This document shows positions 1 to 64,000 of a DNA stretch of 64,000 bases, in pieces (positions within the stretch are counted from its first letter, which is position 1; the number at the start of each line of letters is the position of its first letter). Location: the NCBI RefSeq assembly GCF_007725405.1, contig NZ_CP042163.1, positions 1,488,001-1,552,000 on the forward strand. Reading direction: 5' to 3'. This stretch comes from Shouchella miscanthi. GTDB lineage: Bacteria > Bacillota > Bacilli > Bacillales > Bacillaceae_D. The notes under the pieces were generated by a model, which was not told where the DNA came from, did no database searches, and was given only the letters and a program-made list of their open reading frames with translations. Made by a program: the position numbers and the translations under genes.

Positions 1-118
1 TACATGTATGAGCAGGGGTGGACGGCATAAAAATATATGAAGTGAGTTTGTCTCTTATCCCGTAGGTTCTATTGGGATGTGGGTCGGTTTGCGGGCGTTC
101 GCCATGGGTATAATATAA

Positions 119-376
119 ACTTCGGATTTTACTAAATTTACATCGGCACAATTATATGATTTTATGAATGAGCATAAATTTTTGGCTGACGATAGAACCC
201 ATGTGAATGTTTATTTTAATTCACAGGATAGGCAAGGCTCGGCTTAGGTGCTAATAGATTATAAGTCTGAACGGGTAAACGGGAAGACTTATGCAAATTT
301 CTGCTTATGAATTGATAGGCAAGCGGATGAAATTCTGAGGAAGTACAACGAGGTTCGCAGAGAGCTAAGAGAGTAA
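119..376 (+). pseudogene. Decayed phage-type reading frame with two internal stops
   Basis: One frame stays coding-like over about 86 codons (for example VNVYFNSQDRQGS, then ERVNGKTYANF, then EILRKYNEVRRELRE) but is interrupted by TAG at 245-247 and TGA at 308-310 before the natural TAA at 374-376. There is no start codon with a ribosome binding site. I do not recognise the parent family. The charged, helix-prone C-terminus and the phage-like remnant just downstream suggest prophage debris. This is inference; the continuity of the frame across two stops is seen directly. Confidence 0.45.
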
Positions 377-382
377 TACTCC

Positions 383-564
383 TGGCCCGATGAAATGAAA
401 GCGATGTTGGACAGGCTAAAGGGGCTAAACATAAAGTAGCTTATAAGAAAATTACTTATAGGGAATGTTTTCCTGAAATGGCAGATGAATTGGGTAATTC
501 ATACGAATATGTAAGGAAAATAAGCATGAGAGTAAATAGATACTTTAATGCACTTACCAGTTAA
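383..564 (+). pseudogene. Remnant of an ArpU/sigma-like phage transcription regulator
   Basis: The 3' half reads, in one frame to TAA at 562-564, as a helix-turn-helix-like segment (KITYRECFPEMADELGNSYE, then YVRKISMRVNRYFNAL), similar in style to the C-terminus of ArpU-type late regulators of Gram-positive phages. The 5' half (WPDEMKAMLDRLKG) is in a different frame and runs into TAG, so the gene is frameshifted near 422-426. Its stop overlaps the stop of the convergent gene at 561. Family assignment is a guess from pattern; the frameshift is seen. Confidence 0.4.
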
Positions 565-1355
565 AAGAGAGTGTTGTAAAAGCACCCTCTTTTATTAACC
601 AATAATGTCTCGTTTAACTTCTTCAATTGTGTGGTATGAGGTATTTTAGAAATTGGTAATAAATAAATTTTGTTTAATCTGGGGTTGTAAATACCTAAAT
701 TAGACACGTCTTTAAATTTAGTTTTATTTTCTGAATTTATCCCCATAAGGTAATAAATTAATAATTGGAGCGTGTGCTTGCTGGTTGGGGCGTTTGAGAG
801 GACTTTAAACTCCCATAAAGTTGATTTTGTAAGGAAATCGGCATCTCCAGTATTGATGTTAGATGTGTAAGCTCCTTTGAAGTTAAATCCCTCGTCAATT
901 ATAGGGCCATATTTTTTGAAAAAACGTTCTGATCTTTCAAGCATAATTCTAATATTATCGATGGTTTTTTGATTAGGGTTTTCTTCTAGAGGTTTATAAC
1001 TTCCTCTGAATCTATACGCAGAATCGTAATTGGCTAGATGACAGGCTTTAATAATTGATACTTCATCGAAACCAATTATGTCTATAAGCAGATTCTCTGC
1101 TCTATCATGATGTTTCCAGCCTAAAGTTGATGCTCCATTTAAAGAAACTCTGAATGATTTTTCAGAATCGCCGTTATGTATTAATCTTGTTAAGTAATCG
1201 ACTACAATTCCAATTAAAGAAGGGCTTAAGTTTTCCTCTTTCCTATCGTGCAAAAATTCTACTTCTTCAATGCCTATAACAGAAAAATCTTTCGGATTGA
1301 TTAATCCGCCTTTTGGTTGTTTATAATTTTTAATTACAGAAGTCACGCTGCTCAT
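561..1355 (-). CDS. PD-(D/E)XK-like nuclease-fold protein, unknown function
   Basis: A 264-residue protein starting at the ATG at 1355, which is preceded by AAGGGGTGG; the open frame extends 33 codons further upstream without a better start. The C-terminal half contains an Asp in GDADFLT, the dyad EFK in LWEFKVLS, and QLLIYYLMG downstream. That D...ExK...QxxxY order is the pattern of the PD-(D/E)XK nuclease superfamily (Cas4/RecB-like branch). No helicase or binding domain is evident. It lies in the same AT-rich patch as the Gabija-type operon and phage remnants, so a role in defence or phage DNA processing is plausible, but this is inferred from context. It is convergent with the remnant upstream and shares a terminator hairpin with it. 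Genuine gene status is likely given length and codon continuity. Confidence 0.6.
   Translation of the reverse strand: MSSVTSVIKNYKQPKGGLINPKDFSVIGIEEVEFLHDRKEENLSPSLIGIVVDYLTRLIHNGDSEKSFRVSLNGASTLGWKHHDRAENLLIDIIGFDEVSIIKACHLANYDSAYRFRGSYKPLEENPNQKTIDNIRIMLERSERFFKKYGPIIDEGFNFKGAYTSNINTGDADFLTKSTLWEFKVLSNAPTSKHTLQLLIYYLMGINSENKTKFKDVSNLGIYNPRLNKIYLLPISKIPHTTQLKKLNETLLVNKRGCFYNTLF
563..593. terminator. Bidirectional rho-independent terminator
   Basis: Arms AAAAGAG (563-569) and CTCTTTT (587-593) pair, with an inner GTGT/GCAC extension and one mismatch. The A- and T-rich flanks allow function on both strands, between a plus-strand remnant and the minus-strand PD-(D/E)XK gene. Confidence 0.6.
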
Positions 1356-1473
1356 TAGACCACCCCTTTTTTGAATTATAGCAAAGGGGAACATTAATGG
1401 AACAAAAATCTTGCTAAAATCTGATACACTAATAGTATGGAAAATACCCAACATGTTAAATGCGGTGAAGCCA

Positions 1474-1593
1474 ATGATTCATCATTACAGTACTAAATAC
1501 GAAGAGGCTGGTGTGAACTGCGCTGAGTTATGGATTCAAATAGATCTGTTTGGAAGGTGCTTCTCTCTTTTTAAAAAGAAGATCATCCTATAG
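1474..1593 (+). CDS. Small phage-type protein, 39 residues
   Basis: Predicted from the ATG at 1474 with a weak GGTGAAG ribosome binding site; upstream codons in the same frame lack a better start. The peptide (MIHHYSTKYEEAGV, then AELWIQIDLFGRCFSLFKKK) looks like a very small protein I associate with Bacillus prophage regions, but I cannot name the family with certainty. A promoter-like pair TTGCTA (about 1415) and TAGTAT lies upstream. Cys-poor, basic C-terminus, no membrane segment. Could equally be a remnant of a longer gene. Confidence 0.4.
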   Translation: MIHHYSTKYEEAGVNCAELWIQIDLFGRCFSLFKKKIIL

Positions 1594-1733
1594 TATCACG
1601 TACCGTATGGCGGACAAACGCCGACAACAATAACGACCTTTGTCTTGCTTGCGCAAGCGTGATGAAACCCTTAAAAGCGTGTACGAGCTTAATAGCCGTA
1701 TGAGCTTTTATATGTTAGGCTTATTAAAAAGGA

Positions 1734-1994
1734 GTGATAACGATTTTCCTCGTCAGAATGTGGCCAGTGTTCGCATTTATCACAATTGGCTTATTTTTAC
1801 TTACAACTGTTACAGACGCTGTATGGATTGAAGCGCTTAACACATTTATTTTGTTGTTTACTCTCGTGTTAGTAGGAATTGATAGATATTCTAAAGACAA
1901 AGAGAGACAGGAGAAGCCCAGAGTCTGGCATTATTACGCGTTAGGGCTAATAGGACTGTTTGTCCTGTATGATCAAGTATTGGTGCTTATATAA
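1734..1994 (+). CDS. Small two-helix membrane protein
   Basis: About 80-86 residues with hydrophobic segments at roughly 8-25 and 35-47, a charged cytoplasmic-looking stretch (DRYSKDKERQEKPR), and a third hydrophobic segment near the C-terminus. It is followed directly by a good terminator at 2000-2028, which supports a real transcription unit. The start is odd: AAAGGAG at 1727-1733 abuts the GTG at 1734, leaving no normal spacing. In-frame alternatives are ATT at 1743 at ideal spacing or ATG at 1758. Function unknown; a phage- or defence-linked membrane peptide is one possibility, from neighbourhood only. Confidence 0.5.
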   Translation: MITIFLVRMWPVFAFITIGLFLLTTVTDAVWIEALNTFILLFTLVLVGIDRYSKDKERQEKPRVWHYYALGLIGLFVLYDQVLVLI

Positions 1995-1999
1995 GATGC

Positions 2000-2028
2000 A
2001 AAGACCGACACATTGTGGGTCTTTTTTT
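2000..2028 (+). terminator. Rho-independent terminator
   Basis: AAAGACC (2000-2006) pairs with GGTCTTT (2018-2024), with an inner ACA/TGT pairing, followed by a run of T. It ends the small membrane-protein transcript. Confidence 0.75.
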
Positions 2029-2032
2029 ATAT

Positions 2033-2182
2033 TCCAAGCCTATTGGCTTAAAGAGAATAAACATTAAGAAAGTCGATCCCAATAAAGATTGCTTAAAGTG
2101 TGTATTTGCCCAGAAGGTATACAATACAGAGGAGAAGACAAGAATGTTTTGTACGTATGGGACAGGGTGTATAAATAAATAG
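2033..2182 (+). pseudogene. Start-less Cys-rich small frame (zinc-finger-like remnant)
   Basis: An open frame ending at TAG 2180-2182 encodes a hydrophilic peptide with two Cys pairs (DCLKCVF, then MFCTYGTGC). The spacing looks like a small metal-binding phage protein. No ATG, GTG or TTG with a ribosome binding site lies in frame between the upstream terminator and the Cys region. Either the 5' end is lost or a non-standard start is used. Reported as a remnant with low confidence. Confidence 0.3.
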
Positions 2183-2212
2183 TCTCGAGAGATATGCTTT
2201 AATCTAAACCTT

Positions 2213-2241
2213 GATATAGTTAAAGGAAATTTAACTATATC
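2213..2241 (+). promoter_or_regulatory. 12-bp perfect hairpin abutting a ribosome binding site
   Basis: GATATAGTTAAA (2213-2224) and TTTAACTATATC (2230-2241) are exact reverse complements around a GGAAA loop. AAGGAG of the next small gene begins 2 nt after the stem. It could be a repressor operator or an RNA element that hides or exposes the ribosome binding site. Confidence 0.6.
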
Positions 2242-2256
2242 TAAGGAGCGGTGAAG

Positions 2257-2491
2257 ATGAGATTGATATTTTATGTTTTACCAAAGGGTGGTTTTGGGCG
2301 CACTACAACTGATCAAGGTGGTAGCGTTTGTTTTCAAAGTCTATAAATTAGATGGAATAGGGCAAGGGAGCTTTGAGTATCAAGTTAATTATGAATTTGT
2401 TGATAAAGACTTAGCTGGAGAAGTTTTGTTCCTATCTATCGGGGTAAAAGTGAAAGTTAGTAACGGAGAATATTTATTGGCATTTGAATAA
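2257..2491 (+). pseudogene. Small gene apparently split by a frameshift
   Basis: A well-placed ATG at 2257, behind AAGGAGCG, opens a 29-codon frame that stops at TAA 2344. The overlapping frame (2273-2491) then continues as a coherent beta-rich peptide (YKLDGIGQGSFEYQVNYEF, then EVLFLSIGVKVKVSNGEYLL) up to a strong terminator. The simplest reading is one small protein of about 77 residues broken by a +1/-2 shift near 2320-2344. Programmed shifting or two separate peptides are alternatives. I do not recognise the family. Confidence 0.4.
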
Positions 2492-2497
2492 CACCTA

Positions 2498-2534
2498 AAA
2501 AGAGAACCACCTTACGAGGTGGTTCTCTTTTTGT
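2498..2534 (+). terminator. Strong rho-independent terminator
   Basis: A 14-bp stem (2498-2511 with 2518-2531) and TTACGA loop end in a T-tract just after the small gene at 2257-2491. The stem is nearly symmetrical in composition, so it may also act against transcription from the opposite direction. Confidence 0.85.
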
Positions 2535-2658
2535 CTATCCTATATTAAAAAAACTTTTGAGCACATGTTGTGTAAATTAAAGCGGATTTCAGTGTCAATT
2601 AACTTAAATCTAAGTTTCTTTAAAAGTAAAAATCAGTATCAATCCTAACTAAGCAAAC

Positions 2659-3771
2659 TTAATCAAAGACTTGAAAAGTTTGGTAAATTTCTGATTCTAT
2701 ATTGTTTTTACATACAATTGCTACACTATATTTAGCTCTGGTTATTGCAACGTAAAATTTGCATCTTATATCAAAATTGTCAAGGGCTTTGTTTTCAAAT
2801 AACCAATCTGATATTTTTTTAGTTGGGTAAATAATTACTCTATCGCGTGTTGCTCCTTTTGATTCCCCGAAATTTTTAATCTCAGTGAGGGGAATTAATT
2901 TTTTCCTACGGGAATATCGTAATTGAGTTGGAGAATACTTGCTCAAATATCTTTCAACATCTTTTTCTTTAACTAGAAATACTCCATCATGGCCAGTTGT
3001 TTCATTGTGAAGTGAATTGTAAGTTGGATAATCAGGGAATAATTGATTAGCAAAATCGCAGATAGCTTGGTTATTTCTCCAACTTCCTCTCAAAGTGTCT
3101 GGATCAATTTTATACTTTATAGATTTGCATTCATTTATTAAAAATTTCTGGATGTCACCCTGGGAATACTTCTTATAAATTTCAGGAAAATGTGTATGAT
3201 AAGTAACTTGCCTAGGGTCTCCAGCAATTTTAATTGTTGAGCCGGATTTTAATAGAAGTTTAATTATTTCTAAATCGTAACCAGCCATATCCTGTATTTC
3301 GTCTATATAGATATGTTTATACAAGCTGGTAATTCTGTCAATTACATATCCATTACTCAAATTATTGCACCGCGTTACAAATTTCGAGATTTTATCGGAA
3401 TAAATTTGAAATTGATCTGAGAAAAAGTGTTTTTCAGTTACTTCTTCTTTATAATAAATAGGGAATTTTTTTGTTTTATATTTAAGAGCTGATTTCTCAT
3501 TAACCAAGAGTAATCCGTTTATGTTTCGCTCTGTTAGTTTCCCTTGATAAGGTTTAGCACCATGTTCAATTAAAAACGAAAACCATGTTTTGATTGTAAC
3601 GTTATGAGGAATTACTCCTTTGTTTAATTCGAAAAATTTATTTTTAATCTCTTTTTCGTTTTCTTCTGTAAAGGTAGTAATTAATACGCTTTCTGTACAA
3701 TCTATAGCTTCCCTTACAATGTGTGTTGTTTTGCCGGCTCCAGCGGAGGCAATTAAAAGAGTATTTTCCAT
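2659..3771 (-). CDS. gajB: GajB-like UvrD/PcrA-type helicase (Gabija defence)
   Basis: A 370-residue superfamily-1 helicase. Visible motifs in order are Walker A (ASAGAGKTT, about residues 8-17), motif II (IYIDEIQDMAG, about 155), motif III (GDPRQ, about 185), motif IV (RGSWRNNQAIC, about 230), a motif V region (GESKGATRDRVIIYP) and motif VI (YVAITRAKYSVAIV, near 345). In Gabija, GajB senses or unwinds DNA next to the GajA nuclease. The start codon overlaps the gajA stop by one base (TAATG), showing translational coupling. It is shorter than the roughly 490-residue GajB of the studied B. cereus system, so the 1B/2B insertions are reduced, yet all ATPase motifs remain. Alternative: the helicase partner of a class 2 OLD nuclease, which is essentially the same system. 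Confidence 0.85.
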   Translation of the reverse strand: MENTLLIASAGAGKTTHIVREAIDCTESVLITTFTEENEKEIKNKFFELNKGVIPHNVTIKTWFSFLIEHGAKPYQGKLTERNINGLLLVNEKSALKYKTKKFPIYYKEEVTEKHFFSDQFQIYSDKISKFVTRCNNLSNGYVIDRITSLYKHIYIDEIQDMAGYDLEIIKLLLKSGSTIKIAGDPRQVTYHTHFPEIYKKYSQGDIQKFLINECKSIKYKIDPDTLRGSWRNNQAICDFANQLFPDYPTYNSLHNETTGHDGVFLVKEKDVERYLSKYSPTQLRYSRRKKLIPLTEIKNFGESKGATRDRVIIYPTKKISDWLFENKALDNFDIRCKFYVAITRAKYSVAIVCKNNIESEIYQTFQVFD

Positions 3772-5408
3772 TAAAGTGCCCTCATAATAAAATTTGGATA
3801 GTTTATTTTATCTTCCGATGAAAATATTTTTAACGCACAGTCAGTTTTGTTAGCTTTCATAAATTTATGTAACTCATCCTCGTTAGAATATTTTGTGTTA
3901 AAAATCGAATTGAGTTTTGTTAAACTATTTTCACGTAGCAAGGCTGGCTCCAAAGTATTGTAATTAAAAGGCTTTTTATTTTTTCCTAAAGTGAGGGAAC
4001 CAGTATGTACAGTCTTGTCGTAACAAATTTCAATATTTGACTTTTTATTTTTTCCTATATAGTTAGAATATTTTAGTTCTAATGCATCTAAATTCCCATC
4101 ATTATCTGTAATAACTTTTACAGGAATTTCTAAGTGCTCGGCAATTTCTAAAAATCTTAAAAAAGAGGTTCCAACTGAAATAATTTCTACTTCATCTTCA
4201 ATAGCTAATTTACCATTATTATTGTCTCGATACGCTTTTTGAACAACTAATTCATCAGAATCTCCCTCTACTAATATTGCTTTCTTACACAATATTAATC
4301 GAAGAGTATCGTAACCAGAAACTTTCTCAAAAAATACTTTAGATTCAAGTTGATCAAACTTCACAGTTTTTTGTTTGTTAAGTAAGATTAAATTATCTAG
4401 TCCTAGTTTGTTTGAGACAAAACTACTATGAGTGGAAAGAATAATCTGTTTGTCATGATAATTATCTTTAATACTATTCAGCAGTTGGTTAAGACGCGTA
4501 TGACTTATATGACATTCTGGCTCTTCAATTAAAATGATGGATGAAGCCTCGCTCCTTTTGTTAGATAGGGCTAAGTCCGTCTTTATAATTGATTGCTCAC
4601 CTTTTCCTATGAATTCGAAAGGTATTTTATCAAGCTGAGTTATTAAACTACCATCCCAAGTTGAGCGTGAACCTAAATCAACAGACAGTTCTATTTCTTT
4701 TTCGCTCAGTTTAGACATACTATTTATTTTTGAGTTTATCTCACTAATTGATTGATCTTTAGAAAACGTTTCTTTTACTTTTCTATAGGCTTGTGCAACT
4801 TTAGTTTTTTCGTCAGTTTCTAAAATGTTTTTGACGATTCTTGAAATGTAGATATCCGATCCGTTTTGAAACTTACTAAAGCCAACATCTATAAACGATG
4901 ATTTTATAGGAATGCTTCTAGAGGTTAATGCTTTTCTAGAAAAAGAGTACCAATCCACATCGTAATATTCAATTGGCAGACTTTCCAAGTTTCCTAGCTT
5001 GACTAAAGATTCATATTCCTCATGATATTTTTCGTCCAAAGCGATTTTAAAAGCAACTCCGCTCGTCTTTCCGATTTGGTCTTTTTGGGTGTATTTATCG
5101 CCTTCTAAAACTGGGATTAATTCATCAAAGTATAGTTCAATCAAAATGTAAGGAGGTTTAGAAATATTTCCATTATTCATATCAGTTAAATACTGATTTA
5201 CAACATCATAGTTAAATAAGTATTGAGATAAATTACCTCTAAGAGTTTTTCCTCTAAATATACCACTGAGAGCTATATGAATCGCCTCTAGAACAGTAGA
5301 TTTCCCAGCTTCATTATTTCCCACTAAAATATTAATACCTTCTTTAAAGTCTAGAGTGAAGGAACCATTAATACATTTGAAATTTTCAATATGAATACTT
5401 TTAATCAT
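3771..5408 (-). CDS. gajA: GajA-like OLD-family ATPase/TOPRIM nuclease (Gabija defence)
   Basis: A 545-residue protein. The N-terminal ABC/SMC-type ATPase has Walker A GNNEAGKST (about residues 30-38), signature-like GKGEQS (about 268), Walker B LIEEPE (about 292) and the switch histidine in STHSS (about 327). The C-terminal TOPRIM domain has the catalytic Glu in LVEGDSDE (about 378), then VGTSF and the DND acidic motif (about 425). This ATPase-TOPRIM layout next to a UvrD-like helicase defines Gabija, an anti-phage system in which GajA nicks DNA when nucleotide pools fall. The ATG at 5408 has AGGAGAG upstream and a TATAAT -10 at 5436-5431. Base composition is clearly AT-richer than the genes after the tRNA, consistent with acquisition. 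PARIS was considered, but its TOPRIM is on a separate protein. Confidence 0.88.
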   Translation of the reverse strand: MIKSIHIENFKCINGSFTLDFKEGINILVGNNEAGKSTVLEAIHIALSGIFRGKTLRGNLSQYLFNYDVVNQYLTDMNNGNISKPPYILIELYFDELIPVLEGDKYTQKDQIGKTSGVAFKIALDEKYHEEYESLVKLGNLESLPIEYYDVDWYSFSRKALTSRSIPIKSSFIDVGFSKFQNGSDIYISRIVKNILETDEKTKVAQAYRKVKETFSKDQSISEINSKINSMSKLSEKEIELSVDLGSRSTWDGSLITQLDKIPFEFIGKGEQSIIKTDLALSNKRSEASSIILIEEPECHISHTRLNQLLNSIKDNYHDKQIILSTHSSFVSNKLGLDNLILLNKQKTVKFDQLESKVFFEKVSGYDTLRLILCKKAILVEGDSDELVVQKAYRDNNNGKLAIEDEVEIISVGTSFLRFLEIAEHLEIPVKVITDNDGNLDALELKYSNYIGKNKKSNIEICYDKTVHTGSLTLGKNKKPFNYNTLEPALLRENSLTKLNSIFNTKYSNEDELHKFMKANKTDCALKIFSSEDKINYPNFIMRAL

Positions 5409-5792
5409 TAAATCTCTCCTAATAAATGTAATTATAGTACATTATCACTTATTTGAATGGAAAATACAAATTAGATTAGAACTACATCAAGTTTGGGAAT
5501 AAATTAAACCTTTGAACTATTAATGATTTCTCGTATTGATTTCATAAACTCAGTATAAACTTTATATAAGCTTCGAATGGAAATAATTTAAAAGTTGCGT
5601 AAGAATACATTGACAAGCATTATATTAAGTGTTAAATTTTCACTTACTAGGTGGCGCACTATTCACACGCGCAATAATTAATCTTTTTTTTAAACCTCAC
5701 GTTTTATACTAAATTTAACGAGATCTTGCGCGTATAAAAAGATCTTGTGTATACTCTATAATAGAAAAACAGCATCATATCAACGTTGTTAT
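5409..5792. other. Intergenic region between gajA and tRNA-Leu
   Basis: No gene is visible. It contains the gajA -10 (TATAAT, minus strand, 5436-5431). A plus-strand promoter-like TTGACA (about 5610) has TAAATT 17 bp later and no gene behind it. Two near-copies of AGATCTTG(C/T)G(C/T)GTATA lie at 5721-5736 and 5740-5753. The tRNA promoter is probably TTGCGC to TATACT within this last stretch. The accessory-patch boundary probably falls here. Confidence 0.5.
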
Positions 5793-5873
5793 GCCGGTGT
5801 GGCGGAATTGGCAGACGCGCACGACTCAAAATCGTGTTCCTTTGGAGTGTCGGTTCGACCCCGACCACCGGTA
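5793..5873 (+). tRNA. tRNA-Leu (anticodon CAA)
   Basis: A class II tRNA. The acceptor strands GCCGGTG (5793-5799) and CACCGGT (5866-5872) pair, followed by discriminator A. The anticodon stem CACGA/TCGTG encloses a loop with CAA. The T arm has GGTTCGACCCC. The body closely resembles the B. subtilis tRNA-Leu(CAA) I remember. CCA is not encoded here. It stands alone, downstream of a promoter-like sequence and upstream of a terminator. Confidence 0.95.
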
Positions 5874-6206
5874 TCGTGATTTTAGTAGAAAATGCTTGAT
5901 CTATCAGTCTTTCTAGTAATTACTAGAGGCTGATTTTTTTGTTTATGCTCACAATCACGCCTGAAAAAGCGTATGCGACGAATCGTGCGTTTGGAAATAA
6001 GCATACAAGGAATGGCACTTTTATGACGTACTTTTCAAAAGATAACCTAATTTTTCGTTCTTCCTACGACAAGCGGCATAAATTTTAAAATTACAAAAAA
6101 TTATTAACAATCTGCTTACAATGAGACAAAACTATGATAGACTGCATGTGATAGGGATAATTACGTAGTCAGAAAGAATGGTGACTTGTTTGAGGGGTTG
6201 TTTTGG
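5874..6206. other. Intergenic region after tRNA-Leu, with terminator
   Basis: A terminator hairpin lies at 5903-5934 (ATCAG with CTGAT outer pairs and TCTAGT/ACTAGA inner pairs) followed by T residues. The remaining 250 bp shows no open frame or repeat I can support. The last 100 bp should hold the promoter of the downstream membrane protein, but I see no convincing hexamers. Confidence 0.6.
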
Positions 6207-6755
6207 ATGAAGAAATTTATCATTTTCCTTTCTATAGTAGGTGTGATGGGACTTATTGGTTTTGGAGGCTTTTATTTTGGGCAGAATGCTCTTGAGCGTA
6301 TGGCTTCATCAGAGGAGCAACAGGGCAGCGATAGTGGGGACGACACGAATAATCATTCAGGTGAAAGTGACGTTCAAACAGAAGAACTCGTGCTTACTGC
6401 TTCTATTGATGAAGATTTACATGATTTATTTCCTAAAGATCTGTCAGAGCGAGCGATGCAAGAGGCGATTCATTACATGTCCCACGGACTTGTAGAAGCA
6501 GAGCAAAAGTGGGGAAAAATCCAGCTGACAGAAGAGCGAATTGAATGGTTGCTCGACATTGCTACTGTAAGAGCAGATGAGTTTACCCATGGTAGCCGCT
6601 ATGAGCAAATTTTATTAAGGTGGCATGAAGGGGATTTTAGTCAAGCTGTTGAAGACCATAACTTCGTTTGGGGACTATGGGGAGGAACGATTGGAAAAGC
6701 AACACGTTTGCTTACGCCAGCAGAGGTAGACACATATAATGATAAACATTTTTAA
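6207..6755 (+). CDS. Membrane-anchored conserved protein (DUF6241-like)
   Basis: A 182-residue protein starting at the ATG at 6207 (GAGGGG nine bases upstream), in preference to an upstream TTG. Residues about 3-25 form an N-terminal membrane anchor. An acidic Ser/Asp linker (about 30-55) follows, then a helical extracytoplasmic domain with conserved-looking Trp and His residues (EQKWGKIQLTEERIEWLLD, then WGLWGGTIGKATRLL). The C-terminus ends in TPAEVDTYNDKHF. It resembles small Bacillaceae proteins annotated DUF6241, from memory and not checked. It is monocistronic with its own terminator, so it is unlikely to belong to the phage-tail cluster that begins 120 bp later. Confidence 0.6.
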   Translation: MKKFIIFLSIVGVMGLIGFGGFYFGQNALERMASSEEQQGSDSGDDTNNHSGESDVQTEELVLTASIDEDLHDLFPKDLSERAMQEAIHYMSHGLVEAEQKWGKIQLTEERIEWLLDIATVRADEFTHGSRYEQILLRWHEGDFSQAVEDHNFVWGLWGGTIGKATRLLTPAEVDTYNDKHF

Positions 6756-6764
6756 TTTAATAAG

Positions 6765-6797
6765 CCACTGCACATACAAATGTGCGGTGGTTTTTGA
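6765..6797 (+). terminator. Rho-independent terminator
   Basis: CCAC-T-GCACAT (6765-6775) pairs with ATGTGC-G-GTGG (6780-6790), followed by a T-tract. It separates the membrane protein from the tail cluster. Confidence 0.85.
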
Positions 6798-6825
6798 TTT
6801 TTTTTAATTGGCTTCTCTTTATAGT

Positions 6826-6854
6826 GTTGTTCAAAGGTTTTTTGTAAGAACAAT
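6826..6854. promoter_or_regulatory. Dyad operator candidate before the tail cluster
   Basis: GTTGTTC (6826-6832) and GAACAAT (6848-6854) form a near-perfect inverted repeat with 15 bp between arms, about one and a half helical turns. It lies just upstream of the first gene of the tail cluster, where a repressor or activator of induction would be expected. It is not a LexA-type box (which has GAAC outside and GTTC inside). Confidence 0.35.
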
Positions 6855-6874
6855 GATGTAATGGAGGGATCAAT

Positions 6875-7024
6875 ATGTTTTTTTTACTTGCTTTAATTTG
6901 TCAAATGACGTTATTCTTTTTTATCACATTAGGTGCATTGGTTAATAAAATTGAAAACAAAATAGCATTCTATATTTTATGGATTGTTACGGCTATACCG
7001 ACATTTTATCTAGTTTTTCAATAG
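6875..7024 (+). CDS. 49-residue two-helix membrane peptide at head of tail cluster
   Basis: The ATG at 6875 has GGAGGG about seven bases upstream. The peptide is almost entirely hydrophobic: one membrane segment (about residues 2-22), a short polar turn (NKIENK), then a second segment (about 30-48). It ends 18 bp before the Xpf-like gene and is probably co-transcribed with it. Two short helices with a polar turn is the shape of small holins, but position at the front of the cluster and a weakly charged C-terminus make that only a suggestion. No family recognised. Confidence 0.6.
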   Translation: MFFLLALICQMTLFFFITLGALVNKIENKIAFYILWIVTAIPTFYLVFQ

Positions 7025-7042
7025 GTAAAGGGAGAGACAAAC

Positions 7043-7417
7043 ATGAAAAAGGTAAGTCGAGAAGCGGTTACAATTCGATTAGAAGAACAATATGGAATGC
7101 TGTCATCTGCAAAACAAGTACAACATTTGTTAAGAGATATCCATTCTCTTCAATCAAGGGTACTACACGATGATTTTGCAGCTTGTGACATCTTTATTGA
7201 TCTACAAGATGCTATAGAACAAGCCGATTTAACAAAGCGTCAGCGTGACGCGCTATACTATGTTTATATGTGTGATTACACCCAAGTCGAGACGGCAGAG
7301 AAAATGGGGATCGCTCAACAAAACGTCAGAGAGTTACTAAAACGTTCGACAGAAAGAATAGCAGATATTTTTTACTACTGGACTCATCATGATTTAGGGT
7401 ATAGAGGAGGCATTTAG
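7043..7417 (+). CDS. Xpf/sigma-like phage late-gene activator
   Basis: A 124-residue protein with a C-terminal sigma region-4-like helix-turn-helix (about residues 62-105; LTKRQRDALYYVYMCDYTQ, then EKMGIAQQNVRELLKR). The layout matches PBSX Xpf and related phage late-gene activators, which direct RNA polymerase to late promoters. AAAGGGA precedes the ATG. The next gene starts one base after its stop, so the two are translated together. In context it should switch on the tail genes that begin at 7970. I cannot see the promoter it would recognise; the gap at 7809-7969 is where to look. Confidence 0.75.
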   Translation: MKKVSREAVTIRLEEQYGMLSSAKQVQHLLRDIHSLQSRVLHDDFAACDIFIDLQDAIEQADLTKRQRDALYYVYMCDYTQVETAEKMGIAQQNVRELLKRSTERIADIFYYWTHHDLGYRGGI

Positions 7418-7418
7418 A

Positions 7419-7808
7419 ATGACAGAACAATACCTTCTAGATCGTATGGAAGATTTAAAGATACACGCAAAGACAGGGGCGATGTCTAGACCGGGAAGGT
7501 TTAAAGAGATTGAGAAGTTGATTGAAGCTTATTACGACCAACATGAGAAAGTGCCTCCTAGTTATATGCTAGAGAAATTGGCTTCTCTTTGTTTACATGA
7601 AGAGCTTAGTAATCGTAATAGTCATAAAATGGCTCACGAGTGTTTTCCGATCCTAACTGATCATCAGCATGCTCGTAGAAATAAGCGGGAGAAAGTGTAT
7701 CATCAGATTGAATTTAGGCGCTCGCCTATTACAGGCAGCCGATCGGTCTCCTATGTAAGTGAGGACAATAGCCATACAAAAGGAAAACAAGTGTTTTATG
7801 TAAGCTAA
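7419..7808 (+). CDS. Unknown tail-cluster protein
   Basis: A 129-residue soluble protein with a helical N-terminal half (LLDRMEDLKIHAKTGAMSR, then RFKEIEKLIEAYYDQHEKV) and a basic, low-complexity C-terminal tail. The ATG follows the sigma-like gene stop by one base and has GGAGG upstream. No enzyme motif is visible. Position suggests a regulator or a remnant of the early region left after loss of head genes. I do not recognise it. Confidence 0.65.
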   Translation: MTEQYLLDRMEDLKIHAKTGAMSRPGRFKEIEKLIEAYYDQHEKVPPSYMLEKLASLCLHEELSNRNSHKMAHECFPILTDHQHARRNKREKVYHQIEFRRSPITGSRSVSYVSEDNSHTKGKQVFYVS

Positions 7809-7969
7809 AAAATTTTTTTGCTAAAATAAGAACGTATGATCGTGTTTTTTGGTTGGGTTCATGCCTTATAAGTGAGGAAGAGGAGAATTCCTTAGAGAAT
7901 AAGAGAGGAGGCATACAAGTGAATCGAAATAACGTACAAACACAAACATTACAAAAAGGGGAGATTTCA

Positions 7970-8440
7970 ATGTCAGAACAACGTTTACCATTTAACTTAC
8001 AATTTTTCGCGAAGGAATACAAAGGGGAAGAATTTATTTTTGCAGTGAAGGATAGTCAAGGATTATTACGTCCTTTTAACCAAACAGGAGGTTCTTTTAA
8101 TCGTTCGTTTGATGAAATTGAACTAGATACAAAAGATAAAACAGGCAGTGATTATGGGAAAGAATCAGTAGAAGTGTCGCTTGAAGGTGTTGTAACAGAA
8201 GGCGACCCGTTTATTGACTATATGGACGAAAAGCTTGATAACAAGGAATTTATCGAAATTTATCGTGTGAATAGCCGAAAGAAAACAGCAAAATCGGGTC
8301 TATATATGATTACATCTTGGGAGCAAAGTTACAGTAATGGAGAACACGCAACATATACATTAAGCGCTAAGCTAAACGGAAAGCTGAAAAACGAAGATAT
8401 GGTGGAAACAGAAGCACCGGCTGAAGACGATCAAGAATAG
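7970..8440 (+). CDS. Phage major tail (tube) protein
   Basis: A 156-residue protein from the ATG at 7970. It begins MSEQRLPFNLQFFAK, the NLQFFA-type start typical of abundant Gram-positive phage structural proteins. The body is beta-rich (EEFIFAVKDSQGLLRPFNQ, then ITSWEQSYSNGEHATYTLSA) as in TP901-1-type tail tube subunits. Tube subunits stack around the tape measure to form the tail shaft. A second in-frame start, GTG at 7919, has a stronger AGGAGG site and would add 17 residues; I prefer the ATG because of the hallmark N-terminus. It is the first structural gene of the cluster. No capsid, portal or connector gene precedes it. Confidence 0.85.
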   Translation: MSEQRLPFNLQFFAKEYKGEEFIFAVKDSQGLLRPFNQTGGSFNRSFDEIELDTKDKTGSDYGKESVEVSLEGVVTEGDPFIDYMDEKLDNKEFIEIYRVNSRKKTAKSGLYMITSWEQSYSNGEHATYTLSAKLNGKLKNEDMVETEAPAEDDQE

Positions 8441-8462
8441 TTTTTAGGTATTTACTAGCAGC

Positions 8463-8488
8463 TGAAGGTATCTTTTTAGATACCTTCA
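8463..8488 (+). terminator. Hairpin between tail tube and chaperone genes (partial terminator or RNA-processing site)
   Basis: A perfect 11-bp stem (8463-8473 with 8478-8488) has a TTTT loop and no following T-run. Such an element would stabilise the abundant tube mRNA or lower expression of downstream genes. Confidence 0.6.
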
Positions 8489-8515
8489 TCAATTCAAAAA
8501 AGGGGCGATGGCATC

Positions 8516-8881
8516 ATGTCAACAATTGTACTTCAAGGAAAAGAATATGAATTAAAGTTAACGATGGAAAGTGTGAAATATTTAAATCGTGTGATTCAGG
8601 GCGGACCAATGGGGATCATTGGAAAAGCGATGATGGGCGATTTAGAGGCATTTCCACAAATTGTACACGCAGGCTTATTTCATCATGGCAAGGATTTTTC
8701 ATTAAAAGATGTTGAAGCTGAAATTGAACAAGCGATGATGAGTGAGCAGCTTGATTCTGATGACATTTATAAAATTAGTAATAAGGTTGTGACGGAGAGT
8801 TTTTTCTTTCGCAATCAAGCGAAGAAACTAGTAGCGGACAATCCGGAAGCGGCGAAAGCATTGGAGATGTTAAGAGCTTAA
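8516..8881 (+). CDS. Tail assembly chaperone, short (G-type) form
   Basis: A 121-residue protein (begins MSTIVLQGKEYELKLTMESV; helical C-terminus) matching the TAC_12/gpG-like chaperones that coat the tape measure during tail assembly. AAGGGG lies upstream of the ATG. Near its 3' end the zero-frame codons AGT TTT TTC contain the slippery heptamer T TTT TTC (8800-8806). A -1 shift there gives a longer gpGT-like protein, annotated separately. The location between tube and tape measure is the universal position for this pair. Confidence 0.85.
   Translation: MSTIVLQGKEYELKLTMESVKYLNRVIQGGPMGIIGKAMMGDLEAFPQIVHAGLFHHGKDFSLKDVEAEIEQAMMSEQLDSDDIYKISNKVVTESFFFRNQAKKLVADNPEAAKALEMLRA
8800..8824 (+). 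promoter_or_regulatory. Programmed -1 frameshift site
   Basis: The heptamer T TTT TTC at 8800-8806 is in the correct register (X XXY YYZ) relative to the chaperone frame. The -1 frame is stop-free from 8785 to 9225, although it has a cluster of stops just upstream at 8761-8784. A small stem-loop (TTCGC 8808-8812 with GCGAA 8819-8823) follows directly. Confidence 0.75.
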
Positions 8882-9228
8882 CGCAATTAAATGGACTGAC
8901 TTATGTAGAACGCCAACTCGTTACCTGTTGGCGTTATTTGCGGTTAGAGCCCTCTGTTTTTTACGCTTTAACTCCAAGAGAGTTCGTCTTGTTAATGGAT
9001 GCTGAATTAGAATCGATACATGATGCAATGGAGCGAGAAGCACAAATTGCGTTAATGCATGAACAAGCTAGTCGCAGCAAGCGTCCTAAAGTAGCTGATT
9101 TATATAAACGTCCAACTTCAGCAACGAAAGACGATAATTCTATTCAGGCATCAGTCAAAAAAGCAGAAAAAGCTAAAAATTGGCTACAACAATTTACATT
9201 TAGAGAAAGGAGGGAAAGGGTTGAATGA
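8806..9228 (+). CDS. Frameshift extension giving the long (GT-type) tail assembly chaperone
   Basis: Read after the -1 shift, this adds 140 residues to the first 97 of the chaperone, for a predicted 237-residue fusion. The join is a Ser/Gly-rich linker (QSSEETSSGQSGSG). The T-like domain follows (LNGLTYVERQLVTCWRYLRL, then PREFVLLMDAELESIHDAM), then a charged tail. Taken alone the downstream frame only has a TTG at 8938 without a ribosome binding site. That TTG lies inside the continuous helix, so independent translation is unlikely. In lambda and many siphophages the G/GT ratio is set by such a shift and both products are needed for tails. Confidence 0.8.
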   Translation, partial: LSQSSEETSSGQSGSGESIGDVKSLTQLNGLTYVERQLVTCWRYLRLEPSVFYALTPREFVLLMDAELESIHDAMEREAQIALMHEQASRSKRPKVADLYKRPTSATKDDNSIQASVKKAEKAKNWLQQFTFRERRERVE

Positions 9229-11785
9229 GTTAAATAAAGTGATACAGTCTATGAATTCGGAAATTGTTGATTTTACTAATAAGATTACATCCATTGATGG
9301 ATCCATTACGTCTTTTACTGAATCCATTTCAGACATTGGAAAAGGATTTCAGCAAACCTCTGCAACGCTCCAAAAAAGTGGTGGAGAAGTGACAAGTAGT
9401 GTAGGAGAACTTTTTACAGCTGCTAATCAATTAGGTGGTGGCATTTGGGGTGATTCAAGCCCACTTGATGATATTGAACAGAAGGTATCAAGCGTTGCGT
9501 ACGCCCTAGACCAGGCTAGCAAATTATCCATTCCATTTTCGGACAAACTATCTACTTCTTTTTCAGAAGTGACGGCAGAAGCTTCTCGAATGGTGACAAG
9601 TGTACTGCAGTCGACTACAACAACCATTACTTTAATCAATCAACTGGTTGTCAGTTTCACTGCACTAAAAGCAGCAGCAATAAATGTAACAGCCACTCTA
9701 ATGAAAATAAAACCATTAGCTGCAGTATTTGGGTTCCTTATATCGCCAATCGGCATTGTTGTTGGGTTAATAGCAGCATTAGCAGTTGGTTTTTTGTATT
9801 TACAAAATGCAAATGGGTCATTAGGTTCAAGTTTACAAGCAGTATGGGAAAAAATTTCGTCCATCGGAAGCGAGGTTTTTTCAGTAGCCTCATCTATTTT
9901 TGATGGATTTATGACTGGAATTGTTGCAAGGTTGCCAGAACTAGTGCAGTCTGGAGCAGCGCTTTTGCAAAGACTCGTTGAGGGAGTAACAACGATGTTG
10001 CCTGCTTTGGCTGAAACAGCTATACAGGTAGTTAGCAATATCGTTGAAGGCATTACATCTGCCTTACCAATGTTGATGGAGGCAGGCGTACAAATCATTT
10101 CATTATTGATTAGTAATGCTTCAAGGAATCTACCACTTATGTTGGAATTAGGGATTGGAATTTTGACAAGTTTGCTAGACGGAATGGACTCAATGATTGG
10201 TACATTAGTTGAAGTGGTTATACAAGTTGTAACTCAACTAGTAGAAGCTATTACAACACAACTGCCATTATTAATTGAATTAGGTATGCAAGTGTTGATG
10301 AACTTAGTAGATGGCATTATGAGTTTTGTACCAACGCTACTAGAGACAGTAACCGGCATTATTACTATGCTCGTTGAAATGATCGTTGAACAGCTTCCTC
10401 TTATATTGGAATTAGGTATTCAATTACTAACCAACTTAATAGACGGTATTGTATCTTTGTTACCAATGATCATAGAAGTAGCTTTAGGCGTGATCTCTCT
10501 TCTTATTGAGACCATTACACAGCAACTTCCACTGCTGATTGAAATGGGCATAAACCTATTGATGAGCTTAGTAGATGGGATTATGACAATGATACCAACG
10601 ATCATTGAAACCGCCTTGAATCTTGTTCAGACTCTTATTACGACATTAGCTGAACAACTCCCATTACTTTTAACGATGGGGATTGAGATGTTAATGAGTC
10701 TCATTGATGGCGTGATCTCCATTTTGCCAATGCTCGTAGCAACTGCTGTAGAAATTATTACAATGGTTTTGACAACTCTTACCCAGCAGCTACCTCTTAT
10801 TATTCAGATGGGTATTCAGTTACTTGAGAGCTTAATCAAAGGGATTGTCACTATTCTGCCGATGATCATTGAAACGGCATTAGATGTTATTGCTTTAATT
10901 ATTGAGAGCTTAACACACCAGCTTCCACTGATAATTAATGCTGGAATCACGTTACTGGAAAGTCTTATCAAAGGGATTATGGATCATGTACCGGCTCTCT
11001 TACAATCTGTCGTTCAAATTATTATATCTATTATTAGTACACTCGCATCGAACTTCCCTTTAATTTTACAAAGCGGAATTTCTCTTATCGGATCTTTAAT
11101 TGGCGGATTAACAACAGCCATGCCGATGGTTCTTAGTGCAATTGGAACCATTCTTTCAAGTGTGTTTCAAGCAATCGTAAATGGGTTCCCTCGTATTATG
11201 CAGCTTGGAACTCAGCTCGTATCGCGACTTGCTGGTAGTATTTCAACAGCGGTTAGACGTGTTGTAACGGTGGGATCTGATTTAATTCGTGGCCTTTGGA
11301 GAGGGATGAATAACGTAAAAGATTGGATTATTGGAAAAATCAGTGGGTTTATGGACAGTGTGGTTGGAAGTCTAAAATCATTTTTTGGAATTAATTCGCC
11401 ATCAAAATTGTTCAGAGACGAGATTGGTCGTTTTCTTCCTCAAGGTTTAGCGGTTGGAATTGAAGGTGATCTAGGATCAGTGAATCGTGCGATGAATGCA
11501 ATGACGTCTCTTGTACCTTCTGAAATTGATCCTCCTCACATGGCACCGCTAGAACCCGTTCATCCAAACATGAGTCATTCTTATTCAAATCAGGTGCGTT
11601 TCTTTGAGAAAAAGAACAATGGTCGTTCGGTCGAGAACTTGTTAACAGAAGTAGTTGATACGTTACGAGAACAGAAGCAGCTGACGGTTCAAATGGATTC
11701 TACTGTTGTTGGTTCACTCGTTGAACCACATATTACAAATGCTCAAGAGAGAAAATCAATGCGGAAAAATAGGTTTTACACATAA
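9221..11785 (+). CDS. Tape measure protein with about nine 44-residue repeats
   Basis: An 854-residue protein starting at the TTG at 9221 with AGGAGGG six bases upstream; it overlaps the preceding stop by eight bases. The N-terminal 110 residues are polar and coiled-coil-like, followed by membrane-type helices (about 145-195). Residues about 235-690 consist of tandem units of 44 residues with the pattern QLPLLIE-G---LM-LVDGI----P-IIE. The C-terminal region has GINSPSKLFRDEIG, a motif common near the end of tape measures. The protein sets tail length; at about 1.5 angstrom per residue it predicts a tail near 130 nm. No lytic transglycosylase or peptidase domain is visible in it. Confidence 0.9.
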   Translation: MNELNKVIQSMNSEIVDFTNKITSIDGSITSFTESISDIGKGFQQTSATLQKSGGEVTSSVGELFTAANQLGGGIWGDSSPLDDIEQKVSSVAYALDQASKLSIPFSDKLSTSFSEVTAEASRMVTSVLQSTTTTITLINQLVVSFTALKAAAINVTATLMKIKPLAAVFGFLISPIGIVVGLIAALAVGFLYLQNANGSLGSSLQAVWEKISSIGSEVFSVASSIFDGFMTGIVARLPELVQSGAALLQRLVEGVTTMLPALAETAIQVVSNIVEGITSALPMLMEAGVQIISLLISNASRNLPLMLELGIGILTSLLDGMDSMIGTLVEVVIQVVTQLVEAITTQLPLLIELGMQVLMNLVDGIMSFVPTLLETVTGIITMLVEMIVEQLPLILELGIQLLTNLIDGIVSLLPMIIEVALGVISLLIETITQQLPLLIEMGINLLMSLVDGIMTMIPTIIETALNLVQTLITTLAEQLPLLLTMGIEMLMSLIDGVISILPMLVATAVEIITMVLTTLTQQLPLIIQMGIQLLESLIKGIVTILPMIIETALDVIALIIESLTHQLPLIINAGITLLESLIKGIMDHVPALLQSVVQIIISIISTLASNFPLILQSGISLIGSLIGGLTTAMPMVLSAIGTILSSVFQAIVNGFPRIMQLGTQLVSRLAGSISTAVRRVVTVGSDLIRGLWRGMNNVKDWIIGKISGFMDSVVGSLKSFFGINSPSKLFRDEIGRFLPQGLAVGIEGDLGSVNRAMNAMTSLVPSEIDPPHMAPLEPVHPNMSHSYSNQVRFFEKKNNGRSVENLLTEVVDTLREQKQLTVQMDSTVVGSLVEPHITNAQERKSMRKNRFYT

Positions 11786-11805
11786 GATGGAGGTGAATCG
11801 TTACT

Positions 11806-12510
11806 ATGCAATTTACGTTTAATGGGATCAGAAAAAAGTATATTACTGTATTAAGTCATCTGCAGCGACCCGTTCTACCGTCTATCTCTTATACAACGAC
11901 AGAGCGAGTAGAAGCAGGTGAGCGGGTAACTGGTATGAAAATGGACTCCATTATTCTAGACGTGCCTGTTGTCATCTATCATCGTGATAAAACCATGCAA
12001 GAGCTAAAGCTTGAATTGTCTTCATGGTTATATAGTGAGGATGAACAAAAACTCGTGTTCTCCGATACACCTAGCCAATTTTATTTGGCTAGGTTTTTAT
12101 CCGTAGAACTTGAAGAGTATGAGCACTTCTCGAAAGGAATTATCCAATTTTTGTGTCCAACGCCATACCAATATGCAGGAGAAATTGTTGTTCCAATAAC
12201 GGAAGAACAAAGAGATATTCATGTTGTAGGGCAAGTACCGGTGTTTTGGACATTACATGCTCGTATTGAAACAAGAACATTTCAGTTTGAAATTCGTAAC
12301 CAAAATGGTGAAAAATTAATTTTACAGCACCAATTTTTAGAAAATGATGTTATTGAAATTGATGCAGGTAAACGTGCCATTTATTTAAATCGTGACGCAC
12401 GTATGTCGTTACTGTCATTTGAAAGTAGATGGTTTCCGTTAAGACCAGGTGTAAATACCCTTTCTGTATCGGCCCCATCTACCATTACGTATCAAAATAT
12501 CTATTTTTAA
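11806..12510 (+). CDS. Distal tail protein (Dit, Sipho_tail family)
   Basis: A 234-residue protein with the Dit/Sipho_tail look. The N-terminus is MQFTFNGIRKKYITVL, then PVLPSISYTTTERVEAGERV, then a beta-rich belt domain (FSKGIIQFLCPTPYQY near residue 110-125) and a galectin-like C-terminal half. Dit hexamers join the tail tube to the tip protein. TGGAGGTGA precedes the ATG. Directly followed by the tail-tip gene, as in siphophages of Gram-positive hosts. Confidence 0.88.
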   Translation: MQFTFNGIRKKYITVLSHLQRPVLPSISYTTTERVEAGERVTGMKMDSIILDVPVVIYHRDKTMQELKLELSSWLYSEDEQKLVFSDTPSQFYLARFLSVELEEYEHFSKGIIQFLCPTPYQYAGEIVVPITEEQRDIHVVGQVPVFWTLHARIETRTFQFEIRNQNGEKLILQHQFLENDVIEIDAGKRAIYLNRDARMSLLSFESRWFPLRPGVNTLSVSAPSTITYQNIYF

Positions 12511-12528
12511 TAAAAGGAGGTGTGAAAC

Positions 12529-15500
12529 ATGAAGGACATGTATGTATTAGACCAAAACGATTCTTTGCTTACTACTATTGGCGAGGATAATGGCTTAATT
12601 TCCGCTCTTTTTCGAGAAGAATTAAACCAACTGCCTGATCAGCCATTACGTTTAATCGTGGATTCGGCGAGCAGTTCGGCACAGTTTGTTAAGGAAGAAA
12701 ACCAAGTGGTTTTTCGAGATAAAGAGGGAGAACTTAGGCTCTATGTGATTAAAGAAGTAGATGATCATTTTAGTGGGACTGAGCGCCAGACCTACGCCTT
12801 ATGTGAACCTGCTTTTATGGAGCTAAAGGAGCACTTCGTAAAAGAGCGCTCTTTTAAAAATGCCAATGCGTCGGTCGTGCTTAATTACGTGTTGAGTGGT
12901 ACACGCTGGCGTGGTCAAGTCGATATTGATTTAGGGGTTGGATCTATCCCACTTTCTTTCGAGTCATCGGTTGATGCCATCTGGTCTATTTTAAGGTTGT
13001 GGGGTGGAGAGTTTAAAGATATTGTCACTTTTTCTGGTAATCAAATTACATCGAGAACAATTAAAATTCTTTCTCGTCGTGGGCAGTATGTAGGGAAGCG
13101 TTTTGAAGTTGATCACGATATTCAAGAAATCCAGCGAACGGTTCTTTCTTATCCTGTAACGGCTCTTTATGGACAGGGTGCATCATCAGATGATCAGACA
13201 ACTGACTTTTCCGAAGTAACCTGGCAAGTAAAAGATGGAGATCCGGCAAATAAGCCAAAAGGACAAGCTTGGATTGGTGATGAACACGCATTAACTAGAT
13301 ACGGTCGTCCTTACGATGGAAAGCTGTTACATCGTGAAGGTATTTATACAAATAGCGATATTGAAGATCCTGAAACGCTTTTGCATGCGACATGGGAACA
13401 TTTACAACGTGTGAAGCAGCCGGAAGTTCATTATCAGCTCACCGTTCAATTACTTGAGCAACTGAGTGGCTATGAACATGAAAAAGTAAGTCTTGGCGAC
13501 ACGGCGCTAGCCTTTGATCGGATGTTTACTCGACCAATTGAAATCCAAGCACGTGTGATTGCGATTGAGTATGATTTAATGGATGTCAATCGATCTGCAA
13601 CAGTTGAAATGGGGCAATTTTTGTCTGCCCATAGCTATGACGATCGATTAGACCAAGTCATTCGTGAGATTAATGATAACCGAGGAAAGTGGAATCAAGG
13701 AAACAAACCGATCTCACCTGATCGCTTTCCCGATATATTACCAGATGTGCCTGCAAACGTAGAGGCAACAGGTGGATTTCAGACAGTGCAGATATTCTGG
13801 GCTTTTAACATCGAGGCTTTTTATGTGCAAGCCTATGAATTATTTGCTAGTGAAGTAAAAGGTTTTCTTCCTTCGCCGGAAACGCTTGTTTATCGAGGCT
13901 CGTTAAATGGGTTTAACTTTATCGGAGAAACAAATAAGACGTATTACTTTCGAGTCCGTGCAGTCAATTACCATGGGCGCGCTTCAAATTATTCAGCAGA
14001 AGTAGAGGCTTCAACTGCTCGAGTTGTAACCGATGATATTCTTTTTGGTCCCGAACTGGCTAGGAAATTAAGGGAGTTAAATAAAGAAGCTGATATCATT
14101 GGAAAGGATGGTATACAGTTTGAGCAAATTGCGAATGATGCATTAGAGCTTATTCAACAAAGAGCAAAGGACTATAGCGATCAGGAAATTGCAGACGTTT
14201 ATTCCATTCTTACTGAAGAGCTTGAGAAACGAATTGACAGTGCTCAATTTGATCAAGAAGTTCGTCGCATTCATCAAGCAATTAAAGATGGTGAAGATGC
14301 CCTAGAAGAAAAAGAAACACAGCTTAAAGAAGAAATCAATCAATTGGGTGAAGAACTAACCTCAATTGAGAAGCATGTTACAACGGAGTTTGAGAAAGTG
14401 GATGGACGCCTATCTGCCACTCTGTCAAGAGGTGAGGTCGACGAATTACTGACAGATAAAGTTGACTACACAACGTACAATCAAAAAATGACAACGATAA
14501 ATGCGTCTCTTGAGGGCATCGATTTCCTTGTAGGTGAAACGAGCGGACAAGTGGACCAATTGACTGGTGAAGTAACAGATTTACGAGATATTAGCTCAGA
14601 GTTAAGCTTAAGTGCTGAAGGGTTCTCTACATCGATTCGCCAGTTGCAAAGTGAAAAACGTCCCACCACAAACCTTGCTATCGGCACGTATAAGCCGTTC
14701 GTGCACTCGAATTGGACGAATGTCAACAACCAAGTTGTAAGGGTTTATGATGTATCGGATCGTGTTCTTGGAAAAGAAGTAACGATCTCTTGCAAAATAA
14801 AGATTAAGGATATAAAGGGCGGTAGTGAGGATTCCTCGAGGCTCACGCTACAGTGGTTTGAAAACAATCCAAACGCTTGGCATACAATCCAATCGATTAC
14901 GAATTTAAGCGAAAATAGAGAGATTGAGGTTACTCAAACTAGACAAGTAAACGCAAATACAACAACTATACGCCTTCAATTAAGTGCGGATTTTATTGCA
15001 TCAGGTACTGTTGAAATAGCAGAATTAATGGTTACAGAAGGTAAACGAGCGGCTGCGTGGTCGCCAGCATTTGAAGATCTAATAGATGCAGAATCATACT
15101 CTGAGAGGCAAACCTCACTTGACTCTACTTTAGAAGGTATTACTGGGAAAGTAGAGGAAACGACAAGTGATGTAGGAACACTCACACATACAGTGGGTCA
15201 GTTCAAACAAGACTTAGAAGGGTTTTCTACATCTATAGGTCAAGTTAGCAAAGATTTAGATGGTAAAGTAGACACTTCTATCTACGAACAACGCGAAACA
15301 GCTCTTAATGTTACATTAGACGAGATTACAGGAAAAGTGGAATCAACGAGTAGTGGTCTAGGAACATTGACAAATACAGTGAGTGAATTTAGACAGGATT
15401 TAAACGGGTTTTCGACGTCTGTGCGAGAATTGCAAGCACAAGAAATTGGAGGAGAAAACCTTTGGAATAACCCAAACGATTTTAGTTCACTACGTGCTTG

Positions 15501-18333
15501 GGAAGGCTCCTCGTTAACACTTAACAATCAAAATCAACAGATTAGTGCTTGGAATACTACCGAAGCGACAAGAGTTAGGTCCAGTGGAGGAAATACAGCT
15601 CTTAAAGCAGTGATGACAATTCTAAACGCTAACGAAAAAATACCAAACGTACCCTATACAATGTCTGTGTGGATTAGAAATAACGGAAACGCAGTAGTCA
15701 ATGTCAATTCAAATCAAGGTGGAGTCGATATAGAGCCTAGTGGAGAAAGAAGAGTTTCTTATACTTGGATTGCTAATAGCACTAGCCATATTCAATTTCA
15801 GCTCCGTTCATCCGCTAATCTTGATGTTCATATTTGGCGGGGACAATTAGAAAGAGGGAACAAACTAACAGGTTGGAAGCAACCGGCTTCTTTCTTTGTA
15901 AATACTGAACGTTATAATCAGCGGCAAACTTCTTTAGATGCAACGTTGGAAGGTATCAGTGGCCGGGTTTCGTCAACTGAAAGTGGCTTAGGTTCCGTTA
16001 CAACAAGAGTTGGGGAACTTGAGTTGACCGATACAAAATTTCAAACACGCGTTGGTACCATTGAAAAAGAGCAAGATAGTCAAGGGGGGCGTATTTCATC
16101 TGCTGAAACAGCCATTCAGCAAAACTCAACAGCTATCGGTCTTCGTGCAACGACGAGCACTGTTAACGGTATTAATGGTCGTTTGACAACTGCAGAAGGT
16201 ACCATTCGAGTCATGTCTGATCAAATCGATCTACGCGTTAAAAGAGATGGCATCATTTCCGCAATTAATTTATCGCCTGAAAGAGTTAAAATTGATACGC
16301 AGTTACTACAAGTTGGTGATTTTACTAACTTAGTAGATAATGGTGACTTTGAAGATGATGTCATTGGTTCTACACCAGCAGGTTGGATCGGCGGTGGTGC
16401 AACAGTCTATAACATGAGAAGTTGGAGTATTGATAATGGCTCAACACAAACGATGGGCGCTAAGACTGGCAACACTGGAAACATTGATATCCAACAAGAG
16501 CGCCTTATTAAAGTAGTGGCAGGAGATAGCCTTTACGTTGAGTTCGAATCTCGTTTTCACAGTAGTTCAGCTGGAAGAAGACATGCTGGGATTGGGTTTC
16601 GCAGGTATGATGCGGGAAAAAATCATTTAGGCTGGACTCAAGTCGCTCAGGCTACTGGCGGTACAACACAATGGCGAAAACTTTCAGGAACATATACGGT
16701 TCCAGCAGGAACTGCTTATATACGAATTTGGGTCACAAATAACCGAAATGAATCAACCGATAATATCATGTATGCTGACAACATTGTTGTCAGAAGAATG
16801 ACCAATACTCAGTTGCTTGTAAATGGTTCTATTACTGCCAATCATATGTCAGCAAATAGTATTACCGCTGCTAATGGTGCGCTTGCTAATGCGTCTATTA
16901 CAAGAGCGAACTTGCAAAATGCAATTATCCAAAATGCACACATTCAAGATGGAACAATTACTAGTGCTAAGATAGCTAGTTTAGCAGCGGATAAGATTAG
17001 CGCAGGTACGGTTACTTCAATAAATATTCGTAGTGCTAATATTCAGGGAAGTACTATTATTTCTCATCAAGGCAATAGAAGTACATCGATAGAAGGTGGA
17101 GAACTTCAGGCACGTGGTCGATATACAAGAACATGGTTTGGGAATACAAATTCATCTTGGGTAAACCTTCAATTAAAAGATGGTTATTTTATGGCTCATA
17201 ATGAGACAAGGCAGAGGAGACTGTATTATTCGGATTTTGGCATTTCAACTTATCTTGAAGGGTTTAACGATGAAGATTCGAATACCGAATACCACGGATC
17301 TGGTGTAATAGAATTCTTCTCTCATATGTACAACGGAGGAGAATGGGGCGCTGATAATGTCCGCGGTCTTACCGCATTTAGTAATAGGGGAAATATTGCA
17401 TTAAAAACAAATACAAGAGATGTCATACTTGATGCAGATCGTGATGTGAAAGTTATAGCGAATCGAGGTACGATTGTTCTGCGACCGAGAGACGGCAACC
17501 GTTCAGGGAATAATCATTTTGTTTTTAATGTGAAAAATAACTCTAGCGCTAGCGATACAGATGGTTGGATTGCCTATGGCTCTCCACAGACGAATACGCC
17601 ATATGCATCCGGACTACGCTTTAAGAAAACTCAATCAGGTAGACCGACTATATGGGCAACGAATGGTAACGGTGATTATAATTCAGGTGTCTTTGAAGCG
17701 GATTCTTTTATTGGTGATTTTGAAGCAAGGGAGTCAAGCTCCAATGCATATATGAAAGTAGATGGCTCTCTTCGAGTAACTGATCGCAGAGGTTATAACG
17801 GTGGTAATATAAGCTATCGTCCTATTCAAGTACAAGATGTAATTGCCAACTCTATTCGAGTAAATTTAGCTACAGGTGCAAATCGTGATTTGTATCTGGG
17901 TTGTTCAACAAATGAAGTTCGTGTTACAAATAATTCAATGTACAACAATAACAATATCGGGTATCGCCCAATTCGTGCCTCTAACTTTCACCAAGGTTCT
18001 TCTAGAACGTATAAAGATGATATTCAGAAGTTCAATGAAAGTGGACTTGATCATGTTAAACAACTAGATATAATGACCTTCTTGTTAAAGTCAGATCTAG
18101 AAGCAGAGGCTTTTCCTAAAAGAAGAGTTGGTATTATTGCGGAAGACAGTCCTAATGTTGTCACTAAGGATGGCATGGGTGTTGAGAATGATCGGATTGT
18201 TTACTACTCAGTACATGCCATCCAAGAACTCGATAAAAAAGTAGAAGACACCCTGGATCGAGTGTCTTTTTTAGAGATTGAAAATCAATTGTTAAAACGA
18301 GAAATACATGAATTAAAGGAGCGGTTGCTGTGA
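12529..18333 (+). CDS. Giant tail-tip/fibre protein with S74-type chaperone domain
   Basis: 1934 residues. Residues 1-370 resemble the Tal/prophage endopeptidase tail-hub domain. About 405-493 is fibronectin type III-like (FRVRAVNYHGRASNYSAEV). About 515-700 is coiled coil. Then three jelly-roll, carbohydrate-binding-like modules (about 712-850, 974-1120, 1266-1425) alternate with repeats ending GFSTS. Near 1434-1525 is the SITANHMSANSITAANGALA type of collar seen in phage fibres. About 1825 to the end (SSRTYKDDIQKF, then RVGIIAEDSP, then a coiled coil) is an intramolecular chaperone of the endosialidase/S74 type that folds and usually cleaves itself off. It thus combines hub and receptor-binding fibre in one chain. 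No catalytic lysin domain is evident. Confidence 0.88.
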   Translation: MKDMYVLDQNDSLLTTIGEDNGLISALFREELNQLPDQPLRLIVDSASSSAQFVKEENQVVFRDKEGELRLYVIKEVDDHFSGTERQTYALCEPAFMELKEHFVKERSFKNANASVVLNYVLSGTRWRGQVDIDLGVGSIPLSFESSVDAIWSILRLWGGEFKDIVTFSGNQITSRTIKILSRRGQYVGKRFEVDHDIQEIQRTVLSYPVTALYGQGASSDDQTTDFSEVTWQVKDGDPANKPKGQAWIGDEHALTRYGRPYDGKLLHREGIYTNSDIEDPETLLHATWEHLQRVKQPEVHYQLTVQLLEQLSGYEHEKVSLGDTALAFDRMFTRPIEIQARVIAIEYDLMDVNRSATVEMGQFLSAHSYDDRLDQVIREINDNRGKWNQGNKPISPDRFPDILPDVPANVEATGGFQTVQIFWAFNIEAFYVQAYELFASEVKGFLPSPETLVYRGSLNGFNFIGETNKTYYFRVRAVNYHGRASNYSAEVEASTARVVTDDILFGPELARKLRELNKEADIIGKDGIQFEQIANDALELIQQRAKDYSDQEIADVYSILTEELEKRIDSAQFDQEVRRIHQAIKDGEDALEEKETQLKEEINQLGEELTSIEKHVTTEFEKVDGRLSATLSRGEVDELLTDKVDYTTYNQKMTTINASLEGIDFLVGETSGQVDQLTGEVTDLRDISSELSLSAEGFSTSIRQLQSEKRPTTNLAIGTYKPFVHSNWTNVNNQVVRVYDVSDRVLGKEVTISCKIKIKDIKGGSEDSSRLTLQWFENNPNAWHTIQSITNLSENREIEVTQTRQVNANTTTIRLQLSADFIASGTVEIAELMVTEGKRAAAWSPAFEDLIDAESYSERQTSLDSTLEGITGKVEETTSDVGTLTHTVGQFKQDLEGFSTSIGQVSKDLDGKVDTSIYEQRETALNVTLDEITGKVESTSSGLGTLTNTVSEFRQDLNGFSTSVRELQAQEIGGENLWNNPNDFSSLRAWEGSSLTLNNQNQQISAWNTTEATRVRSSGGNTALKAVMTILNANEKIPNVPYTMSVWIRNNGNAVVNVNSNQGGVDIEPSGERRVSYTWIANSTSHIQFQLRSSANLDVHIWRGQLERGNKLTGWKQPASFFVNTERYNQRQTSLDATLEGISGRVSSTESGLGSVTTRVGELELTDTKFQTRVGTIEKEQDSQGGRISSAETAIQQNSTAIGLRATTSTVNGINGRLTTAEGTIRVMSDQIDLRVKRDGIISAINLSPERVKIDTQLLQVGDFTNLVDNGDFEDDVIGSTPAGWIGGGATVYNMRSWSIDNGSTQTMGAKTGNTGNIDIQQERLIKVVAGDSLYVEFESRFHSSSAGRRHAGIGFRRYDAGKNHLGWTQVAQATGGTTQWRKLSGTYTVPAGTAYIRIWVTNNRNESTDNIMYADNIVVRRMTNTQLLVNGSITANHMSANSITAANGALANASITRANLQNAIIQNAHIQDGTITSAKIASLAADKISAGTVTSINIRSANIQGSTIISHQGNRSTSIEGGELQARGRYTRTWFGNTNSSWVNLQLKDGYFMAHNETRQRRLYYSDFGISTYLEGFNDEDSNTEYHGSGVIEFFSHMYNGGEWGADNVRGLTAFSNRGNIALKTNTRDVILDADRDVKVIANRGTIVLRPRDGNRSGNNHFVFNVKNNSSASDTDGWIAYGSPQTNTPYASGLRFKKTQSGRPTIWATNGNGDYNSGVFEADSFIGDFEARESSSNAYMKVDGSLRVTDRRGYNGGNISYRPIQVQDVIANSIRVNLATGANRDLYLGCSTNEVRVTNNSMYNNNNIGYRPIRASNFHQGSSRTYKDDIQKFNESGLDHVKQLDIMTFLLKSDLEAEAFPKRRVGIIAEDSPNVVTKDGMGVENDRIVYYSVHAIQELDKKVEDTLDRVSFLEIENQLLKREIHELKERLL

Positions 18334-18776
18334 TTAAGTTTATGAAGAAAGAATTGGATAAAGTAGCGAAGTTTCTACTAGATATAGAGCTTACGGGTGT
18401 TGAGAATATTCATAGGATGCGTGTTGTGAATCAGTTGAAAAAACAACATGAAGAAATGGTTTCTGAAGAAATTGAGTTGTTAAAAGCACATGCAGAATTA
18501 GATACAAATGGTGAGTTAGTTCGAACGGAAGCTGGTGGCTTTCAATTAAAAGACCAGGACGCGGCAATTGAATTTCGAACGCAGCAAGAAAAGCTATTAA
18601 ATGAACAATTTGTTATGGCTGATTCTAATCTAAACCAAGCATTGGAAACATTGGAACACGTTGTTATGAATCTTGATAAAAAGCTATCTAATGAAGAGGC
18701 GGAAACACACTTTATGATTGCTGAGGCTTTTGAGGAAGCAAAACTGAATCAAAACAAACAAGGAGATGTTGAATAA
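18330..18776 (+). CDS. Small helical phage protein (DUF1617-like)
   Basis: A 148-residue, almost wholly alpha-helical acidic protein. The GTG start at 18330 overlaps the fibre-gene stop and has AAAGGAG upstream. The order (after the fibre, before the XhlA-like protein), the length and the N-terminus (KKELDKVAKFLLDIELTG) recall DUF1617 proteins of Gram-positive phages; this is from memory. Possibly a fibre-assembly helper. Its stop overlaps the next start (TAATG). Confidence 0.6.
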   Translation: MIKFMKKELDKVAKFLLDIELTGVENIHRMRVVNQLKKQHEEMVSEEIELLKAHAELDTNGELVRTEAGGFQLKDQDAAIEFRTQQEKLLNEQFVMADSNLNQALETLEHVVMNLDKKLSNEEAETHFMIAEAFEEAKLNQNKQGDVE

Positions 18777-19027
18777 TGGGACAGGTAGAAAAATTAGATG
18801 TGCGTGTATCTGGTGTTGATTTCACCTATAATTTTGAGGAAGAGGTTGACGAAGTTCGTCTTCGCTTTAATGTAACGGATCCAACAGGTGATATTAACGC
18901 AAATGGTCGGGTAGTGGTATCAATGGATGAATATGTTCAAGATCCACGTTTGCTTGCTTTAGCCGACTTAGCACGAGTAAAACTAATTAAGCGTTTAGAA
19001 CCGAAAGAAGAGTCGCAGACAGATTAA
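18776..19027 (+). CDS. Small unknown tail-cluster protein
   Basis: An 83-residue beta-rich acidic protein (VSGVDFTYNFEEEVDEVRLR, then GRVVVSMDEYV) with a helical, charged C-terminus. Translationally coupled to the previous gene. It has no signal or membrane segment. No family recognised; an accessory fibre or chaperone protein is plausible by position. Confidence 0.6.
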   Translation: MGQVEKLDVRVSGVDFTYNFEEEVDEVRLRFNVTDPTGDINANGRVVVSMDEYVQDPRLLALADLARVKLIKRLEPKEESQTD

Positions 19028-19071
19028 GTCAGGGGCTTTTTTATACTGCTAAGAAGGAGGGGTTGGCGAAG

Positions 19072-19407
19072 ATGACTGAGCCATCTGCATATGATCTCCT
19101 CCGTAAATTAACCGAAGTTGAGATTGCACTTGCGAAAGTAACGCAACAATTAGAAAGTCAGACGAGTGTGTTAGAAGAAGTGCGTAAGGAACTTTCAATG
19201 ACGAGAGAGAAAGCCGATGCTGCTGAAGAAAAAGCAGAAATTGCATATAGAAAAGCGAAGCAGGCACTAGGGGAGATCAAACAGACTCGAGAAGAAACCT
19301 TACGAACGCAAAACGAGCGGAAAGTAGATAGACGTTGGTTTATAGGAACGGTGTTGACGGTAGTAAGCTTAATTATGCCAATTATCATCACGTTCTATTT
19401 TCAATAA
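19072..19407 (+). CDS. XhlA-like hemolysin/holin-associated membrane protein
   Basis: A 111-residue protein: a long N-terminal coiled coil (about 12-85) and a single C-terminal membrane segment (WFIGTVLTVVSLIMPIIITF), the architecture of XhlA of PBSX, which works with holin XhlB in lysis. I chose the ATG at 19072 since GGAGG ends 11 bases upstream; a TTG at 19063 is too close. In PBSX, XhlA is followed by xhlB and the endolysin gene; here a terminator follows at once. The lysis cassette is therefore incomplete, or its other parts lie elsewhere. Confidence 0.75.
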   Translation: MTEPSAYDLLRKLTEVEIALAKVTQQLESQTSVLEEVRKELSMTREKADAAEEKAEIAYRKAKQALGEIKQTREETLRTQNERKVDRRWFIGTVLTVVSLIMPIIITFYFQ

Positions 19408-19419
19408 AAAAGCAATTTT

Positions 19420-19460
19420 AGACAGACAGGGCTTAGAGCCTTGTCTGTTTCTTTTTTTTG
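19420..19460 (+). terminator. Terminator ending the tail cluster
   Basis: A 14-nt stem (19420-19433 with 19437-19450, one mismatch) and a long T-tract. It marks the 3' end of the phage-tail transcript. Confidence 0.88.
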
Positions 19461-19508
19461 AATCTTTTTTTGCCTAATCCCGTATATAAAGTGAGTGGAG
19501 GCGATTCG

Positions 19509-19997
19509 ATGGATTTTTTCATTAAACAGCGGGTTTTTTCATTTCGGGATCAGTTTACAGTGTTCAATAGGGAAAAAAAGCCCGTTTACAAAGTAGACGG
19601 GAAGTTTTTCTCTATTGGGGATCAGCTGGCGATTACGACTAGTGAAGGTGTGCCGGTGCTTCAAATTAAGCAGCATGTCTTTTCGCTTATGCCGCGTTAT
19701 TCGATTGCGAATGATGAAAAAGAATTATGTGTTGTCTCTAAAAAGATGAGTTTCCTTCGTGCGCGCTATGAAATTGAACCACTTGGATGGACGATCGAGG
19801 GAAGTCTATTTGATCATCATTATGCGGTTAAAGATGGGACTACAACCATTATGACGGTTGAGAAAGAGTGGTTAAGTTGGGGTGATACATATCATTTGCA
19901 TGTGGGTGAACCAAGGCATGAAACGATAAGTGTTGCGCTGATGATTGTGCTAGATATGGTCCATCATCAAAAAAGTAAAAACCAATCTGCCCCTTAA
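19509..19997 (+). CDS. LOR/YxjI-family protein
   Basis: A 162-residue protein made of short paired beta strands (FFIKQRVFSFRDQFTVFN, then KPVYKVDGKFFSIGDQL, then YEIEPLGWTIEGSLFDHHY), the pattern of LURP-one-related/YxjI proteins with a Tubby-like barrel. Function in bacteria is unclear. The ATG at 19509 is preceded by GTGGAGGCG. It sits right after the tail-cluster terminator with its own ribosome binding site and is probably chromosomal. Confidence 0.75.
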   Translation: MDFFIKQRVFSFRDQFTVFNREKKPVYKVDGKFFSIGDQLAITTSEGVPVLQIKQHVFSLMPRYSIANDEKELCVVSKKMSFLRARYEIEPLGWTIEGSLFDHHYAVKDGTTTIMTVEKEWLSWGDTYHLHVGEPRHETISVALMIVLDMVHHQKSKNQSAP

Positions 19998-20088
19998 CTA
20001 ATAAAAAAACTGGATTACTGACGATTTGAATTATGAATGACCTCTAGCCGCGTTCTTCTTCTATAATAAAGAGGAAGGAGTGATGAGC

Positions 20089-21039
20089 ATGCTTACTGTA
20101 AGGATGAATGAGCAAGCGGGTATAGTCGTGGAAGAAATGAATAAACCAGAACCTAAAGGCTTTGAGGTAAGAGTGAACGTCGTAATGTCGAGCTTAAATT
20201 TTGCTGATCTAAAAGTCGTTTCTGCAAGTAAGCCAGGTCAGTTAGGAATCGATCTTGTTGGGGTTGTTGACCAAGTAGGGGAACATGTAACGAAGGTACG
20301 TGTCGGTGATCGCGTTATAGCGTTTCCGAAGACGAGTGGTCATGCGGAGTATGCGATTGCCAATGAACAGTTAGTATACCGTATTCCAGCTACACTATCA
20401 TGGGAGCAAGCTGCGGCATCGCCAATTGTTGTGTTTTTAAGCTATTTTCTTACTAAAGAGATTGTACCACTATCGCATGAGGATTCTATTATTGTACATG
20501 CGGCATCTGGCGGCGTCGGTACAACGCTTATTCAATTAGCAAAGCGTACAGGATTAAAAACGATTATTGGTACGGTTGGGTCTTTGGATAAAGCGGAAGC
20601 AGCTTACCGAGCGGGAGCTAGTCATGTGTGTACCTATCAGTCATTTAAGAATGATACATGGGCTATCACAGAAGGCAAAGGCGTCTCCGTTATCTTTGAT
20701 AGTATTGCAGGGCATGTAACAGAGGATAGTTTACACGTGCTCGCTCATTTCGGGACGTTGATTCAGTTCGGGAATGCAAGTGGTCAAAAAAGTTATGTAT
20801 CAAACGAAGATTTACATAAAAGCTGTCGTTCAATAAAAGGATTTAGTTTTGGAACCATGAGAGCGTTTAAACCTGATAGAGTAGAGAAAGCTGCGAGTAA
20901 AGTGCTAGATCTTCTTGCAGAAGGTACAGTAAAGACAGAGATTGATCGAGTCTTTTCCCTGACTGAAGCGAAGAATGCATATCGTTATTTTCAAACTCGT
21001 AAACACCAAGGAAAGATACTTCTTAAGATGAACCACTAA
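20089..21039 (+). CDS. Zinc-independent MDR oxidoreductase (quinone oxidoreductase-like)
   Basis: About 316 residues of the medium-chain dehydrogenase/reductase superfamily. The N-terminal GroES-like domain (GIDLVGVVDQVGEHVTKVRV) lacks the catalytic zinc ligands. The Rossmann motif is ASGGVGTTLIQLA (near 140), and the C-terminus ends with the usual HQGKILL. Likely an NADPH-dependent quinone or enone reductase. The ATG at 20089 is best spaced from AGGAAGGAG; ATG 20083 is possible. Monocistronic, sharing a terminator with the convergent znuA. Confidence 0.85.
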   Translation: MLTVRMNEQAGIVVEEMNKPEPKGFEVRVNVVMSSLNFADLKVVSASKPGQLGIDLVGVVDQVGEHVTKVRVGDRVIAFPKTSGHAEYAIANEQLVYRIPATLSWEQAAASPIVVFLSYFLTKEIVPLSHEDSIIVHAASGGVGTTLIQLAKRTGLKTIIGTVGSLDKAEAAYRAGASHVCTYQSFKNDTWAITEGKGVSVIFDSIAGHVTEDSLHVLAHFGTLIQFGNASGQKSYVSNEDLHKSCRSIKGFSFGTMRAFKPDRVEKAASKVLDLLAEGTVKTEIDRVFSLTEAKNAYRYFQTRKHQGKILLKMNH

Positions 21040-21044
21040 AAAAA

Positions 21045-21069
21045 CAAGGCACCATAGAAGGATGCCTTG
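21045..21069. terminator. Bidirectional terminator
   Basis: CAAGGCA (21045-21051) pairs with TGCCTTG (21063-21069) between the convergent oxidoreductase and znuA genes, with an A-tract on the left side. Confidence 0.7.
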
Positions 21070-21072
21070 CTC

Positions 21073-22287
21073 TTATTCGTTGAGCGCTTTTTCTAGCGCA
21101 TTAACGTTTTGGTACATTAAAGAAAAATAATCTTCCCCATTCTCTTTATCCTCTTCTGTTAGCGACTCTAAAGGATGGATGAGTAGGGCTTCCGCTTCTA
21201 AATGATCTTGGACGATCTCTGCTACTCGCGGTGTAATGTTTGGTTCAAAGAAGACGTAGGTGAGTCCAAGTTCTTGAGCTGCTTCAACGGTTTGGATTAA
21301 TTCGGTTTGTGATGGTTCGCTTGTTGGTGAAATTCCTGCAATGCCAATTTGCTTCAAACCGTAGCGTTGCTGCCAATATCCGTAACCAGCGTGTGATACG
21401 ATAAAGCTATCTCCCTGTGCAGTTTCAACTAGATCGATAAACGCTTCATCCAGTTCATGAAACTGAGCTTCTAGCGTTTGAAAGTTCTCATTAAAGTATT
21501 CTTCTTGCTCTGGTAAAAGCTCAGTTAATGTATCGCGAATGCTTTGAGCAATCTCAATGGATCGAATGGGATCTAACCATACGTGAGGATCTTGATCGCC
21601 ATGGTGATGGTCATCATGATCATCAATTAGAATGAGAACAGTGTCGCTAGTTGAGATAATCGTATCTTCTTCATCATATTGGATCGCTTTTACTTGCAAG
21701 TTATCTTGATCTGCTGTTAGGGTGAATTCAGTGGTAGGCTCTTCTGATGCTTGTTCCCAGTCTTCGTCATCTGTACGTGTATACCAAACCCATTCACCGT
21801 CCTCTTCCACTGATAAAGTGAGTGAATCCCCACTGTGATAATGATCTTGAAGGCCATTTAGTTTAGTATCGCCTTCCTCAGCAATCGGAGATGCGTCCGT
21901 ATGCTCACTGTGATCATGATCGCTATCAATTAAATGGGTTTGAGCACTTCCTTCTAAAACGTGTACAGATTGATTTTCTATAGCAGATAAAATGCTATCT
22001 GCAAAGGGCTCCAACTCTGCGCCATTGTAAATAAAGAGGTCTGCTTCTGCTACTTCAATCATTTCTTGTGGCGTTGGTTCATAGGTGTGTGCATCGGCTC
22101 CAGCAGGAACGATGTTTTCCACGTTTACAAAATCGCCGCCAATGGCTTTTGTCCAATCTTCATAAGGGAAAATCGATGTCTTTATATGCAATTGATCGCT
22201 ATCTTCATCCGCTCCTTGATTACTATTGCAAGCAGCTACCATCACTAGTGCTACTAATCCAAGAGAGCGTAAATATGTTTTCTTCAT
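21073..22287 (-). CDS. znuA: Zinc ABC transporter substrate-binding lipoprotein with inserted domain
   Basis: 404 residues. The signal peptide ends in a lipobox (MVAACNS). Cluster A-I fold features are DAHTYEPTP (first His ligand, about residue 68), a His-rich loop (DDHDDHHHGDQDPHVWLDP, about 225-240), FIVSHAGYGYW and GISPTSEPS. It captures Zn(II) outside the membrane for an ABC importer whose other genes are not in the window. Unusually, about 80 residues (about 140-220, GLQDHYHSGDSLTLSVEEDG, then FTLTADQDNLQVKAIQ) form an Ig-like beta module in the middle of the His-rich loop. A Zur box lies between promoter and start. Strongly acidic overall, as expected for alkaliphile secreted proteins. 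Confidence 0.9.
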   Translation of the reverse strand: MKKTYLRSLGLVALVMVAACNSNQGADEDSDQLHIKTSIFPYEDWTKAIGGDFVNVENIVPAGADAHTYEPTPQEMIEVAEADLFIYNGAELEPFADSILSAIENQSVHVLEGSAQTHLIDSDHDHSEHTDASPIAEEGDTKLNGLQDHYHSGDSLTLSVEEDGEWVWYTRTDDEDWEQASEEPTTEFTLTADQDNLQVKAIQYDEEDTIISTSDTVLILIDDHDDHHHGDQDPHVWLDPIRSIEIAQSIRDTLTELLPEQEEYFNENFQTLEAQFHELDEAFIDLVETAQGDSFIVSHAGYGYWQQRYGLKQIGIAGISPTSEPSQTELIQTVEAAQELGLTYVFFEPNITPRVAEIVQDHLEAEALLIHPLESLTEEDKENGEDYFSLMYQNVNALEKALNE

Positions 22288-22301
22288 TATATGCTCCTAA
22301 C

Positions 22302-22314
22302 CGTAATAATTACG
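22302..22314 (-). promoter_or_regulatory. Zur box
   Basis: CGTAATAATTACG is the exact core of the Bacillus Zur operator (7-1-7 inverted repeat, TCGTAAT-N-ATTACGA). It lies 15 bp before the znuA start, downstream of the predicted transcription start, so zinc-loaded Zur would act as a roadblock. Confidence 0.85.
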
Positions 22315-22332
22315 TTTTGTGTAACTTAAAGA

Positions 22333-22361
22333 ATTATATCGCAATCATAATTATTTGTGAA
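22333..22361 (-). promoter_or_regulatory. znuA promoter (sigma-A type)
   Basis: On the minus strand TTCACA (22361-22356) and TATAAT (22338-22333) are separated by 17 bp, giving a start near 22326, just upstream of the Zur box. Confidence 0.7.
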
Positions 22362-22397
22362 GAGATAAGGCTAAATTCGGCCAAAGGGGGACAGTAA

Positions 22398-23105
22398 ATG
22401 AATCGAATTATTGCCCATCGAGGGTTTTCTAGTCTTTATCCTGAAAACACGATGCGTGCGTTTGAAGAGGCCTTCAATAGTGGTTGTCGAATGATTGAAT
22501 TGGATGTCCAATTAAGTTTGGACAATGTTCCAGTTGTTATACATGATGAGAAAGTAAACCGGGTAACAAATGGCAACGGTTTTGTACATACACTTACCCT
22601 TGCGGAATTACGAGAATTGAAAGTGATGGGAACAGAATCCATTCCAACGCTTAAAGAAGTGCTCAAACATTTTAAAGGGAAAGTTCAATTAATCATTGAA
22701 CTGAAAAATCAAAAGCAGCTGGAAACAAAGATTGAAGAAAGAGTGTTAGCTGATATTATGGAAGTTGGAAGCTTGAAGGATGTGCAGGTAATTTCATTTG
22801 ATCACGATTGTATTGACCGCCTGAAAAAAGTAGCACCACCTAAGCTGGAGGTTGGCTATATTCAGCGCAAGCCTACGAAAAGACTATTTAAACGAATGGA
22901 AAATCAACGTATTTCATCGGTGACGATGAACTATCTATTTTTCTCAAAGCGAGTGGTGAGAAAATGCCAAAGAGAAGGCTATCGACTCGTATTTTACAAT
23001 GTAACAAAAGTAAAACAGATTCAAAGGTGTTTGCGCTATCCTCACGTTTATGTAACAGTGAAGGCGCTTAACAATTTGCCTCGTCTGTTTAAAGTAACGG
23101 ACTAA
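22398..23105 (+). CDS. Glycerophosphodiester phosphodiesterase (GDPD family)
   Basis: 235 residues. It opens with IAHRGFSSLYPENT, which carries the catalytic His and Arg. ELDVQ (Glu/Asp metal ligands, about residue 35), VVIHDEKVNR (second His) and LIIELKN (about 95) complete the GDPD active site. It hydrolyses glycerophosphodiesters to glycerol-3-phosphate and alcohol. No signal peptide, so cytoplasmic. GGGGGAC precedes the ATG. Divergent from znuA with about 110 bp between. Confidence 0.88.
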   Translation: MNRIIAHRGFSSLYPENTMRAFEEAFNSGCRMIELDVQLSLDNVPVVIHDEKVNRVTNGNGFVHTLTLAELRELKVMGTESIPTLKEVLKHFKGKVQLIIELKNQKQLETKIEERVLADIMEVGSLKDVQVISFDHDCIDRLKKVAPPKLEVGYIQRKPTKRLFKRMENQRISSVTMNYLFFSKRVVRKCQREGYRLVFYNVTKVKQIQRCLRYPHVYVTVKALNNLPRLFKVTD

Positions 23106-23146
23106 AGGGTATATAGACAAAGATTATTATTGTGGAGGGTATTAAC

Positions 23147-24070
23147 TTGAAAAAAATGACATGGTTGATCGTTGCACCTGCTAGTACACTGATGCTTGTA
23201 GCTTGTGGTGGTGACGAAACAGGTGGAGAAGAAAACAGTTCAACAGGAACAAATTCAAATGAAGAGGTTCAGCAAGGGGAATCCTTATCAGTTGAAGAGG
23301 TTTTAACAAATACCGAAGAAGCGATGAACAATGTAGATAGCTTTAGAACAGAAATGAGTATGACATACGATATTCGTATGTCAGCGGAAGAAGCAGATGA
23401 AACGATGGAATTTGCTGTTGATACAATAATGGACGCTATTTCTGAGCCACTTAGTTTTAAAATGAACACCATGATGACTGCTTCAGAGCTTGGGATGGAT
23501 GTTAGCACGGATCAGTACTTCGAAGATGGCATCTTTTATATGGAAAATCCATTAGGTGAAGGCTGGTTAATGATGGATATTAGTGATGAGATGGAGTTAG
23601 AAGATGAGCTTCAAGTCGATTCACAAGAGCAAATTAATATGTTGAAAGACATGATGACACATATTGAGATGTCAGAGGAAGAGGATTCCTATGTTATTTC
23701 TATGGAAGGCGATAATGAAGACTTCCAACAGTTTATCCATTGGTTTATGGAAATGGGTGGCCAAAATGAAGCGGCTATCCCTCAAGAAGAATTAGATACG
23801 ATGTTCGAGAATATGGAAGTCGAGAATATGACTTACAGCCTTGTTGTAGACAAAGATACATTCTATCAACAGTCAGTCGCTATGAGTGTTGATATGTTAA
23901 TGGAGGAAGAAGGGGAAACGGCTAATTTTACGATGGACGTTGCTGGAACCTATTCCATGTACAATGAAATTGATTCAATTGATATACCGGATGAAGTCAT
24001 TGAAAACAGTGTTGATATTGAAGAAATGTTCGGTGGGCTAGAGTTTGATGAAACAGAGGATGACATGTAA
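23147..24070 (+). CDS. Acidic lipoprotein (DUF6612/LolA-like)
   Basis: 307 residues from the TTG at 23147 (GTGGAGGG upstream). The signal peptide ends in the lipobox LVACGG. The mature part is extremely Asp/Glu/Met-rich. It begins SVEEVLTNTEEAMNNVDSFR, the style of DUF6612 lipoproteins with a LolA-like half-barrel. It would be anchored on the outer face of the membrane. Specific function unknown. A perfect-palindrome terminator follows. Confidence 0.72.
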   Translation: MKKMTWLIVAPASTLMLVACGGDETGGEENSSTGTNSNEEVQQGESLSVEEVLTNTEEAMNNVDSFRTEMSMTYDIRMSAEEADETMEFAVDTIMDAISEPLSFKMNTMMTASELGMDVSTDQYFEDGIFYMENPLGEGWLMMDISDEMELEDELQVDSQEQINMLKDMMTHIEMSEEEDSYVISMEGDNEDFQQFIHWFMEMGGQNEAAIPQEELDTMFENMEVENMTYSLVVDKDTFYQQSVAMSVDMLMEEEGETANFTMDVAGTYSMYNEIDSIDIPDEVIENSVDIEEMFGGLEFDETEDDM

Positions 24071-24083
24071 GGTCATTATGAGT

Positions 24084-24117
24084 GTCTAGTGAGCTATAGC
24101 TCACTAGACTTTTTTTT
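24084..24117 (+). terminator. Perfect palindromic terminator
   Basis: Arms 24084-24096 and 24097-24109 are exact reverse complements followed by eight T. The convergent gene's stop codon begins inside the T-run. Confidence 0.92.
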
Positions 24118-24850
24118 ATTCTGCATCAGTCGAGCACGTGATAGTGACAGGAGAGTATTCACCAATGACTGTTTGTCCGTGAACAGATACACTACCTTCG
24201 TTCGTAAGATCTTTTTCTGTCATAATACCAAGTGCAATTGTGAATTGGTTTAATTTTACTGGTATATTAGTCTCCCGTCTTACTTCTTGCCCGTTTACAT
24301 AAAAAAGGGCTTCGTCCCTCTGCCGATCGTATCGAATGGTAAATGTATTAAATTCATGAGGTTTAAAATGATCTGTTGCTTCTTTAAATAAGCAGAAGTA
24401 TTTGGTTTTTCCAGTGTCAGGCACTGTCACACCAGGAAACGGTAAAATGCCATAAACCGATGCGTATTGATCGTCTGTTGCAAAGAAATCAAGTGCTGCA
24501 CCTGTAGTGAAATCAAGCAAATTAAATGAAACATATCCATCGTATAGATCTCCAGGCTTCGTATCTTTTGTTCGTGCTTTTATCTCTACCTCAATTTCGA
24601 TCTGTCCTTCTTCAGGAATTTCAACAGGTTCAGCTGAATAATACATATGCTTCGCATTGTCTAAAATCTGAATAGAGTCATGATGGTTGGATAGAGGAGC
24701 ACGTACATAGAGTGTCCCGTTGCGCACAATGACAACAGCTTCAGGCTCTTGGTATTTCCAGAAAGAGCCGTCTGGTAATGGGAACCCACCTATTTTCCAT
24801 GTATCCTCGCTGGATAAAATTGTATCAAAATTACCTAAAACCTTTTTCAC
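24116..24850 (-). CDS. Unknown beta-sandwich protein (DUF6081-like)
   Basis: A 244-residue soluble protein, GTG start at 24850 with GAAGGAG. It is beta-rich with aromatic-laden strands (DGSFWKYQEPEAVVIVRNG, then FNTFTIRYDRQRDEALFYVN, then QFTIALGIMTEKDL), like a concanavalin/LamG-type sandwich. I associate the opening with DUF6081 from memory only. No signal peptide. It is only 17 bp downstream of the prenyltransferase gene on the same strand, so likely co-transcribed. Function not inferable. Confidence 0.6.
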   Translation of the reverse strand: MKKVLGNFDTILSSEDTWKIGGFPLPDGSFWKYQEPEAVVIVRNGTLYVRAPLSNHHDSIQILDNAKHMYYSAEPVEIPEEGQIEIEVEIKARTKDTKPGDLYDGYVSFNLLDFTTGAALDFFATDDQYASVYGILPFPGVTVPDTGKTKYFCLFKEATDHFKPHEFNTFTIRYDRQRDEALFYVNGQEVRRETNIPVKLNQFTIALGIMTEKDLTNEGSVSVHGQTVIGEYSPVTITCSTDAE

Positions 24851-24867
24851 ACAGCATCACTCCTTCT

Positions 24868-25827
24868 CTAAATTAGCCCGTAAATCAATAACGATCCTAT
24901 AATAACGATACCGGTTCGCGTGGTTGCTTTTAAGGATGCGCCCATTAATTGTCCGTAGACCGGGCTTTTGTTTGTTGGACCGAGTTTCCTATAGACACTA
25001 GCAAGCGGAATGGCAGCGAATAAGGCAACAATTGCGTACCAAGGTAAAACACGAATAACGCTTAAAAGTGGAATGGAGAGAAAAGCGAGTGCAGCCAAAC
25101 TTTTTGAAAAGATGAGACCATCTTTTTCCCCCCACAAAACAACCAATGTTTTTTTGCCAGCCTCTTGATCTGCGCGCCAGTGGAGGAAATGGTGATTAAA
25201 CAAAATAAGTGTCGTTAATAGCCCCACTGGTATCGAAAGAAGAAAGACTTCCAAAGGCAATGAACGGGTCATCACAAAATAACTTCCGGTTATTGGAAGT
25301 ACACCGAAAGCAAGAAAAATGGCGATCTCACTATAGCCTTTGCCTCTATAACCGAATTTTAAAGGCGGTGCTACATAGAAGTAAGCAATGAGTCCACCAG
25401 CAATTGCAAACAGCAGTAATTCCCAACCTCGTAAAATAGCTAAAAGAAGTCCCGACACAAACGCAATTACGAACAAAGCCCAAGTGACAAATGTAAATTG
25501 ACCTTCGCTCACTTTGCCATTCGCCAATAATCGAGAATTAGTCGAAATGGATTCTTCGGATTTTTCGGCTTGCGTATCAACACCATTGCGGAAGTCCCAT
25601 AAATCATTAATCATATTTGAAAACAAATGAGCTGCTAAAGCGCCAATTAAAGTAAGTAAAAAGAAGAACAGATGAAAAATCCCATCCCAAGCATAAGCAG
25701 CAACCGATCCAATCATAACAGGTAAAATCATAACAGGAAGCACTTGAGCTCGAGCGGCTTTAAGCCAAAATGTAAGTGTTTGTATGTTGTTCACCTCCTG
25801 CCATTCACGGACAACTAAGCTGTCCAA
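24868..25827 (-). CDS. UbiA-family prenyltransferase (MenA-like)
   Basis: About 305-319 residues with eight to nine membrane helices and both UbiA Asp-rich motifs: NMINDLWDFRNGVD (about residue 72) and DQEAGKKTL (about 220). It transfers a polyprenyl chain to an aromatic acceptor, as MenA does to 1,4-dihydroxy-2-naphthoate in menaquinone synthesis. Substrate not certain. The start is unresolved. The frame opens at TTG 25827 with no ribosome binding site. A perfect AGGAGGTGA (25799-25791) lies inside it, followed after 8 nt by an in-frame ATA at 25785 and no normal start codon nearby. Confidence 0.85.
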   Translation of the reverse strand: MDSLVVREWQEVNNIQTLTFWLKAARAQVLPVMILPVMIGSVAAYAWDGIFHLFFFLLTLIGALAAHLFSNMINDLWDFRNGVDTQAEKSEESISTNSRLLANGKVSEGQFTFVTWALFVIAFVSGLLLAILRGWELLLFAIAGGLIAYFYVAPPLKFGYRGKGYSEIAIFLAFGVLPITGSYFVMTRSLPLEVFLLSIPVGLLTTLILFNHHFLHWRADQEAGKKTLVVLWGEKDGLIFSKSLAALAFLSIPLLSVIRVLPWYAIVALFAAIPLASVYRKLGPTNKSPVYGQLMGASLKATTRTGIVIIGSLLIYGLI

Positions 25828-25960
25828 TGATGACTATACACGTTGCTATTTAAATGCACAATAAAAGACGCTTGTAGATTGGTGGTTTGGAAAAACTTAC
25901 TGATGTGCTATGCTAGTAGAATAAGAAATCGCTTTAATTTCTTTGAAAGAAGGGAACGAC

Positions 25961-26272
25961 TTGGAACATACTGATCTTGTTATTGAAAGAAAAAAGCTAC
26001 CGTTCTTGTTGCGTATAGGAAAAGTGGTAATGGCCTTAATTGGTTTAACGGGGGTTGTAGCAGGGATTATGATGGCTGCAACACAAGAGGGAAGCATGAT
26101 ACAAGCTTTTTTAATTTTAATGGTATCGATTCTTAGCTTGGGAATTTCCTTGTTGCGAATTCAGACGGTAACCTGTCCTCATTGCCAAGCAACGTCGACG
26201 ATTCATACGTTAACAGTTGATTTTGAATGCCGTCGTTGTTTAAAGCCTACTGCAATTAAATGGAAGAAGTAA
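25961..26272 (+). CDS. Membrane protein with C-terminal zinc ribbon
   Basis: 103 residues from the TTG at 25961 (AAGGGA six bases upstream). Two membrane segments (about 18-40 and 48-68) are followed by a cytoplasmic zinc ribbon with paired cysteines (CPHC and CRRC, 17 residues between pairs). Seen in small Firmicutes membrane proteins of unknown role. A terminator follows directly. Divergent from the prenyltransferase gene. Confidence 0.68.
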   Translation: MEHTDLVIERKKLPFLLRIGKVVMALIGLTGVVAGIMMAATQEGSMIQAFLILMVSILSLGISLLRIQTVTCPHCQATSTIHTLTVDFECRRCLKPTAIKWKK

Positions 26273-26273
26273 C

Positions 26274-26308
26274 AAAACCGGTGTTTGTAACCGGTTTTTC
26301 TTTTTTTA
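26274..26308 (+). terminator. Rho-independent terminator
   Basis: AAAACCGG (26274-26281) pairs with CCGGTTTT (26291-26298), followed by T-tracts. Confidence 0.85.
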
Positions 26309-26399
26309 GCAACATTTTCTGTAAAAAACCCCTTTCTATTTATGCGTTTCTTCTTTATAATGTATCCATTAGCAACTAGTAAATACGAATATTATAGCT

Positions 26400-26550
26400 T
26401 ACTCGTATAATAGCGGTAATAAGGTCCGCGAGTCTCTACCAGACTGCCATTTAACGGTCTGACTACGAGTGATCCATTTTTGCGCGCTTTTTACATCATG
26501 TAGAAGCCGAAAGATCACTCGGAGAAGTCCGTTTATCTTTCGGCTTTTTT
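26400..26550 (+). promoter_or_regulatory. Guanine-type purine riboswitch with terminator
   Basis: P1 strands ACTCGTA (26401-26407) and TACGAGT (26464-26470) flank the conserved core: TATAAT in J1/2, TCTCTACC in J2/3, and GACTAC in J3/1 with C at the specificity position, indicating guanine/xanthine rather than adenine. The expression platform is a terminator (26505-26515 with 26535-26545 plus T-run). A TATAAT -10 lies at 26356-26361. Controls xpt and the permease. Confidence 0.93.
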
Positions 26551-26570
26551 CTATTTTAGGAGGATGAAAA

Positions 26571-27167
26571 ATGAAGCAATTAAAGGAAGCAATTATGGAA
26601 AGAGGAACGGTTTTATCGACTGGTGTTTTAAAGGTGGATCAATTTCTTAATCACCAAGTTGACACTACATTAATGTCAGAAATCGGGTTGGAATTTGCAC
26701 GATTATTTGAGAACGATCGCGTAACAAAAGTGATTACGATTGAATCATCAGGTATTGCGCCAAGTTTTATGTGTGCGCATCAGTTACACGTACCACTCAT
26801 TTTTGCGCGTAAGAAAAAATCGTTAACAATGAATCAAGCAAATGTATACTCTAGCCGTGTTTATTCCTTTACAAAGCAAGAATATTCCGAAGTGACGGTT
26901 TCAAAAGAGTTGATTGAAAAAGGAGACCGAGTCCTGTTAATTGATGATTTCTTAGCGAATGGGGAAGCGGCATCTGGTTTAGTGAGTATCGTTGAACAAG
27001 CAGGTGCAACCGTTGCAGGCGTAGGGATTGTTATTGAGAAATCATTTCAAGATGGTCGTAAAAAGCTTGAAGAAAGAGGTTTGCGAATTGAATCACTTGC
27101 AAGAATTGCTTCTCTAGATGGTTCAACAGTAACATTCATTGATGAAACTGCTTTAGTAAACAACTAA
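26571..27167 (+). CDS. xpt: Xanthine phosphoribosyltransferase
   Basis: 198 residues, type I phosphoribosyltransferase. The PRPP loop is [17 protein letters not shown] (about residue 122-138). The N-terminus [12 protein letters not shown] and the central [10 protein letters not shown] match Xpt of Bacillus. It converts xanthine plus PRPP to XMP in purine salvage. First gene after the purine riboswitch, with AGGAGGA before the ATG. The permease gene starts 18 bp downstream, forming an xpt-permease operon like xpt-pbuX. Confidence 0.95.
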
Positions 27168-27185
27168 CGAAGGGTGGGATGTTTT

Positions 27186-28700
27186 GTGAACCAGGTACAT
27201 TATCCGTTATTTAAGAGGCAGGATGTTGATGCGTTCTTTGCACTCTTTCAAAATAATTTGGCAAATTTTGTTGTAATCACCGTCTCTTTGCTGGCGATGG
27301 GCTTCTCAACAGACCTCGTCTTTGGGAGGATTATTCCAGGTGTCGCGGTAGCTGTGATTGTAGGAAATCTATACTATGCGCATATGGCGAAGCGTTTAGC
27401 GCAAAAAGAGAATCGGAGTGACGTTACAGCGCTCTCTTATGGTGTATCCACACCGGTTATGTTTGTATTTTTGTTTGGGGTGACGGCACCCGCACTCGCG
27501 TTAACGAACGACCATGAACTGGCTTGGAAAATTGCGGTTGCTGCTGCTTTCTTATCAGGACTTGTAGAAGCACTTGTTGCTTTCTTTGGGAACTGGGTGC
27601 GAAAACATACTCCCCGACCAGCGCTTTTAGGTGCTTTGGCAGGGGTAGCATTTACGTTTGTTGCCGGTGAAATGTTGTTTTCGGTTTTTGAAATTCCAAT
27701 TATTGGACTTGTGGCCATGGCAGTGATTTTAGTTGGTTTTGTTGCAAAAGTAGGTCTTCCATTTAATATTCCTGCTTCTTTATTAGCAATCATTGTTGGT
27801 GTTGTATTAGCTTTTGTACTTGGCTATCAAACCAGTAGTGATTTAACAACAGCACTAAGCAATGTTGGTTTTTACCCTTTCTTGCCTACCCTTGCGGCTT
27901 TTGAAGGGATGAGTTATTTGTTTGGTGCACTTATTGGTCTTTTAGGGATTTTAATTCCTATTACGATTTATAATGCGATTGAAACAATGAATAATGTCGA
28001 TGCAATGTCAGCTGCTGGAGATTCGTATGATGTGAGAGAATGCCAGGCAGTGGACGGAATTGGTGCGATGCTAGGTGCTTGTTTTGGTGGGATGTTCCCA
28101 ACCACCGTTTACATTGCGACAGTTGGAGCGAAACAGCTTGGAGCTGGGCGTGGTTATAGTATTCTAAATGCAAGTATCTTTGCGTTAGCCTCGATCACAG
28201 GATTAATTGGTGCATTTTCCGCTTTAATTCCAATGGCGGCAGTTGCCCCGATTCTCGTATTTGTAGGAATGTCTATGATTGGAAGTACATTTGCTAACAA
28301 TGCCCGTCGCTACTATCCAGCGATTGCTTTAGCGATGCTTCCTTATATTGCAAATTATATGATGACACGCTTTAATAATGGTGCGCCAGAGGTTGTCGCT
28401 GGTATATCGGAAGGAATTGTCCCTCTTGGACAAGGTGCAATGTTCACAGCTATTATTCTCGGTGCCATTACAGTCTTTTTAATTGATAAAGATTTTTATA
28501 AGGCAAGTATTTTCTCTCTTATTGGAGCATTACTCTCATTCTTTGGCTTTATGCACGCCCCGTCGCTCGCGCTAAACGCGGCATTTGACTATACGGTGGG
28601 GTATGTGATCATCGCATTATTCTTTGTATATACAGGCTATCGTGAAGCAAAGAATACCGATGTTTCGCACGAGAGTGAAAAAGTAGAAAAAGTGGCTTAA
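27186..28700 (+). CDS. Purine permease (NCS2/xanthine-uracil permease superfamily)
   Basis: 504 residues from the GTG at 27186 (AAGGGTGGG upstream). About 12-14 membrane helices. NCS2-type features include QNNLANFVVI near the N-terminus, TPRPALLGALAGVAF and the polar stretch IETMNNVDAMSAAGDSYD (about 270-290), which resembles the substrate-proximal helix of the family. It is longer than PbuX and belongs to a different subfamily, yet occupies the pbuX position behind xpt under the guanine riboswitch. Xanthine/guanine import is therefore the likely role, inferred from context. Confidence 0.8.
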   Translation: MNQVHYPLFKRQDVDAFFALFQNNLANFVVITVSLLAMGFSTDLVFGRIIPGVAVAVIVGNLYYAHMAKRLAQKENRSDVTALSYGVSTPVMFVFLFGVTAPALALTNDHELAWKIAVAAAFLSGLVEALVAFFGNWVRKHTPRPALLGALAGVAFTFVAGEMLFSVFEIPIIGLVAMAVILVGFVAKVGLPFNIPASLLAIIVGVVLAFVLGYQTSSDLTTALSNVGFYPFLPTLAAFEGMSYLFGALIGLLGILIPITIYNAIETMNNVDAMSAAGDSYDVRECQAVDGIGAMLGACFGGMFPTTVYIATVGAKQLGAGRGYSILNASIFALASITGLIGAFSALIPMAAVAPILVFVGMSMIGSTFANNARRYYPAIALAMLPYIANYMMTRFNNGAPEVVAGISEGIVPLGQGAMFTAIILGAITVFLIDKDFYKASIFSLIGALLSFFGFMHAPSLALNAAFDYTVGYVIIALFFVYTGYREAKNTDVSHESEKVEKVA

Positions 28701-28720
28701 TAAGCAAACCCTCATAAAAA

Positions 28721-28755
28721 ACAAACCCAGTGACAAAGTCAACTGGGTTTGTTTT
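28721..28755. terminator. Bidirectional terminator
   Basis: ACAAACCCAGT (28721-28731) pairs with ACTGGGTTTGT (28742-28752) and is followed by T. It serves the permease and overlaps the 3' end of the convergent gene. Confidence 0.85.
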
Positions 28756-29167
28756 GATTAGTGAAATCCTTATTAGCTAGTAATGTTTCGATGGTAACGA
28801 TGAGAAAAGCTAGTGCAGCTTGAGTAATAATAGGAATGGTAATGGTTGTAGAAATTTTTTCTAAAACATGTACGAGCGGGAACACGAAAATAAATTGAAT
28901 TGTAATTTCTGCTGTTTTCTGAAGCGGGTAACCGCTTATTTTCGGAACAATCGTGTTGATCATTCCTTTCGTTATGACCTCAATGAAAAAGCTACCAAAC
29001 ACAAACAATAGTACAAACCAAGCTAAAGCCCAAAGCGAATCATATTCTATTCCAAGTAAGTAAAACAGGCTGATTATGCCAAAGTAGTAGACAGCAAAGA
29101 AAAACCCAAATACAACAGATAAAAGTAAGCTAATACCTATGATGATGCTAAGGGATGGTTTTCGCAT
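28739..29167 (-). CDS. Small four-helix membrane protein (YrvL-like)
   Basis: 142 residues with four predicted membrane helices (about 8-38, 45-65, 86-103, 110-130). The loop GYPLQKTAEITIQF recalls YrvL-type regulatory membrane proteins of Bacillus; this is a weak memory-based match. No catalytic motif. It lies just downstream of the SEC-C gene on the same strand (18 bp gap) and could be co-transcribed. Confidence 0.55.
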   Translation of the reverse strand: MRKPSLSIIIGISLLLSVVFGFFFAVYYFGIISLFYLLGIEYDSLWALAWFVLLFVFGSFFIEVITKGMINTIVPKISGYPLQKTAEITIQFIFVFPLVHVLEKISTTITIPIITQAALAFLIVTIETLLANKDFTNQNKPS

Positions 29168-29185
29168 GGTTTATACCTTCTTCAT

Positions 29186-30202
29186 TTACACGGATTCAGT
29201 TGCGCGTAGTTCGTTCGTAATTTCAATGGAACGGCTTGAAATAGTAGATGCACTTACATTGTATTTCTCAGCCAAAGCCTTCTGTGTTACGGAAAGAGGT
29301 GCGAATTCTTGCAGTGCGTATTCCATTGCAGCTGCGAAAGCTTCAGGCTTCCGTATATTCACTTTTTTCGCTGTTGTAAAAGCATACCATTTCTCTAAAG
29401 CCAACTGCTCAATCTCCGGAGAGTGTTGGTCTTTTTTTAATCCCTCTAGCAGAATCGTAGCCGTTTCTTTTACTTGTTCAGAAGACCACTGAAAGTCATC
29501 TGCACTTTTCACAACAGCTTCATTCTCTGCTAATAAAGAAGAAAGTAGCTGCGGCCACTTCGCTGTAAAATGATCGTCACTTCCGTTAGATTGGAAAACG
29601 TCAATTTTTTGCTTAATATCGGCTGTTTTCACTGGACGGTTACTAATAACCGGACCGATGAAAGTCATACTCGTTTCACCTTTGGCAGGGAATCCAATAA
29701 TGGTGGAGCCTGGTTCTACCGTTTCGTTATGCTCAGAAGGGATCAGGTGGGTGAGTGTTTCACCGGTAAACAAGTTGCGGCTTTCGCACTCTGTTTCATT
29801 CGTTAGGGCTAGTACCTCAAGTACTGCTGGTTTTGTTTCTTTCCACGTCTCAATAATTTGCGCTGTTTGCGGGCGCTTAATTTTTCTTATTTTTGTTTCA
29901 AGAAACGTATCATAAATGGTCTGTCCATTATCTTGTATCGGTCTATGGAAAATGAGCCAAACGAGTAACATACTAGATAACGTTTCCGTTACGTTCTCTT
30001 CTACGTCTGGATACACATGATGATAGCTCTGTACCCAATTTGTCAGCTCTTTTTGATATCTTGTGAAAGCTGTATAAAGCATTTCCGTTTCTAATTGATG
30101 AAGCTCTTGTGTGACGATTGCTTTCGATTCATTTTTTTGCATACAACATTTTTTATATTTCTTTCCACTGCCACAAAGACAAGGATCGTTTCTTTTTAAC
30201 AT
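29186..30202 (-). CDS. SEC-C zinc-motif protein with C-terminal helix-turn-helix
   Basis: 338 residues. It begins with the SEC-C metal-binding motif RNDPCLCGSGKKYKKCC (residues 4-20), known from the SecA tail and many stand-alone proteins. A long helical middle follows. The C-terminus is a homeodomain-like segment (SVTQKALAEKYNVSASTISS) with DNA-binding character. The pairing of SEC-C with such a helix-turn-helix occurs in Bacillus proteins of unknown role. Start at ATG 30202 with AGGAGG. Confidence 0.75.
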   Translation of the reverse strand: MLKRNDPCLCGSGKKYKKCCMQKNESKAIVTQELHQLETEMLYTAFTRYQKELTNWVQSYHHVYPDVEENVTETLSSMLLVWLIFHRPIQDNGQTIYDTFLETKIRKIKRPQTAQIIETWKETKPAVLEVLALTNETECESRNLFTGETLTHLIPSEHNETVEPGSTIIGFPAKGETSMTFIGPVISNRPVKTADIKQKIDVFQSNGSDDHFTAKWPQLLSSLLAENEAVVKSADDFQWSSEQVKETATILLEGLKKDQHSPEIEQLALEKWYAFTTAKKVNIRKPEAFAAAMEYALQEFAPLSVTQKALAEKYNVSASTISSRSIEITNELRATESV

Positions 30203-30380
30203 ACATGTTCCTCCTTACGTCAACTTAACTAGTTTAACAGATTTTACTGATAAAAACAGGGGTTTACCACCGACATTTTTTTGATTGTTCACCTCGGCGA
30301 TGGATAAGAAGCTATTTCGTCAACGGAGTGGATAGACACAGTTGACCGAACTAAAGGGACAAGGTCTGAAAAATTACCTT

Positions 30381-30409
30381 TTGACAGATTTCCTTTTGTG
30401 TGCTAAATT
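30381..30409 (+). promoter_or_regulatory. metE leader promoter
   Basis: TTGACA (30381-30386), 17 bp spacer, TAAATT (30404-30409). It lies just upstream of the S-box, giving a leader of about 450 nt. Confidence 0.75.
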
Positions 30410-30436
30410 AATTGAATACTCATACATAAGAAAACA

Positions 30437-30590
30437 CTCTTTATATTGAGAAGTGGAGGGACTGGCCCGACGAAGCTTCAGCAACCTTTCTTTTAGGAAA
30501 AGGTGCTAATTCCAGCAAAGGAAACTTTGGAAGATAAGGGGGATGCGGTGATGTCGCATAAACCCTTTTCATTCGAAAAGGGTTTTTTTC
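30437..30590 (+). promoter_or_regulatory. SAM-I (S-box) riboswitch with terminator
   Basis: The P1 strands CTCTTTAT (30437-30444) and ATAAGGGG (30534-30541) pair. The core contains GAGGGACTGGCCC, GAAGCTTCAGCAACC, GGTGCTAATTCCAGC and GGAAGATAAG, the standard SAM-I signature. The terminator stem (30561-30570 with 30575-30584) and T-run follow. SAM binding stops transcription. It is the first element of a tandem pair. Confidence 0.95.
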
Positions 30591-30606
30591 AATTTCATAA
30601 TCAAAA

Positions 30607-30835
30607 CGAATCGGTGTAGCGTTCCGCTGCTTAAAAGGGGAACTTGGTGTAAATCCAAGACGGTCCCGCCACTGTGACGTACAATTGTACGAAGTCAGAT
30701 TGCCTGCCGAATCGTTCTGCTTAGCTCTACGCGGATCTAGAGAGGAGTGGAAATGTTGCCTTTAAAACTAGCTGTCTTGTCACTAGTGACTTTTTGGTAG
30801 ATTTCCTATCCCTTTCTCTTGAAAGGGATTTTTTT
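30607..30835 (+). promoter_or_regulatory. Cobalamin riboswitch with terminator (second of the tandem)
   Basis: The B12-box region GCCACTGTGAC, AAGTCAGATTGCCTGCC and the upstream GGGAACTTGGTGTAAATCC strand are characteristic. The outer stem CGAATCGG pairs with GCCGAATCG-side sequence around 30707-30714. A second terminator (30808-30816 with 30821-30829, then T) precedes metE. This gives a NOR gate: metE is shut off by either SAM or adenosylcobalamin. Confidence 0.95.
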
Positions 30836-30868
30836 ATGATGAGTACAACTTTTTGAGGAGGCAAAAGA

Positions 30869-33148
30869 ATGAGTAGCGTGAGAAGTTCAAGTTTAGGTTT
30901 TCCAAGAATTGGGGAACAACGAGAGTGGAAAAAAAATCTTGAAGCTTATTGGAACCAAAAAATATCAAAAGAGGAATATGGAACGAAGCAAAAAGCGTTG
31001 CGCCTTGCAAATGTACAAAAGCAAAAAGATGCTGGACTTGATTTAATTCCTGTAGGCGATTTTACCCACTACGATCATGTGTTAGATACGGCGGTTGCGT
31101 TTGGATTGGTACCTGATCGTTTTTCATACGATGGTGGAGAAGTTGATTTAGATACGTATTTTGCAATTGCGCGAGGAAATGATAACGCCGTTGCAGCCGA
31201 AATGACAAAGTGGTTTGATACAAATTATCATTATATTGTTCCAGAGCTAAATGGTAGGGAGCCAGAATTAGTTCATAATCGTTGGTTAACGCTCATTGAG
31301 GAAGCAAAGAAAGAACTCCATATTGTTGGGAAGCCTGTATTGTTAGGCCCTGTTACGTTTGTGAAACTGTCAAAACAGTATGGCAATCGTTCGTTTGTCG
31401 ATCATGTCAGAAGCTTATTGCCACTTTATACTACGGTATTAAACGAGCTTGCAGACGCTGGTGTGGAATGGATTCAAGTAGATGAGCCCATTCTAGTTGG
31501 AGATGTATCAGAGGAAGAATGGTCCATTATTGAAGAAGCTTATGATTGGTTCGCAAAGTCTGCTCCTAATGCAAAGATATTACTACAAACTTATTTTGAA
31601 GGAATTGATTCGTTAGATCGTGCGACAAAGCTAGCTGTTGCTGGTCTCGGGTTAGATTTTGTTTACAGTAATAATTTGGAGCAATTAAAGGGAAATGGCT
31701 TTCCGAAAGACAAGACATTAGCTGCAGGGTTAATTGATGGCCGTAACATTTGGCGTACTGACCTGACAGAGACCCATTCAATTGTGGAAGAGATTTTAAC
31801 TGTTGTTTCCAAAGAGCAGTTAATTGTTCAGCCATCATGCAGTCTTTTACATGTTCCAGTTACGTTAAAGCATGAACAAAAGCTTGCTAGTGACTTGAAA
31901 GCGGCACTCTCTTTCGCGGAAGAGAAATTAACGGAATTAGATCATGTCAAAAGTGTCGTGAATAAGCAACAAGGACCTGAACGTTTACAAGCTGGAAAAG
32001 AGGCAATTGAAGCGTTAAATCAATCTGCAAGTCGTACAAACAAAGAAGTTCGAGAAGCACTAGAGCGGAGTAAGAAAGAAGATTCAAAACGAAAGGTTCC
32101 AGCAGATAAACGGATGGAGCTTCAGCAAGAAGTGTTCAAATTTCCTAGCTTGCCAACAACGACAATTGGCAGCTTTCCTCAATCCCCTGAAGTGCGTAAA
32201 ACGAGGCTACAGTGGAGACGAGGAGAAATTTCAAACGAAGCGTATGAAACGTTTATTAACGCAGAAATTAAACGCTGGATTGACATTCAAGAGGAAATTG
32301 ATTTAGACGTACTCGTTCATGGAGAATTCGAGCGTACCGACATGGTTGAGTTTTTTGGTGAAAAGCTTGGTGGATTTGAATTTACATCAAACGGGTGGGT
32401 GCAGTCGTACGGATCACGTTGTGTGAAACCACCGATTATTTTCGGTGATGTCTACTTCCAAGAGGCTATGACAGTAAAAGAAACCCTTTACGCTCAATCC
32501 TTGACAGAGAAACCGGTAAAAGGGATGCTAACGGGTCCTGTAACGATTTACAATTGGTCATTCCCACGTACGGACTTGAAACCAGGCGATGTTGTAAATC
32601 AAATTGCATTAGCTCTTGAAAAGGAAGTGCTTGCCTTAGAAAGTGCTGGTATTACAGTTATTCAAGTAGATGAACCAGCATTAAGAGAGGGATTGCCGTT
32701 AAAAAGAAGGAATTGGACAGATTACTTAAATCAATCTGTTGTAGCGTTTCAGCTATCAGTAAAGACGGTTCAACCACAGACGCAAATTCATACCCATATG
32801 TGTTATTCGGATTTCCAAGATATTATTCAAGCGATTGATGGATTAGATGCAGATGTCATCTCAATTGAAATGTCTCGAAGTCACGGAGAATTAATTACTG
32901 CGTTTGAAGATTACACGTATAGCAAAGGCATTGGTTTAGGCGTATACGATATCCATAGTCCAAGAGTTCCAACAGAGGAAGAAATGGAAACAAGTATTAA
33001 CCGAGCCCTTCAGGTGCTGGATCAGCGAATCTTTTGGGTAAATCCAGACTGTGGTTTGAAAACGAGAAAAGAACCAGAAACAGTAGAGGCGCTAAAAGCG
33101 ATGGTAAAAGCTGCGAAGAACAAGCGTAAGGAACTAGTCGTGAAATAA
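30869..33148 (+). CDS. metE: Cobalamin-independent methionine synthase
   Basis: 759 residues, the normal MetE length. The N-terminal barrel starts SSSLGFPRIGEQREWKK. The C-terminal catalytic barrel has TTTIGSFPQSPEVRKTR (about 430), HGEFERTDMVEFFGE and the zinc ligands in HTHMCYS (about 640) and NPDCGLKTR (about 725). It transfers the methyl group from methyltetrahydrofolate triglutamate to homocysteine. AGGAGG precedes the ATG. Regulation by SAM (product pathway) and cobalamin (which permits a B12-dependent synthase) fits the enzyme exactly; this arrangement is described for B. clausii. Confidence 0.97.
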   Translation: MSSVRSSSLGFPRIGEQREWKKNLEAYWNQKISKEEYGTKQKALRLANVQKQKDAGLDLIPVGDFTHYDHVLDTAVAFGLVPDRFSYDGGEVDLDTYFAIARGNDNAVAAEMTKWFDTNYHYIVPELNGREPELVHNRWLTLIEEAKKELHIVGKPVLLGPVTFVKLSKQYGNRSFVDHVRSLLPLYTTVLNELADAGVEWIQVDEPILVGDVSEEEWSIIEEAYDWFAKSAPNAKILLQTYFEGIDSLDRATKLAVAGLGLDFVYSNNLEQLKGNGFPKDKTLAAGLIDGRNIWRTDLTETHSIVEEILTVVSKEQLIVQPSCSLLHVPVTLKHEQKLASDLKAALSFAEEKLTELDHVKSVVNKQQGPERLQAGKEAIEALNQSASRTNKEVREALERSKKEDSKRKVPADKRMELQQEVFKFPSLPTTTIGSFPQSPEVRKTRLQWRRGEISNEAYETFINAEIKRWIDIQEEIDLDVLVHGEFERTDMVEFFGEKLGGFEFTSNGWVQSYGSRCVKPPIIFGDVYFQEAMTVKETLYAQSLTEKPVKGMLTGPVTIYNWSFPRTDLKPGDVVNQIALALEKEVLALESAGITVIQVDEPALREGLPLKRRNWTDYLNQSVVAFQLSVKTVQPQTQIHTHMCYSDFQDIIQAIDGLDADVISIEMSRSHGELITAFEDYTYSKGIGLGVYDIHSPRVPTEEEMETSINRALQVLDQRIFWVNPDCGLKTRKEPETVEALKAMVKAAKNKRKELVVK

Positions 33149-33173
33149 GAAGGATCTCTATATTGGAAAAAGA

Positions 33174-33205
33174 GGGCTGAGTCGATTGACTCAGCCCCTT
33201 TCTTA
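33174..33205 (+). terminator. metE terminator
   Basis: A 10-bp perfect stem (33174-33183 with 33188-33197), GATT loop, then CTTTCTT. Confidence 0.85.
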
Positions 33206-33300
33206 TAAACTGATTTCATTATGTTTATCATCCCAAACAGTTTGAACGTAGTTTGTTTTTACACTACCTTTGCTAAATTGTCTATGCTTTCTCCAAGTAA

Positions 33301-34926
33301 TTATGCATTTAAATTAGTTGAATCGGTTGGTTTATCTCTGTTGCTAGCGCTTCTCGCTCCTTCAATTCCGAGGAAGACACACATGACGAAAAGGATAAAG
33401 CAAATGACCGATAGCAAATAGTTTTGCGCCATAAAGTTCGAGTAAAGCATGACAAGAAGAGCACTTGTTGTAACGATAAACATGAATATCATTGGAATGA
33501 TAACGAACAATGCTTTTGATTTTGTTTTAACAAGCCACATCGTAACGGCTAAGAGTGCTAACGCACCAAGCATTTGATTGGCTGCTCCGAATAAAGGCCA
33601 AACGGTTTGCCATGTTCCTGATAAAGCAAGGGCCGTTGCGCCAATTAAACCAGCCACCGTAGCGAAATGTTTGTTTGTTAACAGTTTTACATGAATGCTC
33701 TCACCAAGCTCCGATACGGTATAGCGCATTAAGCGTGTGGCGGAGTCTAAAGTAGTCATAAGAAAGGCCGAGGCAGCTAAAGCTGTAAATGTAATACCAG
33801 CTTGAACAGGCAGTCCCCACGTACTCATGAATTCACCAATTCCTAATGAAAAAACGCTGATCGGATCATTGTACTGCGCCATCAATGCTGAAAATTCGCC
33901 CATTGTTAAGTAGGCAACGGAACCGATCGCAATAATGGCAACAAATGCTTCAAGTAGCATCGACCCGTATGTGACAAAGCGTCCATTTTTTTCGTTGTCC
34001 AATTGCTTAGAGGTCGTTCCAGATGACACTAATGAATGGAATCCAGAAATCGCCCCACAAGCAATGGTAATAAATAAAATAGGAAAAAGAAAGCCTAGTT
34101 CACTGTTATAAAAACCAGTAAAAGCTGGCATTTGGATAGTTGGTCTTGCAATCAAGAGCCCTAAAAAGGCACCACCAATTAGAAAGTACAGCATAAATGA
34201 GTTCAAGTAGTCTCTTGGTTGAAGCAGCAACCATACAGGTAATACAGATGCAAAATACGCGTAAATAATTAAAATAAATGACCATGCCGTCGCGCTTAGC
34301 TCAATCGGGAAATTGAGACCAAACCAAATGGAGCCGACCATTGCAATTGAACCAAGGATGGTTGCGAGAACAAGATTCATTCGTACTTGGTTAACAAGTA
34401 AGCCAAAAACCATTGCTACTGCAATAAATAAAAGTGATGCTGTTGCTGCGCCAGGAAAGGATACAAATGTATTGGCAACTAATATGACAAACACGCCGAT
34501 AATTAAAATTAACGTAGCTATTGCAAAGGATAAGAACATTAGCTGTCCCCGTCGACCCATATACTCCTTAATCACTTCTCCAATTGATTTCGCTTTGTGA
34601 CGAACTGACGCTTGTAATGAAGCATAATCGTGTGTGCCGCCAACAAAAATACTCCCAACTATGATCCAGATAACGGCAGGTAGCCAGCCAAATACAATCG
34701 CTGCAATTGGACCAGTGATAGGACCCCCACCAGCAATGGTCGTAAAGTGGTGACCAATAAGAACCGGTGTCTTCGTTGGAATGTATTCCTTCCCATCATA
34801 AAGTGTGTGCGCAGGCGTTTGTCTGCTACTGTCTATCTTAAGTCGCCTCTCTAAGTATTTTCCGTATGTGAAATAGGCAACAATTAGCACACCACCACAA
34901 AGTAGCATCAATGTAACAAAATTCAT
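33301..34926 (-). CDS. cstA: CstA-family carbon starvation transporter
   Basis: 541 residues, about 16 membrane helices. Family hallmarks are the N-terminal DGKEYIPTKTPVLIGHHF, TTIAGGGPITGPI (about 62-75), FVGGTHDYASL, and GFHSLVSSGTTSKQL (about 295). CstA proteins import pyruvate or peptides during carbon limitation. The chain is shorter than the 700-residue E. coli protein, as usual for the Bacillus type. It lies 16 bp downstream of an unknown gene on the same strand, forming a probable two-gene operon. Confidence 0.92.
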   Translation of the reverse strand: MNFVTLMLLCGGVLIVAYFTYGKYLERRLKIDSSRQTPAHTLYDGKEYIPTKTPVLIGHHFTTIAGGGPITGPIAAIVFGWLPAVIWIIVGSIFVGGTHDYASLQASVRHKAKSIGEVIKEYMGRRGQLMFLSFAIATLILIIGVFVILVANTFVSFPGAATASLLFIAVAMVFGLLVNQVRMNLVLATILGSIAMVGSIWFGLNFPIELSATAWSFILIIYAYFASVLPVWLLLQPRDYLNSFMLYFLIGGAFLGLLIARPTIQMPAFTGFYNSELGFLFPILFITIACGAISGFHSLVSSGTTSKQLDNEKNGRFVTYGSMLLEAFVAIIAIGSVAYLTMGEFSALMAQYNDPISVFSLGIGEFMSTWGLPVQAGITFTALAASAFLMTTLDSATRLMRYTVSELGESIHVKLLTNKHFATVAGLIGATALALSGTWQTVWPLFGAANQMLGALALLAVTMWLVKTKSKALFVIIPMIFMFIVTTSALLVMLYSNFMAQNYLLSVICFILFVMCVFLGIEGARSASNRDKPTDSTNLNA

Positions 34927-34942
34927 TCTAAAACCCCACCTT

Positions 34943-35461
34943 CTAATTCTCCGTTATTGACTCAATAAATGATTTAATAAACGGGTAGCCTTTCTTATTC
35001 ATCGTGACTCTCTGATCAGGTAGTGAAAGAACCGCCAGATAGCGTTCGTACCAACCCGATTTTCCCCATTGAATAAATGAAACTTTTCTAGTCTTTTTTG
35101 CTTTTCTCTCTACTATAGGATCAGGTGAGTTGGCCGTTAAGAATATGCCGATATAAATGGATGACATATGGCTTGTGCGCTTGCTTTTATGTTGACGTAT
35201 ATACTGATCTAATTCTTGTTTGAATTGTTCGAATTCTTCGATCGAAGCTGTCTTTGCTTCATACAAGAAGATGTGTTGATTATTTTCAACACTCCATACG
35301 GTTACATTCTTTGTGAACATATACCGGTCATCACGACGGTAATAGTGCGCACTGAACCGAAGTGGAAGGCTTTCCAGCTTGTCATTTCCGTATACGTCAA
35401 ATTGATGCTTAAGCGCGTTCTCTAGTTGATTGATAAACCGTTCCGCCTTCGTAATTGACAC
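34943..35461 (-). CDS. Unknown 172-residue protein upstream of cstA
   Basis: Soluble, basic protein with alternating strands and helices (RFINQLENALKHQFDVYGN, then FTKNVTVWSVENNQHIFLYE, then SSIYIGIFLTANSPDP) and a Lys-rich central part. No family recognised. Start unresolved: the first usable codon GTG (35461) directly touches AGGAGG (35466-35461), leaving no spacing. An in-frame ATT at 35455 sits 5 nt after the site, and there is no other normal start nearby. Probably co-transcribed with cstA. Confidence 0.6.
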   Translation of the reverse strand: MSITKAERFINQLENALKHQFDVYGNDKLESLPLRFSAHYYRRDDRYMFTKNVTVWSVENNQHIFLYEAKTASIEEFEQFKQELDQYIRQHKSKRTSHMSSIYIGIFLTANSPDPIVERKAKKTRKVSFIQWGKSGWYERYLAVLSLPDQRVTMNKKGYPFIKSFIESITEN

Positions 35462-35477
35462 CTCCTCTTAAAACTTG

Positions 35478-35517
35478 ATTATAAGTGAATGCTTCTAATT
35501 ATAAGGACGTTCACTTA
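35478..35517. promoter_or_regulatory. Dyad operator in the cstA / aldehyde dehydrogenase divergent region
   Basis: TAAGTGAA (35482-35489) and TTCACTTA (35510-35517) are exact inverted repeats 20 bp apart. The left arm overlaps a minus-strand TATAAT (35483-35478), the probable -10 of the cstA operon. A regulator bound here could control both directions. Confidence 0.5.
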
Positions 35518-35618
35518 AAAGTTCAATACTTTCTGTTAATTTAATTTCCACAAACGAACGTTTTAAAAAACGATAGGAGGGAACAAACACCAAAAAGAGA
35601 GTTGAAAGGAGTCAAAGA

Positions 35619-37028
35619 ATGAAGCTGTATGTGAACGGCAAATGGATTGGTGAAGAATTGGAACAGCTTGATATTACAAACCCCGCAAACGGAGATGTGG
35701 TGGATCAAGTACCAAAAGGTGGGGAAAAAGAAGCTGCGCTTGCTGTAGATGCTGCTGCAAATGCGTTTAAATCATGGTCAACACTGTCAACGTATGAGCG
35801 CTGTGAAAAGTTGGAGTTATGGCATCATTATATTCATGAGCAAACGGAAGAACTGGCAGAACTCATGACCCTAGAACAGGGAAAAGCAATTAAAGAGGCT
35901 CGCGGTGAAATTGGTTATGCAAATTCCTTCATCAAGTGGTATGCAGAAGAAGGGAAGCGAAATTATGGTGAGACCATCCCTGCATCAACGAGTGATAAAC
36001 GACTCTTTGCGATTAAACAACCAGTTGGCGTTGTCGCAGCAATCACACCGTGGAATTTTCCAGCGGCGATGATTACACGGAAAATTGCTCCGGCATTAGC
36101 AGTAGGCTGTACAGCTGTTATTAAGCCAGCATCACAGACCCCGTTAACTGCTTTGAAGCTAGCAGAACTAGCAGAAAAAGCAGGCATTCCAGCGGGTGTC
36201 ATCAATGTTGTTGTTGGCTCTTCTAGTGACATCTCTAAAGTGTGGCAGGAAGATAAACGTGTCCGTAAATTAACGTTTACTGGTTCAACCGAAGTTGGGA
36301 AAAAGCTAATGAAAGACGCAGCAGAGACAATGAAAAAAGTGTCATTAGAATTAGGTGGTCATGCTCCTGTTATCGTCTTCAAAGATGCGGACCTAGATCG
36401 TGCTGTTGAAGATACGGTTGCATCAAAATTTAGAAATGGTGGACAGACGTGTGTCTGCGCCAATCGCATTTACGTAGAAGAGTCTATTGCGGAGACATTT
36501 ACAGCAAAATTGAAAGATGCAGTTCAGAAGCTCACAGTAGGCGATGGGTTAAATGAAGAAACAGATATAGGTCCGTTAATTGATCAAGATGCGGTCGACA
36601 AAGTATTGTCTCATATTGCGGATGCGAAAGAAAAAGGAGCAACGGTCGTTACAGGCGGGAAGAACACAGACGGTCTTTTTATGGAACCGACTGTATTAAC
36701 AAATGTAACGGATGAAATGGCCTGTATGGTAGAAGAAACATTTGGACCAGTTGCGCCAATCGCTACATTTAAAGAAGAAGAGGAAGCAATTGAGCGAGCA
36801 AATGATTCCATTTATGGCCTAGCTGCCTATGTATTTACGAAAGATATTAATCAAGCATTTCGTGTCACAGAAGCTTTGGAATACGGTATTGTTGGATTAA
36901 ACGATGGTGGTCCTTCCGCTGCTCAAGCGCCATTTGGCGGATTCAAACAGAGTGGGATAGGTCGCGAAGGTGGTAAGCAAGGAATGGAAGAGTATCTTGA
37001 AACGAAGTATGTGTCGTTTAAGTTGTAA
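35619..37028 (+). CDS. gabD: NAD(P)-dependent succinate-semialdehyde-type dehydrogenase
   Basis: 469 residues, complete aldehyde dehydrogenase. NAD-binding TPWNFPAAMITRKIAPALA (about 145), the general base Glu in LELGGHAP (about 246) and the nucleophilic Cys in GGQTCVCANR (about 280). The CxC around the nucleophile and the overall sequence resemble GabD, which oxidises succinate semialdehyde to succinate. No gabT is adjacent, so substrate is inferred from similarity alone. AAAGGAG precedes the ATG. Confidence 0.82.
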   Translation: MKLYVNGKWIGEELEQLDITNPANGDVVDQVPKGGEKEAALAVDAAANAFKSWSTLSTYERCEKLELWHHYIHEQTEELAELMTLEQGKAIKEARGEIGYANSFIKWYAEEGKRNYGETIPASTSDKRLFAIKQPVGVVAAITPWNFPAAMITRKIAPALAVGCTAVIKPASQTPLTALKLAELAEKAGIPAGVINVVVGSSSDISKVWQEDKRVRKLTFTGSTEVGKKLMKDAAETMKKVSLELGGHAPVIVFKDADLDRAVEDTVASKFRNGGQTCVCANRIYVEESIAETFTAKLKDAVQKLTVGDGLNEETDIGPLIDQDAVDKVLSHIADAKEKGATVVTGGKNTDGLFMEPTVLTNVTDEMACMVEETFGPVAPIATFKEEEEAIERANDSIYGLAAYVFTKDINQAFRVTEALEYGIVGLNDGGPSAAQAPFGGFKQSGIGREGGKQGMEEYLETKYVSFKL

Positions 37029-37033
37029 GAGAG

Positions 37034-37067
37034 AAAGCCTTGGTTTGTCATTACCAAGGTTTTTTTA
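37034..37067 (+). terminator. Rho-independent terminator
   Basis: CCTTGGT (37038-37044) pairs with ACCAAGG (37053-37059), extended by A/T pairs, followed by a T-run. Confidence 0.85.
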
Positions 37068-37074
37068 TTTTCTA

Positions 37075-37103
37075 TTGAACTATTTTTTATCATAGTGTAC
37101 TAT
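37075..37103 (+). promoter_or_regulatory. Sigma-A promoter of the first ABC transporter pair
   Basis: TTGAAC (37075-37080), 17-bp spacer, TACTAT (37098-37103). Forty bp before the transporter start. Confidence 0.65.
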
Positions 37104-37142
37104 TTAAGTAGAACACCGATACAAAAAGTGGAGGGGACAACT

Positions 37143-38066
37143 ATGGCTGACTTTCCTTTGCAAGTAAAAGGATTAAACAAATCATTTGGGAAAGCTCATA
37201 TTATTAAAGAGATGAGCTTTCAGTTACAACGAGGACAAATTTATGGTTTCTTAGGACCAAATGGATCTGGAAAGACAACAACGATTCGAATGATCGTATC
37301 GTTAATCAAACCAAATTCAGGCGATGTTCTCATTGAAGGGAAGAGTATTCAAACGGATCGAAAAGCGGCTTTAGCTAAAATAGGCGCGATTGTGGAAGAT
37401 CCAGATTTGTATGGCTATTTAACAGGTCAACAAAATCTTGAGCATTTCGCTAGGTTAAGCAATGAACCCATTTCAAAGGAGCGTATTCAAGAAGTCGTTG
37501 CTCTTGTTGAACTTCAAGATGCGATGAAGAAAAAAGTAAAAAATTATTCTCTCGGTATGAAACAACGATTAGGAATTGCGGTTTCACTTTTACATAAGCC
37601 TTCGGTTCTTATTTTAGATGAACCAACAAATGGTTTAGATCCTAAAGGCATACGTGATTTGCGCTTCTATCTGCAAAGGTTAGCAAAGGAAGATGGTGTA
37701 ACCTTACTCGTATCAAGCCATCAGCTGAATGAAATTGAAATGTTATGTGATCGAGCCATCGTCATTAAAAAAGGCGAAGTCGTTGATGAAATTTCGATGA
37801 ACGAAAGTCAAACAATAGAAAAAACATTAACAGTCAAAATAGAAGCAAAGCCTGTAAAGAAGGCCCTTGAACAGTTAGCACCATTTGGGTTTGTTAAACA
37901 AAATGGAGAGACACTTGAGCTTGAAAAACAATCCTATGAGGATATACCAGCAATCATTACTGCATTAGTAAAAGAGCAAATTGAAGTGTTTGGTGTAACG
38001 TATCAAAACCGTCTAGAGGACGCATACTTTACGCTTACAGAAGAACAGGAAGAAGGTGTATCTTAA
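37143..38066 (+). CDS. ABC transporter ATP-binding protein (YhcH/BcrA-like)
   Basis: 307 residues from the ATG at 37143 (GGAGGGG upstream). Walker A GPNGSGKTTT (about 40), Q-loop, signature YSLGMKQRLGIA (about 137), Walker B LILDEPTNGLDP and the switch His in SSHQLNE. The C-terminal 80 residues form the extension typical of BcrA-type ATPases linked to peptide or lipid export and bacitracin-like resistance. Its stop overlaps the permease start (TAATG). With the GntR-linked pair downstream the locus resembles B. subtilis yhcEFGHI, in rearranged order. Confidence 0.88.
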   Translation: MADFPLQVKGLNKSFGKAHIIKEMSFQLQRGQIYGFLGPNGSGKTTTIRMIVSLIKPNSGDVLIEGKSIQTDRKAALAKIGAIVEDPDLYGYLTGQQNLEHFARLSNEPISKERIQEVVALVELQDAMKKKVKNYSLGMKQRLGIAVSLLHKPSVLILDEPTNGLDPKGIRDLRFYLQRLAKEDGVTLLVSSHQLNEIEMLCDRAIVIKKGEVVDEISMNESQTIEKTLTVKIEAKPVKKALEQLAPFGFVKQNGETLELEKQSYEDIPAIITALVKEQIEVFGVTYQNRLEDAYFTLTEEQEEGVS

Positions 38067-38830
38067 TGGGCATTATCTATAATGAATGGTTAAAATCTTG
38101 GTATGGTCGCAAAATATGGTTATTTGCTCTTATTATGCTTCTTTTTATTGGTGGTGCTGTAGCGCTCTTCCTATTCACTCAATCACAAATGGATTCTGCA
38201 ATGACAGCAAATGAGTTTGCTGAAATAAGTGTGTACGCGTTTCCGACTTTTGTAATGTTGTTTGGTGTTGTTCTTATTGCAGGGGCGATTGCCGGAGAAT
38301 TTTCAAGTGGAACAATTAAACAATTGCTAATTCGTCCAGCTTCTCGTCACAATATATTGTTTGGAAAATGGTTTGGTAACTTGCTTCTAGCAACGTTTAT
38401 GTATTTTGCCATCGTCCTGCTAGTGATTATCATTGGCTTACTCGTGTTTGACCCGGGCAGTGGTTCAGTTGGAGAGACGTTTAAAACGACACTTGAAATG
38501 GCTATTTATCAGCTACCAACGCTTGTTTTCTACATGGCATTTGCTACATTAATTGCCGTCTTAACTAAGAGCACAGCGTTAACGATTATTATCACGTTTG
38601 CACCGATGTTTTTTAGTAGCATCATTCAATTATTCATTCATCAGTATGAGTGGTCGAAATGGATTGTCATTTCCCATATAGATGTATTTAGTAATTATTA
38701 TTCAAATGAGATGATCTTTATGGAGCCACCATTCGAAAGCATGTGGGGATCATTAGCGTTTTTAGGCGCTCATATTGTTGTCATTCTTATTGCGGCTCAT
38801 CTTGTATTTAAAAAAAGAGATGTGCTTTAA
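38066..38830 (+). CDS. ABC-2 type permease (YhcI-like)
   Basis: 254 residues, six membrane helices (first at about 17-37, last near the C-terminus HIVVILIAAHLVF). The GEFSSGTIKQLLIRPASR loop (about 78-95) is the coupling-helix region typical of ABC-2 permeases. Partner of the ATPase immediately upstream; together they would export an unidentified hydrophobic compound or protect against one. A weak hairpin (38837-38861) follows. Confidence 0.85.
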   Translation: MGIIYNEWLKSWYGRKIWLFALIMLLFIGGAVALFLFTQSQMDSAMTANEFAEISVYAFPTFVMLFGVVLIAGAIAGEFSSGTIKQLLIRPASRHNILFGKWFGNLLLATFMYFAIVLLVIIIGLLVFDPGSGSVGETFKTTLEMAIYQLPTLVFYMAFATLIAVLTKSTALTIIITFAPMFFSSIIQLFIHQYEWSKWIVISHIDVFSNYYSNEMIFMEPPFESMWGSLAFLGAHIVVILIAAHLVFKKRDVL

Positions 38831-38889
38831 TAAAACAGTCAGGCGTTTACTTCGCCTGGCTTATTGCTTTAGAAAGGGGGCTGTGGCAT

Positions 38890-39255
38890 TTGTCTATTCA
38901 ATTTGATCCGAACAAAGCCATTTACGCCCAAATTGTCGATTCCTTTTATCAACAAATTTGTAGCGCAGAGTTAATGCCAGGAGAAAAATTACCATCTGTT
39001 CGTGAGACGGCGCAAACGTTAAAAGTGAATCCGAATACAGTATCCCGAGCGTATCAAGAGATGGATCGTGACCAGGTGACCTACTCTAAGCGGGGACAAG
39101 GAACGTTCGTAACGGAAGATCTTGCGATTATTCGAACGCTAAAAGAAGCGTTAGCGAAAAAACAATTAACAGAACTAGTCCACTATATGCGGAAATTAGG
39201 TTATACCGATGAAACCATGATTGAGGCACTTACGAAAATAGTAAAGGAGGTGTAA
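38890..39255 (+). CDS. GntR/YtrA-family regulator (YhcF-like)
   Basis: 121 residues, TTG start at 38890 behind AAAGGGGG. The winged helix-turn-helix is LPSVRETAQTLKVNPNTVSR followed by AYQEMDRDQ and GQGTFV. The short C-terminal helical tail without a ligand domain marks the YtrA subfamily, whose members repress adjacent ABC transporter operons and respond to cell-wall or membrane stress. Three bp before the next ATPase gene, so it most likely autoregulates this operon. Confidence 0.88.
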   Translation: MSIQFDPNKAIYAQIVDSFYQQICSAELMPGEKLPSVRETAQTLKVNPNTVSRAYQEMDRDQVTYSKRGQGTFVTEDLAIIRTLKEALAKKQLTELVHYMRKLGYTDETMIEALTKIVKEV

Positions 39256-39258
39256 AGG

Positions 39259-39957
39259 ATGTATTCGTTTGAAGTGAAAGGTATACACAAAAACTATGGA
39301 CGGAAACAAGTATTTACGAATGTATCCTGCCGATTTGATCAAAATCGATTTATCGTGTTGCTAGGATCGAATGGTTCAGGAAAGTCTACGCTACTGAAAC
39401 TTTGTGCCGGGTTGGCACCTTTCTCTAAAGGAGAAATTCGTCTTGGAGACGCCAGTAGTCGTATTGACCGAGCGCAGAATGCAAGCTATGTAGCAGAAGG
39501 AGTTGGCTATCCAGCTTATCAAACTGCAGGAACGATCCTTACTCAACAAAAAAAATTGTATCCTGAATTCAATCAAGAGCAAGCGCTACATTATTGTCAT
39601 GAAGTGAGCGTGCCGACACAAGTAAAGTGGGGTTCACTATCAACAGGTCAGCGCCACTTACTCGCACTAATTGTCGCAATCTCTACACAAAAACCATTTT
39701 TATTTATCGATGAATTGTTAGCGAATTTGGATACGACAAAAAAAGAAGCCATGCAGCGAATTTTAACAGACTTTCTATTGGACAATAATCGGACGATTGT
39801 AATGGCTACTCATGCGTATGAAGACGTCGAAATGCTCGCCGATGGTGCAATGTTTATCAAAGAAGATGAAGTGACAACGATACCAGATTTAGAAGGATGG
39901 CGACAGGAACATGGCGCCTCGCTCCATGATTTATTCGCAAGGGTGGGAAGAGCATGA
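39259..39957 (+). CDS. ABC transporter ATP-binding protein (YhcG-like)
   Basis: 232 residues. Walker A GSNGSGKSTL (about 37), signature LSTGQRHLLAL (about 128), Walker B FLFIDELLANLD, in which the usual DEP is DEL, and the switch His in MATHAYEDVE. AAGGAGGTG lies before the ATG. Overlaps the following permease start by four bases (ATGA), indicating coupling. Confidence 0.85.
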   Translation: MYSFEVKGIHKNYGRKQVFTNVSCRFDQNRFIVLLGSNGSGKSTLLKLCAGLAPFSKGEIRLGDASSRIDRAQNASYVAEGVGYPAYQTAGTILTQQKKLYPEFNQEQALHYCHEVSVPTQVKWGSLSTGQRHLLALIVAISTQKPFLFIDELLANLDTTKKEAMQRILTDFLLDNNRTIVMATHAYEDVEMLADGAMFIKEDEVTTIPDLEGWRQEHGASLHDLFARVGRA

Positions 39958-40691
39958 AGGAGTTTGTTTTTTTTCTAAAGAGAGATATACGCCTGCTAGT
40001 ACCTATTAATGTCATTATTGCGATACTGTTTACCATTATGCTCGTCATTGCGGGTATTATTCGTATGCGTCTCGCTGAACCGTTTCAATTGCCTGGTGTA
40101 ACGGCAGTAACCGTATTGTTGTTTCTTTACCTTGTATTTGCGACATTTTTCATTATTATTGAATCGGTTTGGCGAGAATGGCGCTTAGGAATACAACATC
40201 ATTGGTATCTTGCTCCAGGTGCTATCTTACTAAAGCTTCTTGCTAAAATAACAGCAAACTTCATATGGTTATTTGTCCAATGTATCTTCGTTGCCCTTTT
40301 CATGCTAGTGTTTATTTATTTTGCTGCGGAAAGTCACATTTTACAAACTGTTTTTCAGGAAAGTCGTCTTTTACTAAATTACCCGCTCCAACTAATTTGG
40401 TTCACTTTAATAGCTCCGGTTTTAGGCATCATTATGATTCTTTTACCTGTTTATCTTTTTTTAGGAATAAAAACATGGGTGAAGTATGGAGTGCTATTTA
40501 TTTATGGATTTTTATTTGTCGTTGTCTATCCGTATGTTGCGCTTAAGATCGAGAATCATACTGAACCAGAGAGTGGAATTTTCTTTTTTGTTGAGCTGAC
40601 GAGCAATGAACAAATGGTAATGGACACAGGGTTACTCTTTATTCTTCTTTTTTGCACGACTTATTTCCTGAAGAAGAGAATTGAGCTTTAA
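39954..40691 (+). CDS. ABC transporter membrane subunit (YhcE-like)
   Basis: 245 residues with about six membrane helices, the first at 16-37. It lacks the clear ABC-2 loop of the other permease. Assigned as the membrane partner of the ATPase it overlaps; this resembles YhcE by position and topology. Poor sequence conservation is normal for this type. Confidence 0.75.
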   Translation: MKEFVFFLKRDIRLLVPINVIIAILFTIMLVIAGIIRMRLAEPFQLPGVTAVTVLLFLYLVFATFFIIIESVWREWRLGIQHHWYLAPGAILLKLLAKITANFIWLFVQCIFVALFMLVFIYFAAESHILQTVFQESRLLLNYPLQLIWFTLIAPVLGIIMILLPVYLFLGIKTWVKYGVLFIYGFLFVVVYPYVALKIENHTEPESGIFFFVELTSNEQMVMDTGLLFILLFCTTYFLKKRIEL

Positions 40692-40761
40692 GCATTTGAA
40701 TGTTTAGGCTCTTACCGATAGAATAGAAAGATCTGATGGAGAAAGTGAAGTGTAGCAGGAA

Positions 40762-41808
40762 ATGAAGTTTAGAAAAGAAGAAGCAATTGTATTGCTTGAA
40801 CAGCTTGTACAGATTCCAAGCCCTTCTGGATTTACAGAGCAAGCGATGACATTTGTTGAACGATTTTTGGAAGCGAACAAGATTACTTATACGAAGCTAC
40901 GCAAAGGCGCCATTGTTGCAACGATAGCAGGGGAAAGTGAAGAGAAACAACGGATGCTAACCGCACACTTAGATACACTTGGAGCGATTGTGAAAGAATT
41001 AAAACCAAATGGTCGCTTGAAAATTGATTTGATTGGTGGTTTTGCATATCAATCCATTGAGGGAGAATACGTCACTATTCATAAAAGCGACGGCAGCATC
41101 GCGACAGGTACGGTCGTGGTGCATCAATCCTCTGTCCATGTATATAAAGAAGCACGAACGATTGAACGAAATCAACAAACGATGGAAGTTCGAGTGGATG
41201 AACAGGTTCATACGATTGACGACCTTCGTCAACTTGGATTGGATGTTGGTGATTTTATTAGCTTCTCGCCACGATTTGAAAGGACGTCTTCTGGTTTTAT
41301 TAAATCGAGACATTTAGACGATAAAGCAAGCGTTAGTTTATTATTAACGCTCCTAAAAGAAGTGAAAACGGAGCAGGTAACGCTTCCTTATACCACTCAT
41401 TTTCTCTTTTCCAATAATGAAGAGATTGGGTATGGGGGAAATGCAGGCATTCCGGATAATGTTGTCGAATATGTGGCAGTTGACATGGGGGCGATTGGAG
41501 ACGGGCAACAGTCAGACGAATATACTGCATCCATTTGTGTAAAAGATTCTAGTGGTCCGTATCATTACGGACTGCGTAATCACTTTGTTCAGTTATGTCA
41601 AAACCACCAGATTCCGTATAAGCTAGACATATATCCATACTATGGCTCTGATGCATCTGCAGCAATTCGCTCAGGACATGATATTGTTCACGGTCTCATT
41701 GGACCGGGTATTGAAGGTTCACACTCAATGGAGCGAACTCATGAACGCTCTCTAGAAGCGACATATCATCTGTTACACGCATACGTTACATCAAACATGT
41801 ATAAGTAA
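40762..41808 (+). CDS. M42-family metallo-aminopeptidase (YhfE/YsdC-like)
   Basis: 348 residues. Metal and catalytic residues appear in the M42 order: AHLDTLG (about 73), SRHLDDKASV (about 190), the base Glu pair in NNEEIGYGG (about 223), AVDMGAIG (about 245) and the final His in GIEGSHSMERTHE (about 325). It is a cytosolic tetrahedral-type aminopeptidase that trims peptides. Own promoter probable, since 70 bp separate it from the transporter genes. Ends in a bidirectional terminator shared with dps. Confidence 0.9.
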   Translation: MKFRKEEAIVLLEQLVQIPSPSGFTEQAMTFVERFLEANKITYTKLRKGAIVATIAGESEEKQRMLTAHLDTLGAIVKELKPNGRLKIDLIGGFAYQSIEGEYVTIHKSDGSIATGTVVVHQSSVHVYKEARTIERNQQTMEVRVDEQVHTIDDLRQLGLDVGDFISFSPRFERTSSGFIKSRHLDDKASVSLLLTLLKEVKTEQVTLPYTTHFLFSNNEEIGYGGNAGIPDNVVEYVAVDMGAIGDGQQSDEYTASICVKDSSGPYHYGLRNHFVQLCQNHQIPYKLDIYPYYGSDASAAIRSGHDIVHGLIGPGIEGSHSMERTHERSLEATYHLLHAYVTSNMYK

Positions 41809-41835
41809 AAAAGCTGCCTTCTACAGGCAGCTTTT
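41809..41835. terminator. Bidirectional terminator
   Basis: AAAAGCTGCCT (41809-41819) pairs with AGGCAGCTTTT (41825-41835) between the convergent peptidase and dps genes. Confidence 0.9.
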
Positions 41836-41837
41836 CT

Positions 41838-42299
41838 TTATGAACGTACATCCGACGTTTGTTTTGTGTAGGCGCGCAACATCCATGCATGCTTTTCAAT
41901 GGATTCTTTTAAACCAATTAGCATATCCTCCGTCGCATCGTCTTCAAGTGAGCCACATACGTCAATACCAGCTTTTAGCTCATCAGCAATTTTCTCATAA
42001 TCTCTTACTAGGTCAGCGACCATTTCGTCTGCGCTAATTTGCTTCGTTGCTTCATCAATAGATGTTAGTTTTAAATATTCTTCCATTGTGGCAACAGGTT
42101 GTCCTTTTATCGCTAATAAACGCTCAGCTAGTTCATCAACGGTTTCACCTGCTTCATTGTAAAGCTCTTCAAATTTCTCATGTAGGGTGAAAAAGTGAGG
42201 TCCTTTTACGTACCAATGATAATTGTGGAGTTTTACATAAAGAACACTCCAGTTCGCTACTTGCTTATTTAAGACTGCTTGAATTTTTTCATGTGCCAT
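41838..42299 (-). CDS. dps: Dps-family DNA-protecting ferritin
   Basis: 153 residues, four-helix ferritin-like. The Dps ferroxidase signature is present: [20 protein letters not shown] (about 23-42), then [19 protein letters not shown]. It stores iron with peroxide as oxidant and shields DNA in stress. Consistent with this, a near-perfect sigma-B promoter lies upstream. AAGGAGGAAG precedes the ATG. Confidence 0.95.
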
Positions 42300-42336
42300 G
42301 ATTTCTTCCTCCTTGCAAACGTTGTGTACAAATACT

Positions 42337-42361
42337 ATACCCGTTCACCCCATTTTTAAAC
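42337..42361 (-). promoter_or_regulatory. Sigma-B promoter of dps
   Basis: On the minus strand GTTTAA (42361-42356), 13-bp spacer, GGGTAT (42342-42337), matching the general-stress consensus GTTTaa-N12-15-GGGwAw. B. subtilis dps is known to be sigma-B dependent. Confidence 0.88.
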
Positions 42362-42367
42362 AGAGAT

Positions 42368-42874
42368 CTACAGTAACTCAACCTTAAACGTTCCACCATG
42401 TACGTGTGTAAACATTGTACCTGCTGCTTCTAATAGCTGGTTGTAGTTATGAGTAGTAGACGCATGGGAAAAGAAGAAGCACTGTAAAGCATGAATAGTC
42501 ATTTCGCTTGTATGTGTCTTTTGATTCGTGTGAAAGGGTGAAGCTATTTCTTTTGATTGATCGTAAAGGGCGTTCCCTTTTTTATGAAGGGGCGGGTAAA
42601 GCAACTCTGTATCGTGTAACGTAATGGGTAATTGATATTCCAGCATGAAAAAGTGAGTTAAATCAATTCCCGAATGAACGGGTATTAAATAGTCTTCATT
42701 TTTTATGGATTGTAAAATCCGACCGTGATGCGTTCTCGTTTCTTCTTGAGGTGAGTCAACTTGGTCAAGTAAGTCAAAATGTAATAACTCTTGATGGAAT
42801 TGCAGTCGTCCCTTTAGCATAGTGGATGAATCGCTAATATGAATATTTGTGTAGTGGATAACGCCTATTTTCAT
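42368..42874 (-). CDS. Unknown His-rich 168-residue protein
   Basis: Soluble protein with 17 His residues (about 10 percent), spread along the chain (GVIHYTNIHISD, RTHHGR, FFFSHASTTHNYN, FTHVHGG). The ATG at 42874 has GGAGG upstream. No membrane segment, no family recognised. It precedes dps on the same strand, but the dps sigma-B promoter lies between them. A metal-related role is suggested only by His content and the neighbour. Confidence 0.55.
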   Translation of the reverse strand: MKIGVIHYTNIHISDSSTMLKGRLQFHQELLHFDLLDQVDSPQEETRTHHGRILQSIKNEDYLIPVHSGIDLTHFFMLEYQLPITLHDTELLYPPLHKKGNALYDQSKEIASPFHTNQKTHTSEMTIHALQCFFFSHASTTHNYNQLLEAAGTMFTHVHGGTFKVELL

Positions 42875-42965
42875 GATTGTTCCTCCGCCTTAAGCATTTT
42901 ACTTTCTTATTATGTTTCTGTATGCTAGAAGAAATCAACTGTTTCGTATAAAAAGGAAGAATACA

Positions 42966-44108
42966 ATGGATTATGAACGACTAAAGCAAAAATTAGTAGT
43001 GTACAGTCAATCAATAGGTGTAGATAAGCTAAGGATCACAACCGCCGATCCTTTTTTGTCTTTAAAAGACCGGTTAATACAACAGCAAGAACGGGGCTAT
43101 GCGTCAGGATTTGAACATCCAAATCTTGACGAAAGAGTCGATCCATCTTTAAGTTTAAAAGAAGTTCGCACCATAATTTCGATTGCGGTTGCCTATCCGT
43201 CAAAGCTCGCTAATGCCCCAAAAAGTGAGAAAGGAAGCAGACGTGGTTTTTTTTCTCGTTCATCTTGGGGAATCGATTATCATGATGTATTAAATGACCG
43301 TTTGAAAAAAATCGAACAATTTCTGTTTGTGGAATGTGGTACCGTTGAAACCGTTCGAATGGTTGACACAGGTGCATTGTCAGACCGAGCAGTAGCGGAA
43401 CGAGCAGGCATTGGCTGGAGTGCAAAAAATACGTTTATTATTACCCCGGAGCTTGGTAGCTACGTGTTTTTAGGAAATATTTTAACGACACTTCCATTCC
43501 CTCCAGATGAGCCAATAGAAGATTTATGCGGATCGTGTCAAAAATGTATTGATGCGTGTCCAACTGGTGCGCTTGTTGAGCCCGGTGTGTTAAACGCACA
43601 AGCCTGTCTTTCGTATCAAACGCAAACAAAAGGATTTATGCCAGAAGAGTATCGATCAAAAATTGGAAATCATTTATATGGATGGGACACCTGTCAGCTT
43701 GTTTGCCCATATAATAAAAATAAGGATCATCATCAGCATGAAGAGATGAAACCAGACCCAGAGAAAGTGAAGCCGTTACTGTTACCATTATTAACGATGA
43801 GCAACAAGACGTTTAAAGCCGAGTTCGGTCATATGGCGGGCTCTTGGCGTGGAAAAAAACCAATTCAGCGAAATGCGATTATTGCGCTTGCTCATTATAA
43901 GGAAGAATCCGCTCTTCCTACTTTGCTAGATCTGTTAATAAAGGATCCAAGACCAGTGATTCGTGGAACATCTGCATGGGCAATCGGAAAAATTAGTAAA
44001 AGTGAAAAAGAGGAAAAAGCATTGGAAGATGCGAAAAAGAATGAGCAAGATGAGAACGTGCTAAATGAAATTGAAAAAGGTCTTTCCTTTATAAGAGAAA
44101 AGAAATAA
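42966..44108 (+). CDS. queG: Epoxyqueuosine reductase
   Basis: 380 residues from the ATG at 42966 (AAGGAAG upstream). Cobalamin/active-site region VDTGALSDRAVAERAGIGW (about 135-155). Two 4Fe-4S clusters from DLCGSCQKCIDACPTGAL (about 188) and CQLVCPYN (about 243). A C-terminal HEAT-like repeat (RNAIIALAHYKEESALPTLL). It performs the last step of queuosine synthesis in tRNA and needs a cobalamin cofactor. Corresponds to B. subtilis yhbA, the start of the yhbA-yhbH neighbourhood also present here. Confidence 0.93.
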   Translation: MDYERLKQKLVVYSQSIGVDKLRITTADPFLSLKDRLIQQQERGYASGFEHPNLDERVDPSLSLKEVRTIISIAVAYPSKLANAPKSEKGSRRGFFSRSSWGIDYHDVLNDRLKKIEQFLFVECGTVETVRMVDTGALSDRAVAERAGIGWSAKNTFIITPELGSYVFLGNILTTLPFPPDEPIEDLCGSCQKCIDACPTGALVEPGVLNAQACLSYQTQTKGFMPEEYRSKIGNHLYGWDTCQLVCPYNKNKDHHQHEEMKPDPEKVKPLLLPLLTMSNKTFKAEFGHMAGSWRGKKPIQRNAIIALAHYKEESALPTLLDLLIKDPRPVIRGTSAWAIGKISKSEKEEKALEDAKKNEQDENVLNEIEKGLSFIREKK

Positions 44109-44128
44109 AAAAGAAAGGCAGGAGTGAC

Positions 44129-44653
44129 ATGCGCGTTATAACAAGATTTTATGTGAAAGAGCTAGATACAGCTATTGGACGAATGGCTGTTGTCACGAGT
44201 GATAAAGGGTTAGCTCATGTAACATTTGGAGCAGTGAATAAAGTCAATTTAACGGCTCGGTTGATGAGATTTGGGCTAAAGCCAGAGTGGTATGATTTGA
44301 AAGAGAATGAATCACTTCTTGTGTGTGATCAGTTAACTGAGTATTTGAATGGAGAGCGACAAGATTTTGATGTGCCGATTGATTTAATAGGTACACCTTT
44401 TCAGAAAAAAGTGTGGTCAGCTTTGCGTACAATTGGATACGGTGAAACAAAAAGTTATAAAGACATTGCGGAGATGATTGGTGCTCCAAAAGCAGTACGA
44501 GCGGTCGGTGGGGCAAACAATCAAAATCCCCTCCCCATTGTTATTCCTTGTCATCGCGTTATCGGCTCAAATGGAGCAATGGTAGGGTACGGCGGAGGGT
44601 TGCCGACGAAAGAACGCTTGCTTGCCTTAGAATCAAAAATGAAGATCTCATAG
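44129..44653 (+). CDS. ogt: Methylated-DNA-protein cysteine methyltransferase
   Basis: 174 residues with the acceptor Cys in PIVIPCHRVIGSNG (about 135) and the DNA-binding helix-turn-helix region YKDIAEMIGAPKAVRAVGGA (about 110-129). It removes methyl groups from O6-methylguanine by suicidal transfer. Twenty bp after queG, so likely in one operon. Ends in a strong bidirectional terminator. Confidence 0.93.
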   Translation: MRVITRFYVKELDTAIGRMAVVTSDKGLAHVTFGAVNKVNLTARLMRFGLKPEWYDLKENESLLVCDQLTEYLNGERQDFDVPIDLIGTPFQKKVWSALRTIGYGETKSYKDIAEMIGAPKAVRAVGGANNQNPLPIVIPCHRVIGSNGAMVGYGGGLPTKERLLALESKMKIS

Positions 44654-44692
44654 AAAAAACATGGCAGTTACGCACACTGCCATGTTTTTTTT
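44654..44692. terminator. Bidirectional terminator overlapping a coding end
   Basis: A 15-bp stem (44654-44668 with 44676-44690) is flanked by A and T runs. The last nine codons of the convergent acetyltransferase gene lie within it. Confidence 0.9.
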
Positions 44693-45132
44693 GACATGTT
44701 CAATGCTTTTTTAAATACATATAAGGAAGAGTGGTTGTTAAAGGATACTTTCTGATAGCCTTGTTTGCAGTAAAAAGGAATATTCATTTCTCTCGTTTCG
44801 CAAGTGAGTTCGAGGCATTGGCGATGCAACGCTTCTTTCTCAACGCTTTTAAGTAAAAGTTTACTAATTCCTTGCCCTTGATAGGACGGATCAACGCTTA
44901 ATCGAAAAAAAGAGCACGTTTTTTCATCATGTCGAAAAAAAACACAGCCAACGATGCGATTCTCTTTCATGCAGACAAACGCTTCTTCTTTTTGAGACAG
45001 TCGTAAAGCAATGGAAAGTCTTGTTTCATGAAGGGCAGATGCGGTGACCGGGTCATGCTTATATATTTGAAAAGACGATCGAATTAATTGGTGAATGGCT
45101 TGGCAGTCAGTCATTACAGCTTTGCGTATCAA
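44668..45132 (-). CDS. GNAT-family N-acetyltransferase
   Basis: 154 residues. Acetyl-CoA binding motif A is LSVDPSYQGQGISKLLLKSV (about 82-101); YCKQGYQKV matches motif B. Substrate unknown. Start at ATG 45132. The C-terminal residues are encoded inside the shared terminator hairpin, so the natural C-terminus may have been extended as that hairpin evolved. Confidence 0.85.
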   Translation of the reverse strand: MIRKAVMTDCQAIHQLIRSSFQIYKHDPVTASALHETRLSIALRLSQKEEAFVCMKENRIVGCVFFRHDEKTCSFFRLSVDPSYQGQGISKLLLKSVEKEALHRQCLELTCETREMNIPFYCKQGYQKVSFNNHSSLYVFKKALNMSKKTWQCA

Positions 45133-45222
45133 TGTCGCTCGCTCCGTTTCACTCTAAGATAATCATAATTATACATCCTTATAAATTTTTATTCAATTAA
45201 TTTTTGAAAGGAATTAACCGTT

Positions 45223-46113
45223 ATGAAAAAAAAATTAGTGAAACTTTTGCATGACAATGTCAAACAATTGAATCAAGCCTTTTTAAATGGACATCAAGCG
45301 AGTTGCTTAGATGAAAAAGAACAAGCTGCATTTGAAAAAGACGCCCTTGAAATGAGTGAACGAGGTGCAAAAGTAGTTAGCGCAAAAATAAGTGGAGATA
45401 TTATGAATGTAATGGCCTATGAACAGCAAACGCAGGTTGAGTATATAACGGTTATAGACCGGCTCTTAAAACAAGGAACTATGATGTTTATGGAAGAGCG
45501 AACAATGCGAAGACGAGCACGATTTGAAGGATCTAAACTAGTATCCGATGAAGCTGTACCGGTGCATCCTTTGTCACTACAGGAACGCGGAGAGAAGTGT
45601 TCGGGCCAAATTTATCGTGAAGACAGTTCGACGTATAATCGACGGAACGCTGTCCGTTATGCAGAGCAATGGTGGAACGATTATAATCCAGCGTTTGTTC
45701 GATTTGAGGATAATTGTACAAATTTTGTGTCTCAGTGTCTTTATGCTGGTGGCGCATCAATGACGAGTAAGGCAAGTAAACAAAGAGGGTGGTGGTATGC
45801 AAATGAACAGACGATGAGCTTAAGCTGGTCGGTTGCCCATTCATTTAGATGGTATTTAAGTGGAGCGACAAGTCATTTACGAGGAGAAGAAAAGAAATCG
45901 GCGCATGAACTTATTCCAGGTGACGTGATTTGCTACGATTTTAACGGAAATGGTACTTGGAATCATTGTGCGATCGTTGTTGCAAAAGATATAAACAATG
46001 AACCTTTAGTAAATGCGCAAACAGTTAATAGTCGTTATCGATTTTGGACTTATCAAAATTCTCCGGCTTACACGGACCAAATTCAATATAAATTTTTTCA
46101 TATCTCCACTTAA
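45223..46113 (+). CDS. yhbB: Amidase-domain protein (YhbB-like, Amidase_6)
   Basis: 296 residues. The C-terminal papain-like domain has the Cys nucleophile in DNCTNFVSQCLYAGG (about 165), tryptophans (GWWYANE, SWSVAHSF) and the catalytic His in WNHCAIVV (about 252). GDVICYDFNGNGTWNH is the Amidase_6 hallmark. The N-terminal half is helical. No signal peptide is visible, like B. subtilis YhbB, which sits in the same neighbourhood and is linked to sporulation. Start ATG 45223 with GAAAGGAA. Confidence 0.82.
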   Translation: MKKKLVKLLHDNVKQLNQAFLNGHQASCLDEKEQAAFEKDALEMSERGAKVVSAKISGDIMNVMAYEQQTQVEYITVIDRLLKQGTMMFMEERTMRRRARFEGSKLVSDEAVPVHPLSLQERGEKCSGQIYREDSSTYNRRNAVRYAEQWWNDYNPAFVRFEDNCTNFVSQCLYAGGASMTSKASKQRGWWYANEQTMSLSWSVAHSFRWYLSGATSHLRGEEKKSAHELIPGDVICYDFNGNGTWNHCAIVVAKDINNEPLVNAQTVNSRYRFWTYQNSPAYTDQIQYKFFHIST

Positions 46114-46142
46114 GCAGAAACCGATTCTTTCTGCTTTTTTTC
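46112..46142 (+). terminator. Rho-independent terminator
   Basis: AAGCAGAAA (46112-46120) pairs with TTTCTGCTT (46128-46136), followed by T. Confidence 0.87.
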
Positions 46143-46213
46143 TATGTTTGTCATAGTAGGATTTCCTGTGTAATATAGAGGAGACGCAGAGAATCATATA
46201 AGGGTGAGAACAA

Positions 46214-46369
46214 ATGAATGACAAAAAGTATGCTCAAGCTTTGTGGATCGTCGCTTTAGTTCTTGCATTCGCAGCAGTATTCATTCATGAAAATTGCGTA
46301 TTACTGCTAGGGATTGTAGTATGTGTCGTCTGTTCTACATTTTTTTATGTGAAAAGCAAAAATAAATAG
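46214..46369 (+). CDS. 51-residue two-helix membrane protein
   Basis: ATG at 46214 with AAGGGTGAG upstream. Segments about 9-24 and 28-46 are hydrophobic, with a short HEN turn and a basic C-terminus (VKSKNK). Twelve bp upstream of trmL with its own start site, probably co-transcribed. No family recognised. Confidence 0.6.
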   Translation: MNDKKYAQALWIVALVLAFAAVFIHENCVLLLGIVVCVVCSTFFYVKSKNK

Positions 46370-46381
46370 AGGTGCACGAAA

Positions 46382-46855
46382 ATGGGATTGCATATTGTAC
46401 TATACCAACCAGAAATACCAGCTAACACAGGAAACATTGCTCGCACATGTGCAGGCACAAATACAACACTACATTTAATTCGCCCCCTTGGATTTTCAAC
46501 AGATGATAAAATGTTGAAGCGGGCAGGTTGCGACTATTGGCCGAACGTAACGATTTATTATTATGATTCAGTTGATGAATTGTTTCAAAAGTATGATCAA
46601 GGAGAGTTTTTCTTTATCGAAACAATAGGGACACGAAATTATAGTGACTTTGATTACACCAATAGAGAAGAAGAGTACTTTTTTGTGTTCGGTAAGGAAA
46701 CAACAGGGTTACCACAAGAGCTTGTGGAGAAGCGACAAGAACGCTGTTTTCGCATTCCACAAACAGATGTGATTCGTTCTCTTAATTTGTCTAATACGGC
46801 AGCCATTGTTATTTATGAAGCACTTAGGCAGCAAGGATTTCCAGCATTAACGTAA
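46382..46855 (+). CDS. trmL: tRNA (cytidine/uridine-34-2'-O)-methyltransferase
   Basis: 157 residues, SPOUT-class. The N-terminus is LHIVLYQPEIPANTGNIART. Knot motifs are VFGKETTGLP (about 100) and IPQTDVIRSLNLSNTAAIV (about 122-140). It methylates the wobble ribose of tRNA-Leu species in E. coli, interesting given the tRNA-Leu(CAA) in this window. Known as cspR in the B. subtilis yhb region. AGAGGTG precedes the ATG. Confidence 0.95.
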   Translation: MGLHIVLYQPEIPANTGNIARTCAGTNTTLHLIRPLGFSTDDKMLKRAGCDYWPNVTIYYYDSVDELFQKYDQGEFFFIETIGTRNYSDFDYTNREEEYFFVFGKETTGLPQELVEKRQERCFRIPQTDVIRSLNLSNTAAIVIYEALRQQGFPALT

Positions 46856-46864
46856 ATACGCTTA

Positions 46865-47419
46865 TTACAGCGGTAAGCTAGCAATAAACGTATTGTATAA
46901 GCGAAATAGAACAAAAATAATCGTGAATAAGAAGGTTGACCAAAAGAATAGTTGGAGAAAAATAAAGCCAATTAAACCTGGGATGGTCAAGGATTCGGCG
47001 ATTCGGTAAACAATGAATAAAATGTAAGCGAAGGACGACGCTACAAAAAGTAGTAGTAACACGATCACAAACGGATTTAGGACAAGTGCAGCGATACTAC
47101 CTGCAAAGTAAATCCACTGACCGCCTTGTGTCTTCGTCCAAAGGTCGTCGTCTTCCTGCTTTGAAAAAAATAGAAGAGCAAGGGATGTAACCGTGTCGGC
47201 TATTAATTTTAAAGCGGCAAAGATCATGAAAAACACTAGTAATAAAACAATTATAAGTCCAATACGAACTTCATTTATGGAAAGAATATCTGCCATTCCA
47301 GTTAAAATGCCATTTCGTTCTAACCAATCTAATGCAAAACGTTGACCATATAGAGCAAATGATAAGCTGAAGAAAAAAATACTGATTAATGGTAAATGTC
47401 CAGTTAAATATCGATTCAT
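46865..47419 (-). CDS. Four/five-helix membrane protein (YufK/DUF5366-like)
   Basis: 184 residues with hydrophobic segments at about 10-25, 50-90, 100-135 and 145-175 and a short acidic loop (SKQEDDDLWTKTQGGQW). The pattern resembles YufK of Bacillus, annotated DUF5366; this is memory-based. Convergent with trmL, 10 bp apart with no clear trmL terminator between. Confidence 0.6.
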   Translation of the reverse strand: MNRYLTGHLPLISIFFFSLSFALYGQRFALDWLERNGILTGMADILSINEVRIGLIIVLLLVFFMIFAALKLIADTVTSLALLFFSKQEDDDLWTKTQGGQWIYFAGSIAALVLNPFVIVLLLLFVASSFAYILFIVYRIAESLTIPGLIGFIFLQLFFWSTFLFTIIFVLFRLYNTFIASLPL

Positions 47420-47454
47420 GATAATCTCCTATAGTTGGAAGTCATAGCTAGTAG

Positions 47455-47495
47455 AAGCGCTTGTCTCATGAACGTAAAGACAAGCGCTTTTTTTT
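47455..47495 (+). terminator. Plus-strand terminator between two minus-strand genes
   Basis: A 12-bp perfect stem (47455-47466 with 47478-47489) is followed by a T-run on the plus strand only. No plus-strand gene ends here. It may stop read-through from trmL after it has crossed the DUF5366-like gene in antisense. Confidence 0.8.
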
Positions 47496-47811
47496 ATTCA
47501 CCTTGGAAATGGTGAATCAGTTCATAAGTATGGAGTTCATTCGCATTGGCAGCAGGCTTTTGCTCTTTTGATGCCGCGTTGCTTTTATGAGCATTTGCAA
47601 ACGATTCACTTGAAAGCCAGTTCTGATAGTCTTCTTTTGAAGCCCACTTTGTAAAGACAATTTCTTTCTTATGATCTTGTTCGTTTGATAAGAACATAAA
47701 TTCTAAACAGCCCTTTACGTTAGCCATATTTGTAGAAGCTTTGCCGAATCGTTCGTGAAGCATTTTCTTTTTTTCTGGGCTAACGTGCAACTCGTTCATG
47801 ACAATATACAT
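47494..47811 (-). CDS. ABM-domain monooxygenase (HmoA/IsdG-like)
   Basis: 105 residues, ferredoxin-like antibiotic-biosynthesis-monooxygenase fold (YIVMNELHVSPEKKKMLHER, then GCLEFMFLSNEQD, then TKWASKEDYQNWLSSESF). The combination of Trp in TKW, an Asn-Trp pair and a following AHK resembles heme-degrading HmoA. The substrate is inferred. Start ATG 47811 with AAAGGAG. Confidence 0.75.
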   Translation of the reverse strand: MYIVMNELHVSPEKKKMLHERFGKASTNMANVKGCLEFMFLSNEQDHKKEIVFTKWASKEDYQNWLSSESFANAHKSNAASKEQKPAANANELHTYELIHHFQGE

Positions 47812-47888
47812 AATTGGTCAACTCCTTTTTTAGCATGATTTCGTGTTTTTTGTAAGAGAATGGCTTTTCATTCTGAATGAACTTGGCT

Positions 47889-47894
47889 ATAATA
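47889..47894 (+). promoter_or_regulatory. -10 element for the 29-codon ORF
   Basis: TATAAT 40 bp upstream of a 29-codon ORF with a very strong ribosome binding site. The -35 is weak (TTTTCA-like). Confidence 0.5.
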
Positions 47895-47933
47895 AAAGAG
47901 AGCGTTTACGCCCCTTGCAAGGAGGATCATTTT

Positions 47934-48023
47934 ATGAGAACGTTTTTAATGATGAGCGTCTGCGTCGTTTTTCTAATCGCCATTTTTTCTGGAGGTTATG
48001 AGGAAAACCCTCATAAACGATAA
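47934..48023 (+). CDS. 29-residue membrane peptide with its own transcription unit
   Basis: ATG at 47934 preceded by AAGGAGG (seven bases). The peptide is one hydrophobic helix (MRTFLMMSVCVVFLIAIFSG) plus a short polar tail. A TATAAT lies upstream and a good terminator at 48032-48054 directly downstream, so promoter, ribosome binding site, ORF and terminator form a complete unit of about 170 bp. No family recognised. Could be a regulatory or toxin-like membrane peptide. Confidence 0.6.
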   Translation: MRTFLMMSVCVVFLIAIFSGGYEENPHKR

Positions 48024-48031
48024 GACGAAGG

Positions 48032-48054
48032 AAACCGGGTAACCGGTTTTTTTT
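48032..48054 (+). terminator. Rho-independent terminator
   Basis: AAACCGG (48032-48038) pairs with CCGGTTT (48043-48049), loop GTAA, then T-run. Confidence 0.85.
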
Positions 48055-48058
48055 GATT

Positions 48059-49909
48059 TTACCGGACAGCTGCTTCCCATATATTCATAGCAGGTCGGTT
48101 TGGTGATAAGTCCTCAACGTATCCAGTGTCTCGTCCTACCCAAACCGTTGCCGTATAGCGATCTGTCATACCTGAAAATGTAAGGTCGCGATAGTCATTT
48201 GTCGTCCCAGTTTTCCCACCAATGTAACCATTTGTAGAAAGACGAATCTCTCGTCCAGTACCTGATTGCACAACCTCACTCATCAATGTGCGAATTTTAT
48301 CATTCGTTTCCTTACTCCACACCTGCTTTTCTTCTTGATCCGGCCATTGATACAGAAGTTGCAGATGTTCATCATACACACCTGTAATGGCTCTTGCTGG
48401 AGTGAATAGACCATCATGAGCAAAGGTCTGATAGGCCTGCACCATTTCGTAAACAGACACATCAAGGGTACCTAACGCTAAGGAGATGTCTCGAGGCTCG
48501 TCATGCATTTTCTTGAAATGAAATGGCTCAAGATAAGCAATGGCTTCTTCAATGCCAACTGTATCGAGTAACTGTTGAGCAGGTATGTTATATGAGTGTT
48601 TAAATGCTTCTCGCAGTGTGACACTACCTGGCAGTACATCATTATAATTGGCGACACAACCAAGTGTGCGCTTGTCTCTTTCTTCTTGAGTGCAAGTCTC
48701 GCTTGGGTTGGCGTTCACGACTTGATCAATCGATGTCCCTGTTTCTTCAAAATAAGGAGCAAAATCAATAAGCGGCTTAAAAGCAGAGCCATGAGGTCGA
48801 AAAGAGTTAACTGCAAGCATGAAATTTCCACTTTCATATTCACGTCCGTGACTAATAGCGACAATTGTTCGATCATCGTTTCGAACAACAATACTGGCGC
48901 CTTCTACATCAGCAGGAAGTTCATGATAGAAGCTTTCTTTGAGTGCATGCTGTCGACTTGGCTCTAGTGCCGTTTCAATTCGAATTCCTTTTTTAAAAAG
49001 TTCATTCAATCGTTCCTGTGCCGCTTCTTCATCATAACCCTCTGTAGCCTGAATTAATTCTAAAAATTCATGTTTAACGAAATCCGTATAATCTGGATAT
49101 AAGTTTCGTAAAGAAGAACGATGAAGCTCAATCGTTTCAGAAATCGCATCACCAAATTCAACCTCGTTTATGTACCCTTCTTCTTTCATTTTCTGTAATA
49201 CCCATTCTTTTCGCTTATTTGTATTTTCAATTGCAGTAAATGGATCATATACAGTCGGATTGTTAGGAATGCTTGTTAGAAAAGCGACTTGGGCTAATGA
49301 TAGCTGCTCAGCATGTTCACTAAAATAAAGCTGACTTGCAGCTTCGATCCCATATGCGTGGTTACCGAAGTAAATCGAGTTTAAATACAATTCTAATATC
49401 TCTTCTTTAGAGAAACGCTGCTCTAGTTCGTGTGCGTACAATAGTTCACTCACCTTGCGTTGATAGGTTTGAGAATGATCTAGAAAGATGTTGCGCACCA
49501 TTTGTTGGGTAATAGTACTGGCCCCTTGATCAATCTCACCACTGCTTACATTTGTAATGAGTGCCCGTGCCATTCCAGACGCATCAAAGCCGAGATGTTG
49601 GAAAAAACGACGATCTTCAGTAGCGACGAATGCGTGAACAACCGTTTCAGGTACCTGCTCAAATGGTAAATAACTGCGGTTAATACCACCTTCAGAGGAA
49701 ATCTCTGCAACAATCTGCCCATTGTCCGCATAAATCGTACTGTTTGAAGACAAATAGAGAATTTCCTCATCAATATGAGAACCAACAACTTGACCAATGG
49801 TTTGAACATCACTTACTTCTGCAGAGGCAGATCGAAATAAGAATGCACTGCCAATTGCAAATAAACTAATAAAAAACCAGCCAAAAAAAGTTTTCATTGC
49901 CATACTCAC
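48059..49909 (-). CDS. Bifunctional class A penicillin-binding protein
   Basis: About 616 residues, an N-terminal membrane anchor, then the GT51 glycosyltransferase (TEDRRFFQHLGFD with the catalytic Glu, about 95; GASTITQQMVRNIF; KEEILELYLNSIYFG). The transpeptidase domain has SAFK (PHGSAFKPL, about 375), SYN (about 438) and KTG (GGKTGTTND, about 565). It polymerises and cross-links peptidoglycan outside the membrane. Length suits PBP1A/PbpF/PbpG-type proteins; exact orthologue not assigned. The start could be ATG 49903 or 49897 instead of GTG 49909. Confidence 0.92.
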   Translation of the reverse strand: MSMAMKTFFGWFFISLFAIGSAFLFRSASAEVSDVQTIGQVVGSHIDEEILYLSSNSTIYADNGQIVAEISSEGGINRSYLPFEQVPETVVHAFVATEDRRFFQHLGFDASGMARALITNVSSGEIDQGASTITQQMVRNIFLDHSQTYQRKVSELLYAHELEQRFSKEEILELYLNSIYFGNHAYGIEAASQLYFSEHAEQLSLAQVAFLTSIPNNPTVYDPFTAIENTNKRKEWVLQKMKEEGYINEVEFGDAISETIELHRSSLRNLYPDYTDFVKHEFLELIQATEGYDEEAAQERLNELFKKGIRIETALEPSRQHALKESFYHELPADVEGASIVVRNDDRTIVAISHGREYESGNFMLAVNSFRPHGSAFKPLIDFAPYFEETGTSIDQVVNANPSETCTQEERDKRTLGCVANYNDVLPGSVTLREAFKHSYNIPAQQLLDTVGIEEAIAYLEPFHFKKMHDEPRDISLALGTLDVSVYEMVQAYQTFAHDGLFTPARAITGVYDEHLQLLYQWPDQEEKQVWSKETNDKIRTLMSEVVQSGTGREIRLSTNGYIGGKTGTTNDYRDLTFSGMTDRYTATVWVGRDTGYVEDLSPNRPAMNIWEAAVR

Positions 49910-49980
49910 TTTCTATCTAGCGTATACGTTAGTATACCATTCTTTTTCTGGTGCGGACAGTCTACCTTTCAAGAAAAGAA

Positions 49981-50010
49981 GCATGTTCATGTGCGGTAAC
50001 GCATATGGTT
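49981..50010 (+). promoter_or_regulatory. Sigma-E-like promoter of prkA
   Basis: GCATGTT (49981-49987), 14-bp spacer, CATATGGTT (50002-50010), close to the mother-cell sigma-E pattern (GhATATT-N14-CATAcAhT). B. subtilis prkA is known to be sigma-E dependent. Confidence 0.65.
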
Positions 50011-50047
50011 AATTAATCTCGCTTACACGAGAATGGAGGTATACAAC

Positions 50048-51943
50048 TTGAATATTTTAAACAAAATTGAACAGTATCGAGATCATGAAGAACGTTTACG
50101 CTGGGAAGGAACTTTTGCTGAATACTTGGATCTAATCAAAGAAAAACCATGGGTTGCACAGACTGCTCACTCTCGTGTGTACAATATGATAAAAGACGCT
50201 GGTGTGGAAGAGAAAGATGGAAAAAAAGAATATTCCTTTTTTAAAGATTCCATTTATGGATTAGAAGAATCGTTGGAAAAGCTAGTAGAAGAGTATTTCC
50301 ATTCGGCGGCAAAACGCTTAGACGTCCGCAAGCGAATCCTATTACTAATGGGGCCAGTAAGCGGTGGGAAATCGACACTTGTCACGATGCTAAAGAGAGG
50401 CTTAGAAGATTATTCTCGTACAGAAAATGGAGCCGTTTATGCAATTAAGGGCTGCCCAATGAACGAAGACCCTCTTCATTTAATCCCGCTTCATCTAAGA
50501 GAAGAGTTCCAAAACGAATTTGGTATTAAGGTAGAAGGAAATTTGTCACCATTAAACATGATGCGTTTAGAGCAAGAGTATAGTGGACGGATTGAAGACG
50601 TCATGGTAGAACGAATTTTCTTCTCAGAAGATAAACGAACAGGCATTGGCACATTTTCACCGTCTGATCCGAAATCGCAAGACATTGCTGATTTAACAGG
50701 GAGTATCGATTTCTCGACAATTGCCGAATACGGTTCTGAATCAGATCCGCGCGCGTATCGCTTTGATGGTGAACTCAATAAAGCGAATCGTGGCATGATG
50801 GAATTCCAAGAGATGTTAAAGTGTGATGAGAAATTTCTCTGGCATCTATTGTCGTTAACACAGGAAGGTAATTTTAAAGCAGGGCGATTTGCGTTAATTT
50901 CTGCTGACGAACTTATACTGGCTCATACGAACGAATCAGAATACAAGTCTTTTATATCGAATAAGAAGAATGAAGCCTTGCATTCTCGCATTATTGTGAT
51001 GAAAATTCCGTACAATTTAAAAGTCTCAGAAGAAGAACGAATTTACAAGAAAATGATTGCAGATAGTGATTTATCTCATGTTCATATTGCGCCTCACGCT
51101 CTAAAAGTGGCATCCATCTTTACGATTTTAACACGTTTAAAAACAACTCATAAAGCGGGCGTCGATCTGGTTAAAAAGATGAAGCTTTACGACGGAGAAG
51201 CTGTTGAAGGGTTTAATCAACAAGACGTAAAAGAGCTGCAGTCTGAGTTTAATGATGAGGGAATGAGCGGCATTGATCCAAGATACGTCATTAATCGCAT
51301 CTCTTCAGCGATTATTCGCAAACAGCTAACGTCCATTTCAGCTTTAGATGTATTACGCTCGATTAAAGAGGGCTTAGATCAGCACGCCTCTATATCGAAA
51401 GAAGATAAAGAGCGCTATACAGACTATATTACAATTGCTCGAAAAGAATATGATTTAATTGCAAAAGAAGAAGTGCAAAAAGCATTTGTCTATTCGTATG
51501 AAGAGTCAGCGAAAACATTAATGGACAATTACTTAGATAATGTAGAGGCTTTTTGTAACAAGAATAAGCTCAGAGATCCCCTTACAGGCGATGAAATGTC
51601 TCCTGATGAAAAGCTAATGCGTTCCATTGAGGAGCAAATTGGCATCTCAGAAAATGCGAAAAAAGCATTCCGAGAAGAAATCTTAATTCGCATTTCCGCA
51701 TATGCAAGAAAAGGGAAACGTTTTGAATACAACTCCCACGAACGTCTGCGCGAAGCGATTCAAAAGAAGCTATTTGCGGATTTGAAAGATATTGTAAAAA
51801 TAACAACATCCGTCAAAACGCCAGATGAGTCTCAGCTGAAAAAGATGAACGATGTTATTGCTCGTTTAATCGATGAACATGGCTATAACTCAGTATCGGC
51901 AAACGAATTATTAAGGTATGTTGGATCTCTTTTAAACCGATAA
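50048..51943 (+). CDS. prkA: PrkA serine kinase / AAA+ protease-like protein
   Basis: 631 residues from the TTG at 50048 (TGGAGGT upstream), identical in length to B. subtilis PrkA as I remember it. The N-terminus is LNKIEQYRDHEERLRWEGTF. P-loop GPVSGGKSTL (about 102). The C-terminal kinase-like region (EYDLIAKEEVQKAFVYSYEE). It acts in the mother cell during sporulation and affects sigma-K-dependent expression. An upstream ATG at 50033 overlaps the ribosome binding site and is rejected. Followed by a terminator and sipX. Confidence 0.95.
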   Translation: MNILNKIEQYRDHEERLRWEGTFAEYLDLIKEKPWVAQTAHSRVYNMIKDAGVEEKDGKKEYSFFKDSIYGLEESLEKLVEEYFHSAAKRLDVRKRILLLMGPVSGGKSTLVTMLKRGLEDYSRTENGAVYAIKGCPMNEDPLHLIPLHLREEFQNEFGIKVEGNLSPLNMMRLEQEYSGRIEDVMVERIFFSEDKRTGIGTFSPSDPKSQDIADLTGSIDFSTIAEYGSESDPRAYRFDGELNKANRGMMEFQEMLKCDEKFLWHLLSLTQEGNFKAGRFALISADELILAHTNESEYKSFISNKKNEALHSRIIVMKIPYNLKVSEEERIYKKMIADSDLSHVHIAPHALKVASIFTILTRLKTTHKAGVDLVKKMKLYDGEAVEGFNQQDVKELQSEFNDEGMSGIDPRYVINRISSAIIRKQLTSISALDVLRSIKEGLDQHASISKEDKERYTDYITIARKEYDLIAKEEVQKAFVYSYEESAKTLMDNYLDNVEAFCNKNKLRDPLTGDEMSPDEKLMRSIEEQIGISENAKKAFREEILIRISAYARKGKRFEYNSHERLREAIQKKLFADLKDIVKITTSVKTPDESQLKKMNDVIARLIDEHGYNSVSANELLRYVGSLLNR

Positions 51944-51946
51944 TGA

Positions 51947-51985
51947 AACAAGAAGGTCTCAAGCAGGCCTTCTTGTTCTTTTTTT
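51947..51985 (+). terminator. prkA terminator
   Basis: A 10-bp stem (51947-51956 with 51968-51977), then a T-run. Confidence 0.87.
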
Positions 51986-52040
51986 CATTTAGTGGTAATT
52001 TATGAATAGATGTTGTGAATGTAGAAAGCGGGGAACATTA

Positions 52041-52580
52041 TTGGCTGAAAATAAAGTGAAATCAGAGGCTTGGGGTTGGATCAAAGCGATTGTCATTGCG
52101 CTTCTTATCGCGTTTGTCGTTCGAACGTTTATTGTCACAAGCTTTGAGGTTCGAGGGGAATCAATGGTACCTACCGCCCACGATGGAGAACGATTTATCG
52201 TTAACCGTCTTGCATATCAGTTTAGCGAACCGGATCGTTTTGATTTAATTGTCTTCCATGCGACTGAGCAGGATAGCTATATTAAACGAGTAGTTGGCTT
52301 ACCAGGAGATACGATTCGTTTCGAAAACGATCAATTGTTCATTAATGATGAACCGATTGATGAGCCTTTCTTGGATGAAGTGCAGGGATCGCTTACAAAC
52401 CCATATACAAACGATTACGAGTATGAAGGCATCATTCCAGACAATCATGTTTTTGTCGTTGGTGACAACCGCCCGAATAGCTCTGACAGTCGTGCGTTTG
52501 GACCTGTGCATGAAGATGAGATTATTGGTAAAGTTGGTTTACGATTCTGGCCGCTATCTGAATTTGGATTTATGGAATGA
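52041..52580 (+). CDS. sipX: Type I signal peptidase
   Basis: 179 residues from the TTG at 52041 (GCGGGGA upstream; ATG 52002 has no such site). One N-terminal membrane anchor (about 12-30), the catalytic Ser in RGESMVPT (about 43) and Lys in YIKRVVGLPGD (about 83), then VVGDNRPNSSDSRAFG (about 140). It cleaves signal peptides at the outer membrane face. In B. subtilis no such gene lies between prkA and yhbH. The symbol is generic for the Bacillus sip family. Confidence 0.92.
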   Translation: MAENKVKSEAWGWIKAIVIALLIAFVVRTFIVTSFEVRGESMVPTAHDGERFIVNRLAYQFSEPDRFDLIVFHATEQDSYIKRVVGLPGDTIRFENDQLFINDEPIDEPFLDEVQGSLTNPYTNDYEYEGIIPDNHVFVVGDNRPNSSDSRAFGPVHEDEIIGKVGLRFWPLSEFGFME

Positions 52581-52589
52581 CGATTCCAG

Positions 52590-52622
52590 AAAAAAGTACT
52601 CTGAGTAGAGTGCTTTTTTTAT
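52590..52622 (+). terminator. Rho-independent terminator
   Basis: AAGTACTCT and AGAGTGCTT arms around TGAGT, followed by a T-run. Confidence 0.82.
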
Positions 52623-52702
52623 TTAGAACAGACAGTAGCAGTAGCATCAATAAAAATAAGCAAGCTAGGCACAGCTTTAGCTTGTCCTCTCGCAATTAAT
52701 TA

Positions 52703-52732
52703 GCAACTCTTGTGCAAGTGAAACATAGGATA
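52703..52732 (+). promoter_or_regulatory. Possible sigma-E promoter of yhbH
   Basis: GCAACTC, 14-bp spacer, CATAGGATA. The -10 is good, the -35 only partial. yhbH is a sigma-E gene in B. subtilis. Confidence 0.4.
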
Positions 52733-52815
52733 AGTTAAGGCAAGAAATCAATCCAATCTATGTTATGTAAGTAGCAAGTCATTTGTGCAAAAATGTTAAT
52801 GGCAGGAGGGCAAGA

Positions 52816-53988
52816 ATGGAAAAAAACAATAAGCACCAGTACATTGTCTCTGAGGAAAACTGGTCCCTCCATCGTAAAGGATATCAGGACCAACGTCGTC
52901 ATCAAGAGAAAGTTCAAGACGCGATTAAAAAGAATTTGCCTGATTTAGTCAGCGAGGAGAATATTGTCCTGTCTAATGGAAAAGATGTCATTCGAATTCC
53001 AATACGCTCCCTTGATGAATATAAAATTCGTTACAATTATGATAAGAATAAACACGTTGGGCAAGGAAAAGGAGATAGTAAGGTAGGCGATGTCGTTGCC
53101 CGTGATCCGAACGGCGATAAACAAGCTGGAGCAGGGAAGGGGCAAGGGGCAGGTGATCAAGCTGGGGAAGATTACAATGAAGCAGAAGTGTCGATTGCAG
53201 AATTAGAAGAAATGATGTTTGCTGAAATGGAATTGCCTCATTTGAAAAAGAAAGAAGAGCAAGAAATTGTCATTGAGAATATTGAGTTTAACGATATTCG
53301 CAAGAAAGGATTAATGGGGAATGTGGATAAGAGGCGTACCATTCTTGCGGCAATTAAGCGAAATGCATTAACAGGAAAAGCAGGCATTATGCCAATTTAC
53401 AACGAAGATTTACGTTTTAAAACGTGGAACGAGACGATTCGACCGGAATCCAAAGCGGTTGTCATTGCAATGATGGATACAAGTGGGTCTATGGGACGTT
53501 TTGAGAAATACGTTGCCAGGAGTTTCTTTTTTTGGATGACTCGTTTCTTGCGTACAAAGTATGAAAAAGTAGAAATCGAGTTTATCGCCCATCATACAGA
53601 AGCAAAAGTTGTAAATGAAGAAGACTTTTTCTCTAAAGGAGAAAGTGGAGGAACGATTTGTTCGTCAGCCTATCGAAAAGCACTTGAGCTAATTGATGAA
53701 AAATACAACCCATCTGCTTACAATATTTATCCGTTTCATTTCTCGGATGGCGATAACTTAACTTCAGATAACGCTCGCTGTCTCAAACTTGTGAAGCAAT
53801 TAATGGATCGCTCGAATTTGTTCGGTTACGGAGAAATTAATCAATATTCTCGTAATTCGACTTTAATGGGTGCCTACAAAAATGTGGATGATCCACGTTT
53901 TATGCACTATATTCTAAAAGAAAAAGGCGATGTTTATCACGCTTTAAAGCATTTCTTTCAGAAAGAAGAAGAAGGTATAAATGCGTAG
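52816..53988 (+). CDS. yhbH: YhbH sporulation protein (vWA-like)
   Basis: 390 residues from the ATG at 52816 (AGGAGGG upstream). A charged N-terminus, a Gly/Lys-rich linker ([13 protein letters not shown], then [15 protein letters not shown]), then a von Willebrand A-like domain with MIDAS DTSGSMG (about 226). Matches B. subtilis YhbH, the partner of PrkA (YeaG/YeaH in E. coli) in a stress or sporulation pathway. A strong hairpin follows (54026-54066). Confidence 0.95.
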
Positions 53989-54025
53989 TAGCTGTTTTTT
54001 AGTCAGAATACATTGATAACTGGAC

Positions 54026-54070
54026 GTGAAAGGCTTCTTTCGTCAAATAAGAAAGAAGCCTTTCACTTTA
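54026..54070 (+). terminator. yhbH terminator
   Basis: A 16-bp perfect stem (54026-54041 with 54051-54066) then TTTATT. Confidence 0.8.
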
Positions 54071-54286
54071 TTCGTCGTCAACTTTGGCTTCCTTAGTTGT
54101 GTTTAAAGAAAACAGGGGAGAGTCCATCTTCTAATCAAAATGCAAATGACTCCTTTCGTTAAGGGATTCGTCTGATTATCCCTTAGCCGCTTTGATATCT
54201 GATCTTGTTGTCATGAACTTCTTTAGTTAGAAAGTATTGTTAAACGATATTATAGCAAAAGAAGAAGAGAGGGTCTGAAAAAACAA

Positions 54287-54316
54287 TTGACTTCTGTGAG
54301 TGGACTCCTGTATAAT
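54287..54316 (+). promoter_or_regulatory. proBA promoter
   Basis: TTGACT (54287-54292), 18-bp spacer, TATAAT (54311-54316). Transcription would start near 54323, at the beginning of the T-box leader. The 220 bp upstream hold no gene. Confidence 0.8.
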
Positions 54317-54322
54317 CACCTC

Positions 54323-54575
54323 TAACTTCATTTGTTCGTAATGCGTAGATTGGAACAAGTAGACAAAAGAACATGTTTAGAGAGTTGGTTTCAGCGGCTG
54401 AAAGAACCAACCATCCCTCCTTTTGTTGAATCCTATTCCAGGAGCAGTTGGCAAAACCAATCGTCTCATTGACGTTATCAATGTAAAGTGGGCATGTTTT
54501 TGTATGCTAACTAAGGTGGTACCGCGGAGCTCGTCCGTCCTTATTTTTTAAGGATGGATGGGCTCTTTTTTTGGA
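54323..54575 (+). promoter_or_regulatory. T-box leader, proline-specific
   Basis: It has AAGTA and AGAGAG of stem I, the T-box itself AAGGTGGTACCGCG (54513-54526), and the terminator formed by GAGCTCGTCCGTCCTT with AAGGATGGATGGGCTC and a T-run. The probable specifier is CCT (54432-54434) in GAATCCTATTC, a proline codon, agreeing with the downstream genes. Uncharged tRNA-Pro would stabilise the antiterminator and switch on proBA. Confidence 0.92.
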
Positions 54576-54588
54576 GGAGGAGAGACGT

Positions 54589-55689
54589 ATGCAAGGAACC
54601 ATTGTTATTAAAATTGGAAGTAGTAGTCTAACAGCTGAAAACGGTAGACTAGACGTTAAGCAATTAGAAAATCATGTGGAGGCCATGGTGTATTTGTTGA
54701 AGCTGAATTACCGTATTGTACTCGTTACATCGGGAGCCGTAGCTGCTGGATTTTCAAGTTTAGGCTTTAAGCGAAAGCCGAAAGGGATTGCTCAGAGACA
54801 AGCGGCGGCTTCAGTAGGTCAAAGTTTACTTATGCAGGCGTATATGGATGCGTTCAATCAACACGACTACATTGCCGCACAACTGTTACTTACACGGGCA
54901 GATTTTGCTGACCAGCACCGCTTTTCTAATATTTCACAAACTCTCGGCGAATTAGTGAAACGCGGGGCGGTCCCAATCATTAATGAGAACGATTCAACAT
55001 CGGTTGAAGAGTTGACTTTTGGCGATAACGATCGCTTGTCAGCCCTTGTTAGCGGAATCGTTCACGCAGATATGCTTTGCTTGTTTACCGATGTAAATGG
55101 GGTGTATGACGAGAATCCAATTACGAATCCACATGCTAAAAAGTACTCTTTTCTATCTGAAGTACCGGATGCGCTGTTAAAAACAATTGATCAAACGACT
55201 TCAGATGTAGGGACTGGGGGAATGTATTCCAAGCTTGCGGCGGCAAAAACAGCGATTGAGTTAGGCACAAACGTCTTTATTGGGAGTGGGACAGGACAGG
55301 ATAAGTTTGCGGATGTTTTAGTAGGAAAAGGGGATGGAACGTATATTGGTTCTTTTTCGAAAACGTCTATGTCAATGACAAAGCAATACATTCTGTACCA
55401 TAGTAAGCCAAGAGGTAGCATATATGTGGATAACGGTGCAGCTGAAGCGCTATTGAAACAACACAAAAGTTTATTATCGGCTGGGGTTGTCGAAGTGAAC
55501 GGATCGTTTACTGTCGGTGAAATTGTTGACGTTAGAAGGGAAAATGACGAAATCATCGGGAAAGGGAAAGTAAACTTTACCTGTGAGGAACTTGAACAGT
55601 TAAAAGGAAAAAATAGTGCAGAAATCGCAAAGGTGACAACTCGATCAAAAAAAACGGTCATACATCGAAATTTTTGGGTGGCTATGTAA
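54589..55689 (+). CDS. proB: Glutamate 5-kinase
   Basis: 366 residues from the ATG at 54589 (GGAGGAGG upstream). Amino-acid kinase domain with VIKIGSSSLT (about 5), VTSGAVAAGF, INENDSTSVEEL (about 140) and GTGGMYSKLAAAKTA (about 212). C-terminal PUA domain (about 275-350, RGSIYVDNGAAEALL). It phosphorylates glutamate in the first step of proline synthesis, normally feedback-inhibited by proline. Under T-box control and 13 bp upstream of proA. Confidence 0.96.
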   Translation: MQGTIVIKIGSSSLTAENGRLDVKQLENHVEAMVYLLKLNYRIVLVTSGAVAAGFSSLGFKRKPKGIAQRQAAASVGQSLLMQAYMDAFNQHDYIAAQLLLTRADFADQHRFSNISQTLGELVKRGAVPIINENDSTSVEELTFGDNDRLSALVSGIVHADMLCLFTDVNGVYDENPITNPHAKKYSFLSEVPDALLKTIDQTTSDVGTGGMYSKLAAAKTAIELGTNVFIGSGTGQDKFADVLVGKGDGTYIGSFSKTSMSMTKQYILYHSKPRGSIYVDNGAAEALLKQHKSLLSAGVVEVNGSFTVGEIVDVRRENDEIIGKGKVNFTCEELEQLKGKNSAEIAKVTTRSKKTVIHRNFWVAM

Positions 55690-55702
55690 AAGGGGAGAAA
55701 CG

Positions 55703-56950
55703 ATGGAAAACGTGGAATGGATTGCAAAAAGGGCAAAAAAAGCAGCACCAACAATAGCTCGAGCGACTCTAGAGGAGCGAAACGAAGCGTTGCTTTTGCT
55801 AGCGGAGGCGCTACAAACAAAGAGAGAATATTTGTTAGACGAAAATCAACAAGATATTACAGAGGCGAAACAAAAAGGAACAGCCCAACCTCTCATCGAT
55901 CGTCTATTACTAACGGAGGAACGAATTGCCGATATGGCGGAGGGAATGCGACAGCTTGTTGCGTTACCAGACCCAATTAACCAAGTACTTGAGACAATGG
56001 AACGGCCAAATGGGTTACTCATAGAAAAACGAGCGGTGCCGTTTGGTGTATTTGGAATGATTTACGAGGCACGCCCTAATGTAACCGTCGATGCGTGTGC
56101 ACTTGCCATTAAAACAGGTAATGGGGTCGTGTTGCGTGGAAGTGGAAGTGCCATGCATTCAAATAAAGCCATTGTGTCGGTTTTAAAAGAGGCATTACGT
56201 CAAACATCGATTCATACGGATATCATTCAATTAATCGAAAACCCTTCTCGAGAAGAAGCGAATCGATTTATGAAATTAAAAGGTGACATTGATGTACTGA
56301 TCCCACGTGGTGGTGCATCACTTATACAAACCGTCGTCAATGAAGCGACGATTCCAGTTATTGAAACCGGAGTTGGAAACTGCCATGTTTACTTGTCTAA
56401 TGCGGCAAATGTTGAGTTAGCATCGGCTATCATTGTGAATGCGAAAACCCAACGTCCCTCTGTTTGCAACGCTTGTGAAACAGTACTTGTTGAAAGATCT
56501 TTTGCAGAACAACATTTGCACACTATAGCAGAAAATTTAAGGCAAAAAGGGGTTCAACTTGTTGGAGACGAAACAGCACAAGCGCTTCATCCCCAGATCG
56601 GTGCAGCGACAGAAGAAGACTGGCAGAAAGAGTATCTTGATTTATCTCTCGCTGTTCGGTGTGTTGACGGAATAGAAGAAGCGGTAGCTCATATAGAAAA
56701 ATATGGAACAAACCATTCAGAAGCGATTGTGACGGAAGATGACAGAGAGAGAGATTTCTTTTTCCAAGCCGTTGATGCAGCTGTTCTTTACCATAATGCT
56801 TCAACTCGTTTTACAGACGGCTTCGAATTTGGCTTTGGAGCCGAGATTGGGATTAGCACTCAGAAGCTACATGCGAGAGGACCGATGGGATTACATGCTC
56901 TTACAACTTACAAATACACTGTTAAAGGCTCGGGGCAGATTAAAGGGTGA
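55703..56950 (+). CDS. proA: Gamma-glutamyl phosphate reductase
   Basis: 415 residues, aldehyde-dehydrogenase superfamily. The catalytic Cys is in SVCNACETVLVE (about 255), preceded by VDVLIPRGGASLIQ-type region and ETGVGNCHVY. The C-terminal GPMGLHALTTYKY is the ProA hallmark. It reduces glutamyl-5-phosphate to the semialdehyde, which cyclises to the proline precursor. GGGGAGAAACG lies before the ATG. Confidence 0.96.
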   Translation: MENVEWIAKRAKKAAPTIARATLEERNEALLLLAEALQTKREYLLDENQQDITEAKQKGTAQPLIDRLLLTEERIADMAEGMRQLVALPDPINQVLETMERPNGLLIEKRAVPFGVFGMIYEARPNVTVDACALAIKTGNGVVLRGSGSAMHSNKAIVSVLKEALRQTSIHTDIIQLIENPSREEANRFMKLKGDIDVLIPRGGASLIQTVVNEATIPVIETGVGNCHVYLSNAANVELASAIIVNAKTQRPSVCNACETVLVERSFAEQHLHTIAENLRQKGVQLVGDETAQALHPQIGAATEEDWQKEYLDLSLAVRCVDGIEEAVAHIEKYGTNHSEAIVTEDDRERDFFFQAVDAAVLYHNASTRFTDGFEFGFGAEIGISTQKLHARGPMGLHALTTYKYTVKGSGQIKG

Positions 56951-56960
56951 TAATGATCAG

Positions 56961-56987
56961 AGGCAGGCGATGGAGCCTGCTTTTTTA
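56961..56987 (+). terminator. proBA terminator
   Basis: GCAGGC (56963-56968) pairs with GCCTGC (56975-56980), then six T. A further hairpin CGACTGGGC/GCCCAGTCG (about 57048-57088) with a large loop and no T-run lies before the convergent yitT gene. Confidence 0.82.
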
Positions 56988-57110
56988 TGTCTTATTGGAA
57001 TGTCGAAGGTTATGAAAGTAGAGAGACTATGATAGCTAAACAGAAATCGACTGGGCATTTCAATAAGATTCGTGTGAAGCCCAGTCGACTGTTGTTATGG
57101 TAGTTCCATC

Positions 57111-58001
57111 CTATTTACCAAACTCAGGACGCTCTTCCTCAAAATCTGGCATTGTTGTGGAGTCGAGAGGGTGATCATGCTGAGTGGCAAAAAAGGTTCC
57201 TCCAGAAACATCCTTAACATTATGAACGACAATAAAAGCGTTTGGATCGATCTCATGAACAAGTTTCTTTAAATAGAACAAGCGGTAGGAGCGAACGACA
57301 ACGTAAATGACTTCCCGCTCTTTTTTCGAATACCCACCGTACCCGTTGAAAATCGTTGCGCTAGATGACATTTGTTTCGTCACTTTTTCAGAAATTAGTT
57401 GTGCTTCAGGTGAAATAATGTTGACTGCTTTTTTTGCATCAAACCCTTCAAGAACATAGTCGGTGACTTTCTTACCAACATAAAGAGCAACAATCGTATA
57501 CATCGTATAAATGGGTCCAATAACAAACACACCACAAACAACAATTACAGCATCTAGGACAAAGTTAGTCCCGGTTAATTCCCACCCAAAACGGTGATTT
57601 AACATGCGGGCAATAATGGATGTCCCACCTGTTGAGGAGCCTGCTCGAAAAATAAACCCAAATCCGATACCAGTAATAACCCCAGCAAAAATGGCAGCAA
57701 GTAACGGATCCTCAATCGGTTGACCAAGACGCTCTGTTAAAAAAATAAAAAACGATAATAGCGGTACATTGATAATGGATTTGTACACCATATGACGCGG
57801 CAATAATTTAAAGCCAATTAGTAAAAGAACGGCGTTCAAAACAAACGTCACAAGTGCAGGGGAGATATTATAAGCAAAATACAAAAGTAACGATAAACCA
57901 ACAATTCCGCCTTCAGCAAGATTATTTGGCATAGCATACAACGTAATTGATAAGCTGAACAGAAATGTGCCAATAATAAGATAAAGATAATCTTTAACCA
58001 T
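57111..58001 (-). CDS. YitT-family membrane protein
   Basis: 296 residues from the ATG at 58001 (AAAGGAGA upstream); the frame continues 22 codons upstream without a site. About six membrane helices (AEGGIVGLSLLLYF; GVITGIGFGFIFRAGSSTGG, a family signature) and a C-terminal cytoplasmic DUF2179 domain (EREVIYVVVRSYRLFYLKKL, then VHNVKDVSGGTF). Function not established for the family. It lies 53 bp downstream of the beta-helix gene on the same strand. Confidence 0.88.
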   Translation of the reverse strand: MVKDYLYLIIGTFLFSLSITLYAMPNNLAEGGIVGLSLLLYFAYNISPALVTFVLNAVLLLIGFKLLPRHMVYKSIINVPLLSFFIFLTERLGQPIEDPLLAAIFAGVITGIGFGFIFRAGSSTGGTSIIARMLNHRFGWELTGTNFVLDAVIVVCGVFVIGPIYTMYTIVALYVGKKVTDYVLEGFDAKKAVNIISPEAQLISEKVTKQMSSSATIFNGYGGYSKKEREVIYVVVRSYRLFYLKKLVHEIDPNAFIVVHNVKDVSGGTFFATQHDHPLDSTTMPDFEEERPEFGK

Positions 58002-58053
58002 CGTATGAGTCTCCTTTCTACAAATGAAAAGAAGCAGTGCAAGCGAATGCCAA

Positions 58054-59832
58054 CTACTTCTTTCCAAGTCTTTCTTCTAATTGTTCTACTAAACCTACAA
58101 TTTCAGCTGTTCTTGCTTCTCTGTCGGCCGTTTCCTGTGCTTTCTTAAGAGCGTTGTGGAGCTCTTCTCCCTTTAATCCAGCATCCATATCAATTGTCTG
58201 ACTTAATGCTTCTTCATACTGGCGCAGTGCATCTGCCTCCTGACCGATAATGTCAGTCTCACAGCTACCACCGATGGCAATATTGTGCTCATGCCCAGTA
58301 AAGAAACAGTTCTCAATGAATCCACCTGCATGAAGGAGGCGAATGGCACATGTCCCACCATCTTGAATAAACGTTTCTCGTATGGTTGGGGAGCTATTCC
58401 GTATATCAATCTGAGCTTCGTAATGTCCGTTAATTTGACAGTGCTCAATAAGACCATAAGATTGTTTCTCAAATCGAATGCCGCTCTCATAGCTATCAAT
58501 CACTTTCGATTCGTTCATATTTAACTGTGAGCCATTGGACACATACAGTTGTGGATAGGCATCATGATGGTGATAGAAACTACTATTCGTTAAGTGAACG
58601 AGGCTTCCATCAATAATATAGAGACCGCTTTGTCGTCCGTTAAATACATCGATATCATCAAGAGTCGCCTCACTAAAATCTGCGACAACGATCTGGTTTA
58701 ATTCGTTATCGAAGAAACGACAGTGAGCGATTGTGGCACTAGACCGTTCTGTTAACCATAACCCGTAGTGGGCACCTTCGAATACCGAGCTATGCTTCAT
58801 GCTTAAGCGAGCCTTTTCGCTAAGAGCAATTTGCGGCATAGCATGGTTAAATAGATCCGTTGCTTCAATGTAAACATAACTATTAGCCGTTTGACTAAGA
58901 GCAGAGCGTTCACCGTTATGCACTTTGCAATGAAAGAGATAGGCTGATGCATCTTGAATCATAAGCTGATCATGAGTATGGTCTTTTATCGTGCATTGTT
59001 CGATCTCGGCTTTACTACCGTTCTCAAGCTTTATTCCAACTTGTCCACTTTCAATCGTTGAATTCTTTAAAAAGAGTTCTCCGCCATGTGCTTCAATTTG
59101 CACAGGGGCATTGTCACTGAATTTTGACGATCGGAACGTTAGTGTTGCTTGATCTTGCAAATAGACAGCTCCAGACTGACTTTCGTAAATTTGGCAGCTT
59201 TCTAACACAGCCTCACTATTTCCCTGAGCTTTAATTTGCCGTTGGGAAGAGTGGTGTCCATATAATTGGCAATGCTCAACGTAAGAACGGCTTTCTTGAT
59301 CAAAGTAGAACGCTGTTGTTTCGCCGTTATACAGGTGAGAATGCTTCATAATAAGACGGCCGTTTGATCCAGTGTATACTTGACTTCCGTGTTGCTCGTA
59401 AAGTGCACAATATTCAATACGTGCTCGTCCTCTATTGTGTATTCCAATTCCATTATGACGAATTGTAGCATCCGTTAATGATAAGTGACCGTATTCTTTT
59501 ATTTGAATGGCATATTTCTTAAGTTCATGAAATTGACAATGAATGACATGAGCGTGACCTTGTTCAATTAACAATCCTTTATCAGATTGAGAGAATGAAA
59601 GGTTTTTAATGTGAACCGAAGCATTTTTGATTACTTTAAACCTACCTGCAATACGTACGTCTTCAGGTTGATCAGAGAGTCCAATAATGGTCACCGATTT
59701 AGATAATTGTAGAGACTCGTGATAAAGACCAGGTTCAATCTCAATCGTGTCTCCATCATTTGCATCTAGTAGAGCCTGTCTAATCGTTTTGTATTTCGAC
59801 AGCAATTTGCGTGAAACTTGAATTTTCTTCAC
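58054..59832 (-). CDS. Right-handed beta-helix repeat protein
   Basis: 592 residues from the GTG at 59832 (GAGGTGA upstream). Residues about 12-45 (YKTIRQALLDANDGDTIEIE) are the pectate-lyase/NosD-type entry strand. The chain then has around 20 coils of 22-23 residues ending in patterns such as IEHCQ, VEHCQL, ENCFF with recurring Asn/His/Ser stacks. The last 60 residues are a charged helix. No signal peptide or catalytic pectate-lyase residues visible, so it is probably intracellular. Similar intracellular helix proteins exist in Bacillus without known function. An interaction scaffold is my inference. Confidence 0.78.
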   Translation of the reverse strand: MKKIQVSRKLLSKYKTIRQALLDANDGDTIEIEPGLYHESLQLSKSVTIIGLSDQPEDVRIAGRFKVIKNASVHIKNLSFSQSDKGLLIEQGHAHVIHCQFHELKKYAIQIKEYGHLSLTDATIRHNGIGIHNRGRARIEYCALYEQHGSQVYTGSNGRLIMKHSHLYNGETTAFYFDQESRSYVEHCQLYGHHSSQRQIKAQGNSEAVLESCQIYESQSGAVYLQDQATLTFRSSKFSDNAPVQIEAHGGELFLKNSTIESGQVGIKLENGSKAEIEQCTIKDHTHDQLMIQDASAYLFHCKVHNGERSALSQTANSYVYIEATDLFNHAMPQIALSEKARLSMKHSSVFEGAHYGLWLTERSSATIAHCRFFDNELNQIVVADFSEATLDDIDVFNGRQSGLYIIDGSLVHLTNSSFYHHHDAYPQLYVSNGSQLNMNESKVIDSYESGIRFEKQSYGLIEHCQINGHYEAQIDIRNSSPTIRETFIQDGGTCAIRLLHAGGFIENCFFTGHEHNIAIGGSCETDIIGQEADALRQYEEALSQTIDMDAGLKGEELHNALKKAQETADREARTAEIVGLVEQLEERLGKK

Positions 59833-59937
59833 TACTATTGTCACCTCGAATCTGCCTTTTAGTATACCTGCTTTTCCAAATACTGTCCAAGAGCTTTTCA
59901 TCATTAGAAGAAAAAAACTTCGGTTTCTTAATTCTAT

Positions 59938-59963
59938 GTTTATCGTTTATGGATTAAGGAAAA
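59938..59963 (+). promoter_or_regulatory. Possible sigma-B promoter of the SDR gene
   Basis: GTTTAT, 14-bp spacer, GGAAAA, one mismatch from the -10 consensus GGGwAw. The B. subtilis relative YhdF is a general-stress gene. Confidence 0.4.
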
Positions 59964-59994
59964 AAAGGTAGAGAGAACATAAGGAGGGTTATAC

Positions 59995-60864
59995 ATGAAC
60001 CATTTTGACGATCTTTCAAACGGTATTCCAAAACAAAAGCAACAGAAGCAACCAGGTATAGAATCACAAATGAATCCTTTGCCTACTTATGAAAGCGAGA
60101 ATTATAAAGGAACGGATAAATTGAAAGGAAAAGTCGCGCTTATTACTGGGGGCGATTCTGGAATCGGTAGAGCTGTAGCAATTGGTTATGCAAAAGAAGG
60201 GGCGCACATTGCGATTGTATACTTAGATGAACATGAAGATGCTGAGTTTACAAAAGAAAAAGTGGAGAGCCATGGTGTTAGCTGTATTACGATCTCAGGC
60301 GACATTACGGATGAATCTTTTTGTGTCTCCTCTGTTGAACGCTGTGTAGCAGAGTTGGGTGGACTTGATATCTTGGTGAACAATGCTGCTGAACAGCATC
60401 CAGTCAATGATTTACGTGAATTGAGTGATGAGCAACTGAAGCGAACTTTTGCAACGAATTTTTACTCGTATGTTTATTTTACAAAAGCGGCTTTAGACTA
60501 TTTACAAGAAGGTAGTGCGATCATTAATACATCGTCAATTAATGCTTATCGCGGCAATATCTCACTTATTGATTATACGAGCACAAAAGGGGCGATTACA
60601 GCATTTACACGTTCGATGGCGCAATCACTAGCAAGTAAAAACATACGTGTGAACAGTATAGCGCCTGGACCAATTTGGACACCTCTTATACCTGCATCGT
60701 TTGATGAAGAAAAAGTAGCTCAATTTGGTCAAAATACATTAATGGGGAGACCTGGTCAACCAAGTGAACTGGTGGGGGCTTATGTACTCCTCGCCTCAGA
60801 AGATTCGTCATATATGACTGGTCAAGCAATCCATATTAATGGAGGAGACTACATTAGCTCTTAA
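59995..60864 (+). CDS. Short-chain dehydrogenase (YhdF-like general stress protein)
   Basis: 289 residues. The N-terminal extension (PKQKQQKQPGIESQMNPLP) is typical of the YhdF/YhxD/GsiB-linked SDR group. Rossmann TGGDSGIGRAVAIGYA (about 50-65), NNAAEQHP, catalytic Ser in NTSSINAY and Tyr/Lys in YTSTKGAI (about 198). An NAD(P)-dependent oxidoreductase of unknown natural substrate, often stress-induced. AAGGAGGG precedes the ATG. Confidence 0.88.
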   Translation: MNHFDDLSNGIPKQKQQKQPGIESQMNPLPTYESENYKGTDKLKGKVALITGGDSGIGRAVAIGYAKEGAHIAIVYLDEHEDAEFTKEKVESHGVSCITISGDITDESFCVSSVERCVAELGGLDILVNNAAEQHPVNDLRELSDEQLKRTFATNFYSYVYFTKAALDYLQEGSAIINTSSINAYRGNISLIDYTSTKGAITAFTRSMAQSLASKNIRVNSIAPGPIWTPLIPASFDEEKVAQFGQNTLMGRPGQPSELVGAYVLLASEDSSYMTGQAIHINGGDYISS

Positions 60865-60876
60865 TTGAAACGAATG

Positions 60877-60918
60877 ACCTCCCGTAGCGTATCAAGCATA
60901 CGTAACGGGAGGTTTTTT
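60877..60918. terminator. Bidirectional terminator
   Basis: ACCTCCCGTAGCGTAT pairs with ATACGTAACGGGAGGT (one mismatch), followed by T. Between the convergent SDR and nagR genes. Confidence 0.88.
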
Positions 60919-60921
60919 TGT

Positions 60922-61644
60922 TTAACGAGACATACGGGTAACGAAGTGATAGCGGTCACCTCTATAACGTGTATACACCAATTCTAATACACGGTTCGTT
61001 GACGTAATGGCTTGTCTACGAATAGCGAGGAGCGGGTCTCCCTCAGAGATGTCAAGTAGATGAGCATCTTCTTTATTTGCTAATACAGAACGGATCGTTT
61101 GTTCAGAGTGATCAATCTCATAGCCAAGTTCATGCTCAAAATAAGCATAAAGGGATGAATGCAAAATAGTCTCTGTTAAATGAGGCGCTATATCAGTTGG
61201 AATAAAGGCTTGCTCTGTTGCTATCGGAATTTGGTTCGCTAACCGAACGCGAAACACTGAATAAATTTCAGTTCCACTAGCAACTTGCAAAAGATTAGCT
61301 ATGTCGGCATCCGCTTTTATTCGTTTAAATGAAAGAAGCTTTGATTCAGGAACCATGTTGCGATTAACCATGTCTTCACTAAAGCTTGTTGTTTTTGTTA
61401 ATGATTGTTCAATATTATGATGCGCAACGAATGTTCCTCTGCCTTTTTCTCGTACGAGCTGTTTTTTTTGAACGAGGTTATTTATACCTTGACGAACGGT
61501 CATCCGACTGATTTGATAACGATCAGCAAATTCACGCTCAGAAGGCAGGGCATCACCTGGCTTTAATAGTCCATCTTCAATTTGTTTGTGTATAAGTTCT
61601 TCTATTTGGTAATAAATCGGAATAGGAGATTGTTTATCAATCAT
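60922..61644 (-). CDS. nagR: GntR/HutC-family repressor of amino-sugar genes
   Basis: 240 residues. N-terminal winged helix (LPSEREFADRYQISRMTVRQ, about 30-49; GRGTFVA) and C-terminal UTRA ligand domain (VASGTEIYSVFRVRLANQIP to the end). Orthologous in type and context to NagR/YvoA of B. subtilis, which represses nagAB and is released by glucosamine-6-phosphate or GlcNAc-6-phosphate. Divergent from nagA with the operator in between. GGAGGAACG precedes the ATG. Confidence 0.92.
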   Translation of the reverse strand: MIDKQSPIPIYYQIEELIHKQIEDGLLKPGDALPSEREFADRYQISRMTVRQGINNLVQKKQLVREKGRGTFVAHHNIEQSLTKTTSFSEDMVNRNMVPESKLLSFKRIKADADIANLLQVASGTEIYSVFRVRLANQIPIATEQAFIPTDIAPHLTETILHSSLYAYFEHELGYEIDHSEQTIRSVLANKEDAHLLDISEGDPLLAIRRQAITSTNRVLELVYTRYRGDRYHFVTRMSR

Positions 61645-61706
61645 TATCGTTCCTCCGCAAAAGCATAATTTTCATAATGAAAGTATAGCATAAATTGAAT
61701 CAAGAC

Positions 61707-61743
61707 AATTGGTATAGACAACTAAACATCTAGATAATATAAT
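61707..61743 (+). promoter_or_regulatory. nagAB promoter with NagR (dre-type) operator
   Basis: ATTGGTATAGACAACT (61708-61723) matches the dre/NagR operator pattern (ActGGTcTAGACcAcT). It overlaps the -35 TAGACA (61715-61720); TATAAT (61738-61743) is 17 bp further. Binding would block polymerase directly. Confidence 0.85.
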
Positions 61744-61767
61744 GAATTTATAAAGGATGTGAAAAAA

Positions 61768-62931
61768 GTGGCAGAACTACTTTTAAAAGGCAAGCAAATG
61801 GTTTCAGGTATTCCAAATGAGACTAGATGTGAAGGGTTCTTTGTAGCAGTCGAAGCTGGGAAAATCATTGAAGTTGGAACGGGTGATGCCCCACACCTTA
61901 TAAGAAAAGATACGAAGGTAGTATCGTTATCGGATAATCAATGGCTTGTTCCTGGCTTTGTTGACTTGCACATTCATGGCGGTTATGGCGTTGATGTTAT
62001 GGACCATTCAGATGAAGGATTACAGCAATTGAAAGATTCTTTAACGAGGGAAGGGACAACGTCATTTCTAGTAACGACAATTACGCAATCGATTCAGTCT
62101 ATTGAAGAGGTGATTCACCAAGTGGCCGTTCACCCAAATCAAGGAGGGGCTGAAATTGTAGGACTGCATATAGAGGGACCTTTCATAAATGAAGTAAGAA
62201 AAGGGGCTCAGCCAGCCCAATATATTGTCGATCCAGCGATTGAACTAATGGAGAAATGGACGAATATCGCGCTAGGGAAAATCAAACAAGTTACGTACGC
62301 ACCAGAAAAACCAGGTGGTTTAGAGTTAACAACCTATCTTCGTGAGCACGCAATCAATCCATCAATTGGACATTCAGATGCACAATATGACGAGATTGAA
62401 TTAGCAATCAACAACGGTTTAAATCAAGCAACACATTTATTTAACGGCATGCGTCCATTGCATCACCGAGAACCAGGTGTAGTCGGTACAGCGTTACTAA
62501 GAGATGAACTCGATGTAGAGCTCATTGCAGATGGCATTCATATTCATCCACATATGATTCAACTTGCTTGGAAAGTAAAAGGCACCAATCGTTGTCTTCT
62601 TATTACCGATTCAATGCGGGCCAAGGGGTTAGCTGATGGAACCTATGACTTAGGCGGGCAGGACGTCCAAGTGAAAGATGGGCAAGCGACACTGGAAGAT
62701 GGAAGTTTGGCTGGGTCGATTCTACCAATGAATGAAGCGATAACGAATATGATGATTTTTTCAGGGTGCACGTTTGAAGAAGCAATCCAAATGGCAACCT
62801 ATAATCCAGCGAGAAAAATTAATGTGCTAGATCGGAAAGGGACGATTGAAGTCGGGAAGGACGCTGATTTCGTTATCTGGGAAGACGGTAAGATTGTCTC
62901 TACATTTTGCAAAGGTAGCCACTGCTTATAA
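61768..62931 (+). CDS. nagA: N-acetylglucosamine-6-phosphate deacetylase
   Basis: 387 residues from the GTG at 61768 (AGGA about 11 bases upstream; GTG 61759 overlaps the site). Metal and substrate motifs: PGFVDLHIHGGYGVDVMD (about 55-72), GLHIEGPFI, SIGHSDAQYDE (about 193-203), THLFNGMRPLHHREPG and LLITDSM (about 275). It converts GlcNAc-6-P to GlcN-6-P plus acetate in the cytoplasm. First gene of nagAB. Confidence 0.96.
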   Translation: MAELLLKGKQMVSGIPNETRCEGFFVAVEAGKIIEVGTGDAPHLIRKDTKVVSLSDNQWLVPGFVDLHIHGGYGVDVMDHSDEGLQQLKDSLTREGTTSFLVTTITQSIQSIEEVIHQVAVHPNQGGAEIVGLHIEGPFINEVRKGAQPAQYIVDPAIELMEKWTNIALGKIKQVTYAPEKPGGLELTTYLREHAINPSIGHSDAQYDEIELAINNGLNQATHLFNGMRPLHHREPGVVGTALLRDELDVELIADGIHIHPHMIQLAWKVKGTNRCLLITDSMRAKGLADGTYDLGGQDVQVKDGQATLEDGSLAGSILPMNEAITNMMIFSGCTFEEAIQMATYNPARKINVLDRKGTIEVGKDADFVIWEDGKIVSTFCKGSHCL

Positions 62932-62947
62932 GAAAGGAAGGTTCTTT

Positions 62948-63688
62948 ATGAAGATTGTGTACGTGAAAGATTATGATGCATTAAGTGAGGCTGGTGCGTC
63001 AATTTTACTGGAACATATAAAAGCAAAGCCATCATTGACAATGGGGCTAGCAACAGGTGGAACGCCAAAAGGAACTTATGAAAAACTAATTAACATGTCG
63101 GAGCAGGAAAAGGTTTCATTTGAACAAGTCCGAACGTTTAATTTAGATGAATATGTTGGGCTTTCAAAAGAAGATCCAAATAGCTATCATCACTATATGA
63201 AAGGCATGCTTTTTAACCATATTAACATTCAGTCAACGCACACCTTTATTCCAAATGGAGAAGCTGCATCCATAGAGTTGGAATGTCAGGATTATGAACA
63301 GCGTATAAAAGCAGAAGGCGGGATTGATATTCAGCTGCTTGGTATTGGCAATAACGGTCATATTGGCTTCAATGAGCCAGGGACTGATTTCTCAGAAACC
63401 ACTCATATGGTTGAGTTGGCTGATGCGACAAGGGAAGCAAATGCGCGTTATTTTAACGCTAAAGAGGATGTGCCAAAGCAAGCCATTACAATGGGGATTG
63501 CAAGCATTATGGCAGCAAAGGAAATACTATTATTAATTTCCGGTAAAGACAAGCAACATGCCTTTTCCACCCTTATTGAGGGTGGAATAGATCAAGCGTT
63601 TCCTGCTTCGATTCTGAAAGAGCATCCACGTGTAACCGTTATAGTTGATCGAGACGCAGCTGGTCAATATTTTGACGAATCAGCATAA
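62948..63688 (+). CDS. nagB: Glucosamine-6-phosphate deaminase
   Basis: 246 residues from the ATG at 62948 (AGAAAGGAAGG upstream). Motifs GLATGGTPKGTYEKLI (about 35-50), FNLDEYVGL (with catalytic Asp, about 68-76), GIGNNGHIGFNEPGT (about 132-146). It isomerises and deaminates GlcN-6-P to fructose-6-P plus ammonia, feeding glycolysis. Seventeen bp behind nagA; ends in a terminator. Confidence 0.96.
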   Translation: MKIVYVKDYDALSEAGASILLEHIKAKPSLTMGLATGGTPKGTYEKLINMSEQEKVSFEQVRTFNLDEYVGLSKEDPNSYHHYMKGMLFNHINIQSTHTFIPNGEAASIELECQDYEQRIKAEGGIDIQLLGIGNNGHIGFNEPGTDFSETTHMVELADATREANARYFNAKEDVPKQAITMGIASIMAAKEILLLISGKDKQHAFSTLIEGGIDQAFPASILKEHPRVTVIVDRDAAGQYFDESA

Positions 63689-63690
63689 AA

Positions 63691-63732
63691 AAGATACGGG
63701 CGAATTACTTCTTCGCTACCGTATCTTTTTTT
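63691..63732. terminator. nagAB terminator
   Basis: AAGATACGG (63691-63699) pairs with CCGTATCTT (63719-63727), with inner GCGAA/TTCGC, then a T-run. The stop of the convergent gene lies in the hairpin. Confidence 0.87.
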
Positions 63733-64000
63733 GTTATTGACTGCCACTTCAAATAAGTTCCACTTCGCCACATCCACTCTAAGGGACCAATTCGGAAAAA
63801 GTGTAGCCAAATCGAACTTAGTAACACTTGCAGCCCATAAACCCCGATAGAAAGGAGTGCACCATAAAAAACTCCTAATTGACCATAAAGTCCAAGTCCA
63901 TATCCATAGAATAAAAATGTAAAAAGAATAGACTGAAGAATATAGTTTGAGAACGCCATCTTTCCAACGTTGGCAAAAGGGAAAAACCATTTAGACCCAT
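63705..64000 (-). CDS. DUF418-family membrane protein, C-terminal fragment
   Basis: The last roughly 98 residues only; the gene continues past the window edge on the minus strand. Hydrophobic helices (KMAFSNYILQSILFTFLFYG, then SIGVYGLQVLLSSIWLHFF) end with the DUF418 hallmark GPLEWMWRSGTYLKW. Multi-pass membrane protein of unknown function (YeiB-like family). The missing N-terminus prevents further description. Confidence 0.8.
   Translation of the reverse strand, partial: GSKWFFPFANVGKMAFSNYILQSILFTFLFYGYGLGLYGQLGVFYGALLSIGVYGLQVLLSSIWLHFFRIGPLEWMWRSGTYLKWQSITKKDTVAKK

Follow-up and report, generated by a model that had tools for sequence, protein, structure and literature searches.

Very few F-type tailocins are known, and besides rhizoviticin itself the available text of the rhizoviticin report names only F-pyocin and monocin (PMC10811719). 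Monocin, encoded by the ftb cluster, is described in the accessible parts of its reports as A118-related and SOS induced; it carries a cI-like repressor, MpaR as antirepressor and ftbQR as its holin-lysin pair (PMC7076858, PMC6872733). Rhizoviticin, from Allorhizobium vitis, retains lysis genes, a LexA-family repressor and the early region of a phage, and its activity depends on a DUF3168 gene, as far as the available text goes (PMC10811719). Among the matches listed in our literature search, outside of which subscription papers mostly lay, none described an F-type tailocin in Bacillaceae or Shouchella.

We analysed a stretch of 64,000 nucleotides from Shouchella miscanthi (hereafter the window). 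Within Shouchella, the host lies close to S. oshimensis. Positions 6,875-19,407 hold a full non-contractile tail gene set flanked by two terminator hairpins. An earlier note on this DNA had listed the genes from a sigma-like activator to an XhlA-like protein at the far end; all are present between the two terminators with their frames open. To these we add the 49-aa ORF at the start of the cluster (6875-7024) and a conserved partner gene of the sigma-like gene (7419-7808). Every cluster frame is open in the window and also in the S. oshimensis genome (G003), so the intactness reported earlier stands. The features are as follows.

6762..6793, plus strand: terminator-like hairpin 5' of the cluster (14 pairs, T run)
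6875..7024, plus strand: 49-aa ORF, first in the cluster, with two hydrophobic stretches (sequence, hydropathy)
7043..7417, plus strand: Sig, sigma-70 region-4 activator-like (PF04545, phrog_3512)
7419..7808, plus strand: Orf2, conserved Sig partner, N-terminal half helical (phrog_13088)
7822..7842, plus strand: TAAAAT and imperfect LexA-like box 5' of the tube gene, the same in all six aligned loci including that of genome G100
7967..8440, plus strand: major tail (tube) protein, 157 aa (PF06199, TIGR02126)
8516..8881, plus strand: tail assembly chaperone, first frame (PF12363)
8800..8806, plus strand: slippery heptamer T TTT TTC for a -1 frameshift, in correct phase
8785..9228, plus strand: chaperone -1 frame extension (PF09550), open from 8785 and listed as an ORF from 8938
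9221..11785, plus strand: tape measure, 854 aa, about ten 44-aa repeats (phrog_5493, E 4e-92)
11806..12510, plus strand: Dit (PF05709, PF22768)
12529..18333, plus strand: Tal/tip-fibre of 1934 aa, with a Prophage_tail part at the N terminus, a CBM-like domain and an S74 chaperone end
18330..18776, plus strand: 148-aa protein accompanying the tip module (phrog_1401)
18776..19027, plus strand: 83-aa protein accompanying the tip module (phrog_30730)
19063..19407, plus strand: 114-aa protein with one C-terminal hydrophobic segment (hydropathy)
19420..19450, plus strand: terminator-like hairpin 3' of the cluster

No sheath gene was recognised in the cluster by Pfam, PHROG or NCBIfam profile searches, and in this the tail gene set agrees with an F-type tailocin. 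Four direct-repeat families were considered as attachment sites; these were short imperfect pairs, none of which convincingly brackets the cluster.

The front half of the cluster (Sig, Orf2, tube, chaperones, tape measure) has its relatives in the phages phi18-2 and 268TH002. Sig matches GP85 of phi18-2 (48% over 98 aa) and Orf2 matches GP86 (37% over 71 aa). Of 55 sequence sets, 16 contain Orf2 together with Sig, a count made after removal of identical phage rows and in which most phage sets end before that region. The AlphaFold model of Orf2 reaches a pLDDT of about 90 at residues 1-60 and is poor after that (pTM 0.47). The tube protein scores 100.6 bits against NCBIfam TIGR02126, "phage major tail protein, TP901-1 family" (cut-off 37), and matches GP14 of phi18-2 at 52% and the tube of 268TH002 at 51%. 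The phage records matching it at E<=1e-3 were three Bacillus phages only, with no Listeria phage. The first-frame chaperone matches GP15 of phi18-2 at 50%. A frameshifted chaperone had been proposed earlier, and the heptamer supports it: T TTT TTC lies in phase at 8800, where a -1 frameshift would join the two frames, and L169, L171, L172 and phi18-2 also have it close to the 3' end of their chaperone gene. The tape measure has 986 aa in S. oshimensis (G003) against 854 aa in the window.

The 49-aa ORF had zero matches in Pfam or PHROG and differs from its S. oshimensis (G003) counterpart by four synonymous changes and one non-synonymous change; it is a possible small holin-like protein. The box 5' of the tube gene has two mismatches to the LexA consensus; ten such matches lie in the window against 5.8 expected, and 11 of 100 shuffles were equally high. 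The exact GAACN4GTTC box has no match in the 64-kb window. With the loose consensus not clearly above chance, no clear LexA/SOS box emerges, and what is left is a conserved imperfect box, a weak lead as a regulatory site.

The tip (Dit, Tal and the two small genes) is, unlike the front half, related to BCJA1c and Mimir87. Dit matches PDB 2x8k (named 19.1; E 1e-14), Tal matches PF06605 and PF13884, with PF02018 slightly below its cut-off, and the 148-aa gene also adjoins Tal in BCJA1c, L171 and others. Tal varies at about residues 960-1220, and in L100 also from about residue 1240 to the end, its C-terminal third having been replaced. L171 combines a body of the G366 type with a window-like tip (Dit 37%, Tal 52%). 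In the Tal variation and the L171 tip, the presumed receptor-binding part varies while the body is conserved, as in F-type tailocins, and tips are swapped between loci, as in tailocins.

The earlier note saw no head, packaging or replication genes, and we recognised none for the particle, which agrees with an F-type tailocin. Three reference phages supplied head and neck proteins as queries, and none of these matched the window (phmmer, E<=1e-3), in a test that detects close relatives only: the tube proteins of two query phages missed the window tube, and 268TH002 is the close one. The cluster yielded no homologue of a tail terminator or stopper. Related full phages have their head genes and tail terminator 5' of the tube gene, with the terminator adjoining it. 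We scored the region upstream of the tube gene in 113 rows with six head/neck profiles. Sixteen rows have Sig and Orf2 and zero of the six profiles; these are 12 distinct records of the Sig-Orf2-tube junction, distant lineages included. The remaining 97 rows have at least one profile there, although L189, L197 and L198 have only a distant protease match and were called phage from a gene map judged by eye.

We consider it likely that the cluster is a domesticated tail-only locus making a flexible headless siphovirus tail and working like an F-type tailocin. Gene content, the missing head and terminator homologues, conservation, selection and module swaps are seen in the sequences themselves. 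The identification as an F-type tailocin, first made in the earlier note, gains from a tail-only, intact and selected cluster whose layout is shared with distant lineages, and is weakened by patchy presence and by the lack of a recognised lysis pair, of a clear SOS box and of a homologue of the tail terminator that adjoins the tube gene in related phages. Known here from its genes, the cluster has probably been retained as a bacteria-killing particle.

Compared with S. oshimensis (G003), the cluster genes have dN/dS of 0.03-0.21, below 1 as the earlier note would have it, and the genes are thus kept intact by selection, as in F-type tailocins; the two separated recently (most tail genes differ at a dS of about 0.1), so that intact frames there are weak evidence on their own. 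In three pairs from the G366 group, the tube gene has dN/dS of 0.01-0.03 at dS 0.43-0.93, which argues that tail-only loci are old and selected. The IMG/VR relatives L098 and L100 contain frame breaks, which are single-base run-length differences. We set these aside as evidence of decay, since they are scattered into the flanks too, one of them in a tRNA-Leu gene; they look like sequencing errors, and real decay may also contribute. A decaying prophage remnant, in which head, lysis and lysogeny genes were lost first and the tail genes are still unbroken, would fit a cluster without recognisable holin or endolysin, a tail missing from a genome of the same species (G100) and a tube gene found in few genomes of the genus. 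We nevertheless regard it as improbable in view of the open frames in the window and G003, the low dN/dS, the recurrence of this reduced layout in distant lineages, whose tube genes have dN/dS of 0.01-0.03 at dS 0.4-0.9, and the error-like nature of the L098 and L100 breaks.

The cluster occupies the same chromosomal site in S. oshimensis (G003), in agreement with a fixed locus, but of 13 genus genomes just 2 carry the tube gene. Absence from close relatives, which the earlier note took to count against a tailocin, is partly borne out: G100 keeps the frame of the locus and lacks the genes from tube to the 83-aa protein. There, sig, orf2 and the membrane-protein genes, the 114-aa gene among them, surround a different, 179-aa gene; the replacement begins immediately 3' of the ribosome-binding site of the tube gene and stops immediately 5' of the one that serves the 114-aa gene. 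Genes on the flanks show dS of 0-0.01 relative to the window, and the 49-aa ORF, sig and orf2 show 0.07, 0.07 and 0.19, respectively; because these exceed the flanks, the front of the cassette was exchanged. Both the boundaries and this exchange would suit a stable chassis of Sig, Orf2 and the 49-aa and 114-aa membrane proteins with swapped payloads, a tail here and the 179-aa protein in G100. We give this little credence, as it comes from a single genome, the other lineages observed all carry tails, and the 179-aa protein, which had no relatives in Pfam, PHROGs, NCBIfam, PADLOC or phage or plasmid records, may be there by chance.

When 398 genomes across the class were searched with the tube alignment (E<=1e-10), the window's genome alone matched, and the family is therefore rare or patchy. 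An order-wide search for Sig (397 genomes) gave strong matches in G005, G391 and G176, which we discarded as further tail-only loci because of nearby phage capsid/terminase, integrase or terminase homologues; the G366 locus is tail-only. The chaperone tree unites the tail-only loci of Shouchella and G366 (98/93) and overall requires three or more state changes, which may represent a single gain followed by two losses, or gene exchange. Trees of the tube, sig and orf2 genes are compatible with one origin, but given the chaperone tree we did not adopt a single origin for all tail-only loci. Several long branches are flagged in these analyses. Tentatively, there could be a recurrent Bacillales tail-only family in which Sig-Orf2 was joined to the tube gene with loss of the head and tail terminator, with at least two origins and exchanged tips; Shouchella would have dropped its lysis genes, with release via prophages, the second tail cluster described below or mother-cell lysis at sporulation, and the frame of Sig and membrane proteins would swap its payload.

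Head or packaging genes of the same particle were also sought elsewhere in the host. TerL PF03354 and portal PF04860 are absent from its genome, and the 268TH002-type capsid is absent from 12 of 13 genus genomes, the host's own included. PF04466 has two matches in the host, each inside a prophage with its own terminase, capsid and Dit, and with a portal in the one examined for it; both prophages also carry long tape-measure-sized genes. These prophages could offer heads to which the tail is lent, as could another mobile element in the cell, but this is the least probable explanation, given the Dit and tape-measure-sized genes of the prophages and the lack of homologues in the cluster for the neck proteins (terminator, stopper) that join a head. 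The host genome also contains a second tail-only cluster; what is presumed to be its tube gene is present in 9 of 13 genus genomes.

Neither holin nor endolysin was recognised in the Shouchella tail cluster by Pfam and PHROG searches, in contrast to the lysis cassette characteristic of F-type tailocins. Related tail-only loci have such genes: holin and amidase in G366, holin and endolysin in L171, and holin in L206 and L207. The last gene (19063-19407), retained in G100, had been labelled XhlA-like; the 114-aa protein has weak matches to PHROGs of unknown function (E 1e-4 to 8e-3) and no Pfam XhlA match.

From these genes we infer how the particle of a domesticated tail locus would be made, regulated and released, and how it would kill. 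Sig and Orf2, probably a late-gene switch in the parent phages, would now drive the tail operon alone. Tube subunits would be laid along the tape measure starting at the Dit/Tal tip. A tape measure gives 0.15 nm of tail length per residue, and the 44-aa repeats would set the length, 854 aa corresponding to roughly 130 nm. Tal would bind a receptor on the cell wall of closely related bacteria, whose envelope the tube would open, killing without DNA. As the cluster offers no recognisable holin or endolysin, particles may be released by lysis from outside it, through co-resident prophages or cell death.

Tail-only loci with full-phage relatives show how a tailocin can originate: head, neck and tail terminator are gone, the late sigma switch is kept, and the specificity parts move. 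The missing terminator raises the question of what stops tube growth in a headless tail, and the missing lysis genes that of how, in a Gram-positive cell, a tailocin lacking a lysin of its own gets out.

The F-type pyocins of Pseudomonas aeruginosa, headless flexible tails with a fixed site and variable fibres, resemble the Shouchella cluster; they differ in a lambda-like gene set and in shared pyocin regulators and lysis genes, and are set apart here by description. Listeria monocin is likewise F-type, tail-only, of siphovirus origin and in a Gram-positive chromosome (PMC7076858, PMC6872733, available text); unlike it, the Shouchella cluster has a sigma-like gene and no recognised repressor or lysis pair, ftb having been compared by its description in those portions only. 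Rhizoviticin, in the available text, is also a chimeric F-type tailocin without head genes, and its sigma-factor gene is needed for activity (PMC10811719); its early region, repressor, lysis genes and DUF3168 gene, as described there, were not recognised in the Shouchella cluster. Carotovoricin of Pectobacterium, according to the accessible text, sits at one fixed site and exchanges its tail-fibre loci (PMC13195805); as a different tailocin of an unrelated genus, its likeness is limited to this exchange pattern. The phages phi18-2 (OR208547) and 268TH002 (ON210835) are full Bacillus phages. The former shares homologous Sig, Orf2, tube, chaperones and tape measure (33-52% over aligned parts), but in both phages Sig-Orf2 is located elsewhere and the tip differs, and 5' of the tube gene lie terminase, portal, capsid, stopper and tail terminator, to use the annotation of 268TH002, none of them recognised in the Shouchella cluster. 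The best reading of the genes is thus that the cluster would represent a new F-type-tailocin-like family, set apart from monocin, F-pyocins and rhizoviticin by their descriptions.

The cluster lies in a host genome of one 4.25 Mb contig, of which the window spans G000:C1:1,488,001-1,552,000. Two hairpins flank it, and all genes between them run in one direction. The features in and beside it are as follows (window positions).

2659-5408, minus strand: Gabija defence pair, about 1.4 kb upstream of the cluster (PADLOC; GajB E 1e-128, GajA E 5e-197)
5792-5875: tRNA-Leu
6762 and 19420: flanking hairpins
8800: frameshift heptamer T TTT TTC, in phase
Gene order between the hairpins: 49-aa ORF (first gene, two hydrophobic stretches), Sig (sigma-70 region-4 activator-like), Orf2 (its conserved partner), tube, chaperone with a -1 extension, tape measure, Dit (distal tail protein), Tal (tip/fibre), 148 aa, 83 aa and a 114-aa protein (last gene, hydrophobic segment at the C-terminal side)

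The stretch fetched from S. oshimensis (G003) does not align with the window upstream of 5785, so the side of the tRNA-Leu away from the cluster is variable. The heptamer is common to contigs L169, L171 and L172 and to Bacillus phage phi18-2. Over the aligned parts, Sig matches phi18-2 GP85 at 48%, Orf2 GP86 at 37%, the tube GP14 at 52%, the first and second parts of the chaperone GP15 and GP16 at 50% and 36%, and the tape measure GP17 at 33%. The Sig-Orf2 pair is far from the tube gene in phi18-2 and phage 268TH002, and the tube there is preceded by head and neck genes. Among phage records, the nearest Dit proteins are those of BCJA1c (32%) and Mimir87 (29%), whose Tal proteins are 41% and 47% identical over the matching stretches. 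Elsewhere in the bacterial family, identity reaches 37% for Dit and 53% for Tal; the Dit of G003, a genome of the same genus, is 98% identical.

The earlier note had described tail genes without head genes, and this was borne out for the cluster; the head genes of the host sit in prophages with their own Dit. Profiles PF04860 and PF03354 had no match anywhere in the host genome, whereas PF04466 matched weakly (24.9 bits) in two regions, at 1.275-1.33 and 3.29-3.33 Mb. A scan of ten genes from these regions identified terminase, capsid and Dit in each and a portal in the first; amidase is also present in each, and holin in the first. The cell therefore does encode heads, though these come with their own tails. 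The regions (G000:C1:1,275,000-1,330,000 and 3,290,000-3,330,000) are two closely similar prophages on one chromosome in opposite orientation; many proteins look identical over the stretch compared, and the capsid and tape-measure genes differ. When 13 genomes of the genus were searched with the 268TH002 capsid, G005 alone matched and the host did not. Three reference phages supplied head and neck proteins as further queries; these had no match in the window, at the G100 site, in L169 or in three stretches of the second cluster described below. This was a weak test, in which only one protein was recovered in one prophage and the two tube queries missed the window's tube.

Selection was evaluated by the Nei-Gojobori method, dN/dS below 1 having been proposed beforehand as a check. 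Between the window and G003, the eleven genes that start with sig and end with the 114-aa gene had dN/dS of 0.027-0.211, with Tal and the tape measure compared only where they could be aligned, and the 49-aa ORF had 0.059. These values are based on few changes (9 synonymous and 2 non-synonymous for the tube). Three pairs of tube genes in the group of G366, a genome of another family, gave 0.031, 0.012 and 0.034 at dS of 0.87, 0.93 and 0.43.

The suggestion that tail genes would persist in close relatives held in part: they are intact in G003 and absent in G100, which is of the same species as the host. At the G100 site, the upstream gene, the 49-aa ORF, Sig, Orf2 and the conserved intergenic box are followed by a 1.2 kb stretch that holds a 179-aa ORF; after it come the 114-aa gene and downstream genes shared with the window. 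The 179-aa orphan ORF (L073:4450-4989), in place of the tail genes, had no relatives in Pfam, PHROGs, NCBIfam, PADLOC, or phage or plasmid records. Because dS between G100 and the window is 0.07, 0.07 and 0.19 for the 49-aa ORF, sig and orf2, exceeding the 0-0.01 of the upstream, 114-aa and downstream genes, the front of the cassette has been exchanged by recombination. The two flanking genes are only about 0.12 kb apart in G001, possibly an empty site, and unrelated genes occupy the site in G005 and G009.

Variation is also found at the tip. Compared with G003 block by block (60 residues each), Tal shows 87-100% identity except at about residues 960-1220, where sequence is missing or replaced in G003. 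Contig L100 has the window's version at residues 960-1140, though its DNA is otherwise 98% like G003, and its Tal is unrelated or very diverged from about residue 1240. L171 has a G366-type body bearing a window-type Dit, Tal and 148-aa gene, followed by holin and amidase. The tape measure contains 44-aa repeats, and the G003 version is 132 aa (three units) longer.

The host has a second tail-only cluster at G000:C1 about 4,077,000-4,087,125 (L031, L032; also L096, L044-L047). It encodes a 142-aa presumed tube, named from position and a weak match of the G010 copy (phrog_158, E 0.03), a chaperone-like protein, a 600-aa tape measure, Dit, a 497-aa Tal and additional tip proteins, of which one carries a GH18 domain in G003. 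Nine of the 13 genomes of the genus have the presumed tube, with 89-100% identity. There are two alternative tip modules, the other being carried by G004, G008, G010 and G011; in G010, the one scanned, it includes holin and SPOR-amidase. Divergent SHOCT-domain genes adjoin this cluster.

We surveyed similar loci in viral-contig scans (30 loci, and 80 of 94) and a genome-contig scan (7), with contigs recurring between scans. Among the loci listed, 97 of 113 rows had at least one terminator, stopper, protease, capsid, portal or terminase profile match before the tube gene. For three of these (L189, L197, L198) the sole match was a distant protease; their gene maps, by eye, hold a terminase-like 431-aa gene and more genes of head or neck size. 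The 16 tail-only rows, none with a tail-terminator homologue by profile search, represent 12 distinct records. Those of Shouchella type are the window, S. oshimensis and IMG/VR contigs L098-L101; two of these contigs may come from strains already counted, L099 from that of the window and L101 from S. oshimensis. The others are G366 and, with tube identity to it, L170 (100%, perhaps the same strain), L171 (97%), L172 (93%), L206 (54%) and L207 (52%). A 268TH002-type terminase had no match in G366 and seven of the contigs, a set without positive control, and head genes had none in the G366 flanks or the remainder of L171's contig. Upstream sequence covers only 4.5 kb in L206 and 2.6 kb in L207, and heads elsewhere are possible for both. 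Beyond the L171 lysis genes (L171 / L257), a tyrosine-recombinase-like gene and a tRNA-like stretch were seen by eye, so this locus may be mobile, or may once have been.

The chaperone tree, with bootstrap not fully settled, joined the Shouchella and G366 groups (98/93) and placed L206 and L207 separately, among phages, with at least three changes. The orf2 tree united the two groups (80/83); the sig and tube trees did not join them, with forks open and long branches flagged. Because of these trees, more than one origin of the tail-only loci is likely, though not proven.

Gene content, conservation, selection and the swapping of parts are established by these comparisons. Beyond them, we propose that Sig-Orf2 would drive the operon, that a flexible headless tube would be assembled with its target chosen by Tal, and that killing would occur by the tube opening the envelope. 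Release could be aided by the 49-aa and 114-aa membrane proteins, with amidase from the prophages. Release is the weak point of this mechanism because no lysis pair was recognised in the Shouchella-lineage cluster. Related tail-only loci do carry lysis genes: holin and amidase in G366 and L171, a BhlA-type holin in L206 and an SPP1-type holin in L207.

The idea of an F-type tailocin was largely right. The cluster would work like one; it differs in that a lysis function of its own was looked for and not recognised, and its membership is that of an unproven candidate. Nothing similar appeared among the literature matches listed, and the related loci, with their common plan, look new.
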